Shown: one piece after another, positions 1 to 64,000 of the stretch
Position numbering within the stretch: the first letter of the stretch is position 1
How the letters are laid out: each line of letters starts with the position of its first letter
Assembly (NCBI GenBank): GCA_027475525.1
Contig: JAMWFC010000060.1
Location: 620,001-684,000 of the forward strand
DNA length: 64,000 bases
Reading direction: 5' to 3'
DNA from: Macrolepiota albuminosa
Lineage: Eukaryota; Basidiomycota; Agaricomycetes; Agaricales; Agaricaceae
The notes under the pieces: model-generated
Told to the model about the DNA's origin: nothing
The model's input: only the letters and a program-made list of their open reading frames with translations
Databases searched by the model: none
Translations under genes and position numbers: made by a program

Positions 1-570
1 CTGGAGAACATTGCGGCAGCGCATGATGCCATCATAGAGGTGCGAGTCTTTCAGGCAAAAAATGTCAATCACTGTAGGCGAGCAGAACCGCCAATAGCAG
101 TAGGAGCATTGGTTTACCTGTCAACGCGTAACCTGAGACTCCCAAAGGGTTGGGTGAGTAAACTCTGCCCGAAATGGGTAGGCCCATACCGCATTCTAGA
201 TGCAGAGCCAAGTACCTCCAACTACGTGTTGGAGCTGCCTCTGGCATTACAGGAACGACGCATCGTTCCAAAGTTTCACGTGTCACTGTTGCGACCATAC
301 AGCGCATCTGACGATGCGCTATTCCCTAACAGGGTGACCCTGGGCCCCTATGATTTTGGGGCTCAAGACAATGACAAATGGTTCGTTGAGTGCATCATTG
401 GGCACCGGTGGACTGAGTGTAACACGCTCGAGTTTGAGGTACGCTGGTCTCTCGGGGACACAACATGGGAGCCACACTCCCATTGCTCCAAGTTGGCGGC
501 ACTTGACCGTTATTTGGAGTTGAAGGGTGTTAAGCGCCCACATCAATTAAGTAAGCGTGCCAGTGCTTAA
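1..570 (+). CDS. Ty3/gypsy pol C-terminus: integrase tail plus chromodomain (5' cut by window)
   Basis: The frame is open from base 1 to the stop at 568-570, so this is the 3' end of a longer pol gene that starts before the window. The first ~95 codons fit the integrase C-terminal region (basic stretch, a KLCPKWVGPYRIL block, then KFHVSLLRPY). Codons ~120-175 fit a chromodomain: aromatic start (WFVECIIGHRW), the FEVRWSLGDTTWEP core and a C-terminal helix. In the family the integrase inserts element cDNA and the chromodomain guides insertion to marked chromatin. No stop or frameshift is seen in this part. An extra reading frame, not an LTR, follows within ~100 bp. Family assignment is firm; activity cannot be judged because the rest of pol is outside. 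Confidence 0.9.
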   Translation: MENIAAAHDAIIEVRVFQAKNVNHCRRAEPPIAVGALVYLSTRNLRLPKGWVSKLCPKWVGPYRILDAEPSTSNYVLELPLALQERRIVPKFHVSLLRPYSASDDALFPNRVTLGPYDFGAQDNDKWFVECIIGHRWTECNTLEFEVRWSLGDTTWEPHSHCSKLAALDRYLELKGVKRPHQLSKRASA

Positions 571-700
571 TTTGATCGGCAGTGCCGATCGTGGCTTGGC
601 TGAGTTGGTCAGCAGCTGTGGCTGAAACACGTCTTAAAAGGCAAAATTTCTTTTTCGCTTTTTTCCCTCAACCATGGACAACATGCCCATGGACCAGAGT

Positions 701-701
<1 letters not shown>

Positions 702-733
<32 letters not shown>
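702..733 (+). repeat. CAG/CAA repeat coding poly-glutamine
   Basis: A run of CAG codons with one CAA, in frame with the ATG at 674, gives about eleven glutamines. It starts the low-complexity Q-rich part of the post-pol frame. Confidence 0.85.
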
Positions 734-1392
734 ATTGAGTTTGCGCCGTCGGTCTTACCGTCGGCTAAAGGAGGGGGCAGATGGCTCCCCCGCTGACCCA
801 AAATGCGCCCTAGTGGGGACAATCACAACACGCTGTGGGCTTCCCACAGCAGCAGCAACCACCAGTGGCGGGCTACCTGCCGCAGCAGCCGGTGATCAGT
901 GGCTATCCGCCACTCCAACCCATGCAGGGCAACTTCATGCTCCAGAACGCATCTGTGGGCGGCTATCAGCCCCAACAACCAGTAGTGGGCGCTTATGTGC
1001 CACATCACGCAGAGGGCCAATCCCAGCAACAGGCCTACGGGGGGCTAGTCAGCCCCCAAGCAGCGCCAGGATGGGGGCAGTTTGCTCCCGCTATGGCAAG
1101 AGGGGCTATGGGCGCACATCTTTTGCCCCAGTTTACCGCCCCAGCGCACTACCCTGGCATGGGTGGTGTGCCTATAATGATGCCGTACCCCCGGCTTGGA
1201 TGGGGGCTTGGGGCGCAATGCCCCAGTACGGCGCCAGCCAAGGGAGGCCGGTCGATTTTCCTGTCAACCACAGTACCAGTCGACAATCTAGAGGGACGCC
1301 AAGCATCCCTCATGCAGGCCACCGCGGCCATTGAGAGTACAGAAACTCTCAGTCTAGAACAAAGCATCAGTTCATCGGCTGATGCGCCAATG

Positions 1393-1546
1393 GAGAGCCT
1401 GGCCAAGCTCTCCTTGCTACAGCGGCTGGAAATGCTGCACCAATCCGAGCCCAGCTTGGAAGAAGAGTCGAGAGCCTGGCCAAGCTCTCCTTGCTACAGC
1501 GGCTGGAAATGCTGCACCAATCCGAGCCCAGCTTGGAAGAAGAGTC
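1393..1546. repeat. 77-bp perfect tandem duplication (1393-1469 / 1470-1546)
   Basis: Two identical, directly adjacent 77-bp copies. One of ten such duplications in unrelated sequence; probably an unmerged k=77 contig overlap rather than biology. It disturbs the post-pol frame. Confidence 0.85.
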
Positions 1547-1600
1547 GCATCCTCGACGTGACAAAGAAAAAGCACGGGCTGTTGAGCCCAGTCACAACCA

Positions 1601-1754
1601 GGACTTAGTCCTGGCTACCCTTCTCCAACGTCTGGGAGACAACGGGTATGATGTACCTGCAGAGTCATCATCAACCAGGACTTAGTCCTGGCTACCCTTC
1701 TCCAACGTCTGGGAGACAACGGGTATGATGTACCTGCAGAGTCATCATTCCTCC
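1601..1754. repeat. 77-bp perfect tandem duplication (1601-1677 / 1678-1754)
   Basis: Two identical adjacent 77-bp copies in the post-pol reading frame of the gypsy element. Same unit length as the duplications elsewhere but different sequence. Confidence 0.85.
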
Positions 1755-3433
1755 ACGATGCGGAGGCGGTCGTCCTCATCAGCCAGATGATGGACGACAT
1801 GGATCATATGCATGCCCAGCGCAAAACTGATCTCCTTGCCCTATCGGCCGCTTGTAAGTGGCAGACTACACCCCCAAGTCGGAACACTGACTCCAGCAAA
1901 AGAGCGCGTCAGCAAGGAGTAGAGGACACGCCCTCCTGCTCGATTAAGTCGAGTGTTGTTGCCCCCAGCTGGGAGGCCGGCCTAGGATGGGACATCCTTC
2001 CCTATGAAGATGTCCCTGCTCCAGCCGCCCCCCAGCTTATCCAGCGCCTCGCCAGTGGCGCGTCTGAGGTCGCATTGTCACGACCAGTATCCGTGGTTTC
2101 CACCACGTACTCTAGGGAGCAGAGTTCCAGGGGCGTGAGCACACGCCCCACTGAGGCTAAGGCCTCACAACCCCGAAAGGATCGTCGGGGTAAGCAACCG
2201 GAAGGGCATGCATACGTCAACGTGCACTTCCCCGAGGATGCCCCGAAAGGAGCCCCAGGGGCTAACATCCCCTTTTTACCTGCAATACTAGTAGAGGGCC
2301 CGCCAGCCCGACTCCCGCAGTGTGTGTGGGCAATGGACCCACGGTCTGATAAGTCGGAGCTGGAGAGGCTGCCATCTCCGCCCTCCAATGACGATTGGTA
2401 TGAGGAGCCTGAAGAGGCTCGTATAGAATCCCCTGTGCCGCACAAGACGGCGGCACAACGTATGGCACGCAAACAGCGCAACAGCAATCGACGGGCCAAG
2501 ATAGACCGTTGGGCGCAGGATAGCACCAAGCGAGGAGCTGCCCTCCTTGAGGACCAAACCAGGTGCATCTCTGATGCGCTTGGTGTTGTGATCTACCGTG
2601 ATCACACTGTTGAGCGCCAGAACTCATTCTTTGGCACAGGGTTAGCTCCCCAGTTCTATTGGTTGCCAGTGACCAATACCATCTTCATCGGGCAAGAAGC
2701 CTGCGCAGCCAGGTCCTTCAAGACCGATAAAAAGGGCAACGCCGTGTCGATGCCCCACAACAGTAAGGTGTACCAAGTGGCACCTCGCAAGTTTCCCCGC
2801 AGTCCTCAAGAAGTCCACAGGCTTCATGCACTGGTTAACAACCAGTTTACGCTAATTTGTCAGCATCAGTTGGGCTATCTATTGCTCAACAAATTCAAGT
2901 GATTGGCGCTCAATTGCCACCCTACTGCCCGAGACAGAGCCATGTCTCACTTACTCGACAAGGTCACGTATAGGACCATTGCAGTACCCTTCGCGAGTCC
3001 AGAGGAGCGGGAGAACATCCTGCAAATGATTGTGCCAACACGGATCTATCGCCGCAAAGAGGGAGGGAGAATTGCCTTCGTCAGCCTTACTCCCCCTGAT
3101 CCAAAGCAACCATTTGCTTTGGACTACCTGGGCTCAGATGCCCTCCTTTATGGACGTCCTGGGACGTCCAACGTATGGACCAGTCTGGCCATGGACCGAG
3201 CCATGCACATTCATTGGTGCAGCCTCTTTGGGTTTGCACTTGTACGCACCCTCAGCGCCAGCTGCCCCTCTAAGTCCACGGTACACAAGTACCTGGCCTA
3301 TGTATTCGCAAGGCCAGGCCTCTACAAAGAGGCCGTGGCTGAGTACAAGGCGGCTACGGGGCAAGTCTTTGTGCTCCTCCATGCCGACAACCCTAACTTC
3401 AAGGCTCGGGCTGTGGACATCCCAGAAGCATCA

Positions 3434-3587
3434 GCTTCCGTGTTCACCACTTTGGACGTGTTACGCGTCCTTCTTCACAATCAAATTCCGGTCAGCTGGG
3501 CTGACCATGAGCTTCCGTGTTCACCACTTTGGACGTGTTACGCGTCCTTCTTCACAATCAAATTCCGGTCAGCTGGGCTGACCATGC
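3434..3587. repeat. 77-bp perfect tandem duplication (3434-3510 / 3511-3587)
   Basis: Two identical adjacent 77-bp copies. The homologous second gypsy fragment has only one copy at the matching place (around 5430-5505), so the extra copy is not ancestral. Confidence 0.88.
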
Positions 3588-4171
3588 GTACACCTATGGG
3601 GTCACCTACTTGGCCCACCTATTCTTCAGCGACAGCCGACTCTACAACGAGGCGGCCACTATCGACGACGAGAGGCTACAACACCTTGACCATTACGGTA
3701 CACCCCAGTCCATTGCTTAGTGGGATGAGTGGCACGAGGCCACCATTGGCAATCGACAATGCCTGATGCTCCAGCAGCAGGACAGTTGTTGTGCTTACAA
3801 CAACGCGCTCACCAAGAGGATGTACCTCCTCATCAGGCAAGACATTCATGCCTGTGAAATCTGGACGTGCCAGTACCCATCCGACACTGGGGATCTTCCT
3901 GATCTCCAACCACCTATCCCGGGGTCGATCATTGACCCCAATCTCACACTGTCCCCCCTCCAGGACTATGACGACTCCCTGCCAGTAGCAGGGCCTTTGG
4001 GCACTTCCTATGCACCTGCACCCGAGGATGAACTCCTCGACTACGACATGGACAACGCGACTGCCGATCTATTCCGGGAGCCTGGGGACTCTCCCATTGC
4101 CTCCATTCCTGACTTACCGACGGCCTGACCGTTGTATTATCTTGAGACCGTAGCTCGGTCTGATTGGGGGG

Positions 4172-4468
4172 TGTGTAGCGTAGTCCGCTATGTGGCGTTG
4201 GCCACATAGCTTTACTTACTGTAGTAGATATTATATTATAATTATTATAATATAATATTAATATATTAATTACTTTACCATATATATATTACTTACTGTA
4301 GTAGATATTATATTATAATTATTATAATATAATATTAATATATTAATTACTTTACCATATATATATGTACATGTGCTGCTTAGTAAGCAGCTTATTTTGT
4401 GTTTATACTACATAGTCAATAGACCGGACTGGTCTGATTCTGTGCAGTGTGAACCTTAAGCTCTCACA
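4172..4468 (+). repeat. 3' LTR of the gypsy element
   Basis: Begins TGTGTAGCG just after a purine-rich tract (gattggggg, a likely polypurine primer) and ends CTCTCACA, so it has TG...CA ends with TGTG/CACA inverted termini. The middle is AT-rich; the 3' part contains the AGACCGGACTGGTCT palindrome. It follows the acidic tail of the post-pol frame by 43 bp. A related LTR lies at 6092-6385 with the same termini and order of blocks. A 77-bp AT-rich tandem duplication sits inside. Confidence 0.8.
4212..4365. repeat. 77-bp perfect tandem duplication inside the LTR (4212-4288 / 4289-4365)
   Basis: Two identical adjacent AT-rich 77-bp copies. The second LTR lacks this duplication and instead has a 77-bp duplication of a different segment. 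Confidence 0.85.
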
Positions 4469-4490
4469 ATTCCTGTAACTTCGTTACAAC

Positions 4491-6048
4491 AGGCCAAGAT
4501 GGACTGTTGGGCATAAAATAGCATCAAACAAGGAGCTGCCCTCCTCAAAAATGAGACCAGGCACATCCCTGATGCGCTCAGTGTTGTGATCTATCGTGAT
4601 CACACTATTGAGTGTCAGAACTCGTTCTTTGGCACAGGGTTGTCTCCCCAATTCTACTGGTCACCAGTGACCAACACTATCTTCGTTAGGCAAGAAGCCT
4701 ATGCAGCCAGGGCCTTCGAGGCCGACAAAGAGGGCAATGCCGCACATATGCCCCACAACAGTAAAATGTACCAAGTTGCACCTTGTGGGTTCCTCCACAG
4801 CCCTTGAGAGCTCTGCAGGCTCCATGCACTGGTGAACAACCAGTTTACACCAATTTGTCAGCATCAGTTGGGCTACCTCCTGCTCAATGAACCAAACAGG
4901 TGACTATGAATTGTCACCCCACAGTCCGAGACAGAGTAATGTCTCAATTACTCAATGAGGTTCCATACAAGACCATTGCGGTACCTTTTGCAAGTTTGGA
5001 GGAGTGGGAGAAAGTCCTGCAGATGATTGTTCCTTCACGGATTTATTGCTGCAAGGAAAGTGGGAGGCTGGCCTTCGTCAGCCTGACTCCTCCTGACCCA
5101 AAGCAACTTTTTGCTTTGAACTACCTGGGCTCATATGCTCTTCTTTATAGGCGTCCTGGGATGCCCAATGTGTGGACCAGTCTGGCCATGGACCGTGCCA
5201 TGCGCATTTACTGGCACAGCCTCTTTGGATTTGTGCTTGTATGTGCTATCTGCGCAAGCCACCCATCCAAGTCCACGGTGCACAAGCACCTGGCCTATGT
5301 CTTTGCACAGCCAGGCCTCTATAAAGAGGCCATCGCTGAATACAAGGCAGCTACGGGGCAATCCTTTGTGCCTCTTTCCACTGAGGACCCAAACTTTGAG
5401 GCTCAGGCTGTGGACATTCTGAAAGCTTCAGCTTCTGTCTTTACCACTTTGAATATGTTACACGTCCTTTTTCACAATTAAATTCTGGTCAGCTGAGCTG
5501 ACCATGCATACACATATGGGATCACCTACTTGGCCCACATTTTCTTCAGTAACAGCCAGCTCTACAACAAGGTGACCGCCATCAACGATGAGAGGCTGCA
5601 ATGCCTCAATCACTATGGAACACCTCAGTCCCTTGCTTAGTGGAATGGGTGGCATGAAGCCACCTTTGGCAACTGCCAACGACTAATGCTCCAGCAGCAG
5701 GAGAGTTGTTGTGCGTTCAACGATGCATTCACCAAGGAGATGTATCTCCTCATCGGGCAAGACATTCATGCCCAAGAAATCTGAACGTGCCAGTACCCAT
5801 CTGACAATGGGGATCTCCCTGATCCCCAACCCCCTACTCCAGGGCTGACTTTTGACCCCACTATTACGCTGTCCCTGCTACGGGACTATGATGACTCCCT
5901 GCCTCTGGCAGGGCCATTGGGCACCTCTCACGAGCCCATACCCAAGGATGAATTTCTCGACTATGATATGGACAACGCAACTGCCAATCTATTCCAGGAG
6001 CCCAGAGACTCTTCAATTGCCCCCGTCTCTGACTTATCAACAGCCTGA
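4491..6048 (+). pseudogene. Truncated, decayed second copy of the post-pol frame
   Basis: Starts inside the frame (matches ~2495 onward of the first copy) 22 bp after the first LTR and ends at TGA 6046-6048 before a second LTR. Two long open pieces remain, around 4586-4807 and 4900-5481; the rest is interrupted. Compared with the first copy many differences are C-to-T or G-to-A at CpG sites, as expected of a methylated or RIP-like mutated repeat. The stop at 5638-5640 matches the TAG at 3718-3720 of the first copy. Confidence 0.75.
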
Positions 6049-6091
6049 CCATTGGAGCGTTTTTAGACTATAGTTCGGTCTAATTGGGGAG

Positions 6092-6385
6092 TGTGTAGCA
6101 TAGTCCGCTATGTGGCATTGGCCACATAGCTTTTACTTACTATAGACTTAGAATATTATATTATATTTATTATAATATAATAATAGTTACATAATTATAA
6201 ATATGTAGATACCTGCTGCTTACTAAGCAGCTTATTTTGTATTTATACTACATAGTCAATAGACCGGACTGGTCTGATTCTGTGCAGTGTTGCTGCTTAC
6301 TAAGCAGCTTATTTTGTATTTATACTACATAGTCAATAGACCGGACTGGTCTGATTCTGTGCAGTGTGAACCTTAAGCTCCCACA
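6092..6385 (+). repeat. Second gypsy LTR
   Basis: TGTGTAGCA start after a tttaattgggga-like purine tract and CTCCCACA end, with the same block order as the LTR at 4172-4468. It abuts the broken RT part of the next element exactly at ~6386, so this LTR marks where that element was truncated. Confidence 0.78.
6214..6367. repeat. 77-bp perfect tandem duplication inside the second LTR (6214-6290 / 6291-6367)
   Basis: Two identical adjacent 77-bp copies of the palindrome-containing 3' part of the LTR; the first LTR has this segment once. Confidence 0.88.
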
Positions 6386-7016
6386 CAACTATAACCATCA
6401 ATGCCATGGTGATGAAAAATTGCCAAAATTGTATCTGCAACATGACCAAAAACCTCAGGAGCTGAAGAAGCTCCAAAATTCAACCAAAAATCATAGTGAA
6501 TATTTCTATTAATGGAGACAGCCAATTTTGGCCAGTTTTGAGGACGTGTAGGAATATTTTGAAAGGCTGCATCAACATCAAAAATGGTGACCTGGCTGCC
6601 AGGAGGAGTGTTTGCCACCAGCAACAGCATGACAAAAACATGTGCCATTCACAAGGAAAATCATCTGAGTTAATGTATGTATTTATGGCCAACAAAGCAG
6701 AGACATTGCAAGGATAAAATAAATCAAGGGTGATCCAGAGTTTACCTCCAGAGCTTGTAATTATGTTGAGAGGTGCTGTGCAAAATGGCCCAAAAAGGCA
6801 CTCAGCCACTTCAGGCAGAAACCCAGAGGAGACTCTACCTAGTTTGATTTCTGCTATGTATTTAAAAATAACAAATTCATGGGCCTCAGAGGTCTGATAG
6901 TGATTGTGAGGCAAAAAAGATTGAGACAGTATCAGAGAATTCAAGCCAATATCAAAACCTGTTTGGAGGCCTTTCAGCACCTCTGAAAACTTGTCCAACA
7001 CCTGAGCATCCTGCAA
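6386..7016 (-). pseudogene. Reverse transcriptase fragment of a tyrosine-recombinase retroelement
   Basis: Read on the minus strand this has the N-terminal half of a DIRS/Ngaro-type RT: the HEFVIFKYIAEIKLGRVSSGF block, LFGPFCTAPLNII, GGKLWITLDL, SDDFPCEW, then after a frameshift near 6650 the motif FDVDAAFQNIPTRP (the first catalytic Asp) and LNFGASSAPEVFGHVAD. It stops at 6386 against the gypsy LTR before the expected second catalytic motif, so the active site is incomplete. Frameshifted, CpG-poor and truncated: not functional. It faces away from the recombinase gene at 9210-10630. Confidence 0.7.
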
Positions 7017-7068
7017 GGCATACTCCTAGCAGTCTGCTTTAAGGGGTGTGGATACTGGAAATAAAAAC

Positions 7069-9094
7069 TCAGGCAGCAAAGGTTTGTGCCTCATGAGTAG
7101 TAGCTCCACATAAGGAACAAACATGGATGCAAACACTTGGAGCCTTTATCACATGAGGAGAAGCTGTTGAAGGCAAAACAGACAGAATTGCCATTTGGCA
7201 TGTGCCACAATTGACCTTCTCTCCAAAGAAACCGGGGGTTGAATGGCAGCTCAACAGTTTGTGGTCAAAGGAACCACAGGACAAGCACTTCAAACGAATC
7301 ATTGTGCCAGTGGATGGTTTTCAAAATCTTGGAGAAGGGCCCTTTGAGCAAGCAAGAAACCACTCCATCTTTGCCAGCCTGTTGTTAAGAGTTTTGACCC
7401 TGGTGTAGTGAGATGCAACACACTCCTGCCAGATATCTACCTGGAAGATATCCATGCAAAAAGAATGGGATTCACATAAAAACAGAGCATGTAAATGTTG
7501 GTCATAGTCAAGAATGAGGTTGAATTCTATTCAAGCATTAAGACAAGATTTTAAACACTTAAAATGAGCAGCAAAACTATCCACAATAGCATTGGCAACA
7601 GGCCCTTCACAACCAGCATCAGAGCCTGCACACAAATGCATCCACATGGCACCTAAAAGATTGTCCAACGCCACAGTCTACTCATCAAACAAGAGCTTAG
7701 ATTCTTTAGAAACATCAAAAGATGCATTGAGCACACACAATTTTCCATTCAAAATGACAAAAGACAACTCTGGCAGAGGGGGCTCTCTCATAGCACAGCA
7801 ACAAGCATCATCTGTGAGAAGATCAAGCAGTATATAAAAGACAACTCTGGCAGAGGGGGCTCTCTCATAGCACAGCAACAAGCATCATCTGTGAGAAGAT
7901 CAAGCAGTATATATTTGGACATACCCTGTTTAAGGGCCCTAACCACCTTGTAGGTACACTTAGTGCAGAGGCAGGGAAGCATCAACATTACAAAGCATGA
8001 AATGTGGCCCAAGAGGAGCACCACCAGATAAAGCATGATTTGGTATGACGGGGCAGGGTGGCAAACCAGGCCCTGAGTCCTCAACCACAGTGGGCAACAA
8101 ATTAGAGGTGGGATACACAGGTGAAGCTGGCTGAGTTCCCAACTCAATACCCCCCACCAGCACGCCTGATCATGGATTGCATAGACATGATCCAAAAGAG
8201 TTATTGAAAAAAGACCAGTGTGATCAGCAAACACTCATGTTAAACCATGCAACAAGGAACAAAGAAGGAAGACATAATAATGGTCAATCAATACGTGCAA
8301 AGCACCTAAATGCAAAGAACAAAAGCACTGCACATACATGTGCACCACACGGCTGACACACAACAGCACCCAGTGTAATAATGAGATGTGCACAGCACCG
8401 CAGTTAAACATGGATCACATGAAACAGAGACGACACGACAAATAAACAAATACATGACCCACAAATGGACAAAGGAAAACTTCAGCAAAAAACTTAGTTA
8501 CCAATCGAAGGCTTCCCAGGAGGCTGAAATGAACACACTGGAAAGGAGTCACAGCAGACAACCACGCACAATAACAGATTGCACATTGAAATAGTATCAT
8601 GAATAGAGTGCCAGAGGCCTCTCAAAACCCGGAGATTCCCTTCAATAAAGATCGAGAGAACGAGACTGAACCTCAGAAAGAGCGGTGACAGATGGTTGAA
8701 GACCCAGGGCTGAACGAGGAGCGGGCCCCGGAGTGCGCAAATCAGACTTTTCCATGAAAACAGGCACGGCGTCACGCATATATGCGTCCGCAACCACAGG
8801 GGAGACCTCAGCCTCAGTGGAGACGACAGGTTCCCGAGGCTTCTGAGTCCGTAAATGCTTAGACGGCGGCCGTGTTGGAGATGAGAAAACCGCAGGTTCC
8901 CGCGCAATTCCTGCAGTGGGAGATCTACTCTTTCTCAGGCCCAAACCCGACTCCACGACTGGAGAATCCCCACTGACTGGGACATCATCAATGCATCATC
9001 CCCCGCACGGTCTTCAGAGGGAACAACAGAGGATGGGCGAAGTGCGCAAAGAGGTGGGAATGGTTTTGCCTCCCTGAGACTTAGGAGCGGCCAT
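7069..9094 (-). pseudogene. gag-like part of the same element with a CCHC knuckle
   Basis: Minus-strand sequence upstream of the RT. A CCHC zinc knuckle (CLSCGSFDHKLLSC, spacing C-x2-C-x4-H-x4-C) lies at ~7240-7300. Further upstream are disconnected open pieces, including a proline/serine-rich part (~8642-8956). A plausible original start is ATG at 9092-9094 (MAAPKSQGGKTIP), soon frameshifted. A 77-bp duplication at 7759 also breaks it. Function inferred from position before the RT and the zinc knuckle only. Confidence 0.45.
7759..7912. repeat. 77-bp perfect tandem duplication (7759-7835 / 7836-7912)
   Basis: Two identical adjacent 77-bp copies in the decayed gag-like region. Perfect identity inside otherwise mutated DNA argues against an old biological duplication. 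Confidence 0.88.
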
Positions 9095-9209
9095 ATCGGA
9101 AAAAACAAGTAAGAATGCAGGGGAGACAAAGAGAAGATTGGTACAGAAGAACCAAATTTTCAGCTACTGAGGATCTGTTCGTAATACGTATGTATAACCA
9201 GATGGTGGT

Positions 9210-10630
9210 TTGAGACTCAGGTCACACCAGAGTCACGCAGCAAAATATGCCCCTCCTGCGTTGCGTGCCTACATTTGGAAGGGTGCCGATGCGGCTCTCA
9301 CACGTCACCACTCTGTTCTTTCACACTCTCTCGATGGAAAAACTTATCTCCTTGCTCACTCACTATCATGTGGATACATTCCTGAGTTCCGTCACGCACA
9401 CTATCCTATGGAATCACTTTCCACCTCAGGAAACTCAAACGTTTCAATAAATCATCATGCTTCACACATACCAACAATTCATCTATCCTCCGAAACCTCT
9501 GAACAAACAAACAATCATAATCCTGGTCTCAAACACACAGGAAACAGCAGAAGTCATCCCAATCGGACCTCACACACGTATCATCCATATCGTTTACCCT
9601 CCAAATCAACTTCTGGTCTTTCCTATCCCAGCACACAATCAAACACCTCTACTTCCTGTACAACTTCCCTTCCTATACACCACTCCCACTCAGAGTTGGT
9701 CACATCGGTAATAGCTTTGGCCTGGAAACCTTCTATTGCAAGTAAACATAGTCAAGCAGTCCGTCAATTTCTTACGTACTGCGCAATTAAAGGCATTCCT
9801 GAACACGACATACTACCCACCTCGGAATCACTTCTCTGCGAATACGCTGTGTCTTCACGGGGAAAATTGCAGGCGACCAGTCAGGGCCAAGTGCGATGGC
9901 ATCCAAGCCTGGCATATTCAGAACAACTTTCCCTATCATTGCGGAGTTTATCTCGACTACATCATCAAAGGAGTAGAAAATCAGCGACCATCCTCTTCTC
10001 TAAAGGAAGAGCGCCCTCCTGTTACACTCCAAATGCTACTCACCCTCCGACCGAGCCTTGACCTTGCAAACCCCTTTGACGCATGCATTTATTTCACTGC
10101 GGTTGCCTTTCTGGGCCAAATACGACTGGGCGAATTCCTTCCAGTAACCGAGAAAAATTTTGACAGCTCTCTTAATCCAACCTGGAGTACGCCCTCTGAC
10201 ATCGACCAGAGGTTCTCGCATTCTACACTTACCTAATAAAAAGATTGCTGGGAAGAAAGGAGAAGACGTCTTGCTGCCAAAGCAGTATGAAGCAGATCCT
10301 ATAACCACTCTAGACATTCATCATAATCTAAACTTTACATCCTTAGATTCCCCGCTGGCATCATATCGAAACTCCTCCGGCATCCTGATACCTTTGACGA
10401 GACGAAAGTTTATAGCCAGACTTAACGGAATATTCGAACCAAGACAACTTCCCGTTATTACAGGCCACTGTCTGAGAATCGGTGGTACTACTCATCTACT
10501 ATTATCCCGAATCCCTCCTGATATCGTCAAACTTCTGGGTCGCTGGTCTTCAGACGCCTTTCTTCGATATTGGCGCTCTCTGTGGAAGTCATTGCTCCGC
10601 TTCACGTCGAACTGCTTGCCCCAATTTTAA
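9210..10630 (+). pseudogene. Fungal tyrosine recombinase (DIRS/Ngaro or Crypton-like), frameshifted
   Basis: Three frames together give a tyrosine-recombinase core: N-terminal SAM-like part (VRQFLTYCAIKGIPEHDILP, SLLCEYAV), the middle helix region (GIQAWHIQNNFPYH, YIIKGVENQRPSSS, RPPVTLQMLLTLRP, TAVAFLGQIRLGEFLP) and the C-terminal catalytic block (ITGHCLRIGGTTHLLLSR, PPDIVKLLGRWSSDAFLRYW) with the catalytic Arg after H-C-L and the late Tyr. Frameshifts near 9860 and 10190 separate the pieces. The family cuts and rejoins DNA during element insertion. It is divergent from the gag/RT part, starting ~115 bp away. It could instead belong to a separate element next to the RT relic. Confidence 0.75.
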
Positions 10631-10790
10631 GATTCTCCGGTCGGACCCGTCACTCCGCTTCCAGGGGCTGATCGACTCTTCCGATGCTAGTCGCTCCTCA
10701 AGCTCGGGTTACTCCCGCGCTGATCACGCACACCCTGAGAAGTGTCCGAGACGCGCTCATCGCCCAAACAACGACTAGTGTGTATGGATG

Positions 10791-11711
10791 TGATTATCTG
10801 AACATTCCTATTATCGTGTAACTTGAAACTTCTACTCATTTTATGAGGTCCAATCATGTAACTTAATCATTACTATACATCCCTCAATATGTAGTAAGAC
10901 CCGTAACAAGAAAAAGTCTAGACAAGTCTCGAAACAAATAAAGTCATATTCCGGACTGTACGAAAGACCGAAAGTCTCCAAAGACTAGTAAATACCCGAT
11001 CGGCGAGCCACATTCGGTGGCGGGAAAATTAGAGACTGGACCTGGATCGAATAATCTTTCCTCCCCTCCGCCACGGGACCTCCAAAAATGCTCCTTCCCA
11101 CTCCTTTGTGTAACTCTTTGATTGACCATGGGAAAGGACTTCTTGTTAAAGCAGACTTGCCCAAATCGGATCACTCAAAAAGTCTTGTCCCGAAACGTCA
11201 CTAAAGTCTTGGATACTCGATATGGTTACTGAATTGTACACCTAGGCCGGAAAATCTAGATCTCGGAATATGCAGGTGAACTACAATGTAGTAACCTCGG
11301 CGCTTTGTTAATATTGGGATTCTAAGCCTACTCCCCTTTTTACTTGATCATTATTCCCTTTTTCATTATTTCTTACTAATATACAATTTTTGTACCGCCA
11401 CACCTCATACGCTTACCACCATCTGTGGATACTTCTGAGGTGTATAACCTATATTAAATACTAACTTACTATCTACCTAGTTACTACTTACGGTATTATT
11501 TGACAGGTAGATATCTCAATATAGACACTTACCACCACATGTGGACGCTTCTGAGTTAGTACTTACGGTATTATCTGACACGCTTGCTCTTGAGTTTATG
11601 CCCCTTACTCGCTTATGTGATTCTTTCTCGCCTAGAGGAGAAATTCCTTGTCAGCTGGTGCTGACTTAAATTGCTGAGGAAATCGATCCTGGGTCCTAGT
11701 TACTAACCCCC
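10791..11711. other. Non-coding stretch with short diverged direct repeats
   Basis: No gene recognised. Two ~29-bp related blocks (around 11412 and 11527, sharing CTTACCACCA..TGTGGA..CTTCTGAG) are each linked to a second block (around 11480 and 11555, sharing ACTTACGGTATTAT.TGACA). This may be the 3' margin of the recombinase element or upstream DNA of the P450 relic. Confidence 0.4.
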
Positions 11712-13907
11712 ATGGCAAACATTCTTCTCGACATTGGTGTCTTCTCATTTACAGTTGCTTTCTATATCTACCTCATGAAATGGATGAATAGCCGGCGTCT
11801 ACCCCTACCTCCTGGTCCGAAGAAGCTTCCTATCATAGGTAACCTCCTGGACAAGCCAAACGGCTTTGAATGGATCACCTATCACAAGTGGTGTAAAGAG
11901 CTAGGTTAGTATCTTATGGCATGTATGCAGCTGTGAACACCGACTCATAAATCTATATTTCAAGGTTCTGACATTATTCATCTCGACATGATGGGCACCT
12001 CGATCATCGTTCTTGACAATGCTCAAATGGCCACGGATCTGTTGGAAAAAAGGTCTTCAATCTATTCCAACAGGCAAATGTTCAACAGCACACTAAGAAA
12101 AGGAACCAATATATTTTTGACAGGATAAGGATGCCAATGATAAATGAACTGATGGGTTGGGATTTTCAATCTGGCTGGATGCCGTATGGTAAGTTCACCT
12201 GTCCAATTTAGGACCCATTTCAGATAAATTCTGATATCAGGTGATGATTGGTGAGTATTCGCATCAGTCTCTAGTCTGCGCTTGATATGGCCAAACCCTC
12301 TCTTGGAAGGCGTCAGCATCGACGATTAATCCATCGACAATTAAACGCCACAGCTGTCGTGTGCTTTCGCCCATACGAATTGCGGGCCACTCACGGTCTT
12401 CTCCGTGCCATACTGGACTCACCAGATGACCTCGATGGCAACCTTCGACAGTTCGTGATCGATCTAATTTGTTCCTGAATAGTAGCGGATCTGATATTCT
12501 CTCCAGGATGGCAGGTGAAACTATTTTGAGAGCGACGTATGGACTAGATATTCAGCACAAAAATGATCCTTACATTAAGCTGGCGGCCAAGGCGACTCGT
12601 AGCCTCTTTGCAGCTGCTGTTCCTGGAGCGTTCCTTGTCGATTTGTTACCCATTCTTAAATATGTGCCCGATTGGATGCCTTTCGCCGACTTCAAGCGTC
12701 AGGCTAAACACTGGCGCAAGCTCGCGTTGGGTATGAAGAATATGCCCTACGAGGCAGCTAAGCGTAACATTGTGAATTTTTTAGTATCCGCAACCAATAA
12801 TTATGTTGCTAATGGGCAGTAGGAAAATGGAGACACTACCCCGTCTTTTGTATTGAATAGCTTGCAAAACACGGATGAATCGCTTGAGCCAGAGCTCCAG
12901 GAAGATTTTATCAAATCGACTGCTGGAACGATGTATACAGGCGAGCCTCTAATTTGATATGCGATCATTGACGTTACTTATGATTCATCGATATACCGCT
13001 CAAATCTAGCTGGATCAGACACCGTAAGTTCACACAATTGCCTGTGTTCTACTGATTGAACTCGAACAGACAGTGTCGGCTATATCGTCTTGCATCCTTG
13101 GCCTCTTAGATAATCCCGCGGTAGTCAAGAAGGCCCAAGAGGAGCTCGACCGAGTCATTGGACTTAATCAGCTGCCTACTTTCGAAGATGAGGGTTCCTT
13201 GCCATACATAACTGCAATTGTGAAAGAGACGTTTAGATGGAGAGACGTGACCCCAATTGGTACGGATGGGGATATTTTTAGTCCCGTTCCTTCTGTTGAC
13301 CAGTACTTTGAGCAGCTGTACCACACCTTCTCGATGTCGACGATGAATATATGGGGTACATGCTGCCCAAGAACTCACTTATCATTCCAAATGCTTGGTG
13401 AGTATATGATCGGTAAGAACCGACCCCTAACTCCTCCTCGGTAGGGCTATGCTCCACGACGAGAAAATCTATCCCCAACCATTTGAATTCAATCCAGACA
13501 GATTTATGAAAGATGGAAGGCTCGACCTGTCTGTTAGGGATCCGATGCATGCAGCGTTTGGTTTTGGTCGGCGGTAAAGATTCAACCCTCTTTTTCGCCG
13601 TTTCCGGTTTAATCAAACTTCAGCATATGCCCTGGACGTCACATGGCTCTCTCCGCTGTCTGGATTGCTATTGCTTCCATGCTAACTGTCTTTAACATCA
13701 CCAAGGCGCGGGACGAGAATGGGAATGTTATAGAACCCTCGCATGATTATGTATCGACCATAGTTTGGTCAGTCCGCTTTCGTTTAATTATAACGTCAGG
13801 TTGCTTACATTTTTTCAAGTGCGCCCTTGCCTTTTAAGTGTTCTATCACCCCACGATCAGAACAAGCAGAAGCTTTGATACATGCAACGATCAACGAAGA
13901 ACATTAA
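11712..13907 (+). pseudogene. Cytochrome P450 (basidiomycete microsomal type), inactivated
   Basis: N-terminal membrane anchor and proline hinge (RLPLPPGPKKLPIIGN) at 11712-11904, then a GT..AG intron, then pieces such as IIHLDMMGTSIIVLDN, a WRQHRR-like helix C region near 12300, and the F-G region (12500-12820). The I-helix AGSDTTVSAISS is at ~13060-13090, the K-helix E-x-x-R (KETFRWRD) at ~13225, and the meander PFEFNPDRF at ~13480. The C-terminus ends EEH at 13904 before TAA. Damage: in-frame TAG at ~12820, several frame changes, and a stop directly after FGFGRR where the haem-ligand Cys-Pro-Gly should follow. Without the cysteine it cannot bind haem. The family oxidises small molecules at the ER membrane; the substrate cannot be inferred. 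Confidence 0.85.
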
Positions 13908-14951
13908 GAGTTATTCAAAGTCAGTAATTAACTTGCTGATCAACAGAAAAAAAGAAAAACAAACAAACAAACAAATTATGAGTTGCTAAGCACATCTGCT
14001 GCTGGATTTGTGACATGTTCACAGTGTATTACTATTGAAATATAAATACCATAAATTGAAATTGCACAGTGACACATCTCGTCGTTTGTTTTCCTTGAAG
14101 GCCTTGATTTTAACTTCAGGGACGAGAACGAGGTAGATAAGTTAGAGATCGAGGGCGTTTTTTGTTTAAAAGTTGAAGATTGACTTCTGGCCATGCCGGC
14201 CTGATGAAATTTTCTCATGGTAGACTGTTGATATTGGTTGATCGAGCGTGTAAGGATACCTTTACTATACGTTCTCAACATAAACGTTGGAAATCTGGAC
14301 GAGGACTCCTGTAATCATAGGTAATCATTTGCACCAGACCTTGCTTTTACTTGGACGTAACCTTATTTTCTTCCACTTATACCTGCCGATTTCGCCTCTC
14401 TTGGTCGTCATTTTCTTTTTTCTCATTGTCTGCACGATATGTATCTCTGATTATACATGTCAAACCTATAGTGTGGGACCACCTGTTCTGCCTGGCTGAA
14501 CTTGAGTGTTAGGCGGCATCTTCCGAGAGAAAGTGTAAGTGTAGAGCAAGGCCAAAAGTAGTACTCATCGCGCCAAGGATTCCAGACCCATAGCTTGAGT
14601 TACGATTATATCGAAAAGAGGGTGATGAATTCAAAAATGACAATGAGGTCCCAGTTTAAGATTTCGGTAATGCCCGTAAACAACTTTAAAGGATCGAGCT
14701 TCTTGAACGAGGCACAAGGCACTAAAAGGCTATTCAAGCACAATTCCAGGACATATACGCAAAACACCTATGCACTGTGTGCATTGAGATGATGCAAAAG
14801 AATACCTACTGTTCATGTCTTAGCACACAACTTGAAACTTTCCTCCAAAGTGATCTACTCAGTTTCTCAATTATTCATAAATGAATGAGGCGATGCGCTC
14901 ACCACGACAAGAGTTACACAGTTGGAAACGAAAGAACACAAGCACCAAACA
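13908..14951. other. Intergenic, nothing recognised
   Basis: Short open stretches exist but none shows a domain, good start context or intron structure. A run of AAAC repeats lies near 13947-13975. Probably 3' flank of the P450 relic and 3' flank of the minus-strand GFA gene. Confidence 0.5.
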
Positions 14952-16163
14952 TCATGCCATCAATTCGGATGCCCTTAACCCTTCCTCCAACGCACCAACC
15001 AATTTCCGGTCCACAGCATCTTCCTCAAAACTCACACGTCCCTTCCACCACTCAAACCAGCTCTCTGCCCTTGCGCCCCACTGCCTCTCATCAACTAGTC
15101 CAACAGATACATCAACCAACTCGGGCCTCTCCTCACCCCACCAAAATACAGTCGCGCCACATGTTGCGCAGAACTCCCGGTTCCTTCCCTTGCTTGAGGT
15201 GTAGTGCTGTAGGCCAGGTGGGCGGTGTTCCTGAGAGTGCAGACACAACTTGATAGCATGGTCATGGTCATGGTCATTGTGTCGTTCACCAGATCTGGAG
15301 AAGAAAATGTTGGTGCTGGGGACAAAGGCCCAGCTTTGGATTGGGGATCCGCTGGAGGTCCGGCAAGATGTGCATGCACAGTGCCCTGCTAGGTAGCGTG
15401 TAGGGCTTGGTGAGCCTAGGGGGCGCAACCACCATTTCTCGTCATGGGAGTTGAGCAGAATAGAAGGAGCATGGGATATGTAAGCATGTGTGAGGTCAGG
15501 GTAGGGGGAGAAGGGGAGAGAGGAGGCATGGGTGGGCCGGGTGATGTAAAATGTGTTGGATTTGCAGTGGCAGGAGATGTAAAGACAGTCTTGTTCTGTG
15601 TGTGTGGATGAGGGGAGATTCGTCCAGTCAAGAGAAAGGATTTCGGAGTCTCCGAATTTAGTGGCGAAGCGTGGGAGTTTGACGCCAGATATCGTCGGTA
15701 GGTGATTAGCGATACCACCATCAAGGGTATCTTTGATCCACAAGTGAGCTGAAGTGGAGTAATTGATGGTCTCTTCGGTGTGCTCAAGTGTTCCTGTAGT
15801 GACAAACCAATTGTAAGAAGACCCAGGAATGTGGTTGTTGAACTCCCAGAACATGTGTGCAGAGCAGCAGCCACAGAACCAGCGGGTATGTGTGGAAGAG
15901 GACCTGTATGGAGTTAGGGTAGAAAGATCTGCAGGCTCAGAAGTCGAGGAAGAGGCCAAGGGAACTCCAATGATAGGAACAACTTGGGCCATGAGTTGAC
16001 CCGTGCAGTGTCGGCAGACGTTGCAGTGACATAGGACAGCTGACACGGGGAGAGCAAGAGCAAGATTGAATACATTGGCTTTGCAATGGCAGCTGGCCTT
16101 GACAAAACTCGACATTAGTAATAATAAACACGGACGACGCGACATTTGATCTTGTTTATACAT
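14952..16163 (-). CDS. Two-domain GFA (CENP-V/GFA) family protein
   Basis: Single-exon reading frame of 403 aa; the start is either the first Met or Met7 (MSRRP, 16145). Two zinc-binding GFA modules lie in tandem. The first has CHCKANVF at the start, [11 protein letters not shown] and [14 protein letters not shown]. The second has [19 protein letters not shown] and [13 protein letters not shown]. The fold binds zinc through Cys clusters; some members act on S-hydroxymethyl-glutathione, but many fungal members have no known substrate, so no reaction is assigned. Head to head with the SWI3-type gene, start codons only 67-85 bp apart, suggesting a shared bidirectional promoter. No break seen. 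Confidence 0.85.
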
Positions 16164-16230
16164 GTGTGGATTTGAGCATGCAGGGCAACATACGTGGTTT
16201 GCACACCAACCACAGCGTCAAAATTCGGCC

Positions 16231-18304
16231 ATGCACTCTCCAAAACGCAGCGGATCGCCTGGTCCAAGCGTCGCCGACTCCAAACGCATAAAGCTCACCG
16301 TAAACCAGGGTGTCACCGCCGTCGACCTCGACAACGCCCCTGGCAAGCGCGGCGAGAATGAGCCCATCCAATCAACAGACATTGGCAACCTACCTCCCGA
16401 TGTGCCATCCCAATCTCGCCCTGAGAATGGCGGCAGAGTCCGTGTCCTTAAGGAGGGTGATGACGACGATGCTGGAGACGTGTCCATGAACGACGGTGTG
16501 GACGAAGATAATGACTCGGGGGACGAGAACGACGACGAGGACCCCGCCCAGCTCGAGGCGACGCGCCAGCGGCTCGAGGAACAGGCGCGCAAGTATCTTG
16601 CAGCGCAAACGCACGAGGTCATTATCCCGTCGTACTCGGCGTGGTTCGACATGTCCCAGATCCACCCTGTCGAGCAGCGTTCGCTGCCCGAGTTCTTCAA
16701 CTCGCGAAACAGGAGCAAAACACCCGCAATATACAAGGACTACCGTGATTTCATGATTAACACGTACCGTCTGCGCCCTACAGAGTATCTCACAGTCACA
16801 GCCTGTAGACGAAACTTGTCCGGCGATGTCTGTGCCATCATGCGTGTCCATGCATTCCTCGAACAATGGGGTCTTATCAACTACCAAGTACGCATTTCCC
16901 TCCCTACAGCCCACATCTCTAATCATACTTTAATAGATCGACCCTGAGGCCCGCCCAGCGTCCCTCGCACCCCCATTCACCGGCCACTTCCGTGTCATAC
17001 TCGACACCCCCCGTGGTCTCCAATCCATGCACCCAGGGACACGTCCCTCCCACCCCTCCAATGCCCAAACAAGCGCTGCCCTCGTCCCTGCCACCTCCGC
17101 GCCCGCCTCCCTCGAACTGCGCAATACCATCTACCAAACCACCTCCAAAGCCTCGCGGCCCGTGAGCGCCGCCGACGCCGCCAGCCTCGCCAACGGCGCT
17201 GTTACAAACGGTAGTGCCGTGTCCCAGACGTACACCTGCGACACCTGCGGCGCAGACTGCACTTCTGTGCGGTATCACTCCCTCAAGGACAAAAAATACA
17301 CACTGTGCGCGCCGTGCTACCTCGACGGTCGTTTCCCAACCACCATGTTCTCAGGCGACTTCGTCAAGCTAACACAGGCAGGGAGCGTTACGCCCTTTGG
17401 TGGCTCAGCCGACTGGACCGACGAGGAAACGTTGAGGCTTCTCGAGGGTGTTGAGATGTACGACGATGATTGGAGTAAAATTGAAGAACACGTCGGTACA
17501 CGCAGCTCGCAGCAGTGCATCAAGCGCTTCTTGGAGCTGCCTATCGAGGACCCGTATCTCCGGGCAGAAGGCGACATGGGACCGCTCAGGTTCGGCAGGA
17601 TCCCGTTCGAGCAGGCTGACAACCCCGTCATGAGTGTCGTTGCGTTCCTCGCGGGCGTGGTGGGCCCCAGCGTCGCTGCGGAGGCAGCGAAGGCCGCTCT
17701 GGGCGACCTGACTAAGGACGGTGAGGTGAAAGAGGAAAATGCCAGTGAGGGCGAAAAGGAGAACGGTGGCGCAGAAGCTGAGAAGGAGGGAGCCAAAGAC
17801 GATGACAAGATGGATGAAGATGGTGCAGAAAACGTCCCTACCAAAGCCGAGTCCGCTACTCCCCTGTCACCCAAACCCGTCCCCAAGATTCCTCACTCCA
17901 AAGTCCAACGCGCAGCGGGGCTCGCGTTGAGTGCATCTGCCAAAGCCGCACAGGCGCTCGCGGACGCGGAGGACATTCACATACGATCGTCGCTTTCCCA
18001 GCTGATCCGGCTAACGCTCACCAAGCTCGAGGTGAAGATGCAGGCGTTCGAGGAGCTGGAAGGGATATTGGAGGACGAGCGCAGGACGTTGGAGGGCGAG
18101 AGGATGAAACTTGTCGCGGAACGCACAGGACTGACGAGGGCGCTTGAGGGGATTAGGGCGGAGATGGCGAGGACGGGCGCGGTTCATGTTGGCGCAGTGA
18201 GTTTGGGGACGTCCAACCAGGGTCCTGTCCTGCAGAGTGTCACTGGGGATATGGCCGGGGATAGTGGGCCGGTTGCGGAGGGGAGTATGTTGTCACTTAG
18301 TTGA
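16231..18304 (+). CDS. SWI3/RSC8 (SMARCC-type) chromatin-remodelling subunit
   Basis: Two exons, 16231-16887 and 16937-18304, give 674 aa; the intron has GT..AG and phase 0. An acidic N-terminus is followed by a SWIRM domain at ~130-240 ([44 protein letters not shown]). Then comes a ZZ-type Cys module at ~317-345 ([30 protein letters not shown]) and a SANT domain at ~378-425 ([39 protein letters not shown]). After an acidic KE-rich linker, a C-terminal coiled coil (~570-640) probably mediates dimerisation. This order is that of Swi3/Rsc8/SMARCC, core subunits of nuclear SWI/SNF or RSC remodelers. The ATG at 16231 gives a clean N-terminus; an upstream in-frame Met at 16162 is less likely. Confidence 0.92.
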
Positions 18305-18974
18305 GCGCTTGTCAAGCTAGCAACTTGTGTTCCGTGTGGTATCCTATTATTGCTAACGTGTTGTGATTTTTTTACTTAGCCTTATTGTTTTTTTTTTCGT
18401 GTATTCTAGGAATAGCACTAGGGTGTCTATTTTTGGTGAGGAGAACTGCTAATTGCAACATCTTTGTTGATCGATATGTTCATTCAATGTTGATTTGAAC
18501 TATCACATCTTGTTATACTATGCTTCGAGTTAAGCCAAGAAAACAACATTGCCATTCTCACCGCCTTGCCCTCCCAGCCAAAACCGTGCGAAAGAATAGA
18601 CCAATCCATAGGAATCGAACCTCGGATAAGGATCGGCGGTGCATTGGGCACTTGAGATATTCTGATAGTGTATGATAACTTCACAATTCCATTGTGCCCG
18701 GTGGACATTAACTTGCCCAAGAGGCTGGAGAGGCCCTGCCACGTCACGAGTAGTCCCGGTATATATATAATGAGATCTCAGAGTTCGTGCATTGCAGCCG
18801 CATATGAAAGATTTCTTCCCCGTCAGTGTGTTTGTTCATCGGCTCTCGCATGAAACTCCTTCTGTCACATTCGCGGGTGTTTCGGAGTACTTCCAGAGTC
18901 AGACGGAGAAGCTGTCGTGCGACAATCAAAACATTTCAACAATCATGCATCAGCCTTCGACTTCGTGATGGGGA
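18305..18974. other. Intergenic with one weak minus-strand ORF
   Basis: 3' flank of the SWI3-type gene, including a T-rich tract near 18366-18400. A minus-strand ORF of 70 aa (18530-18742) contains QWNCEVIIHYQNI and DPYPRFDSYG and could be a terminal exon of an unrecognised gene, but no start, domain or neighbouring exon could be supported. Confidence 0.35.
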
Positions 18975-19739
18975 TCAACTGATCCACGTACCGGCGCCTA
19001 ATGGACTATTTGAGTTCGCCTCTCGCGCCTCGTGCCTCAATGACGAAGGTACAAAGAAAGAAGCCGGGGCAACGAGGTTACTCTTTTTGTGTATCGGTCG
19101 TGGTGGGGTGATCGGTATAATCTCTCTAAGCGCATCGCGTTCCCTTTCGACAGCACGAAGCTTTTCTTGTAGGTCACGCAAGACCGTTCGATGGGAAGCT
19201 ACGTACTGAGCAAGAGCGGGTAGAAAGAACTCTGGTATGTGATTTACGTCGAGTGTATTGTTTTCTAATCCTCGTGGTGTCCGAGTCGTCGTCATCTCTG
19301 CACTCTTAATGAGGCGTGCAAGGTCTCGCACGAGGTGGATTGTCTCCACGTCCAGTATATCCTCCATATCCGACGTGGTGCCAGTTGTCTGTCCAGGGAC
19401 GTGGCCTTTCGCCAGTGGTGGCATGTCTACCCCTCTCGCTGCTAGTTCGGCCTCGAGCAAATATATCCGATCCTCGAGCTTGAGCTGCTCTTGCGTCGCA
19501 AAGTACCGAAATTCGTCGAAACGCGCCGCGACGTCGTCCATCTGCTTCTTGTGCTGGGCTTCGACGCGCGCCATTTCTTCTTCGTACACGACGAGAAGGC
19601 GCTCGGTGCCACACATTATAGCGGGTGACGCACGGTACCCGTCGGGGTTAGACGAGGTCTCGGGTTGGGAAGACGAGGAGACCATTGAATCAGTATGGGG
19701 GAGTGGGTTGCCATCCTGCAAAAGACTAGGAGTGGACAT
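18975..19739 (-). CDS. Hypothetical coiled-coil protein
   Basis: Single-exon ORF of 254 aa. Residues ~47-100 are strongly heptad-like and charged (VYEEEMARVEAQHKKQMDDV, QEQLKLEDRIYLLEAELA). A second helical stretch is near residues 185-220 (LRDLQEKLRAVERERDALRE). The N-terminus is serine-rich and disordered-looking. No catalytic motif recognised. GC content and codon use resemble the neighbouring SWI3-type gene rather than the repeats, which favours a real gene. It runs towards the SWI3-type gene (tail to tail). Function unknown. Confidence 0.6.
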   Translation of the reverse strand: MSTPSLLQDGNPLPHTDSMVSSSSQPETSSNPDGYRASPAIMCGTERLLVVYEEEMARVEAQHKKQMDDVAARFDEFRYFATQEQLKLEDRIYLLEAELAARGVDMPPLAKGHVPGQTTGTTSDMEDILDVETIHLVRDLARLIKSAEMTTTRTPRGLENNTLDVNHIPEFFLPALAQYVASHRTVLRDLQEKLRAVERERDALREIIPITPPRPIHKKSNLVAPASFFVPSSLRHEAREANSNSPLGAGTWIS

Positions 19740-20357
19740 TCAATATAGAGATAGAAATCATTCACAATCCAAAGACCATGGGTTTGATAATTTGTGGGCG
19801 GCAAAGGTTTGTTACCGTGGAAATTTCACCGTCTACTGAACTCGGCACGGATATCGACGATCGTCTTTGACAATGGTTTCTTTCGCTCCTCGGTACATTT
19901 TCCATCAAAAAGGTGACTGCTTTTCTTTAAGTCATCTTTTGATTTGTCGTAGCATTCTGCTCCACTCGCGAGTCAGAATGAGGGTTCCTGAGGAACCGTG
20001 ACTTTTTTTGAGTCATCTAGGGTAATCAGGATTACACCATAACACCATCCTCTATCGACTACTATGCACTTCCTCTTACAAAATTACACTTATACCTCGC
20101 CTTAGCAAACTCAGATAAATCGAGAAGAAAAAGATGAATTTCAACAAGCCTTTTGAAAATGGACAAGTTTCACCGAAGATGAGTAGCCGTCTCATTCTGT
20201 GGACTCATGAGGACCCGCCAATGAGTCTACGGGTTGCTTTCGGGGCCGAATAGCCAGGTATATCATGATCTACTAATTCACCCTTCGTGCACCCTGTGGT
20301 GCTTCAGCTCCCACATCGACATTAATCACCCACTTCTTGTTCCTCGCGTTTCTCGTG
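19740..20357. other. Intergenic upstream of the RT gene
   Basis: No gene recognised. It separates the divergent coiled-coil gene and the RT gene and should contain both promoters. It is not repeated in the second cluster copy, whose RT has a different leader. Confidence 0.4.
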
Positions 20358-22978
20358 ATGCACAGCTCTACTGCATCCTCTGCTTTCGGACAAACCCTCC
20401 AGTTCATCACATCTACAAAACTTGAGGAACTGGAGAAACAGCGTTTAAGCTACCAGAAGCATGCCAAGGTGCTTCAAGCGGCCGATGCCTGCGGTGATAA
20501 CCTTACCGAGAAAGTTGAGCTTCTACTTGAGGCCGTCCAATCTTGGTCAGGCTCAGGATCAGTAGACGAAGGGGATAGCGTGAGCGGGAAGCTCAATCTT
20601 GCCAATCTTCGTATGTGGCTTCCACAGGCAAAACAAGATCCTAACTTCGATGGCGACATCCTCAGGAGCTGGATCGACACTTTAGAGGGCCACATACGCC
20701 ATTCGCTCATGCGTTTTGACGGTGCAAAGCTGTTTGGCAGCCTCTTTAATGAATGGATTGCGAGTGGAGATTCGTCCGTTGCTCTCCCAGGTTCCAAAGG
20801 CGGAAAGACTGAGTCTGTCACCAACGAAGGCGCCCAAAAAGCGGGAAGGCAAGAGATGCATGATCAACTTGCTCGACTCAATTCCATCATTTTCGAGGAC
20901 GCCAACGTCGATACTGAGGCTCTCGAATCTTACCTCCACGATCTCTTTTCCTCCGAAGAAGCGACCAAGGCTCTACAGAACCTCCGAGAAGAAACGAAGT
21001 CACTGGAAGATTCTCTCAAAAGGGAAACGTTCACTACCAAGAAGGTTGAGATCATCGTCCGTGGGGTTCTTGGGTCGGACCTCATGGACGAGAGCAAGAG
21101 GAAAACATTGAACGAAATCCTCAGCAACTCGATCGTTTTGGTAGAACTGGCTAGCGTTCTCACCATGCGAATGGCTAGTCTTGACACCTGGTCGTGGCCT
21201 ACAGAGGGTGTACTTGTGGAAATGCGTCGCCATCTTAGTGGAAAATATCGGTAAGGACATAATAGTTGTTCACCACTCGGAATATTGCTTACCAAATCCA
21301 TAGGGCATTTACGGATCCAGACATCATCGACGCTCTATTGCTTCATCATATTGGAATCTCTTGGCAGGTGAAGCTGAAGGCTTCGTTCCGACGATTTCTG
21401 GATAGCAAAGCATGGAAAAGACCTCATCCAGTCAAAAATTACAAGAAGAATGTCGAACAATTACGAAATAAATGTAGCATTGACGATTACCGTCAGCAGC
21501 AGCAGAGGCAATTCTTTCTTAATCAGTTGTCGTCATCGAAGCGGTTTTCGAAACAGCCTGCATATGATTACAATCGCCTGGATCAACCCAGTGAGGATGG
21601 CCTGGACCCAGCTTCAGTCAATCAGAAGCTGTTACAGATCATGGCTACCGAAGCTTTGCTCAATACTGTATTGCACGGGTCCTATGCTGTCGTCCGCTCT
21701 GACCTAGAGTGGTTTGGCCCTTCCCTCCCTCACCAATCCATCCTCACCATACTCAAGTTTTTTGGCGTCTCAAAAGAATGGTCTTCATTCTTCCAACGGT
21801 TCCTTCGCACGCCGCTGCGTTTCCAAAGCGATCCATCTGGCCAGGTTCGCACAAGAGTTCGTGGAACACCCTTCAGCTATCCTCTTAGCAGCGTTTGTGG
21901 TGAAGTTATTCTGTTTGTCATGGACTTTGCTGTCAACCAAAAGGCCAATGGCCTCTTCTTGTACCGCTTGCATGATGATCTTTGGCTTTGGGACGCTGAC
22001 CCAGAGAAATGCGCTACGGGATGGAAGGAAATGAATATGTATGCTGATCTTGTTGGTCTCAAGTTCAACGCGAGTAAAACTGGTTCGACATGCATAGGGA
22101 CGACGAGGCCTTCTGGACTTCCTGAGGGTGACATTCGTTGGAGTTTCCTCTATTTCGATCCATCGAAAACGCGATTCGTAATTGACCAGAAACAGGTCGA
22201 TGTCCATATTGTTGAGCTTCGGCGGCAGCTTTCAGCGACAAAATCGGTTTTTGGTTGGGTCAATGTGTATAACAAGTACATGGCTTTCTTTGTGAGGAAC
22301 TTCGGTGGACGACCCGCGCCGTGCTTTGGTAACGCTCATCTTACCGATATCATCAGCACCCTCGCTCGAATCCAGCAAGAACTGTTCCCAAATGTTCAAG
22401 GGGGCGCTGTAGCCTACCTGCGCTCTGTCGTTGAGATGCGTTTCGGTATCAAGGACCTGCCGCAGGGATACTTTTACCTCCCTATCAGCAGAGGCGGTCT
22501 CGAGCTTCGTCATCCAATGATAGAGATGTTTGGATTGAGGCAGAGCTTCGATGATGAGGAAGCACTGAGTTTTGAGGCTCTTGCTAAACAGGATAAATCG
22601 GTGTACAAAGACCTCAAGGATTTTTGGGACGACCCCACAAAAACCTTCCCGGGCAAGGAAGGCCCATTTATGGCCTTCGACGAATTCATTTCGTTACGTG
22701 AGTCGTGGTTGTGTGGATGGAGACACCGCTATGAATACATGTTGACGGTTAAAGGATTGACACGGGTACACAAGACACCTGTTGTACAATCTTATCTGTC
22801 GCAAGCGAAGACTAATTGTACATGGGATGATCTCGACTGGTACGAGCAATGGCTTGTGTCACTCTATGGCGAAGAAGTGGTGAAGCGGTTTGGCAGCTGG
22901 GAAGTGGTTAACTCGTCTCTCATTCCCGTTGGGATGGTTCAATTGTTCAGGACCTCACGAATGAAGGTGGATCAATGA
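20358..22978 (+). CDS. Stand-alone reverse-transcriptase-like protein (rvt-like)
   Basis: Exons 20358-21250 and 21304-22978 (GT..AG intron, phase 2) give 855 aa. ATG at 20358 is chosen because it follows a non-coding stretch and gives MHSSTASSAFG. The N-terminal ~300 residues are helical and coiled-coil-like (LEELEKQRLSYQKHAK). The RT core: first catalytic Asp in VVRSDLEWFG (~431), motif B RGTPFSYPLSSVCGE (~484), catalytic pair in LYRLHDDLWLW (~521), and motif D VGLKFNASKTGS. A ~300-residue C-terminal extension follows. There is no integrase, endonuclease, RNase H, LTR or poly-A tail, so it does not look like a transposon RT. The layout resembles the non-mobile cellular RT genes called rvt in fungi (recall, unverified). 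It is tail to tail with a deaminase-like gene 79 bp away. A partial copy lies at 50210-51647. Confidence 0.72.
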
Positions 22979-23057
22979 AAGGTGTGGGAACATGTGTGAG
23001 AAGATTCAGAGACATTCGATAACTAGATGTAGAAATAAAATATCGCCCTCAGAGTTG

Positions 23058-24443
23058 TCAGAGATACTGTAATTTACGAATATCAATGTACTCAATCATA
23101 CGGTCATGCAGTTCCTGCTCAACGTCTTCAAGGACAATTTGGTCAATAGGGAGAATAGCTGCAATTCCAGTATTTTCACCAGGAAGAGTCCATCCGACAT
23201 CAATCTCTTGTCCAAAACGGGACAACCACCATCTGGGAACTGAGGGCTCATGATTGCTGTAGGCATCAAGCCACAAAGTACAACAGAGACAGCTGCGTAT
23301 GCTGCATCCAATTAGGCGATGTGGTGCGGATGTCATGGCTGGATCCAGTGCGATGCGAATTTCAGGATGAAGAGACAGAGATACTTGAGCGGGTGAATCC
23401 CAATAACCAGAGGGGGCCCTCCGCTTCACCAGCCGTTCCACCATCTGGAACCGTTCCTCCTGGACATCTACAGGGAGCGGAGGCCCAAAGCAGGGATCCA
23501 TCTTTATGAAATCCATGAATAACTGTCTTGCTAGGAGTGATGGTGGTCGACATGCAACGGCATCAGTACTCTTTATCGGAGGATTTGATACGTTGTTTGC
23601 CCAGCGAATTGTGACAGTGCGTTTGTGAACAAATCTCGTAAGTTTCTCGATCCTGTGGAAATAGGCAATCTGCTCAAGGGCATCCCAGAACCTCCTGAGT
23701 CTAGAATACCAATCCTCGTTTGGATCCTTGCTTGTCTGTACAAGGAATGCCATGTATCGAGAAGTTTTCAACATGAGAGCATAGATAACAAGGTCGACGA
23801 AGCGATTATGGCTGGCCTCAATGTCGTTATCCAGTTCCTGTACCGAACGAATGAATCCGATGATGTACTCAAGGATCTCCTGGGAAGACTTGTTGCCCCA
23901 CTTTCTGTCATTGATGACAGTGGTTGTGAAACGATTACGAAACTCTTCTCCTGCCGACTCGTCAAAGGAATGAGAGGCAATGTATGAAAGCAACTCCTTG
24001 AAAAACGATTGACGGAGTGTTCGAATGCGTTCGTTAATATTGTCTCTACCGTGGATTACGAGGAACTTTAAAGCCTGTTTAAAATCAATGGGACGTTGGA
24101 GCGTTTGAAGAAACTCTTCCGAGATTTCTTGGTCATGATGATTAGAGTTCCTGTTCTTTGCGAGAACAAGGGTGATCGGACCATTGTCCTTGACCGATCC
24201 TTCAATGGCAGCAGCAACAAAACTTTCATTGTCAGTGGTAGAGAGGGTGACTGCGGTGGTCTCAAGCATGCGGAAAATTTCCAAATCTTGTTCAAAGTCA
24301 CTTGAGTCTTCGGGTAAAACGCTATCATTGAGTTGCCTTTTATAAGTGTGTATTTCGTATTTCAAGAAGGTGCGGGGGAAAAATTTGAGAAGCGATAAGG
24401 TTTTCGCAAGTACATTGGAACTAGGAGCGTTTGTGGCAGACAT
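23058..24443 (-). CDS. Deaminase-superfamily protein, OTT_1508-like, paralogue 1
   Basis: Single-exon gene of 461 aa starting at MSATNAPSSN (24443). The N-terminal ~340 residues are a helical region. The C-terminal ~100 residues carry a cytidine-deaminase-like zinc signature: H-x-E in SLHPEIRIAL (~359-361) and C-x2-C in GCSIRSCLCCTLWLD (~385, 388), followed by a W-rich strand (RWWLSRFGQEIDVGW). In this superfamily His and two Cys hold zinc and the Glu moves the proton; targets include nucleosides and nucleic acid bases. The arrangement fits the OTT_1508-like branch known from fungi (recall). It shares its N-terminal pattern (LVLAKNR block) with the gene at 25402-26969, so the two are paralogues. 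A near-identical intact copy is at 48727-50112. Substrate unknown. Confidence 0.7.
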   Translation of the reverse strand: MSATNAPSSNVLAKTLSLLKFFPRTFLKYEIHTYKRQLNDSVLPEDSSDFEQDLEIFRMLETTAVTLSTTDNESFVAAAIEGSVKDNGPITLVLAKNRNSNHHDQEISEEFLQTLQRPIDFKQALKFLVIHGRDNINERIRTLRQSFFKELLSYIASHSFDESAGEEFRNRFTTTVINDRKWGNKSSQEILEYIIGFIRSVQELDNDIEASHNRFVDLVIYALMLKTSRYMAFLVQTSKDPNEDWYSRLRRFWDALEQIAYFHRIEKLTRFVHKRTVTIRWANNVSNPPIKSTDAVACRPPSLLARQLFMDFIKMDPCFGPPLPVDVQEERFQMVERLVKRRAPSGYWDSPAQVSLSLHPEIRIALDPAMTSAPHRLIGCSIRSCLCCTLWLDAYSNHEPSVPRWWLSRFGQEIDVGWTLPGENTGIAAILPIDQIVLEDVEQELHDRMIEYIDIRKLQYL

Positions 24444-25401
24444 TATCAAGAGAGGCAAAGTGCGTATCAATCGATAACTTTGAGAAGACAGAAAAAATCC
24501 TTATGTGTATCCTGGCTGACAAATCATTGAAGAGTGGAAAATTTTCCGAATACAGAAAGTACGAGTACGTTCCAAATTGGGACGTAGCAGCATTGTGGTT
24601 ACCAAATGACCAACATCCGTCCAAACATATGGCAGCTGGATCTGAATACATTGCGTTCTATAACCAAATTTGATAGTTTCTCAGTTGGCTCTATCGCATA
24701 AGAGCAAGTTTAATTGTCTCAAATCGCAGGGACACTAATGCAGACGATTTTCGATTCCAATCAAGATATGTAATGGCCGGAACTACTTAGATCGGAAGTA
24801 TATCGGAAGTATATCGGAAGCTACGCTGTGCTAACTGCAGTTTGGTTAATACAGACGAAGGTGGCACACACCAAAGAATTACTACATTTGGTAGGATTGG
24901 CAGGTGGCAGACGACGGTAATCATCAGTGTGTGATGCTCAAGCGTTGAAGCTCAAGAACGATAGGTGTCTTATAACACAGCGCACAATTTGGCCTCTTGC
25001 AATGAAATGTGTTTGGCACTCTTTGAAATATGTACAGTGGTTTCTTGTCACTCCATAATAGATTCAACGTCTTCGCGTTGTTACAAATAGGGCAAATACG
25101 TCCTTTGGTGGCGTTCTCTACTGTCATCTGTCAAAAGTTCTTGTAGAATACGGATCATTGCTGTGTGATTTTTCCGCCACCCTGAGCCACACATATCATG
25201 AAACAGTGGTAGATACTCCATGACCGCCTATTTTGGAACATAAGAATAAGGAATAATCCAGCTCCTGATTCGGCTACTTGTCTCCTGGAGGTATATGAAG
25301 CCCTATATAACATCACACAAATGCAATCACCCTTGCCCAGATATTTTCCCTTTAAACATCACCTTGATTGCTTCTTGTCGCACCTATAGCTCCCAGTAAC
25401 A
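24444..25401. promoter_or_regulatory. Shared divergent spacer between the two deaminase-like genes
   Basis: 958 bp between two divergent starts, so it must hold both promoters. Much of it recurs, inverted, at 39120-39979, and its right part recurs a third time at 51655-51830, so it was copied with the cluster. It contains a 13-bp triplication (ATCGGAAGTAT type, ~24791-24820) present in fewer copies in the second cluster. The matching point of the Helitron insertion in the other copy is an uninterrupted site near 24523/24524. Confidence 0.55.
24924..25127 (-). CDS. Possible small Cys-rich (zinc-ribbon-like) protein in the spacer
   Basis: 67-aa ORF with ICPICNNAKT and CKRPNCALC, i.e. C-x2-C ... 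C-x4-C-x2-C spacing that could hold zinc. The block from ICPIC to TPIVLE is conserved at 39380-39530 of the second cluster copy, where the frame is opened and closed at different points. Conservation may only reflect the recent copying of the spacer. Could be a small gene, an exon, or chance. Confidence 0.3.
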   Translation of the reverse strand: MTVENATKGRICPICNNAKTLNLLWSDKKPLYIFQRVPNTFHCKRPNCALCYKTPIVLELQRLSITH

Positions 25402-26969
25402 ATGTCAGCAAATTCAGCTGGCATCAATCCTCATTCCTTACTCCACAAATGAAAGGGTGTACAGCCTTCAAAGGCTTCAAGTACGCGCGATATGAGAAAG
25501 GAACAGACAAGACTTTCAGAGAATATGGAACTTCTCGAATTGTTTCAATACAAGGATCCCTCGAAGAAGTCAAGTAACGCCAAACCTCATGGAGGTGATC
25601 GGAATGTCTTGCATATTCTTGACGTGATTTCAGTCTGCTTTGCCACTGGCCAGGAAGGTGACGTTATCGCAACAATGGTTGCCATCCAACGGGAGACTCA
25701 GAAAGTCTGCTTCTTCCTAGCAAATAATCGATCTGGAGGACCATCTACTCAGGAAAAAGATGCTATCCTGAAATTTAGAACGATGCTAGCGCGTGCCAAG
25801 ACATACAAGGATCTTGTTCCCTTCGTGGCTGGATATAGCAGCCAAAACGTTACAAAGCGAGTTGGGAAGTTACGCACTGCATTCAATAATGTGCTATTCT
25901 CACAGCACATAACGACGGCTATAAAAACAATTGATCCCGTTTTCCTTCGCCAGGTCCGAGAATGTAGCGAGTTGATCCGTCCAACGCCGAAACCCGACAG
26001 CGATTACCGTCTCCTGAATACATCCACATCGTGTGGAGAATTCGTCCGACTCATTGAAACTGCGAGAATCCTCGAGAATCGAGAAGACTGGAATGATCTC
26101 TGTAAGAAATTATTAGAACAGAAATTCAGTAATCATTTCGAATGCGAATTGGCTGAATATGTCAGAACGTTACAGCGCCGTATTTGGAAAATAACTCAGT
26201 ATCGCGTGCTAGGCAACCTCATTGAATTTGTGAATGCTCATAAGAGTTACGATTTCGAATGGGTACCCGACCTGTTTCGATCAGGGCATAGTGGACAGAT
26301 GACAATCAAACCACAATCCTTGGAAAGAATTGCAAGGTCCCGAGTCGACGAGCTGGTTTTTCAGCAGAAACTGCAACGCCGAACAGAGTACGACGCCTTC
26401 ATAGACAAAGCTCGAAATAAGGCCAAAGAGGATCCGAAAAATTGGCCCACTGAGTTCATAACCAACATACATTGTGAGATTCGGGTGATTCGGTACTGTG
26501 CGGAAATGATCCGAAAAATTGGCCCACTGAGTTCATAACCAACATACATTGTGAGATTCGGGTGATTCGGTACTGTGCGGAAATGTTTGATAAGAAGACT
26601 TTTACTCCACACAAGTTAATGTTCATCGGCACTAGCAAGCGATGCTGCCTATTTTGTGACGAGTGGATCAACCATTTTAACAAGGTTACCGGTAAAAACT
26701 TCACGACCGGGGGAAGTCACGGAAAGGCCTATCGTCGTGCTGCTTTAACAGGAGTAGAGCTCAAAGATTGGATTGAAACTGACAAGAATTTGATGGACGG
26801 AATCGAGAAACACGTTATCAACTGCATCCGCTTGAATATCAAGACACATCGTTCCAAGGTGCTCACGCCTTCGGATGAGTACGCCAGCTCAATGGAAGAT
26901 AGTTCCAACTTGACAGACGAGAATTATAGTAGGTTACTTTACACCGTCAGTTATAACCCAGAGGATTAG
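25402..26969 (+). CDS. Deaminase-superfamily protein, OTT_1508-like, paralogue 2 (frame broken by a 77-bp duplication)
   Basis: Two overlapping open stretches (25492-26538 and 26562-26969) become one frame when one copy of the 77-bp duplication at 26431-26584 is ignored; the span from 25492 is then 466 aa, nearly the length of paralogue 1. The zinc signature is clear: H-x-E in TNIHCEIRVIRYC and C-x2-C in GTSKRCCLFCDEW, then GGSHGKAYRR. The N-terminal half has the same VCFFLANNR-type block as paralogue 1. The conserved leader MSANSAGIN starts at 25402 in the same frame but meets a TGA at 25450-25452, so translation may start at 25492 or the gene may be damaged. It is divergent from paralogue 1. 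A CpG-depleted relic lies at 33815-35128 and a third copy of the leader at ~51620-51647. Confidence 0.72.
26431..26584. repeat. 77-bp perfect tandem duplication inside the deaminase zinc-site exon
   Basis: Copies 26431-26507 and 26508-26584 are identical and cover the H-x-E region. The homologous relic (about 34430-34560) has the segment once. Dropping one copy restores one frame, which strongly supports an assembly join error. Confidence 0.92.
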
Positions 26970-27631
26970 GTCAAGCAGAGGAGAATTCTGGTGCATATCT
27001 TACCATTAGAATTTCGCAGATTGTACATCATCAGTGTAAGCGAGAATCATTATCATTTGAGTGAAACGATACCAGCGTGTACGGAAGTGAGGACTGTCAG
27101 CAGAATTTGCAGACCCACGATCGCCAAAAGAGTATATTTAGACGTCGTCCCTGTTACCCGTTATTTTCAGACCGAGAATACAATACGAGCTACTCCAAAT
27201 GAAAGTCACCGTCCCATATTAATGGCCTAGACCTAGACGACACGACAAAAGAAAAGAACAGAGCCTCAGCCGCAAAACAATTTGAACACGTGATGACCGG
27301 ATGTAGGACCGAGGGCCAACACATATGTAATAATGTGCTGGTCAGAGGAAGGGTAAAAGATAAAAAAGAGAGGTAAAAGAAGGAAAGAGGGGCCAAGTAG
27401 ACATAGCAAGCGAAACATCTGGCCCCTAAGAGGGGAAACAGGGCATCTCGGTAGAACGCACGTGATCAATGGTGAGACCATGTCGTTCGCATACCATAAA
27501 ACCCACTACTAAAGTAGCGGGAATTGTGCAGACGTTGGCCCTCCAATCAATCTACCATGTCTCTTACAGACTTACACGAATTACATCCGTCTAAAATATA
27601 TGTACCTTATTCTATTTCCGCGCAGCCGATC
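26970..27631. other. 3' flank of deaminase paralogue 2, partly shared with the second cluster
   Basis: 26970-~27265 matches ~33815-34140 in inverted orientation, so the duplicated unit ends near 27265. The rest (27266-27631) is non-coding, downstream of argJ on the other strand; nothing else recognised. Confidence 0.5.
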
Positions 27632-29281
27632 CTACGAACGATAATCACCGTTGATCTTGACATATTCCTGTGGCAAACTTATCAGTCTACATTGTTCAAA
27701 CCAGATAAAGGATAAAAAAAACTCACGTAGCTGAAATCACATGTCCAATACGTCGCTTCCTTGTCGCCCATGCCCAGTCTAACCTCGATGTCGAATTCCT
27801 CTTCACTCAGAATCGCCTTTGCACGTACTTCGTCCACGATTTCGGGCTCTCCGTTCACGAGCACGGGCAGCGGTGTACTGCCATCTGAGGGGATGAAGGT
27901 AACGGAGACAGTCGTGGGGTCGATGACGGCAGGGTTGGAGGTGTTGGGGAGAGGGGCGAGAGGTACTGAGCCTGTGGCTGCCAAAATGCGGCCCCAGCTG
28001 GTAGATGTGAGAACGTGATCTTCTATGTGAAAGAAAAGAGAGCATACTTTGCATCTTCACCGTAGAGGGCGGTTTTGACGAGGGCAGAGGTGGAAATGCG
28101 AGATGCAATACTGTGTGCGTCCGCAAACGAGTTAGCCTCCTACAAGAACGATGGATCAGCCTTCAAAGGTTGACAAGAGTAGGAGAACCAGAAGGTCTGT
28201 CAAAAACGAAGACCGCGTAGATCTCTTGTATTGTGCAAGAGTTGTAGGCAAAAAGTAGATTTGAAAACCAACGTACTTTGACAGTTACTGTAACAAACTT
28301 GGTGGCACCCTCGCCATCACGAACGACGAGCTTGGCTAGGTCCGCGGCGAATGCCGTTAGTTCCGTCTTGAAAACTTCATAACTCTCCTTGTCCGTTTCC
28401 TCATCAATCTCCTTTACCTGCTTACCAGCAGCCGCACCATTTGCGAGAGCAATAATCGTGTCGTTTGTAGACATGTCACCGTCAACGCTAATCGAATTGA
28501 AGCTCCTCTCCACCGCATACGTCAGCGCACTCTGCAAGCTCCGAGGGGTGACAGGTGCATCAGTCAATATACAACCAAGAAGCGTAGCATGTAGTGTTTT
28601 CGGTGCGAAAGACGTCGAGGCCGGACCCATGTCTGGATGAATCATTCCTGCGCCCTTGTCCATACCTGCCATATGATACTCAACACCTCCAATGGTGAAT
28701 TTTCGTGCACGCAATTTAGGGAACGTATCGGTAGTCATGAATGCCTTCGCGGCACGTTCCCAAGCTGCGAAATCCGTTCCGAGAGAGGTCGAGGCTTTCG
28801 TGCTGATTCCGTCAAGGATTTTGTTAATGGGAAGGTGTTGTCCGATTACGCCTGTAGACATCACAAGTGTCTCGTGTTCTGGCTTGTCAGAACGCGACGG
28901 GAGGAGCGCATCAGTCGCTCGAACCATAGCCCAGGCATTTTTTAGCCCTTGTTGGCCGGTGACGGCGTTTGCGCAGCCACTGTTAACGACGATACCACGA
29001 GCACGACCACCATTGGCAGTCAATATCTCGTCTGAGACGAGGACGGGGGCAGCTTTGAAGGCGTTGCGGGTAAAGCAGGCTGCGGCTGATGTCGGCCGCT
29101 CGGAAGTCGAAAGTATAACGCCCACGTCAAGTGCAGTTTTCTTCTTTACACCAGCATAAACACCAGTGAGGAGGTAGCCCGTAGGAAACAGTGATGAAGG
29201 GATAAAACCATGGAGGTGCGCTTTTGACGGTGTTGGCTTGATAGTCACCGTGGAGCTGAACCGTTTGAAGAGCTGCGACAT
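27632..29281 (-). CDS. argJ: Glutamate N-acetyltransferase / amino-acid acetyltransferase (ArgJ, ornithine acetyltransferase)
   Basis: Four exons on the minus strand, 28277-29281, 28048-28139, 27727-27997 and 27632-27667, all with GT..AG introns, give 467 aa. The enzyme moves the acetyl group from N-acetylornithine to glutamate in the mitochondrial acetyl cycle of arginine synthesis, and may also make N-acetylglutamate. Evidence: the N-terminal SSTVTIKP-type presequence, the STGVIGQHLP block, the self-cleavage site LHATLLGCILTDA with the nucleophile Thr (~230), SFNSISVDGDMSTNDT, DANWGRILAATG across the exon 2-3 junction, and the C-terminus DFSYEYVKINGDYRS. The last exon codes only 11 residues. 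Length matches the family. No damage seen. Confidence 0.95.
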
Positions 29282-31025
29282 GATGGTGGTCGACAGGAAC
29301 TCTCTCTCAAGTCATGGAATCGTTAACTTTGTTATATTACAGCGAAAATGACTCGTATCACTGAAGTGCATTTTTGCGATTGGCAAGACTATATTATATA
29401 GTGTGCGTTTCTGGACTGCCTGCTGCTGCACGGTCCTACACAACAGCTGATAAGATCTCATGATCGATGAAACAGTAAAACCCTCTCTCTCCCATCGCTC
29501 CGTTACTCTGGTGGTCAAAATCAACCGCAGAGTGCAACACAACTGCTGCATCGATGGTGAAGAAAAAAAACGCGACCAAATTTCCTTTTGTGCATGCAAG
29601 TCACGTGGATAAGTATTTGGGCCTCCCGGGCCGGTGCATATGGCTCGAAGACCCTGAATATGTACACTTATTTCAACGTAGTGTTCCACTAGTCTCCCTG
29701 GGACGAACTATTGCTTGCATTTTACTCCGACATCCTTGCAAACCCAAGGAAAACAATTGTCGTTGCCCTTCCTATTCGGACGATCCTTGGCGCCATTTTA
29801 TACTAGTTCTTCTCATCCACTCGAGAGCTAGCTTCGCAAATTTTATCACGGAACGAGGCTCTGGAGCTGGCATAGGCGTTCGTTTCACGGCATATAGTCA
29901 ATGCGATGATCGCCTTGAAGATGAAGTTCGGCTCGCCAACGGTGAGACGATTGATGTGGTGGCACTTGAAGCGCATAATGTGAGTTTGAACTCAATCGTT
30001 GAGGGATATGCAAATAATTCCGAAGAAAAGAAGTATATATACCTCCGGGGCGGCCCTGGCAGTAAGTATAGGGTGCCGGCCGGTGCTTGCATCCAAAGTT
30101 TCTTTCTTTCTTTCTTTTTAATGAAAGTCTCGCATTTTATTATATTAAATTTCAATACAAAGTGAACAAGATGAAAGTGGACATCTCAACTAAACTGCAA
30201 TACTGTGTCCTACGTGTTGGCACAAGAGTGCCAAGCAGTCCTCTCACCTGGTAAACCAAGTCAAACCAAAAAAAACTATGTGCTTTTAGCATAAATAAAA
30301 TCGGAAAAAGAACCATCTTGGTCGTGACATACCTGGCAAGTCGGGTTGTCACATATAGCCCACATCCAGTACTAAAATTACCGAGTCTTGCCATAATTAT
30401 CGGTCTAGATGTCGACTAATTTCTCTTCGTGTAACGCAGAAATGTTGTTGCGTCATGACAATGCATTCGAACTCGAACGAAACTATGAAAATCAGTGCCT
30501 CAATAAAACAGTGCATACAAGAAAATGGCAGGGAAGCACATATGATCAGCTGTGGGGATGAGGTCTCAGGAATGATGGGCGAAGACGATGGAAAGGAGTG
30601 GGATAATAAGGATCGGGACGGCAATATGGTTGAAGCTGGGATGCTGGTGGTTCCACGTAAGAAACACCCGTCATGGAAAAAACATTGGATATTGTGAGTT
30701 TCTTTTTACTCATTTTACTTTTAATAATCTGAGAACCAACTCTTATATCTTCGAAGCTTGAGGTCTGTGGAAAGTATATCGCACATATGCAATAGGCGTT
30801 ATTCTTATTCTTAATGTTCCTTATGATATCCAATGATGCTTGCCGTGAAGTGTCGAGGTTTATTTGGAGGGCTGGTGCAGCCTGTCCCAACCACGGTTTC
30901 ATAGACAGAAAAGTTTGTTAAATCGCCTTTAATGGGACCAACCCCAGTATCAGGGAAAGGCAGACTATCGCATACATAGAATAATACCTAATTTTTCGTT
31001 TAGAACGAAAGAAAAGAACGAAACA
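29282..31025. other. Gene-poor stretch with one unassigned ORF
   Basis: A plus-strand ORF at 29554-30165 (203 aa) has some non-random composition (GETIDVVALEAHNVSLNS, KYIYLRGGPGSKYRVPAG) but no domain I recognise and a low-complexity end (SFFLSFFLMK). A weaker plus-strand ORF lies at 30455-30697. The rest is non-coding, between argJ and the RNA-binding gene. Either ORF may be part of a spliced gene I could not resolve. Confidence 0.3.
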
Positions 31026-33549
31026 TTAAGCGACATCAGCCTGCATGGGGGCAACCTGACCGCCCTTGGCGGCAGTGGGCGTGAAAGTATGCCAGCGATC
31101 GTTAAAACGAACATCTAACAAAAGGAGAATGAACCTTGAAACATGAAGAAAAAATCAAAATGTAACAAACCGAGAGGTCGCCCACCATACATGTACTGTT
31201 GGAACTTGGCTGCAGGTGACAAGCAAACTTGAGTCCACCATAGAGAAAAAGATAATAAAATTATAAACGCACCGATAGCGGTCTCAGCTTCCTGAACCTG
31301 TGCGAATTGGACGACACCACATCCCTTGGATCGGGTACCATCAAAAAGGATCTCAGCAAGTTCGACCTGTCCCGTTGTTTCAAACAGTTCGACCAGATCC
31401 TCATTGGCAGTCGACCATGGCAACTACATCAGATAAATGTCAACCAATACTGCGAACCAATGGACCGAAGACGTACATTGCGAACCATGATCTGCTGACT
31501 GGGTTCAGCATCAGGCATACCGCCATAACCACCGACATAACCACCAGGAGTGTAGCCACCAGCAAAGCCACCCGAAGCACCACCCTGATCGGGACCAGAA
31601 TAGTCGGCATAGATATCCTGATTTGAGAAGTCACGGCCAGCACCACCTCCAAATCCTCCTCCACCGCGGAAGCTACCTCGAAATCCGCCACGGAGACCCC
31701 TTCCAAGTCCACGAGGTGCACCGCGGAATCCGCCACGGAAGCTACCAGGGCCAGAGAGGCCGGCATAGCGGTCCTATAGTCATTGAAAAATTATGATACT
31801 GACAACGTTCAATTTCACGTCATCATACCTCTCGAACCTCAAGAGTACGACCATACCAGTCAAACCCATGGTACATGTCTGAAGATGAAGCGAATGATTC
31901 AATGATATCAAGAGATCAAGACTCACTGATAGCCTGTTGGGCATCTTTTGCAGTTTCAAATACGACAGTGCCGGATCCCTTAGGTCGTCCATCAGCACCT
32001 ATATTGATATCGGCACGAATAATGTTCCCGGCAGTACGGAAGAGGTCTTTTAAGTCTTGCCACCCAGCTTGATAAGGCAGCTGGGAGAGGAGGTAAGGAG
32101 CACTCACGAGTGAAAACTAATCAAGGAAACACACATTACCGACGTAAAGTTGGTTACCAGGATTACCCTGTCCACCGAAATAATTGTGGGAAGGAGGACG
32201 TGGAGGCGGGGCTGCATGTAACCCTTGACCTGCCATTGCCATACCTATTTTACCAGGAACGGGGGTAGCACCAAAACGAGCTTCGTTTTCGCGGTCCTCG
32301 AAAAAAAATTGACTTGCATGTCTAAGGAACAAGTAACGGAAATACCTCTCTTATGAAAACTGGTCGGCCCAAAAGAGGTTGCTCAGACAGCTCCCGAATA
32401 GCACGTTGTGAGTCTTCTTGAGAGGCAAACTCGACAATTCTACGTCACCGTCAAAGAAGAAGTGATGGATCAAAAAAGAAACTGACCCGCAGCCTTTTGA
32501 GATTCCTGTGGGCGTGACAAGAACTTCGGCGAAGAGAACCTCACCAGCTGCCAACCCCAAAAAGAAAAGCTCCCATCAATATCCTCGCGTCAACTCAACC
32601 ATTCCGGCATAAAAAAAACAGAAGAAACATAATCATCCTTGACACACCACAGACTCAAACTCCAATTCCAGTCCGTCGGAATTCCGGAAAGGGCATGCGC
32701 GCACATGGTAAAACGTGAACTCCAAAAAAAAAATCGCCCCCACATCAGCACACCCCCACTCGTCTGGCGCCATCTACTGCTACCGCCAGGAAACACCAAA
32801 AACCAAAAATATGCACAAAAAACTGATCTGAGATTCCCCCACCCACCTCCCCTCATGAATTCCATCAGGTCTCTGTACTTGACGTCGTAACTGAGGTTAC
32901 CGACGTAGACCCTATTTTCTCTCTTGCTGATTTTAGCAAATTCGACGGCCTCTTCGTGGTCTGCGTTCACCGGTCCTCCGAGAGAGCGAGAAAACGTGTC
33001 TGTGCCTCTGCGATCGCGACTGCGCGAGCGTGAACGCGATCGAGTACGGGAACGCGACCTAGACCTAGAGCGACGGCGATTGCGGCGAGGAGACGCAGAA
33101 CGACGCCTGGAACGAGAGCGGCTACGGGAACGAGAGCGCTTACGACGCTGAGAAACCCGATCCATTAGTTTTTTCTTTTTTTCTTCTCCTTGCACAGTAA
33201 AAGATAGACCCTCACATCTCCATTACGCCTGTCAGGCTCCCAATGGTCACCTCCACCACGCCTAGACCGACCTACGAATCCATATCAAATGAAGCTCTTC
33301 AAAAAAAAAAGTTGCGCAACGTGGCATGTACGTACCAGACTCTCGCCTGTCTCGGTCGCGATGGCTGTCTTTGTCACGGTCCCTACGATCCTTTTCACGG
33401 TCATCGCGATCCCTGTCTCTGTCCTTATCACGGTCATAGTCACGATCCCTATCCCTGTCTCGGTCTCGGTCTCGTTCTCTGCCACTGCTCACAGGTGCTA
33501 TAATTGTCTTGTCGTCAGTGTCTTCTTTGTTTTTCATGTCGACGTCCAT
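31026..33549 (-). CDS. Gbp2/Hrb1-like RNA-binding protein: RD/SR-rich N-terminus and three RRMs
   Basis: Eleven exons (33336-33549, 32847-33188, 32487-32547, 32346-32439, 32135-32296, 31927-32080, 31829-31878, 31477-31773, 31273-31423, 31171-31209, 31026-31114) join in frame to 550 aa. The N-terminus is an RD-repeat (RDRDRDRD) followed by an SR/RS-rich stretch. Three RRMs follow: RRM1 ~160-240 (RVYVGNLSYDVKYRDL, SKGCGIVEF), RRM2 ~285-360 (QLYVGNLPYQAGWQDLKD), and RRM3 ~450-525 (IMVRNLPWSTANEDLVELF, SKGCGVVQF). A glycine-rich RGG-like segment lies between RRM2 and RRM3 (GGFRGAPRGLGRGLRGGFRG). This order is typical of fungal Gbp2/Hrb1, nuclear mRNA-export and quality-control adaptors linked to TREX. 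The exon at 31171 is only 39 nt. Confidence 0.88.
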
Positions 33550-33814
33550 ATTGTGGTAAGAATGGCACTGATTTACCAGGCTAACAGTGAGGGAGCCACG
33601 AGTAAGAGGGACGGGAGGTCAAGAAAGAAATTTCTCCCACTGACTCAGTTTCGACTCCGTCCAAATTTACGTAATCAACCACTTTCTTAATTCTCACTTG
33701 ATAGAGGGATTTGAAATTTCCAGCTGAGGACCAAGATACTGCCATACGTGTATCTAGAGCAAAACAGCTGATATGTTAGTATGTCGCTTCTGATTATCTG
33801 TCCATCGGCATGCA

Positions 33815-35128
33815 CTGTGGTTCTGTTCTTTTCTTTTGTCATGGTCGTATATGTCCAGGCCATCAATATGGGATGGGGACACTTTCATCTAGAGTAGCTT
33901 TCTTGGTCTGAAAACAACAGAAACCTGATTAAATATATCCTTTTGGCAATAGTGGCTCTGCAAATTCTGCTGACAGTCCTCCCTTCCATAGCTGGTATCA
34001 TTTAACTCCAAAGATAATGGTTCTTGTTTATATTGATGTTATATACAAATACACATCTAATGGTTGGATATGCACTAGACTTTATAATTGACCTAATCCT
34101 CTAGTTTATAACTGATGGTGAAACATACCATATAATCCTCATTTGTCAAGTCAGAACTATCTTCCATTGAGCTGGCATACTCATTCAAAGCCGTTAGCAC
34201 CTTGGGACAATGTGTCTTGATATTCAAGGGGATGCAATCAAATTCTTGTCAATTTCAATCCAATCTTTAAGCTCTCCTCCTGTTAAAACAGCACAACAAT
34301 AGGCCTTTCCATGACTTTCCCCAGTCATGAAATTTCTCCTGGTAATCTTGTTAAAATGATTAATCCACTTGTCACAAAATAGGCAGCATCGCTTGCTAGT
34401 GCTGATGATCATCAACTCATGTAGAGTAAAAGTCTTCTTCTCAAACATTTCTGCACAGGACCAAATCACCCAAATCTCACAATGTATGTTGGTTACAAAC
34501 TCAGTGGGCCAATTTTTTGAAACTTCTTTGACCTTCTTTTGAGCTTTGTCTATAAAGATGTCATACTCTCTGTTTGGCATTGCAGTTTCTGCTGAAAAAC
34601 CAGTTCATCAACTTGAGACCTTGCAATTCTTTCCAAGGATTGTGGTTTGATTGTCATCTCTCCACTATTCCCTAATTGAAACAGGTTGGGTACCCATTCA
34701 AAATCATAACTCTTATGAGCATTCACAAATTCAATGAGGTTGTCTAGCATGTGATACTGCGTTATCTTGCAAATCTGGTGCACTAATGTTCTTATGTGTT
34801 TAATCACTTCTTCTGCTTTGAAGTAATTGCTGTGTTTATGTCTTGTTTCACAGAAAAGACATTTTCATTCTTCTCGTTTCTTGAGCTGTCTTGTAGTTTT
34901 GATCAGTCAGTTTGGTGGTTACTTAACCTTAACTTCTTCGATCTTCCCATTGAAACAGTTCAAGAAGTTCCATGTTTTCTGAAAGTCTTGTCTGTTTCTT
35001 TCTCATATTGCACATACTTGAAGCTTTTGAAGGCTATATAATATACCCTTTTGTTTGTGGAGTAAGGAGTGAGGACTAATGCCAGCTGGATTTGTTATTA
35101 TTGTTACTGAGAGCTATAGGTGCAACAA
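33815..35128 (-). pseudogene. CpG-depleted relic of deaminase paralogue 2 with its 3' flank
   Basis: Inverted copy of ~25402-27265. Recognisable blocks: ITQYHMLDNLIEFVNAHKSYDFEW, split here by stops, IHCEIWVIWSCAEMFEKK, STSKRCCLFCDKW, ESHGKAYCCAV. The zinc residues remain in the fragments but frames are interrupted. Nearly every CpG of the better copy is TpG or CpA here (e.g. TCACGG to TCATGG), as after cytosine methylation or RIP-like mutation. At the place of the TGA in the 25402 leader this copy has a sense codon. The 5' end is cut by the insertion starting at 35137. Confidence 0.8.
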
Positions 35129-35136
35129 GGAGCAAA
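35129..35136. repeat. Left 8-bp target-site duplication
   Basis: GGAGCAAA, repeated at 39120-39127. The homologous spacer copies near 25370 and 51680 show this site uninterrupted. Confidence 0.7.
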
Positions 35137-35911
35137 CAGCTGACCCCAACATCGTGATGCATAATGTGGTATAATTACAATAGAATAGTAATGCAATATC
35201 TAGTGTAACTTGTATGATGCAATCAATCAGCGTAAAGGTGAGTGCTGAAGGCAGTGAGCATTTTTGGAGGCCTCTGTGTGCTCGGGAGTTCCTCTGTTCT
35301 CTCCCGCACCTTTTCTCTCCAAGATCATGTGCTGATTGTGGCATGGTGCCAGGGCCTGGCAGATGCTGCGGTCAGTATGGCACACAGTCTTAGACATTTT
35401 AGGTGGCCTTCTCCTCCGTCCTCCTCCTTCCCCATTTGCTGCCCAGGTGAGCATCTTTGCGCTCTCTCATGTTGCCTATCTATCTCACCGTAATCCCCTT
35501 TTCTTTTCAGTTTCCATTTGTATCTTATTCTTCTTCTAATTCTTTGTTTGCCCTCCTGACTCCGGTGAGACACCCCCTTTACATGGCCACCTGGTGAGCC
35601 AGGCTCACGTCTCACCTTAGATATTTTGTCTATATAAAAAAATAAAGTCACGTTGTGCCAGCTCAAAACAAAATATCTAAAGTAAGCATGTGATGGGAAG
35701 GTCGCATTGGCCCCTAACTCACATTTTATACCAGTATTCTATTAGTATACTTTTATCCAGTTTTTTGTCAACCCTTCCTCCTCACTCTGTATAGTACTGT
35801 AGCTACTTGTCGCCTTTGCCATTATCAGTTCACATTGTGACCGTTTTGGGCACTATAACTCTTTAACTGCAGAGGTGCATTAGTAAGACAAGAAAAGAAT
35901 TACTAAAACAC

Positions 35912-35995
35912 AGCATTACCAAGATTCGAACTTGTGCACTACAAACCTGAACACATTATAATTAACAGCACTAACCATTCAACTAAGTTGCCTCA
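35912..35995 (-). repeat. tRNA-derived (SINE-like) segment with A and B boxes
   Basis: On the minus strand TAGTTGAATGG (35975-35985) fits the RNA polymerase III A box and AGTTCGAATCT (35922-35932) the B box at tRNA-like spacing. The acceptor ends do not pair well, so it is more likely a SINE head or tRNA pseudogene than a tRNA gene. Confidence 0.4.
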
Positions 35996-36207
35996 GTAAG
36001 TAAAGTAAAAGAGTGCATGTAGTAAAGAGGAGACAAGCTCCCCTTTAATAAATATTCCTGTCCTAAGCCTTAACCAACCCTCTAACTAACTACCTAATAC
36101 TAACAAAACCCTAACAACCCTAACCAAGGCCTAACCAGCTGACTGGTGTGAGCACTAGACAGGTCTTGCAACAGTATATAGATACTGTAACTTACATTAT
36201 TTTCAAT

Positions 36208-36285
36208 AGCATGGTGGTTTATTGGTTATATCGTTGCTTTCCTGCTCATTTATACAAAAGATCCTCGGTTCAATCCCTTATTGAT
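36208..36285 (+). repeat. Second tRNA-derived segment with A and B boxes
   Basis: TGGTTTATTGG (36215-36225) fits an A box and GGTTCAATCCC (36267-36277) a B box. Different sequence and opposite strand from the segment at 35912, so not a simple copy. No convincing acceptor stem. Confidence 0.4.
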
Positions 36286-36403
36286 GCATTTTTCTCCATT
36301 TAGAAATTGAGTAATGCATCACTGATCATAAATGCATCACTGATGCATTAGTTATGTGTAAGGTTACAGAAAAAATTGCATTACCATTGTGATGCATTAG
36401 TTA

Positions 36404-37113
36404 TACACGAAGCCTTGGCTTATGCATGGTTGGATATGATGTACAAGGGGCAATCAGATCTGCTGATGGATCAGGAGTCTTGCCAAGCCAGAGCTGAGTC
36501 CATTATTGCAGCTCTTGCTGATTTATGCCCGATTCCCCCTACAGCTGAGGCCCATAATACTAACCAGTGGGGATCTGACGGTTCTATGATACCAGCAGAA
36601 GCAGGGATTCTTGAAAATAAGTCAATAACTGCTGCTGTAATGGGTCCTAGGACAGTAGCCTTGAAACTGATGGGACATAACCTCTCAATTTTTCATGGAG
36701 AGCTTATAGGTCTTATTACAGGTCTCATTCTATCAAAGAATGAAGAACTTGAAGCAACGATCCACACTGACCACCTGAACTCAGTCAGACTACTTCAGGA
36801 ACATTGATCAGCTGGTGATGTGGAAGCAAAACTTAGACACATGAATGGTCAATCATACTACCATTGGATATTGCTTCTCCTCTGTGATGGATGAACCAGT
36901 GTTACATACACCAAGGGACACTCTAATGGCACTCACCTACCATCAACCCTCAACAATGCAGCTGACATGCATGTGGTGAAAGTGCAAACTGAGCTGGACA
37001 CACTGATTGCTCCGAACCCCTCATTTCTTATGGACCCATACACGTTCTATAGGACAGGAGATGGGTGGATCAAATCTAACATTTGCAGCTTCACTGATCA
37101 CCTCTTAGCTTAG
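36404..37113 (+). pseudogene. RNase H domain fragment of a non-LTR retrotransposon
   Basis: The frame 36376-36807 contains HEALAYAWLD, then the RNase H acidic residues in NQWGSDGSMIPAEAG, FHGELIGLITG and IHTDHLNSVRLL. After a stop at 36805 the frame continues with DTLIAPNPSFLMDPYTFY, GDGWIKSNICSFTDHLLA. The region up to the RT domain is missing. Typical of the 3' half of Tad1/LINE-type elements of Agaricomycetes (recall). CpG-poor and broken. Confidence 0.7.
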
Positions 37114-38215
37114 AAAATGGTGATAGGCTTCTACTTGGACTGAGCGCATCAAGAGACATTATAGGCTGACCAACACTTGACACACTAGAGACTCTAGCGA
37201 CCAGCCTTGGGTACAGAGCAGCCCTAGCGCGGGCGCTCTATGGCAAGACTTATCCATTCATCTCAATCACCAGTATCAGCCCCTCAGCACCCTCCACTCA
37301 GTTACTTTGAAGACCAAGAAGGCCCAGAACTCATAGCGCTAGCACAATGGCGGGAGGTGACTCTGACCAAACCCCGATCAGTACTGAAAGGAGTTAGCAA
37401 CTGGCGCTGTCAATCACCGAGGCACCTCAATCAGAAGTCTAAAGGAATCAATGACGACGAGACAGGATACACGCAGACCCGACATTTAAATCTATCAAAA
37501 GATGGTACAATGTTTAGCGCCGGAATTAGCGCTCACGGCGTCTGTCGAGGATTTCCCGATCATACCCCGGGATGGCATGGCCAATTAAATTACATCAAAA
37601 GTGAGCAAACTCATACCACTTCTAAGTAGTTTTAGAGTCGCCGTTGGTTGCCGTCACCTATGTGCTGCAGGTCGCCGTTGACAGGTGGCCGTTAGCTACA
37701 GTCACAAAGAAAGGCGCTAATTGGTAGCGCCATCAATGGACTTATTTTGGAAATACCGTAGCGCATAGTATAAAAACTAGCTACTTGCCATGTATATAAC
37801 AACAAATCGTAACCTCTTGAGCACCCAGTTACACTTAGCGTTCAAATTGCGCTAGCATTGCCTGACTTTGTCACCAAGTTCGGCGCTAGCTTCGTCTATC
37901 TCGTCTTCGTCGTTTACGGTGCCACCTACAGGCACGCTACACTGCGCTATTCGTCTTATTCTCTATAACTTCTCCTAAACTACGACGCTTACCACTTGCT
38001 AGGTAGCACCCGAGGCGCTATCATCTAGCGCATCGCCCTATCACCTCTGCTTGAGCACACCGGGACCCTGCCGGGACTCCTCATAAACCCGTATGCCAGG
38101 CGCTGGAGACGGCATTGTACTGCGTATACGTCCAGCGCACCCAACCACAGTTGGTGTCATCAACGGCGATGAGCCTAGAACATATCCTGGGTCTCCGCCT
38201 CCAACACCTAGTCTA
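37114..38215. mobile_element. ~1-kb CpG-rich insert splitting the LINE relic, solo-LTR-like
   Basis: In intact relatives only a short linker separates the RNase H and zinc-binding parts, so this segment looks inserted. It is rich in AGCGC/GCGCT motifs and in CpG, unlike its surroundings. TATAAAAACT at ~37767 could be a promoter, and TTGGTGTCATCAACGG at 38151 resembles the primer-binding/gag-start edge of fungal LTR elements. Exact ends and target duplication not found. An ORF at 37240-37629 has no recognised domain. Confidence 0.4.
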
Positions 38216-38723
38216 TGATTGAAATGTGCCCCCAGACTTTCCCTACCTAAGGGCCATCTTGTGCTACTCCGCTGTTGTTCAGCTATATGTCAGATTGGGA
38301 CAGCTACCAACCGCAGCGAGGCTTTTCTCAAGAGGAATGATTAGTTCATCCAGCTGTCACCTGGGATGCGGATGCTCTATTGAGGATGAACATCACGTAT
38401 TTGTTGAGTGTCCGAGATTTATGACATGGAGGCTCAGAACAATGACCGAAGCTTGTCAATCCACTCATTTAAAATGCTCCAAAATGTGTGCCAAGGGGCT
38501 GATCACAGAACATGAGGCCATTAGTCTTATGAACGCAGCTGAGTCTCTCTTTTGGGATAACCCACTTGTATGGCCTCTCCACTGCACAGCATTCTGTCTA
38601 GGTCAAACCCTGGATGTGATGAGAATCTTGGGTACTGATCGTAATATGAGCTGCTCGATGCCCTTAGAAAAGAGAAGGTTCGCTCATAAGATTGCAGTGA
38701 GCTGGCACCTTACATCTATTTGA
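38216..38723 (+). pseudogene. Zinc-binding C-terminal domain of the same LINE relic (zf-RVT type)
   Basis: Contains FPYLRAILCYSAVVQLYVR, LGQLPTAARLF, then a Cys/His cluster HLGCGCSIEDEHHVFVECPR, the pattern of the fungal reverse-transcriptase zinc-binding domain that follows RNase H. Ends at a stop at 38723. Separated from its RNase H partner by the 37114-38215 insert. Confidence 0.7.
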
Positions 38724-39119
38724 CTGGCGGGACACATTTGGGGTCAGGTTCAGCAACTTATGGCAGGTCGCCTAGGGGTTGACTAGTTGGTCATCTGTTT
38801 TACCTGTGTTTTACATATCTTCATATGCTGTGGTGGCAAGCTTTCCCTTACGAGGGTTTTGATGCTACCCCACATGCCCCTTTACTTACTTACTTCATTC
38901 TCTTCTCTTCCTTCTTGGCTCTCTCTCAGATATAGCACTTTCACATATTCATTAATGGTCCATCAAGGCGTATCCCTACAGATATGTCCTTAGCTAGCAC
39001 TTCTAGCGTAGGTGGATGGCTTCATAGTAATATAGTAATATATCTACGTTACAGGGGAAATTGCATTACTATCTTACTACAATTCTACTGTATATTGCAT
39101 TAGGATGTCAGAGACAGGT

Positions 39120-39979
39120 GGAGCAAATAAGGTGACGTTCAAAGAGAAAATATCTGGGCAAGGGTGATTGCATCTGTGTGATGTTGTATAGGGCTTCAGA
39201 TACCTCCAGGAGGCAAGTACCTAAATCAGGAACCTTATTCTTATATTCCAAAATAGGCAGTCATGGAGTATCTACCACCGTTTCATGATATGTGTGGCTC
39301 AGGGTGGCAGAAAAATCACACAGCAATGATCCGTATTCTACAAGAACTTTTGACAGATGACAGTAGCGAGCCACCAAAGGACGTATTTGCCCTATTTGTA
39401 ACAATGCAAAGACGTTGAATCTATTATGGAGTGACAAGGAATCACTGTACATATTTCAAAGAGTGCCAAACACATTTCATTGCAAGAGGCCAAATTGTGC
39501 ACTATGTTATAAGACACCTATTGTTCTTGAGGCTTCAACGCTTGAGCATCACACTGATGATTACCGTCGTTTGCCACCTGCCAATCCTACCAAATGTAGT
39601 AAATCTTGGTGTGTGCCACCTTCGTCTGTATCAACAAATTGCAGTTAGCACAGCCTAGCTTCCAATATACTTCCGATCTAAGTAAGTTCCGGCCATATTA
39701 CATGCCTTGATTGGAATCGAAAATCGTCTGCATTAGTGTCCCTGCGATTTGAGACAATTACACTTGCTCTTATGCGATAGAGCCAACTGAGAAACTATCA
39801 AATTTGGCATTAGTGTCCCTGCGATTTGAGACAATTACACTTGCTCTTATGCGATAGAGCCAACTGAGAAACTATCAAATTTGGTTATAGAACGCAATGT
39901 GTCAAGATCCAGCTGCCATCTGTTTGGACGGATGTTGGTCATTTGGTAACCACAATGCTGTATTCGGACTCTTCAATGA
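39120..39979. other. Second-copy divergent spacer, left of the Helitron
   Basis: Inverted match to ~24540-25360, including the right 8-bp target duplication (39120-39127), the region of the Cys-rich small ORF (39380-39530) and the start of the paralogue 1 leader. It ends at CTCTTCAATGA, where the Helitron begins; the sequence resumes at ~48646. Confidence 0.75.
39731..39884. repeat. 77-bp perfect tandem duplication (39731-39807 / 39808-39884)
   Basis: Two identical adjacent 77-bp copies; the first cluster has this spacer segment once (around 24660-24735). Confidence 0.9.
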
Positions 39980-40039
39980 CGAGCTGCGCTGCGTGCCTTC
40001 GGCACGCAGCTAGCATCTCGTTGGGGGCTTCACCCCCAA
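39980..40039 (-). other. Helitron 3'-terminal hairpins
   Basis: Inner hairpin 39988-40010 (GCTGCGTGCC, TTC loop, GGCACGCAGC), outer arms 39980-39987 and 40013-40020, and a second hairpin TTGGGGGCTTCACCCCCAA at 40021-40039. The same layout recurs at 47381-47440 and, decayed, at ~40284-40345. Confidence 0.8.
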
Positions 40040-40054
40040 ACCCCCCCCAACTAA

Positions 40055-40545
40055 GCCTCCACCCTAACCTCACTTTGTTCGGTTAGGGCTCCAAGTATGT
40101 ATAAGTAACTCAGCCTCCACCCTAACCTCACTTCGTTCGGTTAGGGCTCCAAATATGTATAAGTAACTCAGCATCCACCTTAACCTCACTTCGTTCGGTT
40201 AAGGCTCCAAATATATATAAGTAACTTAGTTTCTACCTGAACCTCACTTCGTTCGGTTAAGGCTTCAAATTCAATTTTGCTGCATGCCTTTGGCATGCAG
40301 CTAGTATTTCATTAAGAGCTTTGCCTCTAAACCTCCTCCAACATAGCCTCTACTCTAACCTCACTTCGTTCGGTTAGAGCTCCAAGTATGTATAAGTCAC
40401 TCAACCTCCACCCTAACCTCACTTCGTTCGGTTAGAGCTTCAAATATGTATAGAAAACTCAGTGCTGAATCTCAGCCTCAACCTCACTTTGTTTGGTTAA
40501 AACTTCAAATATATATAAATAACTCAATTTTAAAATCAATTTCAA
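40055..40545. repeat. Subterminal tandem repeats of ~58 bp
   Basis: About seven diverged units with the core CCTCACTTCGTTCGGTTAGG followed by a TATGTATAA-type spacer. In the better units CCCTAACC and GGTTAGGG can pair as a small stem. The same core forms the 60-bp satellite at 47509-48324. Confidence 0.8.
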
Positions 40546-40659
40546 TATTATATATTGTCATAATATATTTTCAACAACAGCTATTACTTGTATTTATTCT
40601 ATATTAAGTGCTATAATTTTGATATATTAGTTTATATTGTTTATTTTATTAAAAGTAAC

Positions 40660-43600
40660 TTACATTTGTAAACCATTTAAAATTTCTTGATATACAATAT
40701 TAGTTGTTCTTCGTGATGTATTTTCTGGTAATAAAATAACTTTGATACGATTACCTGATGTACATCGAGAAAGTGCGACATAAAGCTGTCCATGTGAAAA
40801 AACTGGTGATTGAAGATTCAATCCAACATGTTTGACTGATTGGCCTTGTGATTTGTTTATAGTCATAGCAAATGCTAAACAAACAGGAAATTGTCTTCTA
40901 CGCAATGGAATAGGAAGATCTTCTTCAGATGCATCAAGATTGATTCTTGGAATAAAAACAGAAGATCCTGCAAATTTAGCATCACCACTGATAATTCGAC
41001 ATTGCAAAACACGGCGGCCAATATTTGTAACTATCATTCTTGTTCCATTGCAAAGACCTTTAGATGGATCAAGATTTCGAAGAAGCATGACTGGAACACC
41101 AATTTTTAAAACTAATTTTGCTAAAGGTAATCCACTTGCAGCTAAAGAATTAAGATATTCCATAGGATATGGTGGAAATGCATTGTTATTATGAGATTCA
41201 ATGTGTACAGAATCTGCACTCCACAATATTTTTTCTTCACCTGAAAATTGATTAAGGACTTTTAAGTTGATATCATCTACATCAGAATTTGTACATGAAA
41301 GAATTGTTCGATCTAGATAATATTGATCATTATGAGCATGTGCAATGTCAGGATATGTAGATGCAATTAGGCCTTTAATTGAGTTATCATTGCACATCAT
41401 TGTTTCTGGAATTTGAATTGTTTCTCCAGGCTCTAAATTTTTTCCTGCACCAATATCCAATAACCAAGCTGCATGAGCAACATTTTCTGGAGTTTGTTCT
41501 AAGCGCATATTTTGAACTAAATAAAATACTTCAATTTCTTTCCACAATCTTCCTTTACTTAAAGAAGCAGCAATAATCTGTTGCCTCAATCCTCTTGGAA
41601 TAACTGGTAATGTTTGTCGAAAATCTCCTCCAAAAACTATAGTAATTCCACCAAATGGTTTGTCATTATTTAAAACATCTCTTAAAGCACGATCAACAGA
41701 ATCAATAGCATTTTTATGTTGCATTGGAACTTCATCCCAAATTATAAGTTTTGTTTGTATTATAACTTGATGTAAATTTGTTCCTTGTTTAATATTTGCA
41801 ACAGAAGTATCTATAGCAGGAATTGGTATTTTAAAGCGTGAATGTGCAGTGCGACCACCTTCTAATAGCAAAGCAGCAATTCCAGATGATGCTACACATA
41901 ATGCAACATTTCCATTAGAACGAATAGCAGCAGCTAGAGTATTGCAAACAAAAGTCTTTCCACATCCACCTGCACTGTGAAGAAAAATCATTTTTCCAGA
42001 ATTGTTATTTACAGAATTTATAACAGCATTGAAAACATTTGACTGTTCAATATTGAACTTGGCTTTGTTTTCATTAACAGTTCTTTTCAATGCTTCAACA
42101 TCATAACTCAACTCATCTTGTAATAGCCAATTATCAGGAATATCATTCCACATTTCATTTTCAGAAGGTCCTGTAGGTAATGGCATATTTGGAAAATCTT
42201 TTAAAGTTTTTCCTGACTGCATTAATTTTTCATTAATAAGATAAAGACCATAATCATATATTGTTTCTTCTTCAAAATGCCGACCTCTATATTGTCTCAT
42301 TCTTTCTAATCTGCGTTGAAGATCATCACAAATATATTGTTTAAAGCGATTCCAAAGATCTTCAGGAGTAGTAGGAGCACAGTGAAGTAAAATAGTACAA
42401 AAAAGTAATCGAAGAGTTGTTCCTGTTTGCATTGGAGCAGCTTCACTTAGACATTGGATCCATTCTGCATCATCTTCTAAAAGACCACGGGCATTACATG
42501 CTTCTTTATATGTTCTATATTCAATACCATTAACTGTTTTTAATTCAATCCATGATGTAGCATTCATTACAACAGTTAGAAGCATTCGGAGATAAAATCT
42601 TTCTCCTTGAGAAGGTGAAGCAAAATACATTCTTCCAATTGCATATCCTCTTTGCCGATTTTTCCAACTTCGTGTTTTTGCTTCATACACAAATTTTGTA
42701 GGAAAATTTTGATAAGTAGTATTATTGTTTGGAAATTTTTGATTAGCTTCAAACCAAGCAGTCAAAGCAGTCTTTTCTAAATTTTCTCTAGCAGCAACAG
42801 CTTCCAAAGATTCATTATCTTGAAAAAAAACTTCATGTTGACCTTCTAAATGTACAGGAAGGCGATAAACAGAAGGCTCTTCAGCATGCATATTAAATTC
42901 AAAAATATGCCAGCATGCTTCAGGAGCTGAAATATATCGAGCATCTAAATGTTCTTTAATTTCATCTCTTTGATTTGGCTCTCTAGAAATTTCTAATGTA
43001 GTACGATCATGTTCTTTATAAATATATTTATGAATATATTTAATTGCTTCAACTGAAGCACATATTTCAACATTAATGTGGCATTGATATTTTGCTGAAA
43101 GATAAGGATTATATGGTACAACATCACGATTATCATAATGATGACCATTTTTTATAAAATGACGACCATTGTTAGGTCGAGCATATTGAGGATATCCATT
43201 GTCACCAAAATGAGTTGTTTCTCGAAATTCTTTTGGATATCTTTTTGAACATTTTCCATCTACCATACATTTAGCATCTGGCTTTATATTTCCACATGGA
43301 CCATGAACCATATTTGTAGTAATAACTTTATAAAGTTCAGGCTGAGTAACTGGATCAGGAATTTGAGCTGAAACCATAGAATCAACTTGCATTGCATCTC
43401 TAATTCTATGCTGTTCATGAAGAAATATTAAGATATGCATATGCGGTAAACCTCTTTTCTGAAATTCAATAGTGTGCACATGTGCTACTACATTTCCAAA
43501 AATACCATCTTTAAGTTCTTTTAAAATAGCATTTTTCTTTAGTTCAAAAACACGTGCAACAATATCAGGTCGATCAGCAGCTGTTTGTTTTTTTCCATTA

Positions 43601-46041
43601 ATAGTAGGTTCTTTTAAAAGAGCTTCTTCAATTTCAGTCCACTTTGGATTTGCAGTCATAGTCATAAAAATATCAGGTTTTCGAAAATGTCTACAAATAG
43701 CCATAGAATCTTGAAAAAGTTGTTGCATTTGTCTTTCACTTCCAGTATGAGATGCAGGAAGAATAACACGACGGCTTTGATGTGGTAATTCTTCATCTCC
43801 AGCAGCAGCATCAACAACACCTTGATATACTTCGGCTCTAATTTTTTTTTGATTATGTCTAACCCAATTAAGTTTGCTTTGTTCAATTGAAGCCCATGCA
43901 TCAACAACATATTGCTGAAATAATTTACCACTCCAAAGCAAAGCAGCATTAAATTCTGAAGTTCTTTGTTGAAGCCGATAAGCATAATAAGCAGTTTCAG
44001 TAATATATTCTGTTCTACGCTGACCTTGTGGTCCAGACTGAGAAGGAATATTTGAATGAAATCCATGTTCTCCAGTTGGAAATATAAGTGTATAGTGTAA
44101 TGGTGTATATGCTGAGTGTAAATGACTAATTTGTTTTAGCTGACCACCATGCAAATGCAAAATTATATCTCGATGATTAGAACGCTCTTCAGAACCATCT
44201 CCAGGAATAACTGCAGCTACTCCTTCTTGTTCATTTGGATTGTTATATCTTCTATGATCTCCAAAATCAGCTCGAAGTTTGACATAAATTTTTTGTGGCT
44301 GATTCTCTGGAACATCTCTCATAATTTGATAAGCTTGTTTATATAAACCAATATATGGATTAACACGCCAAATCATATCTTGCAAGATTGCCATAATTGC
44401 TGGATCTAATCCAGGATTATTACGTTGTCGTAAAGTTAATTGTTCATTATGATCATAAAAATATAATTGTGCATATATAGGATTATGACCTTCAGCAGGA
44501 AGTAAAGCACCTGTAAGATGATGAAGTTCTCCATTAATTCGAAAACTATATGGGCCTGGAGCATTTGTAATAGCATGATCAATTTTTACACCTAAAGAAG
44601 TAAATGCAAATGCTGCATTATATTGACGAATATGTGCTTTAAAAGCTTGAGAAAGAAGATGACGGCCATGTAATAAATCAAGAAGTTCATGTGGAGCATT
44701 TTTCAATTTGGGTAAAACAATTTGACCTTGTAAGCAACATATGCCAAATTTTGGATTATTTCGAGTAGATTTACTAAGTTTTTCAGAATCAAAATGTAAA
44801 GCTTGACAATGTGAGCATAAAATATTCATAGATCCAATATTATGCTTTTCAGGTTCATTTATGTAAGGTTGTCTTCCTCGCAGAAGCAAAGCATTTCTTT
44901 GTTGACCTCGACAATTTGGTCTTTGAGCTGGTTGATTTTCAACTTCAACTTCTTGTAATATATTTTGTTCTTCTGGTATATGCATTGCAGGATTGTGATT
45001 ATTTAAATTCTGCTCTTCAAGATTATTTATATTTTGCATAGGTTCTTCAAAGTATTCAAGAGGATTTTGCATTAATTGATTCCAAGCTGCTTGAATATTT
45101 ATCAACTCAATATCTTCTTGAAGAGCAAGATTTTGCTGATCATGATCATTAACATCATTAACATTTTCTTCTAATTCAGCTGCATGTTCATGTTCCCAGA
45201 AATTCAAGATTCTTTGAGCTACAACTTCATTTAAAGGTCCATATTCTGGATCATAATTCATATTTGCTTGTTGAGCTCTCAACTCAGCTATAGCAGCATT
45301 TTGAGCCTGTCTTTGTATTTCATCTTGTCTTAATCTTTCTTGTTCTTGTAAATTAGCTAAAATTCTCTGTCTTTCTTGCTCTTGTGCAACAGCTAATGCT
45401 TGTTGTTGTGCTGCAACATGTCTCATTCTTTGTTGTTGTGATAATGCAAGAAGTGCTTGCTGTCGTTCAGCAGCATTTCTTTGACCTTCTTGCTCATAAA
45501 AATAATTCAATCTTTGTTCATGATTAGATGCCATCTCCCTATATGCAATATCTCCTCGTGTTAAATTATTAAGTGCAGGATCTGCATGTCCACTGGATAT
45601 ATCATGTAATGGACCTCTAAGTCTTGAAGAAGATGTAAAGGTAGCATTAGAGGATTGCCTAGCAGATGGAATATTTGCAATAGGAGCAGGAGAAATAAAT
45701 GTAGATGTAGACTGAGCAGGTTGATTAATTTGTCTTTGTCTTCTGTTTCTTAAAGGTACAGGTGCAGGTGGCACATATTGAGGAATAGGATTCTGCAAAG
45801 GAGCATCCCAACCCTCAGGTAAATGAGTTTCAGGTATATTAAAGGAAAAAGGATCATTGACAGCAGCAGGCTGTCTAATAGGAACATCAAGTCTCTCAGA
45901 AGTTCCAGGAGCAGTAACTACAGAATTGGAAGCATGACTATTTTGTGCAATTGACTCAAAATGAAGAGGTGCTATAGATATAGCACCACTATTCAGAAAT
46001 CTGTTACTTCTATTTGCACGACGATCATCAGGATCAGTCAT
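40660..46041 (-). CDS. Helitron Rep/helicase (RepHel), intact 1793 aa
   Basis: One uninterrupted reading frame. N-terminal ~350 residues are N/Q-rich with coiled-coil character. A Cys cluster (CSHCQALHF) lies near 410, then the Helitron Rep N-terminal part (YRLQQRTSEFNAALLW). The HUH nuclease motif HMHILIF follows KRGLP (~867), with paired Tyr in YIHKYIYKEHD (~1000). The C-terminal Pif1-type helicase has Walker A SAGGCGKTF (~1359), Walker B IIWDEVP, GGDFRQTLPV, and late motifs TINKSQGQS and YVALSRC. It nicks and unwinds DNA for rolling-circle-like transposition. Strongly AT-rich codon use unlike host genes suggests transfer or long life as a selfish element. No stop or frameshift over 5.4 kb makes recent activity plausible. 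Confidence 0.95.
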   Translation of the reverse strand: MTDPDDRRANRSNRFLNSGAISIAPLHFESIAQNSHASNSVVTAPGTSERLDVPIRQPAAVNDPFSFNIPETHLPEGWDAPLQNPIPQYVPPAPVPLRNRRQRQINQPAQSTSTFISPAPIANIPSARQSSNATFTSSSRLRGPLHDISSGHADPALNNLTRGDIAYREMASNHEQRLNYFYEQEGQRNAAERQQALLALSQQQRMRHVAAQQQALAVAQEQERQRILANLQEQERLRQDEIQRQAQNAAIAELRAQQANMNYDPEYGPLNEVVAQRILNFWEHEHAAELEENVNDVNDHDQQNLALQEDIELINIQAAWNQLMQNPLEYFEEPMQNINNLEEQNLNNHNPAMHIPEEQNILQEVEVENQPAQRPNCRGQQRNALLLRGRQPYINEPEKHNIGSMNILCSHCQALHFDSEKLSKSTRNNPKFGICCLQGQIVLPKLKNAPHELLDLLHGRHLLSQAFKAHIRQYNAAFAFTSLGVKIDHAITNAPGPYSFRINGELHHLTGALLPAEGHNPIYAQLYFYDHNEQLTLRQRNNPGLDPAIMAILQDMIWRVNPYIGLYKQAYQIMRDVPENQPQKIYVKLRADFGDHRRYNNPNEQEGVAAVIPGDGSEERSNHRDIILHLHGGQLKQISHLHSAYTPLHYTLIFPTGEHGFHSNIPSQSGPQGQRRTEYITETAYYAYRLQQRTSEFNAALLWSGKLFQQYVVDAWASIEQSKLNWVRHNQKKIRAEVYQGVVDAAAGDEELPHQSRRVILPASHTGSERQMQQLFQDSMAICRHFRKPDIFMTMTANPKWTEIEEALLKEPTINGKKQTAADRPDIVARVFELKKNAILKELKDGIFGNVVAHVHTIEFQKRGLPHMHILIFLHEQHRIRDAMQVDSMVSAQIPDPVTQPELYKVITTNMVHGPCGNIKPDAKCMVDGKCSKRYPKEFRETTHFGDNGYPQYARPNNGRHFIKNGHHYDNRDVVPYNPYLSAKYQCHINVEICASVEAIKYIHKYIYKEHDRTTLEISREPNQRDEIKEHLDARYISAPEACWHIFEFNMHAEEPSVYRLPVHLEGQHEVFFQDNESLEAVAARENLEKTALTAWFEANQKFPNNNTTYQNFPTKFVYEAKTRSWKNRQRGYAIGRMYFASPSQGERFYLRMLLTVVMNATSWIELKTVNGIEYRTYKEACNARGLLEDDAEWIQCLSEAAPMQTGTTLRLLFCTILLHCAPTTPEDLWNRFKQYICDDLQRRLERMRQYRGRHFEEETIYDYGLYLINEKLMQSGKTLKDFPNMPLPTGPSENEMWNDIPDNWLLQDELSYDVEALKRTVNENKAKFNIEQSNVFNAVINSVNNNSGKMIFLHSAGGCGKTFVCNTLAAAIRSNGNVALCVASSGIAALLLEGGRTAHSRFKIPIPAIDTSVANIKQGTNLHQVIIQTKLIIWDEVPMQHKNAIDSVDRALRDVLNNDKPFGGITIVFGGDFRQTLPVIPRGLRQQIIAASLSKGRLWKEIEVFYLVQNMRLEQTPENVAHAAWLLDIGAGKNLEPGETIQIPETMMCNDNSIKGLIASTYPDIAHAHNDQYYLDRTILSCTNSDVDDINLKVLNQFSGEEKILWSADSVHIESHNNNAFPPYPMEYLNSLAASGLPLAKLVLKIGVPVMLLRNLDPSKGLCNGTRMIVTNIGRRVLQCRIISGDAKFAGSSVFIPRINLDASEEDLPIPLRRRQFPVCLAFAMTINKSQGQSVKHVGLNLQSPVFSHGQLYVALSRCTSGNRIKVILLPENTSRRTTNIVYQEILNGLQM

Positions 46042-47226
46042 TTGAAGTTGCTGAAGTCGACTCTGAGTGCGAGATTGTTGTCTTTGACTTTCAGGAGTAG
46101 TAGGAATTTGATTTTGATTGGTAGAAGATGACCTAAATTAAATTTTTAATATAGAAATTAATAAAAAGCAAAGAAGAAGAAATTTACATGATTGTGTCTA
46201 ATAATATAGATTAAATGCATATTTAAAATAATATAAAAATGCTACTTACTAAGCAATTTACAAATATATATAAAAAATAGCAGTAATACAAATGATGTGA
46301 TATTCTATATAAGATAACATTAGAATAGAAATTAAATATGATAAAAATCTATACATACTTTGAAAAAAATAAAGCTTAACAATTGAACATATAATTTTTA
46401 GCCAAAAAAAATTGACTGAAAAACACTGAATATTAGTTATTATATATATAAATATAAATGCATACTTTTAAAGCAAAAAAGCTTAAAGATGTTGAAAAAA
46501 GAGAATTTTCAAATTGAAACTTGAAAAATAAAAAGATTACTATAAAACTATGAATATTAGTTATCAAGAAAAATGATAAATACCTACTTTTCAACAGTTC
46601 AATAAAAAACAAATAAAAAGCTTAATTAATAAAGATCAATTATTAAATACTTACTTTCAATTCAAAAAGCCAGTAAATCTTCACACAAAAGTAAGATGCA
46701 AAAATCTTGAAAAGTTATTAGAAACTATAAATCAAGTAGAACACTAATTATACTTACAAAATCTCCTCCAAAAAATATATATTTCTTAGCAATTTTCTGA
46801 CTATAAATTTAAATTCTAAAATTATAAAAATCAGCTATAAAATCTTATTCAAAATACATACTTTCAAGTCAAAAAGCCAGTAAACCTCCAAAAAAACAGT
46901 CCTGATACAATAGATGGGTGAATCTGAAAGTGTTTTCAGCTTATCAATTTCAGATCAGCCACAGATTTGATAAAAAATCCATACACAACAAAAATGAGCA
47001 ACAAAACCCTTTAAAAGTTGTCAGAAAGTACACATCATCAAAAGATCAGTAGGCATCCTTACAGAATAGAGCAAGAGTATAGTGTGTTTGTTGAAAGGAA
47101 GACAGGGATGAAGGATGTAGATAATCAACGGATGGATTGATGGATTTGATGGACTCCGAAAATTGCACAGCCACAAATTCAAAGTCAGCTTATTTGATAA
47201 GCTGCTGACAAAGATTAGCTAAGATT
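46042..47226. other. AT-rich 5' region of the Helitron
   Basis: About 1.2 kb of AT-rich DNA upstream of the Rep/helicase start, with recurring TACTTTNAA-type motifs every 60-100 bp. Presumably the promoter and leader; no other gene seen. Confidence 0.5.
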
Positions 47227-47380
47227 TTGATATTCTGACAAATCTTAGGTCAGCAGTGCCAAAAAAGGATCAAGTTCACACAGGTCGTCCAATTCTATAT
47301 AGATTGATATTCTGACAAATCTTAGGTCAGCAGTGCCAAAAAAGGATCAAGTTCACACAGGTCGTCCAATTCTATATAGA
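47227..47380. repeat. 77-bp perfect tandem duplication at the Helitron 5' end (47227-47303 / 47304-47380)
   Basis: Two identical adjacent 77-bp copies ending exactly at the Helitron terminus. A break at a repeat boundary is where a de Bruijn-graph assembly would end a contig. Confidence 0.9.
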
Positions 47381-47440
47381 CGAGCTACGATTCGTGCCTT
47401 CGGCACGAATTTCGTAGCTCGTTGGGGGCTTCGCCCCCAA
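47381..47440 (-). other. Terminal hairpins of the second Helitron-like unit
   Basis: CGAGCTACG ... CGTAGCTCG outer arms enclose ATTCGTGCC-TTC-GGCACGAAT (47381-47421), followed by TTGGGGGCTTCGCCCCCAA (47422-47440). Near-perfect pairing, better kept than at 39980. Confidence 0.85.
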
Positions 47441-47508
47441 ACCCCCCCCAACTAAGCCTCCACCCTAACCTCACTTCGTTCGGTTAGGGCTCCAAGTATG
47501 TATAGAGA

Positions 47509-48324
47509 ACTCAGTGCTTAATCCCAGCCTCAACCTCACTTCGTTCGGTTAAGGCCTCGGTAATCGCAACTCAATGCTTAATCCCAGCCTCAACCTCACT
47601 TCGTTCGGTTAAGGCCTCGGTAATCGCAACTCAATGCTTAATCCCAGCCTCAACCTCACTTCGTTCGGTTAAGGCCTCGGTAATCGCAACTCAATGCTTA
47701 ATCCCAGCCTCAACCTCACTTCGTTCGGTTAAGGCCTCGGTAATCGCAACTCAATGCTTAATCCCAGCCTCAACCTCACTTCGTTCGGTTAAGGCCTCGG
47801 TAATCGCAACTCAATGCTTAATCCCAGCCTCAACCTCACTTCGTTCGGTTAAGGCCTCGGTAATCGCAACTCAATGCTTAATCCCAGCCTCAACCTCACT
47901 TCGTTCGGTTAAGGCCTCGGTAATCGCAACTCAATGCTTAATCCCAGCCTCAACCTCACTTCGTTCGGTTAAGGCCTCGGTAATCGCAACTCAATGCTTA
48001 ATCCCAGCCTCAACCTCACTTCGTTCGGTTAAGGCCTCGGTAATCGCAACTCAATGCTTAATCCCAGCCTCAACCTCACTTCGTTCGGTTAAGGCCTCGG
48101 TAATCGCAACTCAATGCTTAATCCCAGCCTCAACCTCACTTCGTTCGGTTAAGGCCTCGGTAATCGCAACTCAATGCTTAATCCCAGCCTCAACCTCACT
48201 TCGTTCGGTTAAGGCCTCGGTAATCGCAACTCAATGCTTAATCCCAGTCAATGCTTAATCCCAGCCTCAACCTCACTTCGTTCGGTTAAGGCCTCGGTAA
48301 TCGCAACTCAATGCTTAATCCCAG
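47509..48324. repeat. 60-bp satellite array, about 13 identical units
   Basis: A 60-bp unit (core CCTCACTTCGTTCGGTTAAGG, then CCTCGGTAATCGC and CTCAATGCTTAATCCCAG) repeats exactly from ~47509 to 48247. The final irregular part is a 77-bp join duplication. Exact identity means recent expansion or copy-number uncertainty in the assembly. No spacers differ between units, so this is not a CRISPR array. Confidence 0.92.
48171..48324. repeat. 77-bp perfect tandem duplication at the satellite end (48171-48247 / 48248-48324)
   Basis: The phase break in the 60-bp array is explained by an exact 77-bp repeat of the preceding sequence, again matching the common unit length. Confidence 0.85.
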
Positions 48325-48726
48325 TTTGCCTCAACTCTCAGAGCATTATTGTAAGCTAAATTGAATTTTTCTTGAATTTTTCAGATTTCTTTAAGCATTT
48401 ATAAATCTCAGAAAAACTCAAGTCAGTGTATCAGTAGGCCTCGAATTTTTTCTGATTTTTCAGTGATTTTATCTGAATTTTCTAAGCATTTCTAATGCTG
48501 AAATGAGCCAACTCTTATGTTATTACCCTAAAAGGAAGGTTCTTGGTCAGCCTTGGTCAGCCTTACTAATCAGATAGTTCCCACGAAACGGTTGTCCCAT
48601 ATATTATAGATATATAGATAATATAATATAATATAATATATAGAAGATTGTCAGCCAGGATACATATATGGATGTTTTCTGTCTTCTCAAACTTATCGAT
48701 TGATACGCACTTTGCCTCTCTCAATC

Positions 48727-50112
48727 ATGTCTGCCACAGACGCTCCTAGCTCCAATGTACTTGCGGAAACCTTAGCGCTTCTCAAATTTTTCCCCCTCAC
48801 CTACTTGAAATACGAAATCCACACTTATCAAAGGCAACTCCATGATAGTGTTTTACCCGACGACTCAAGTGACTTTGAACAAGATTTGGAAATTTTCCGC
48901 ATGCTTGAGACCACCGCAGTCACCCTCTCTACCACTGACAATGAAAGTTTTGTTGCTGCTGCCATTGAAGGATCGGTCAAGGACAATGGTCCGATCACCC
49001 TTGTTCTCGCAAAGAACAGGAACTCTAGTCATCATGACCAAGAGATCTCGGAAGAGTTTCTTCAAACGCTCCAACGTTCCATTGATTTTAAACAGGCTTT
49101 AAAGTTCCTCGTAATCCACGGTAGAGACAATATTAATGAACGCATTCGAACACTCCGTCAATCGTTTTTCAAGGAGTTGCTTTCATACATTGCCTCTCAT
49201 TCCTTTGACGAGTCTGCAGGAGAAGAGTTTCGTAATCGTTTCACAACCACTGTCATCAATGACAGAAAGTGGGGAAACAAGTCTTCCCAGGAGATCCTTG
49301 AGTACATCATCGGATTCATTCGTTCGGTACAGGAACTGGATAACGACATTGAGGCCAGCCATACTCGCTTCGTCGACCTTGTTATCTATGCTCTCATGTT
49401 GAAGACTTCTCGATACATAGCATTCCTTGTACAGACAAGCAAGGATACATACGAGGATTGGTATTCTAGACTCAGGAGGTTCTGGAATGCCCTTGAGCAG
49501 ATTGCCTATTTCCACAGGATTGAGAAACTTATGAGATTTGTCCACAAACGCACTGTCACAATTCGCTGGGCAAACAACGTATCAAATCCTTCGATAAAGA
49601 GTACTGATGCTGTTGCATGTCGACCACCATCACTACTAGCAAGACAGTTATTCATGGATTTCCTAAAGCCAGATCTCCGTTTTGGACCTCCGATCCCTGT
49701 AAATGTCCGGGAAGAACGATTTCAGCGCGTGGAACGGCTGGTGAAGCGGAGGGCCCCCTCTGGTTATTGGGACTCACCTGCTCAAGTATCTTTGTCTCTT
49801 CATCCTGAAATTCGCATCGCACTGGATCCAGCCATGACATCCGCGCCACATCGCCTAATTGGGTGTAGCATACGCAGCTGTCTCTGTTGTACTTTGTGGC
49901 TTGATGCCTACAGCCATCATGAGCCCTCAGTTCCCAGATGGTGGTTGTCCCGTTTTGGACAAGAGATTGATGTCGGATGGACTCTTCCTGGTGAAAATAC
50001 TGGAATTGCAGCTATTCTCCCTATTGACCGAACTGTCCTTGAAGCCGTTCAGCAAGAAATGTATTACCGTATGCTTGAGTTCGTTGATATTCATGGATTA
50101 CAGTATCTCTGA
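48727..50112 (+). CDS. Deaminase-superfamily protein, second copy of paralogue 1, intact
   Basis: 461 aa from MSATDAPSSN, same length as the gene at 23058-24443 and identical except for a few per cent of residues. H-x-E (LHPEIRI) and C-x2-C (SCLCC) are kept. Differences cluster around the loop before the zinc site (e.g. FLKPDLRFGPPIPVNVREE versus FIKMDPCFGPPLPVDVQEE) and in the last 20 residues. No stop or frameshift, unlike the RT beside it, so it may still be under selection or be very young. Its upstream spacer is interrupted by the Helitrons 100 bp before the start, so its promoter may now include Helitron DNA. Tail to tail with the RT relic. Confidence 0.75.
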   Translation: MSATDAPSSNVLAETLALLKFFPLTYLKYEIHTYQRQLHDSVLPDDSSDFEQDLEIFRMLETTAVTLSTTDNESFVAAAIEGSVKDNGPITLVLAKNRNSSHHDQEISEEFLQTLQRSIDFKQALKFLVIHGRDNINERIRTLRQSFFKELLSYIASHSFDESAGEEFRNRFTTTVINDRKWGNKSSQEILEYIIGFIRSVQELDNDIEASHTRFVDLVIYALMLKTSRYIAFLVQTSKDTYEDWYSRLRRFWNALEQIAYFHRIEKLMRFVHKRTVTIRWANNVSNPSIKSTDAVACRPPSLLARQLFMDFLKPDLRFGPPIPVNVREERFQRVERLVKRRAPSGYWDSPAQVSLSLHPEIRIALDPAMTSAPHRLIGCSIRSCLCCTLWLDAYSHHEPSVPRWWLSRFGQEIDVGWTLPGENTGIAAILPIDRTVLEAVQQEMYYRMLEFVDIHGLQYL

Positions 50113-50209
50113 CAGCTGTGAGGGCGATAATTTGGCTTCAATTTCTACGTATAATAGATAAATAGGCATCTAATGCCCCCGAATCTTCTCATACATGTTC
50201 CCACACCTT

Positions 50210-51647
50210 TCATTGATCCACCTTCATTCGTGAGGTCCTGAACAATTGCACCATCCCAACGGGAATAAGAGACGAGTTAACCACTTCCCAGCTGCCAAAC
50301 CGCTTCACCACTTCTTCGCCATAGAGTGACACAAGCCATTGCTCGTACCAGTCGAGATCATCCCATGTACAATTAGTCTTCGCTTGCGACAGATAAGATT
50401 GTACAACAGGTGTCTTGTGTACCTGTGTCAATCCTTTAACCGTCAACATGTATTCATAGCGGTATCTCCATTCACACAACCACGACTCACGTAACGAAAT
50501 GAATTCGTCGAAAGTCATAAATTCTTCCTTGCCCAGAAAGGTTTGCGTGGGGTCGTCCCAAAAATCCTTGTAGTCTTTGTACACCGATTTATCTTGTTTA
50601 GCGAGAGCCTCGAAACTCAGTGCTTCCTCGTCATCGAAGCTCTGCGTCAGTGCAAACATCTCTATCATTGGATGACGAAGCTCGAGACCGCCTCTGCTGA
50701 TGGGGAGGTAAAAGTATCCCTGCGGCAGGTTCTTGATACCGAAACGCGTCTCAACGACAGAGCGCAGGTAGACTACAACATCCCCTTGAACATTTGGGAA
50801 CAGTTCTTGCTGAATTCGGGCGAGGGTGCTGATGATATCGGTAAGATGACCGTTACCAAAGCACGGCGCGGGTCGTCCACCAAAGTTCCTCACAAAGAAA
50901 GCCATGTACTTGTTACACACATTAATCCAACCAAAAACTGATTTTGTCGCTGAAAGCTACGGCCGTAGCTCAACGATATGAACATCGACCTGTTTCTGGT
51001 CAATTACGAATCGGGTTTTCCATGGATCAAAATGTAGGAAACCCCAACAAATGTCACCCTCAGGAAGTCCAGAAGGGCCTCATCGTCCTGACACATGTCG
51101 AACCAGTCTTACTTGTGTCGAACTTGAGACCAACAAGATCAGCATACACATTCATTTCCTTCCATCCCGTAGCGCATTTCTCTGGGTCAGCGTCCCAAAG
51201 CCAAAGGTCATCATGCAAGCGGTACAAGAAGAGGCCATTTGCCTTCTGGTTGACAGCAAAGTCCATGACAAACAGAATTACTTCACCGCAAACCCTGCTA
51301 AGAGGATAGCTGAAGGGTGTTCCACGAACTCTTGTGCGAACCTGGCCAGATGGATCGCTTTGGAAACGCAGAGGCGTGCGAAGGAACTGATGGAAGAATG
51401 AAGACCATTCTTTTGAGACACCAAAAAACTTGAGTATGGCGAGGATGGATTGGTGAGGGAGGGAAGGGCCGAACCACTCTAGGTCAGAGCGGACGACAGA
51501 ATAGGACCCGTGTAATATAGTATTGAGCGAAGCTTCGGTAGCCATGATCTGTAACAGCTTCTGATTGACTGAAGCTGGGCTATCCTCACTGGATTGATCC
51601 AGGCGATTGTCATCATATGGATTGATGCCAGCTGAATTTGCTGACAT
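50210..51647 (-). pseudogene. Partial RT-like copy fused in frame to the deaminase leader, frameshifted
   Basis: Minus-strand copy of the RT gene from about residue 380 to the end; the N-terminal third is missing. It begins MSANSAGIN, the leader of deaminase paralogue 2, followed directly by RT sequence (DDNRLDQSSED). The first part (51647-51060) keeps RSDLEWFG, RGTPFSYPLS and LYRLHDDLWLW. A frameshift near 51060 separates it from the C-terminal part (50920-50210, NKYMAFFVRNFGG to MKVDQ). Sequence identity to the first copy is high. Whether the shift is real or a consensus error cannot be told here. Confidence 0.8.
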
Positions 51648-51830
51648 TGTTACTGAGAGCTATAGGTACAACAAGGAGCAATTAAAGTGACATTCAAAGG
51701 GAAAATATCTGGGCAAGGGTGATGGCATTTGTGTGATGTTATATAGGGCTTCAGATACCTCCAGGAGGCAAGTAGCTAAATCAGGAACCTTATTCTTATC
51801 TTCCAAAATAGGCAGGCAGTCATGCATCCG
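51600..51830 (-). promoter_or_regulatory. Third copy of the deaminase paralogue 2 promoter and leader
   Basis: Inverted match to ~25240-25430 (GCCAGCTGAATTTGCTGACAT, AAATATCTGGGCAAGG, ATACCTCCAGGAGGCAAGTA blocks, each repeated at 39130-39260 or 35060-35130). It stands directly upstream of the RT fragment, giving it the deaminase start codon and promoter region. The right edge near 51830 is the limit of the second cluster. Confidence 0.7.
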
Positions 51831-54336
51831 AAAAACTCAATCCTCCCAAAAAAAAAACACTAAAGTTGCAACTTGTATATTGATTTACCACTCGTAAAGT
51901 ACGTAATACACTAATGTACTCAACTTTTCAAAGGGAGGGGATACGGATACGGATACGATGTTATGTTGTTTAGTAAAAAAAAAAAGAAAAGAAAAAGGGG
52001 AGGGGGAAGGAGGGGTGGTTGGTTACGGAAGTAAGGTAAAGTAGGGTAGGACAAGGGTAGATTAGGTGGAATGAAGGAGGGAGCGGAATAAGGACTTTTG
52101 AAAAAAAAAGGGGGGGAGAAAAGAAGCGTAAAAGAGTGTCAAATAGCCAAAGTTCAACACCACATTCGAGGTTCGAGGCGAGGGGAGCGACACGTGTACA
52201 TAATCACCTTTCATCCCTCGACCTCAACTCTAGGGGGTTAAACTTGAGAAAATAAACGAGGGGCGTAGGGGCGCTGGTGGGATGGGGGGGCGGAGGTAGA
52301 GGCGGGGGGAAGGGTGGAGGCGGGGGGAGGCAAAGGAGCGTGTTCACTGAGCCCCCACCGACGTGCAAAAAGACGGACGTGTATCGAATGACGAGCAAGA
52401 ACGAACGAGATACATGTACACCTGCTAAAAGAACCTCTAAAAGTTCGTTCGAACTCGCGTTGAATCCTAGTCGTGCGCAAAGAAGCGCATAAGCAAGGAA
52501 CCGAGGCAGTCGGGGCGGTAGGGAGCGGTCGGGGCGGTCGGGGCGGTCGGGGGAGGGGGAGAGGTTGGGAGGGGAGAAAGCGGAACTCCGCCGGAAGTCG
52601 GACAGTGATCGGGACCACATCCCAACACCCATCTCCCTCAACCAAAAAAAAAAAAAACCTAAACCCAAAATCCAAACACATCAATCCCACTTCACAAAAA
52701 CCAAAAAACACAAAAACATACAAAATTCCAGACCTCGAATCTCGAATCTCTCGAAGTCGTCGCTCCCAAAGAACCAAAGGAAGGAAGGAAGGAAGGAAGC
52801 AGAACACGACCAGGCCTGGATCATTAGGGTAGAACCGATTCGATTCGAGACGAATCGAATCGAATCGGGCGGCAAAGAGTGGGGCGGGGGGAGGGGGGGG
52901 CGGTACGAGGATAATATAGTAGGGATTCGGAAACGAGAGAAGAAGGCGAAACGAGGGGAAAAGACGTGAAATACAAGACCTAAGCACCGAAAAATAATAA
53001 TAAGAAGAAGAAAAAAAAATCATCGCGCACGTAAACAACTGCATGCATGAAGAACGTAGAAATTCGTGCAGAAAATAAGACGTGTGCAAAGGGGCAAAGG
53101 CAGTCGAACAAGAAAAGTAAACTATAGAACAAGACCAAAAAAAAAAAAGAAATAAAATATACTGGTTCAAGTAAAAAAGAAAAAAATCCCAACCAAGAAC
53201 AAACGTAAAACGCAGAAACGCGGAGGGGACGTAAAAAAAAAAAAGAAAAGAAAAAAAGAAATTAAAATAAAAGAAACAAGTACGTTCACGTCATCAATAG
53301 TACTGATACACAGCGATAGGGATATAGACAATCCCTACATACTAAAAACACACATCGGCGCCCGTCCTCGTCCTCGGGATATACGCGTAGACAGGGGATT
53401 TGGAAAATACGGGGTTGAAGGAACTATAAGGTCGAGGGGGTCGAGGGATAAGGCGCCGACAATAATAAGATATACGATAGATACGGTTGGAGGCCGAGGT
53501 GTGGTCGAGGGCGGAGCGATAGGTGAGAAGGAGAGAAGAAGAGGCAGCGGCGGGGGTCATGGTATCGTCGCCGTTCGCAATCAGTTATCGATTATCGGTT
53601 ATCGGAGAACGGAAGTGAGGAGTGCGGAAGGACGGAAATAACAATAATACACGCCGATAAGGAAATTTGCTTGCGTCCTCTCCTCTTCATAACTTGATCG
53701 TCAATCGCTTGGTAGTGCATGGTAGTGTTACAAGATGATGCCGAGAATTCAAATGTTTGTTTTGCGTAATGCTTCAAGATATGTAGCAAGTCGCCTTTGC
53801 CGGGCCTCGAGTACCTTGGCCTGTCTAGAAGTGCGCTGCTGCACAAAGAACCCAAGAAAGAAGAAACAGAGACAGAACCCGAAAGCGTCGTAATCATGAT
53901 TTGAGGGGAAAAGGGGGAGGATAGAGAGAAGATGGAAAATCGAGAGCGGACACAAGAGACGAGTTTGTTGCCGGATTTCCTTTTTCGGGATCGAGTGCGT
54001 TGCGTGCGGTATACAAGACGATAAAAGTCTATGATGACCGGCAGACGCCACGTACGGTGAAGAGGATGGGCGTGTATATACAAGAAATTGAAATCCGGAT
54101 ATTGAAGACTCTGTGCAGGACGGAACGCAGCAGAGGGGATGGGTGGATAGTGGAGGGAAATCCCGACCGGCGTCTCCAGGGGAGAAGGCGTGTGCGGGCC
54201 GGGACGAGAGTAAGATGGATAAAATCGCGCGGGTGTCCGAAAAAATGTAACCGTGGTGGGTAGAATGCGACCGTGTAAAAAACGAAAAGCGAGGAAAATC
54301 TAAAATTGGCAAAAATACCGTTTTCGAGAGAATCCC
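51831..54336. other. Gene-poor, purine-rich low-complexity DNA
   Basis: The plus strand is strongly A/G-rich from ~51940 to 53280 (runs of A, GGGGAGG tracts, a GGAA repeat at 52777-52799, GGGGCGGTC-type repeats at 52510-52560). Long ORFs on the minus strand here are proline/serine/phenylalanine low-complexity and are not supported as genes. Possibly the 3' UTR and flank of the 54337-55262 gene plus intergenic DNA. Confidence 0.5.
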
Positions 54337-55262
54337 TCAAACAAACTCGGGATCAGGAAGTTCCTCCGGACTAGGAGAATTCTGGAAGGAGGAACTCGCA
54401 AAGTAGCCTTGAAGCTCCCTCTGAGCGTTTGCCTCGTACAAGCGCTCTCTGTGAGCGGGAGGGGGCGTGCGCATGCTTTTCCTTGCCAAAGCCAACTTGT
54501 TGAACAAGGCATTGACCTCGTCGGAAGCAGTCTCGGGACCGGACTCGTCGGAACTCATGTGAAAGACCATGCCGCTGTCACTAGGGGCACGCTTGTGGTT
54601 GCGTGGGCGTGGTTTATTGACTTGAGCAGGGGGTGGTTGGTGTGGAAGGACGGAACGATGTTGCTGATGTTGTTTAGGACGAGTAGGTGTCAGGAGAGCT
54701 GGAGGGTCAGAAGAATCTCCGTGGTCAGACATGTCGTCGCAAATGAGAAAATTGAATGCGGGGAGCAGAGGCTCGGGAGCGGCGTTGCGTCTGGCTGGGC
54801 GATGGCGGGGGAGGGGGACAGAGCGTGCGGCAGGCGGCTGAGACGATGGAGCTGGTTGTGCGAGAGGGATGGAGATTGGCTGACGCTTGCGGTTGCTGCG
54901 GGGTTTTGAGCTGTGTGAAGGGAGGAGAAAGGGATCGGAGGGGCCCTCTGCCTGCGAGGGGGTGCTCCTGCTGGAATTGCTGATTAGCAAAGCAAGAGAT
55001 GTGACGCAGGCAAGTACCTGGGCGGCGGAGTTGAGTGCTTGTCCTTTGGGGGCCTGGACCTGGGCGGGGGACTAGGAGTGGATGGAGCAGGCTTTGCACG
55101 CGGGGGTCGCTGCTGAGGTTTGTTGCTGGGGCGGGAGAGGGAGAGAAGGCCCGGGGTGTGTGTGGGCTGGACAAGGACAACAGGCGGCGACGACGGGTGG
55201 CGTCTGTGGCGCAGAGGAGAGTGGTTGAGATTGAAGGACGGCGGTTTCTGGACGAGCATCAT
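54337..55262 (-). CDS. Hypothetical disordered protein
   Basis: Two exons, 55018-55262 and 54337-54970, with a GT..AG intron, give 292 aa starting MMLVQKPPSFNLNHSP. Proline/serine/basic-rich, disordered for ~200 residues (PPRAKPAPSTPSPPPRSRPP). An acidic-helical C-terminus follows (SSDESGPETASDEVNALFNK, LALARKSMRTPPP, HRERLYEANAQRELQGYF). The C-terminal part looks conserved-protein-like and may be a short interaction motif; I do not recognise the family. The exon junction keeps the frame exactly, which supports a real gene. Confidence 0.55.
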
Positions 55263-56621
55263 CGTGAGCGCAGGCGGCAGATGCAAAATGGCAACAAAAG
55301 GGTCACGCCAAGCCCCATATTTCTCTCACCCTTGTTTGCTCCTGTTGTCACGCGGTGGCGCCCCGTCAGCTGACCTCAGGAACCTTCTCGCTATGTCTCT
55401 TTCCCTGCTGACTCAGCACCATCCTTTGTCCTCGGGCCCTACTCTGCTCAATAATCTCACCGAGGCCACATGTCGAGGCCAATCTACTGTCGCGTGTCCA
55501 CCGCGCTATGTTTGTCCATTCTTCCTCAAACCTACACCTTCCTCCATCACGGCCCTGAATTATGCTTCTCTTCCAAACACAGCAGCGCACTGGCCCCTTT
55601 CACACACAGCTTCTCGGCCGTCTCCGTGAGCAATCTCCGTTCGCGTCGTCATGCTGTCATGCCTACGGCCCCAGTGTGTTTGTATTCTACCTTACAACTA
55701 AATAGAAAGTACGAACAGTATATCATTCCAACCCATCTCTATCACATACCATGCGCGTCAATCCTCAATACAATTGTCGTCTGATCATTCCTCAATCTGA
55801 TGGGGCTCCACGTATCTTTTTTAGCCTTGATCTGAGACTCCATCTACACAGCGTCGGCTCGCTTTCAATTGGCTACCACCAATCCGGGTTGCGGGATTTT
55901 TCCCAAGCCCAGGCTCTCTGCTCCACAACCTCTAAGATCTAATCATCCACTCTCACACGTCTAACGTTCATCCTCAAATCCAACGAGCTCTCTCACACGA
56001 CACCGCACCGCAACTCTTTCCGACTCGGGCGAATTCTGACCCACCCACAGTAAACTTCCGAGCTTGCCTCGGCTTATTTGTCTTCACAAGGCAAGGATCA
56101 AGAAAAAAAGAAGAATCAAAGAACTAACGAAGCTACACACGTAAGTACCTTCGATTGCACTAACCACCCAAGGAGGCCGGGGGTCCAGTCCCAACGTAGC
56201 ACCGAGCCGTCGTTCACTTCAGAACGCAGCTTATCTAGCCTAGACTCATCCTGCTCCTTCAGGTTTAGACATTCCACTCACCACACATGCAACAATCAAT
56301 CAATCCATCATTTACACTTTGGGGCGATAAGGCGTGTAAGCGCTCAAAGGTAACCCATATCAACACAATCCATCACACAAGTCATGGGTACCCTCCCAAT
56401 CCTATGTACACGGCAGCACAAACGATCTACATAGAACAATAGTTACCATCACAATCAACAAATGATGTATCATATATCAGTACCCAACGTTATCGGGGAG
56501 GGGGGCGCCCTTGCAGATGACCTTGTCCGGATCAGGACATCCTTTCATTATCCACATACATACATAGCCCACCCAAAGACCACGGTCGATTGGAAACGCC
56601 CCTGACGCATCGCCGCCGGCC

Positions 56622-56655
56622 CGAAATGCGAAATGCGAAATGCGAAATGCGAAAT
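56622..56655. repeat. 7-bp minisatellite (CGAAATG)n
   Basis: About five direct copies of a 7-bp unit. Confidence 0.85.
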
Positions 56656-57394
56656 ACATATATCTATGTATATATGCATGGTACCTTGAAGCACGGACGG
56701 AAATGCTGAGGTGCCGACCATAATGAGTTAGAAGATCAGATTAGATTAGCATGCAGCGCCCTCGCAGTGCCTCGCCTCTCCACTTTTCTTCCCGGCATCT
56801 ACCTCTGATGTCATTCCCAACCAAAAAGAGTATCATATTCCACACATGTACACTGTGCACATGGACATGGACATGGACAACAATCCAGCCTGTCCAGCCT
56901 TCGAATCCAGCCTAGGCCGAACAAAAAAAAATTAAAAAAAGCCTTTGACTGAGCACAAGGTCTAGAGTGGTTACATACATAGCAAATTCCTTCCAGTGTT
57001 CGAACATTGATAATCAATGATATGATGACCCTGGCTATCATTTCCCAACTCTAAGGTATCTATCTATCTACATAGAAACATCGTACCTCGATGGTTATTG
57101 TATACCATTCCCAAATACAAGCCTCCCAGTTTCTGCTCCCCAAAAAGCATTCTCTGAGAGGCACGTCCTTATAACATCTCTACAATCACTCCTTACATAT
57201 GTGTATCACCAAAACAACATATTTACTTAATCATACAGGTTACTAGTACAGCTATTTCTTTCTACTGAACTGAGGAACAACATATATACATACCATGGAT
57301 GCTCATTAAAGCAGATTAAAAACAATCGACTACTGGTATTTACAGCCAAATGGAGGACTTCATCAGTCAGGCTGTTTGTTACTCATGTCCAACC

Positions 57395-57438
57395 AAAAAA
57401 AAAAAAAAAAAAAAAAGAGAGAGAGAGAGAGGGAGAGG
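57395..57438. repeat. Poly-A plus (GA)n microsatellite
   Basis: About 22 A residues followed by a GA run and GGGAGAGGG. Could be the tail of a retroposed sequence, but no body was recognised. Confidence 0.8.
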
Positions 57439-58407
57439 GTTACTCAATGCAGCAAATCATTTTTGATTGACTGAAAAAGCCAAAGCCAGAAATCCTGGAG
57501 GGTGCAAAGTGATCAGGATGATGTGGAATAGGAAGAGCAGACTCTGATACTGTAGTGGTAGGCAGACAGGAAAGGGACATGTCAAAAAAACAATTACCTC
57601 TGATGTAATATAAGGTCCCCAGGTTGCCAGTCCACTATGCGGCCCATGGCAGAGGGTTAAGAGCTACAGTAAATCAAGGGCATTCTGGTAGTAGGTATCT
57701 GTGTAAAGTGTCTGTTTGTAGTAGGGGAGACAGACCCCTGCCAAGTGGGTGATCCAAATCAATTTAATCTTCATCGTCTGTACTTTGTAAGCTAAGTATT
57801 GGAGTCGATTTTGAAATTCGGTGATTTTTATGAAAACATTGTGATGAGAGTGTGTATGAGAGCTGACTGATGCTTACATTATTTCATTATTCTGATTGTA
57901 AGCAAACATAAGAGGCAGTTGATAAGCCCATCCCCTTATGTTTTATGGGTAGGATAATTTATAATACAATCCCAGGCTATCCCACGTTGACATTGAGTCC
58001 CTTCTGCTCAATTTAGGTCCCAGATCAATAGATGATGATTTTTGATTACGTTCATTCACCCAGATCAAGGTCAATATTACAAAGACTCACTATGGCCCAT
58101 ACAATCCTACTAACATAGTATTACTCTGGGATTCACAAGCACCCATATGTTGACGTTTTCATCTTGTCATTGTTGAATCATCCAAACTTCATTATGACAC
58201 GGTTTTCACGTTCTACCTCATGATCCAGACCCTGTAATCTTCTTATAGTCGAATTTACCCAGGACTGCTAACAATCACCAACTATCTAAGCGAACAAGCA
58301 GTCAATGCAGGACCCTTACTGTCATATAAAAGCAGGCATGCCTTTTGCTATGATTCTTATCGCCTAGACTATAATCTTGTGCACTGGGCTTACTTTATCC
58401 TGAACAA

Positions 58408-59961
58408 ATGTCCTCTCTATCAGCTCTTTTCCACCCCTTGGATATCGGTTCCGTCACTATGCGCAATCGCGTTGCGATGTCTGCACTCACTCGCAGCCGT
58501 GCTTTGGACACAATACCAAATGATATCATGGCCGAATATTACGGTCAACGCGCTGATGGTGGTGTTGGTCACATCACAACGGAAGGTATTCTCATCTCCC
58601 GTCAAGGGTTCGTAGATTTTACCTCCTTTTGGTTCATCGCTCAAAGTCAGCTCTTCCATTTTAGGACTGAGTGGCCGTTTGCTCCTGGTATTTGGAATGA
58701 GCAGCAAGTTTCTGGATGGAAAAAGGTCGTAGATACTGTCCATGCCAAGGGAGCCACCATCTATGCTCAGGTAAGTTCCATAATATAGATTAGTTTTAAC
58801 GATGCCAATAATTGATGCGTGTCCAGCTGTGGCATGGTATGTAAACGTATGATTCAGCTGACCACGTAAAACTGACTGGTCTCTCAGTTGGTCGTGTTGC
58901 CCACCCCGAAGCTCCTGAGCAAAAACTAGCTGGTACAGTAAGTTGCGATTCTATCAAGCAGTGGACTTGTGCTGATTATGTAGCCTGTGTATGGTCCCTC
59001 CGCAATCGCAGCGCGAGGCGGTAAATTTCGCAACATACCAGGAATCCCTGGTTATGTTACTGTAAGGGTTTTGCCAACTTCTGATACTATATTGTACTCA
59101 AGCTTCTCAGCCCACAGTACTCCAAGATCCATGGACCGTTATTGCCGAGTATAAACAAGCTGTTATTAACGCCAAGGAGGCTGGATTTGACGGTGTTGAG
59201 CGTAAGTGTCTCATGTATCTATGTACCTGGATGCTCTGTGCGACTATAAATTCAGTTCACGGAGCCAATGGATATCTAGTTAGCCAGTTTCTCGATAACA
59301 CTGCCAACAAACGTACCGACCAATGGGGTGGCAGCGTAGAAAATCGTGCCCGGTTTGGCCTCGAAGTCCTTAAAGTCATGGTTCAAGTTTTTGGCAAAAA
59401 TGTGTCACTCAAGGTCAATCCTGCCGGCGGGTATAACGATGTCGGGTTCGCTCTTAATGTATTCCGTGTTACCCATTCATTTATACCATCCCTAGAATGC
59501 CTCTTCAAGAGACACTTGAGACATACACGTACTTCCTGTCCGAGGCTGACAAACTTGGTCTTTCATACATAACACTGGTTCGTTATATGGAAAAATATGA
59601 TGTCAAGTACGATGGTAAGCTTCCTTTTTTTTACTTATCCTACGCTCTCCAAAACAACTTTAATTCAGGCAAAAAGCGTGCTACTGCACATGATGTCATT
59701 GAATCCTACAGATCCCTGATTAAAAAAGCCAAGGTCTTCCTCAACGCTGCGGTATCCCCTGAAGAAGGTGCTGAGCTCATTGAAGCGGGAAAAATTGACG
59801 GGATTGTCATCGGATCCAACTGGATAAAACATCCAGACCTCATGAAGCGCTTACAGCATGGAAAACCCCTTGATAATGTCCTTGATACCAGGAACTTGTA
59901 TTGGCGCCAGGATTGCCCTGTCAGTGTTGGATACACTGACTATCCCACTGCACAATACTGA
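58408..59961 (+). CDS. Old yellow enzyme family NADH:flavin oxidoreductase
   Basis: Nine exons (58408-58607, 58665-58770, 58827-58836, 58888-58937, 58984-59061, 59111-59201, 59256-59445, 59496-59614, 59669-59961) join in frame to 378 aa, the usual family length. A FMN-binding TIM barrel that reduces activated C=C bonds with NAD(P)H. Seen: start MSSLSALFHPLDIGSVTMRN, MSALTRSRA, YYGQRADGGVGHITTEG, LWHVGRVAHPE across a 10-nt exon, DPWTVIAEYKQAVINAKEAG, ELHGANGYLVSQFLD (substrate His-Asn pair is H-G-A-N here), RTDQWGGSVENRARF, and IDGIVIGSNWIKHPDL near the phosphate site. Physiological substrate unknown. No damage. Confidence 0.93.
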
Positions 59962-60445
59962 GTGGTCATGATCGTTTTTTTCCCCTTGTATGCCAACAGG
60001 GCTTGTTGATGTCTCTCCTGCTCTCCCACATGAATCTATCACCGTATCAATCGACGTTGCATTCTTCGCTCTTACTGAGATACTTGTCACTTGATTTTGA
60101 GACTTATTGAAGATACTCTGGTGGTTTTCATGGATGACTAATAATTATTAAGTACTTGGAGCATGTGGGTACATATGCACTCGTATTCAATAGAAATAAT
60201 ATATTCCATACAACTCATAAACAAGTCTGATTGCCAAAAGAAATACTTTGTTGCTACTTGGCAACAATATTATCCATCTAAAAGATCGCACATATCTGCG
60301 CCTCTACGCTAACTAGGATTTGTTGACGGAAAGTAAGGCCGATAGCCACTTGAGATGGAGCTATGCATCACAATTGTTTGGGTGCTGTATGTCTTGATAA
60401 AAGACCTGAGAGCCCTCGAACATCGTCTTTTGATTGCTGCGGCTA
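59962..60445. other. Convergent intergenic region
   Basis: 3' flanks of the plus-strand old yellow enzyme gene and the minus-strand WD40 gene. Nothing else seen. Confidence 0.6.
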
Positions 60446-63400
60446 TCAATTACGCAACTTGTCTTCCTCCAAAAACTCGGCAGGTGAATTAGACCGAATC
60501 ATATCGTTCTCCTCGCACAAATTACTATCTGGCCGCTTGGTCCACACACGGACCGCTCCGTCATGACTTCCAGTTGCGAACATGAATGGGTCTTCGGCCG
60601 CGTGATTCCAAGCAATGCAAGTCATATCTCCACCGTGAGACTGGCCGCGAATGTAATGAAGTAGTGCCCCCGATTCCTGGTCCCAGATATGGATATCTCC
60701 AGCTATTTAAAGGCCACTTGTATCAGTCGAGACGAGAAAAACTGATGACAAAGCCTTACCTCTACTAGCACAGAAAACCATCTCATTATTTTTGCCGCCA
60801 AAATAGCTTGGTCCAGCGAAATCAACTTGAACCTTAGGCATGTACGTGTGCCTGACGAGACGGAAATTGAGACATAGTCGGTCTATTCAAGGACAAAACC
60901 TACCTCAGGGCAAGCCGTCCTTTGGTCAAATTGGGATTCTCCTTATCCTTGAGCAACTCGAGTTTCCAGAGCTGAGGATAGGCCTGTTCAACACCATCAG
61001 CCACTATATCATATATATTTTCTAAATGTTTCACACCTTGTTCTCGTAACTGATCAAAGCAATAATACCCCCTTCTCCACTTGTGGCTACCGTGATATCT
61101 CGAACATCATTTAGTACAGGCGTTTGGCTTGTAAAGAGATCATTGGAGAACCGAACGTTGTATATGAGAGGTCCTACTTTTCAACCAAGTTGGTTTCCAT
61201 ATTATACACTGGGAATACGTTGAGTACCTCTCGTATTTGTAACAGAGGACGAACTTACCAACGAGCCTCTTTTCTACCCTAGACTTGCTTGGTTGAAGAC
61301 CATCTGGCGATTCGAGCAGAGGCCCGACTCCGATGAGTCGCAATGAATCAGGAGTGACCGCAACATCATGGAGTCTCATGCGGCCAAAATCGTATTGATC
61401 GAGGATCTATCAAGGATTCAACCATCAACGAGGCTCTTCATGGAGAATGTCAGGATATCTACCTGGCCGGTGAGATCCTGGAAACCTCGATCAATATGGC
61501 GAGAAGAGTGGAAGAAAGGACACGAACAAGCTTCGTCACACCACTTCCTTCAACCGAGATGAAAGCTATAATATCACCAACTGTGAGTAATAATAATTCG
61601 GCGATCTCTTAATTTACTGACTTCTTCCATCAGGAAACCAAGCAATTGACTCGACATTGGTCTTACGATCTATGGTTTTCATACAAACACCGTCCTATGG
61701 AACAATGTGAGCTTAAATCAGCACTTTTCTTCTCGCATCCACCAACTCTCACCTCCGAGGTCCAGACTTTGACTCCTCGTGAAAGTTTCGTTAAGAGACA
61801 ATCCCCAATGGGTGACCTATCAGACATCAGTTAATAATCAAATGGTACGAATTATGGACCATGGGCAAACCAAGCGACTTGTCCAACAAAGCCAGCTGGA
61901 TGTGCAAGAACTCTGTGGGATATAAAAGGGTCCTGCAAAGCAGGAGATGAGCCTAAGAAGTTAGGAGAAAGTATGCACCTAGACCTCAACGCGAAAAACC
62001 ACCGAAGTCTTGTCCCAGCTACAGCAGCACATCAAGCAAAAATGTACGAAAGCAGAAGGGTCGCGTATACCTTGATGTAGCCAAGTACCTTCCATCAGGT
62101 GAGAACTGCAAATGCCGGACAAGTCCCGTATGAGCAGCTAAATCCTGCGTTGCTTCTAACTGCTTCAGCTTAGGCGAGAGAACCGCTACACGGGACCGCG
62201 TCACGGCTCTGCCCGGTTCAACTTCATTGATCAACATCTTCGTGTGTTCCACTATGTTCGAAGATGTCGTGCTCTGACTGCGTGGCTTGATGGAAGACGC
62301 TACTGCTGAGTGCATCTTTACTGTGCGCATGGCACTGGTCCATAACTGTCGCCCGGGAGAAACGGGAGTCGGTGATGTAGAGCGTGTTATGGATTCATCA
62401 TTCATGGCTGAAGATGTAAAAGAGAGGGGGGGAGATTTGAGAAGTTCGGATCCAACGTCAGATTGGCGGTGTAAGGGTGATGTGTACGCCTCCTGGTGAA
62501 CGTCGTCAGTGTGGGCGATGGGAAGTACAAGTCCTACTTCGACATCACTGCTCTGTTCCAAGGAACTCCTGTCAAACCAGTGAATGTTGTCTGCCCAGCG
62601 GAGTAGCAAACTGTAAGTCATATTTAGGAGGGCTTTGGCTTTACTCATTCCGGGGAGACATGTCAATAGAGACGTGTAGTCTGTGAGGGCGTCGCTGAGC
62701 CATTTCCTGCCTTGATGTCGAAGATAGATCCAACGCTCTGACGCGAACCATGCAGAAACGGCTGTCAACCCGAAGGACGTGAAGGCGGTGAAAATAGTTG
62801 TCAACGTTGACGTTACAGGCGCCTGCACACTCAGAACAGCCATTTACCCCATGTCGCTTGCGCAAAAAAAAGAAAACGGACCTGACCAGAGGCATATGCA
62901 AATAGGCACAGGCCGACAGAGAAACATGCGACGGACACGACAAGGAACACGAGGGGTGATCTCTTTATCCATATCAAAACCCACCAGGGCACGCGGTCAC
63001 CTGGAGAACGACTGCAACATGTTGATCATGAGCTTCTTAACTTTGCTGCCATAAGGACGAAGTGAGGTGCCTACGTACTACATTGCCTGTTTCCACGTCA
63101 GACCTAGCAGACTGTTTACAGCAGCTGCGATGCTAAAGACGAGAGAAGCAAACCAGAAACAGTTGACTGCATCTGACATGGTGTTACGGGATAAATTAAA
63201 GGAAAACTGCATGGTTGTCGCCGTAACAGCAGAGAAGAATGTGGCGACGGTTGAGAGATTCAATAGGTTAGTGGCACCATGCTTCTGCGAAAAACGAATT
63301 GTAGGAACACCTACACATGCTGTCAGATTGTAGTAGGGATTGAAAATGACAACGCACCGACTTCAATGAACATATACAAAGTCGATGTTATAGTGTCTAT

Positions 63401-64000
63401 ATGTTCACCCATCTCTGATGATAGATCGTGTACATATCTTTGAACGGACTGGTGACGGAATTGTCCTGTCATGGTGATTTAGCTTTCAATGACACAATTT
63501 CTCGACCAACTGACCGGCATATTCTCTGAGACAGGAGGCCCAGTACTTCGCTAGACCATCAAAACATGAACATGAATCCAGAAGAAAAGATTCTTACCTC
63601 AAGATCACCCTCAAACTCTGACATGGACGTGTTTACAGCCTCGTCAGTGAATTCTGGAAATTCATTCAGGCAGTCGGAGAAGGTCCTAATCGCCTTAGCC
63701 AGCAGTTTCAGCTGTGTCGGGAGATCCTCCAAACTAAGATTCTCATTCACGGTGAGAGGTACAACATGTTTGCCGGTCAGATTCACTGTTTTTGATCTCC
63801 TCTTTCGACGCTGGTCTTGCCCTCTAAATCCTGGTCGTTCCGGAAGGTTTTCTTTCGTAATGTGAGCAATCTTGCGATTAAAGAGGTCTGCCGCATTTTC
63901 ATGATAGAGAAAAAGGACTTGCGCGAGTCGTTCACGGAGATCAAAGGCAGAAGAAAGGATAGCAACGGAGCTTCCGAGTTGGCGAGCGGCATGAGCAAAG
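60446..64000 (-). CDS. WD40-repeat protein with N-terminal membrane segments (5' end outside window)
   Basis: Multi-exon minus-strand gene running off the right edge. From the edge inward: a helical part (RERLAQVLFLYHENAADLFN, LPTQLKLLAKAIRTFSDCLN); a segment with hydrophobic helices (TVATFFSAVTATTMQFSF, FASLVFSIAAAVNSLLG); LVFLVVSVACFSVGLCLF at ~62890-62950; SFGLTAVSAWFASERWIYL; a Ser/Pro linker; then WD40 units. WD blocks seen: LAAHTGLVRHLQFSPDGRYL (~62120), RLHDVAVTPDSLRLIGVGPL (~61370), DVRDITVATSGEGGIIALIS, HTYMPKVQVDFAGPSYFGGK, GDIHIWDQESGALLHYIRG, ATGSHDGAVRVWTKRPD; stop at 60446-60448. The WD40 part recalls WDR26/GID7-type propellers, but the membrane N-terminus is different, so no function is assigned. 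Exact exon borders were not all resolved. Confidence 0.75.

Follow-up and report, generated by a model that had tools for sequence, protein, structure and literature searches.

A reverse transcriptase gene beside a recurring pair of unlike OTT_1508-like deaminase genes in a mushroom-forming fungus

A reverse transcriptase (RT) gene and two unlike deaminase genes, D1 and D2, lie next to each other in the window analysed here, a 64-kb stretch of Macrolepiota albuminosa DNA (C14:620001-684000; assembly of 100.1 Mb in 129 contigs). We propose, with a probability of roughly 0.6, that they are two functionally separate adjacent modules of a defence or stress type, a host-domesticated RT of the rvt/UG37 type and a two-subunit D1/D2 deaminase, which are linked locally and were duplicated together. 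This reading is favoured because the D1-D2 pair recurs in relatives and the RT seemingly does not travel with the pair. A first-pass annotation of this DNA had given the layout correctly in its coordinates and strands, in the 79-bp tail-to-tail gap between RT and D1 and in the divergent D1-D2 spacer of about 1 kb (958 bp); its observation was confirmed, and its interpretation was partly supported.

Two unlike deaminase genes that recur as a pair

D1 (23058..24443, minus strand) is a single-exon gene encoding 461 aa, and D2 (25402..26969, plus strand) diverges from it across a spacer at 24444..25401 that is a candidate bidirectional promoter. D2 matched PF14441 above the Pfam cut-off (5.4e-12), whereas D1 scored 22.1 bits, below the cut-off of 27 bits. 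D1 can nevertheless be placed in the OTT_1508 family, because the D1 and D2 families align with each other in an hhalign profile-profile comparison (97.3% probability over 311 columns); PF14441 was found at E ≤ 0.01 in 13 of the 14 D1/D2 family members scanned. The two proteins are thus paralogous and deaminase-like, as had been suggested, and both keep the H-x-E and C-x2-C zinc residues: the tetrad (H359/E361/C385/C388 in D1; H353/E355/C386/C389 in the C12 allele of D2) was unchanged in mixed D1/D2 alignments of 14 and 15 sequences. Judged by sequence, D1 and D2, which share ~20% identity, belong with the Neurospora OLD antiviral RNA editors to the OTT_1508-like deaminases (PF14441). The structure model of D1 was poor (pLDDT 64) and returned no deaminase match.

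The intact motifs described for D2 hold for its zinc residues; its reading frame is broken in this assembly. The 17th codon, counting from the ATG at 25402, is a TGA, and further on the frame is shifted by a 77-nt unit that is tandemly duplicated without any difference (26431..26584); in the second haplotype, on C12, the 77-nt unit is present in a single copy and D2 is open, with 491 aa. Exact tandem duplications of 77 nt occur ten times in the window and, among the other loci scanned, recur on C65 and further along C14, with none in the stretches scanned of C12, C70 and C78. Within the scanned size range of 25 to 259 nt, the window has otherwise a single 60-bp minisatellite (periods 60, 120, 180 and 240) as its sole exact tandem repeat. 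Because one fixed size, 77 nt, appears at ten places in the window, the duplication in D2 is probably an assembly error, a k-mer overlap left by the assembler, and not biology. Before this duplication, the D2 alleles diverge with dN 0.025 and dS 0.037.

A protein search yielded eight relatives of D1 and six of D2; 13 of these belong to Termitomyces and the remaining one to Tephrocybe. In two other genomes, both of Termitomyces, locus tags place D1 next to D2 on three contigs: 012817 and 012818 (D1) with 012819 (D2) on one contig of T159_Od127, 010600 (D1) with 010599 (D2) in the same genome, and 012873 (D1) with 012874 (D2) in T32_za158. Six contigs bear D2; on all three that exceed 4 kb, D1 sits at the neighbouring locus tag, and the other three are shorter than 4 kb. 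Conversely, D2 is present on three of the six D1-bearing contigs elsewhere and was not seen on the other three. As gene order indicates, the conserved unit is D1+D2.

The OTT_1508 family is large in this genome. A tree of 22 proteins, for which the program warned of long branches meeting, separated D1, D2, A and B, each as a starred clade. Clade B occupies ~20 places in the genome and clade A 11, many of them on C126. Two head-to-head A+B pairs are found on C107, at 2591948-2594962 (229 bp apart; the TGA reported there falls where the observed frames end) and at 2404512-2407212 (183 bp apart, with the A match in three pieces). On C126, a fragmentary A precedes B in tandem by 981 bp at 592818 and in a near-duplicate at 625956, and the A row at 577 kb is incomplete, without the zinc motif. 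By our own grouping of matches, which gave 20 B places, a B lies no more than 1 kb away at 4 of the 11 A places. The topology D1+A versus D2+B appears favoured in a test with AU p values of 0.81, 0.26 and 0.15, from which two of the 22 rows were dropped (the long-branched D1_P0128 and the partial A_C126_577); so does descent of (D1,A) and (D2,B) from one ancestral pair.

What is new here, as far as gene order tells, is that unlike deaminases occur as pairs, D1+D2 and, head-to-head at the two C107 places, A+B. Such repeated pairing of neighbours from different clades is suggestive of a two-subunit enzyme. No paper on a deaminase pair of this kind or on an RT-deaminase cluster came up among the literature listed. 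The D1-D2 adjacency could also be a leftover of an old inverted duplication.

Copies, haplotypes and linkage of the locus

The group had been said to be copied, and a second copy, inverted and partly degraded, indeed lies at 33.8-51.7 kb. It comprises D1' (48727..50112, plus strand), with an open 461-aa frame and 95% identical DNA; RT' (50213..51659, minus strand), truncated and broken, in which D2 upstream sequence plus the opening ten codons of D2 (MSANSAGINP) have taken the place of the RT 5' end; D2' (33815..35135, minus strand), degraded by stops and taking in some 3' flank; and a partial copy of the D1-D2 spacer (39120..39979, minus strand), with another partial copy present on C12. RT and D1 stand tail-to-tail on both haplotypes as well as in the duplicated copy, ~100 bp apart on C12 by matched coordinates.

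Between the haplotypes, the RT differs at 15 of 2565 positions (dN 0.0025, dS 0.0178, dN/dS 0.14) and the flanking DNA by ~2-3%, and the D1 alleles show a dS of 0.095, ~5-fold that of the RT alleles (0.018). The divergence of the D1/D2 alleles relative to that of the RT alleles implies that the deaminase segment is the variable part of the locus and the RT its constant part. D1 of C12 is 98.4% identical to D1' of C14 as against 94.9% to its own allele, a sign of non-allelic (ectopic) conversion.

This sign of conversion between D1 copies, together with the many A and B places, numerous on C126, would also fit a fast-evolving, expanding family in which D1 and D2 are independent of each other and adjacent merely through duplication. 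However, the neighbours come from different, deeply split clades and are not the latest duplicates, and their head-to-head order recurs, which makes this explanation unlikely, though worth keeping in view.

In all three other genomes with both families listed, RT and deaminase homologues lie on different contigs: 15,914 bp (RT) and 12,062, 3,790 and 3,940 bp (deaminases) in Termitomyces T32_za158, 19,242 and 34,266 bp in Termitomyces Mi166, and 61,314 and 17,134 bp (RT) and 111,655 bp (deaminase) in Tephrocybe rancida. Two further Termitomyces carry no information on linkage: among the matches listed, Mn162 had the RT only and T159_Od127 the deaminases only. This survey compared contig sizes and locus tags for 120 listed RT matches out of 524, clustered at 90%, on draft contigs between 3 and 112 kb long, and on that basis RT-deaminase linkage was rejected as a conserved feature. 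Since RT and deaminases stand on different draft contigs in the matches listed, the RT does not appear to be part of the recurring pair. No RT-deaminase neighbourhood was met in these drafts (none of the three genomes has both families on one contig), and the joint copy-and-edit function put forward as a hypothesis in the first-pass annotation is not supported.

It is nonetheless conceivable that the RT and the deaminase pair act as one system to defend against viruses or protect the genome: the RT would make DNA or copy RNA, and the deaminases would edit template or product. The RT-D1 order is kept in the two haplotypes and again in the second copy of the group, each family has antiviral relatives, and on C70 an RT pseudogene has a D2 relic at a distance of ~7 kb, which could hint at an older RT-deaminase linkage. 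However, the C70 locus has its apparent allele on C78, where no D2 match was obtained, the RT is nearly constant between haplotypes and D1 is not, the families differ greatly in spread (among the matches listed, the RT is broad in Agaricomycetes, against eight D1 and six D2 matches), and none of the three genomes joins them on a contig. We consider such a single system very doubtful.

A UG37-like reverse transcriptase gene

The RT gene (20358..22978, plus strand) consists of exon 1 (20358-21250) and exon 2 (21304-22978), separated by a single 53-nt GT..AG intron (21251-21303, plus strand), and encodes 855 aa. On the plus strand, motif A has its catalytic Asp codon at 21701-21703, and the catalytic Asp codons of motif C (HDD) span 21974-21979. 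The corresponding residues, D133, D224 and D225 in exon-2 numbering, were unchanged in all 31 aligned sequences, that is, the RT of the window and 30 relatives picked from the 120 listed of 524 matches. Among those listed, the named matches are scattered over Agaricomycetes, and the nearest relative, P0001 of Termitomyces sp. T32_za158, is also 855 aa long and 88% identical over exon 2, a closeness by which the host is most likely a Termitomyces, a termite-cultivated mushroom. An AlphaFold2 model adopts an RT fold (pLDDT 83), with the RTs of R2, DRT9, group II, LINE-1 and TERT as top PDB matches. Pfam found no endonuclease, integrase or RNase H domain in the protein, in agreement with its earlier description as a non-mobile RT with D and DD catalytic residues.

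PF00078 matched the RT at 1.3e-5 and 25.5 bits, below the Pfam cut-off of 29.6 bits. The RT_UG37 profile matched exon 2 at 1.5e-50 and the Termitomyces orthologue P0001 at 7.3e-71, collinearly over residues 13-719, almost the full span; four further relatives gave 6e-68 to 5e-65. Six other RT-like matches elsewhere in the genome, on other contigs, reached 22-27 bits with UG37, the profile also found matches in 3 of 14 control genomes, and exon 2 was weakly matched by other RT profiles too. Direct scans of genome contigs for prokaryotic members found no relatives of the RT, and no Rfam family reached its gathering score in the window.

The match shows the RT to be related to, and collinear with, the prokaryotic UG37 RT profile. 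It probably belongs to the domesticated "rvt" class, and UG37 may be the bacterial branch of rvt. Between the helices at 5-32 and 102-124 of the exon-2 model lies a stretch of ~70 residues, variable in length and partly of low pLDDT, whose placement before motif A follows our own motif assignment and which was compared with rvt by description.

Each haplotype carries one open RT copy, and the extra copies are broken. Changes from C to T plus G to A did not exceed the reverse changes in these copies (44 versus 42 and 46 versus 45), and RIP-like decay was rejected. Several degraded copies (on C70, C78, C14 and C12) and at least five paralogues of Galerina marginata among the matches listed might suggest a disguised or recently dead retroelement, but this is highly improbable, as RVT_1 is the only Pfam domain at E ≤ 1, the C70 and C78 pseudogenes remain alignable through the intron and upstream DNA and so arose by duplication at the DNA level, the gene is open in both haplotypes with few amino-acid changes, and the UG37 profile fits almost the whole protein.

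Proposed roles and comparison with known systems

We return to the reading of two separate modules. The RT would be a host-domesticated protein of the rvt/UG37 kind, adding nucleotides without a template under stress such as blocked translation, by analogy with rvt proteins, which are reported to carry out stress-linked non-templated synthesis, for example on blocked translation (PMC10680173). Protein priming of this polymerisation is a further mark of rvt. D1 and D2 would be unlike subunits of one nucleic-acid deaminase that bind each other and are co-expressed from their shared divergent promoter. The RT-D1-D2 linkage would be local to this lineage as far as the drafts show, and the group would have been duplicated as an inverted repeat whose second copy is decaying.

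The reverse transcriptase-related cellular genes (rvt) described by Arkhipova, Gladyshev and co-workers (PMC5718144, PMC10680173, PMC3520738) are likewise host RT genes without a mobility domain and with few amino-acid changes; they also have an insertion before motif A and prokaryotic counterparts, as may hold for the RT here. Whereas rvt is a single-copy gene under purifying selection, some Agaricales have several paralogues of the RT, and the likeness is drawn from descriptions of rvt. Prokaryotic UG37 RTs (PADLOC model PDLC03776, labelled DRT) share the collinear profile match (E 7e-71); in contrast, the gene here is fungal and spliced, has no Rfam family at gathering score in its window, and was compared at the level of the profile. 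A widespread mushroom RT matching prokaryotic UG37 near end to end gives a class of fungal genes that lacks an explanation a link to RTs of the bacterial defence type.

The deaminases resemble the deaminase of the OLD-ZAO editing module of Neurospora, which is likewise OTT_1508-like with HxE...CxxC (PMC12754623). OLD relatives of D1 and D2 are reported to carry out A-to-I editing in antiviral defence, the layout is one OTT_1508 deaminase and one adjacent zinc-finger transcription factor, ZAO, and the partner transcript is edited from UAG to UIG (PMC12754623). In contrast to that layout, each deaminase here has another, unlike deaminase next to it. ZAO is a C2H2-type zinc finger, and no C2H2-like pattern was found in six frames of the 64-kb window and the other loci scanned (one pattern, introns ignored). 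Apart from a zf-RVT fragment, the only zinc-finger protein that Pfam revealed among 20 ORFs is of a chromatin type with ZZ, Myb and SWIRM-associated domains; it is encoded at 16937-18301, beyond the RT as seen from the deaminases. By analogy with the related OLD proteins, the D1-D2 pair would deaminate adenosine to inosine in RNA hairpins, and its editing, for which no ZAO partner is evident, may serve self-recognition or a response to viruses. A bolder proposal, which we regard as speculative and quite unlikely, is a fungal defence island in which an rvt/UG37-type RT, related to bacterial defence-associated RTs, and a heterodimeric OTT_1508 deaminase with both active sites kept serve one antiviral response; in its wider form, paired unlike OTT_1508 deaminases would form an editing system of two components that is general in mushroom fungi and differs from OLD-ZAO.

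The heterodimeric adenosine deaminase Tad2-Tad3, as described in the same paper (PMC12754623), offers a second parallel in its two unlike deaminase-fold subunits, an architecture that we propose here for D1-D2. Unlike Tad3, which lacks the catalytic Glu, both partners here keep the tetrad, and they belong to another family. Taken together, the recurrent unlike deaminase pairs indicate that, beside the recently reported deaminase plus transcription factor, there is another layout, perhaps heterodimeric, that is directly testable in a mushroom-forming fungus.

Insertion and chimeric frame in the second group

In the inverted second group, an AT-rich insertion of ~8.7 kb (39980-48647) separates D1', the copy of the deaminase gene D1, from its group's copy of the spacer. 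Inside it, an 1825-aa open frame (40663-46137, minus strand) gave matches to Helitron_like_N and PIF1 helicase, and C12, the contig with the second haplotype of the locus, looks like an empty site for the insertion. We also observed a chimeric open frame at 51063-51659 (minus strand), in which the upstream region and first ten codons of the deaminase gene D2 are joined in frame to an RT portion that begins at the RT insertion loop and continues onward. This junction is also present in the aligned C12.

Tandem repeats

A minisatellite array with a 60-bp unit occupies 47388-48408, its repeats being exact across ~730 bp from 47515. Scanning the 64-kb window for exact tandem duplications revealed ten of exactly 77 nt each (starts 1393, 1595, 3433, 4212, 6214, 7759, 26431, 39730, 47227 and 48171), a length that recurs in two other loci of the same assembly, L003 (C65) and L034 (C14). 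These 77-nt duplications are probably k=77 assembly artefacts, which are able to disrupt genes.

Deaminase relatives on other contigs

An RT pseudogene on contig C70 of this assembly has a degraded D2 relative ~7 kb away, at G000:C70:153732-156362. For C78, a contig apparently allelic to C70, no match to D2 was reported. Genes of B, a further OTT_1508 deaminase clade, are strongly expanded on a single contig (G000:C126, 5-1489 kb), which carries 14 of the genome's 20 B-clade places, several of these genes being near-identical to one another.
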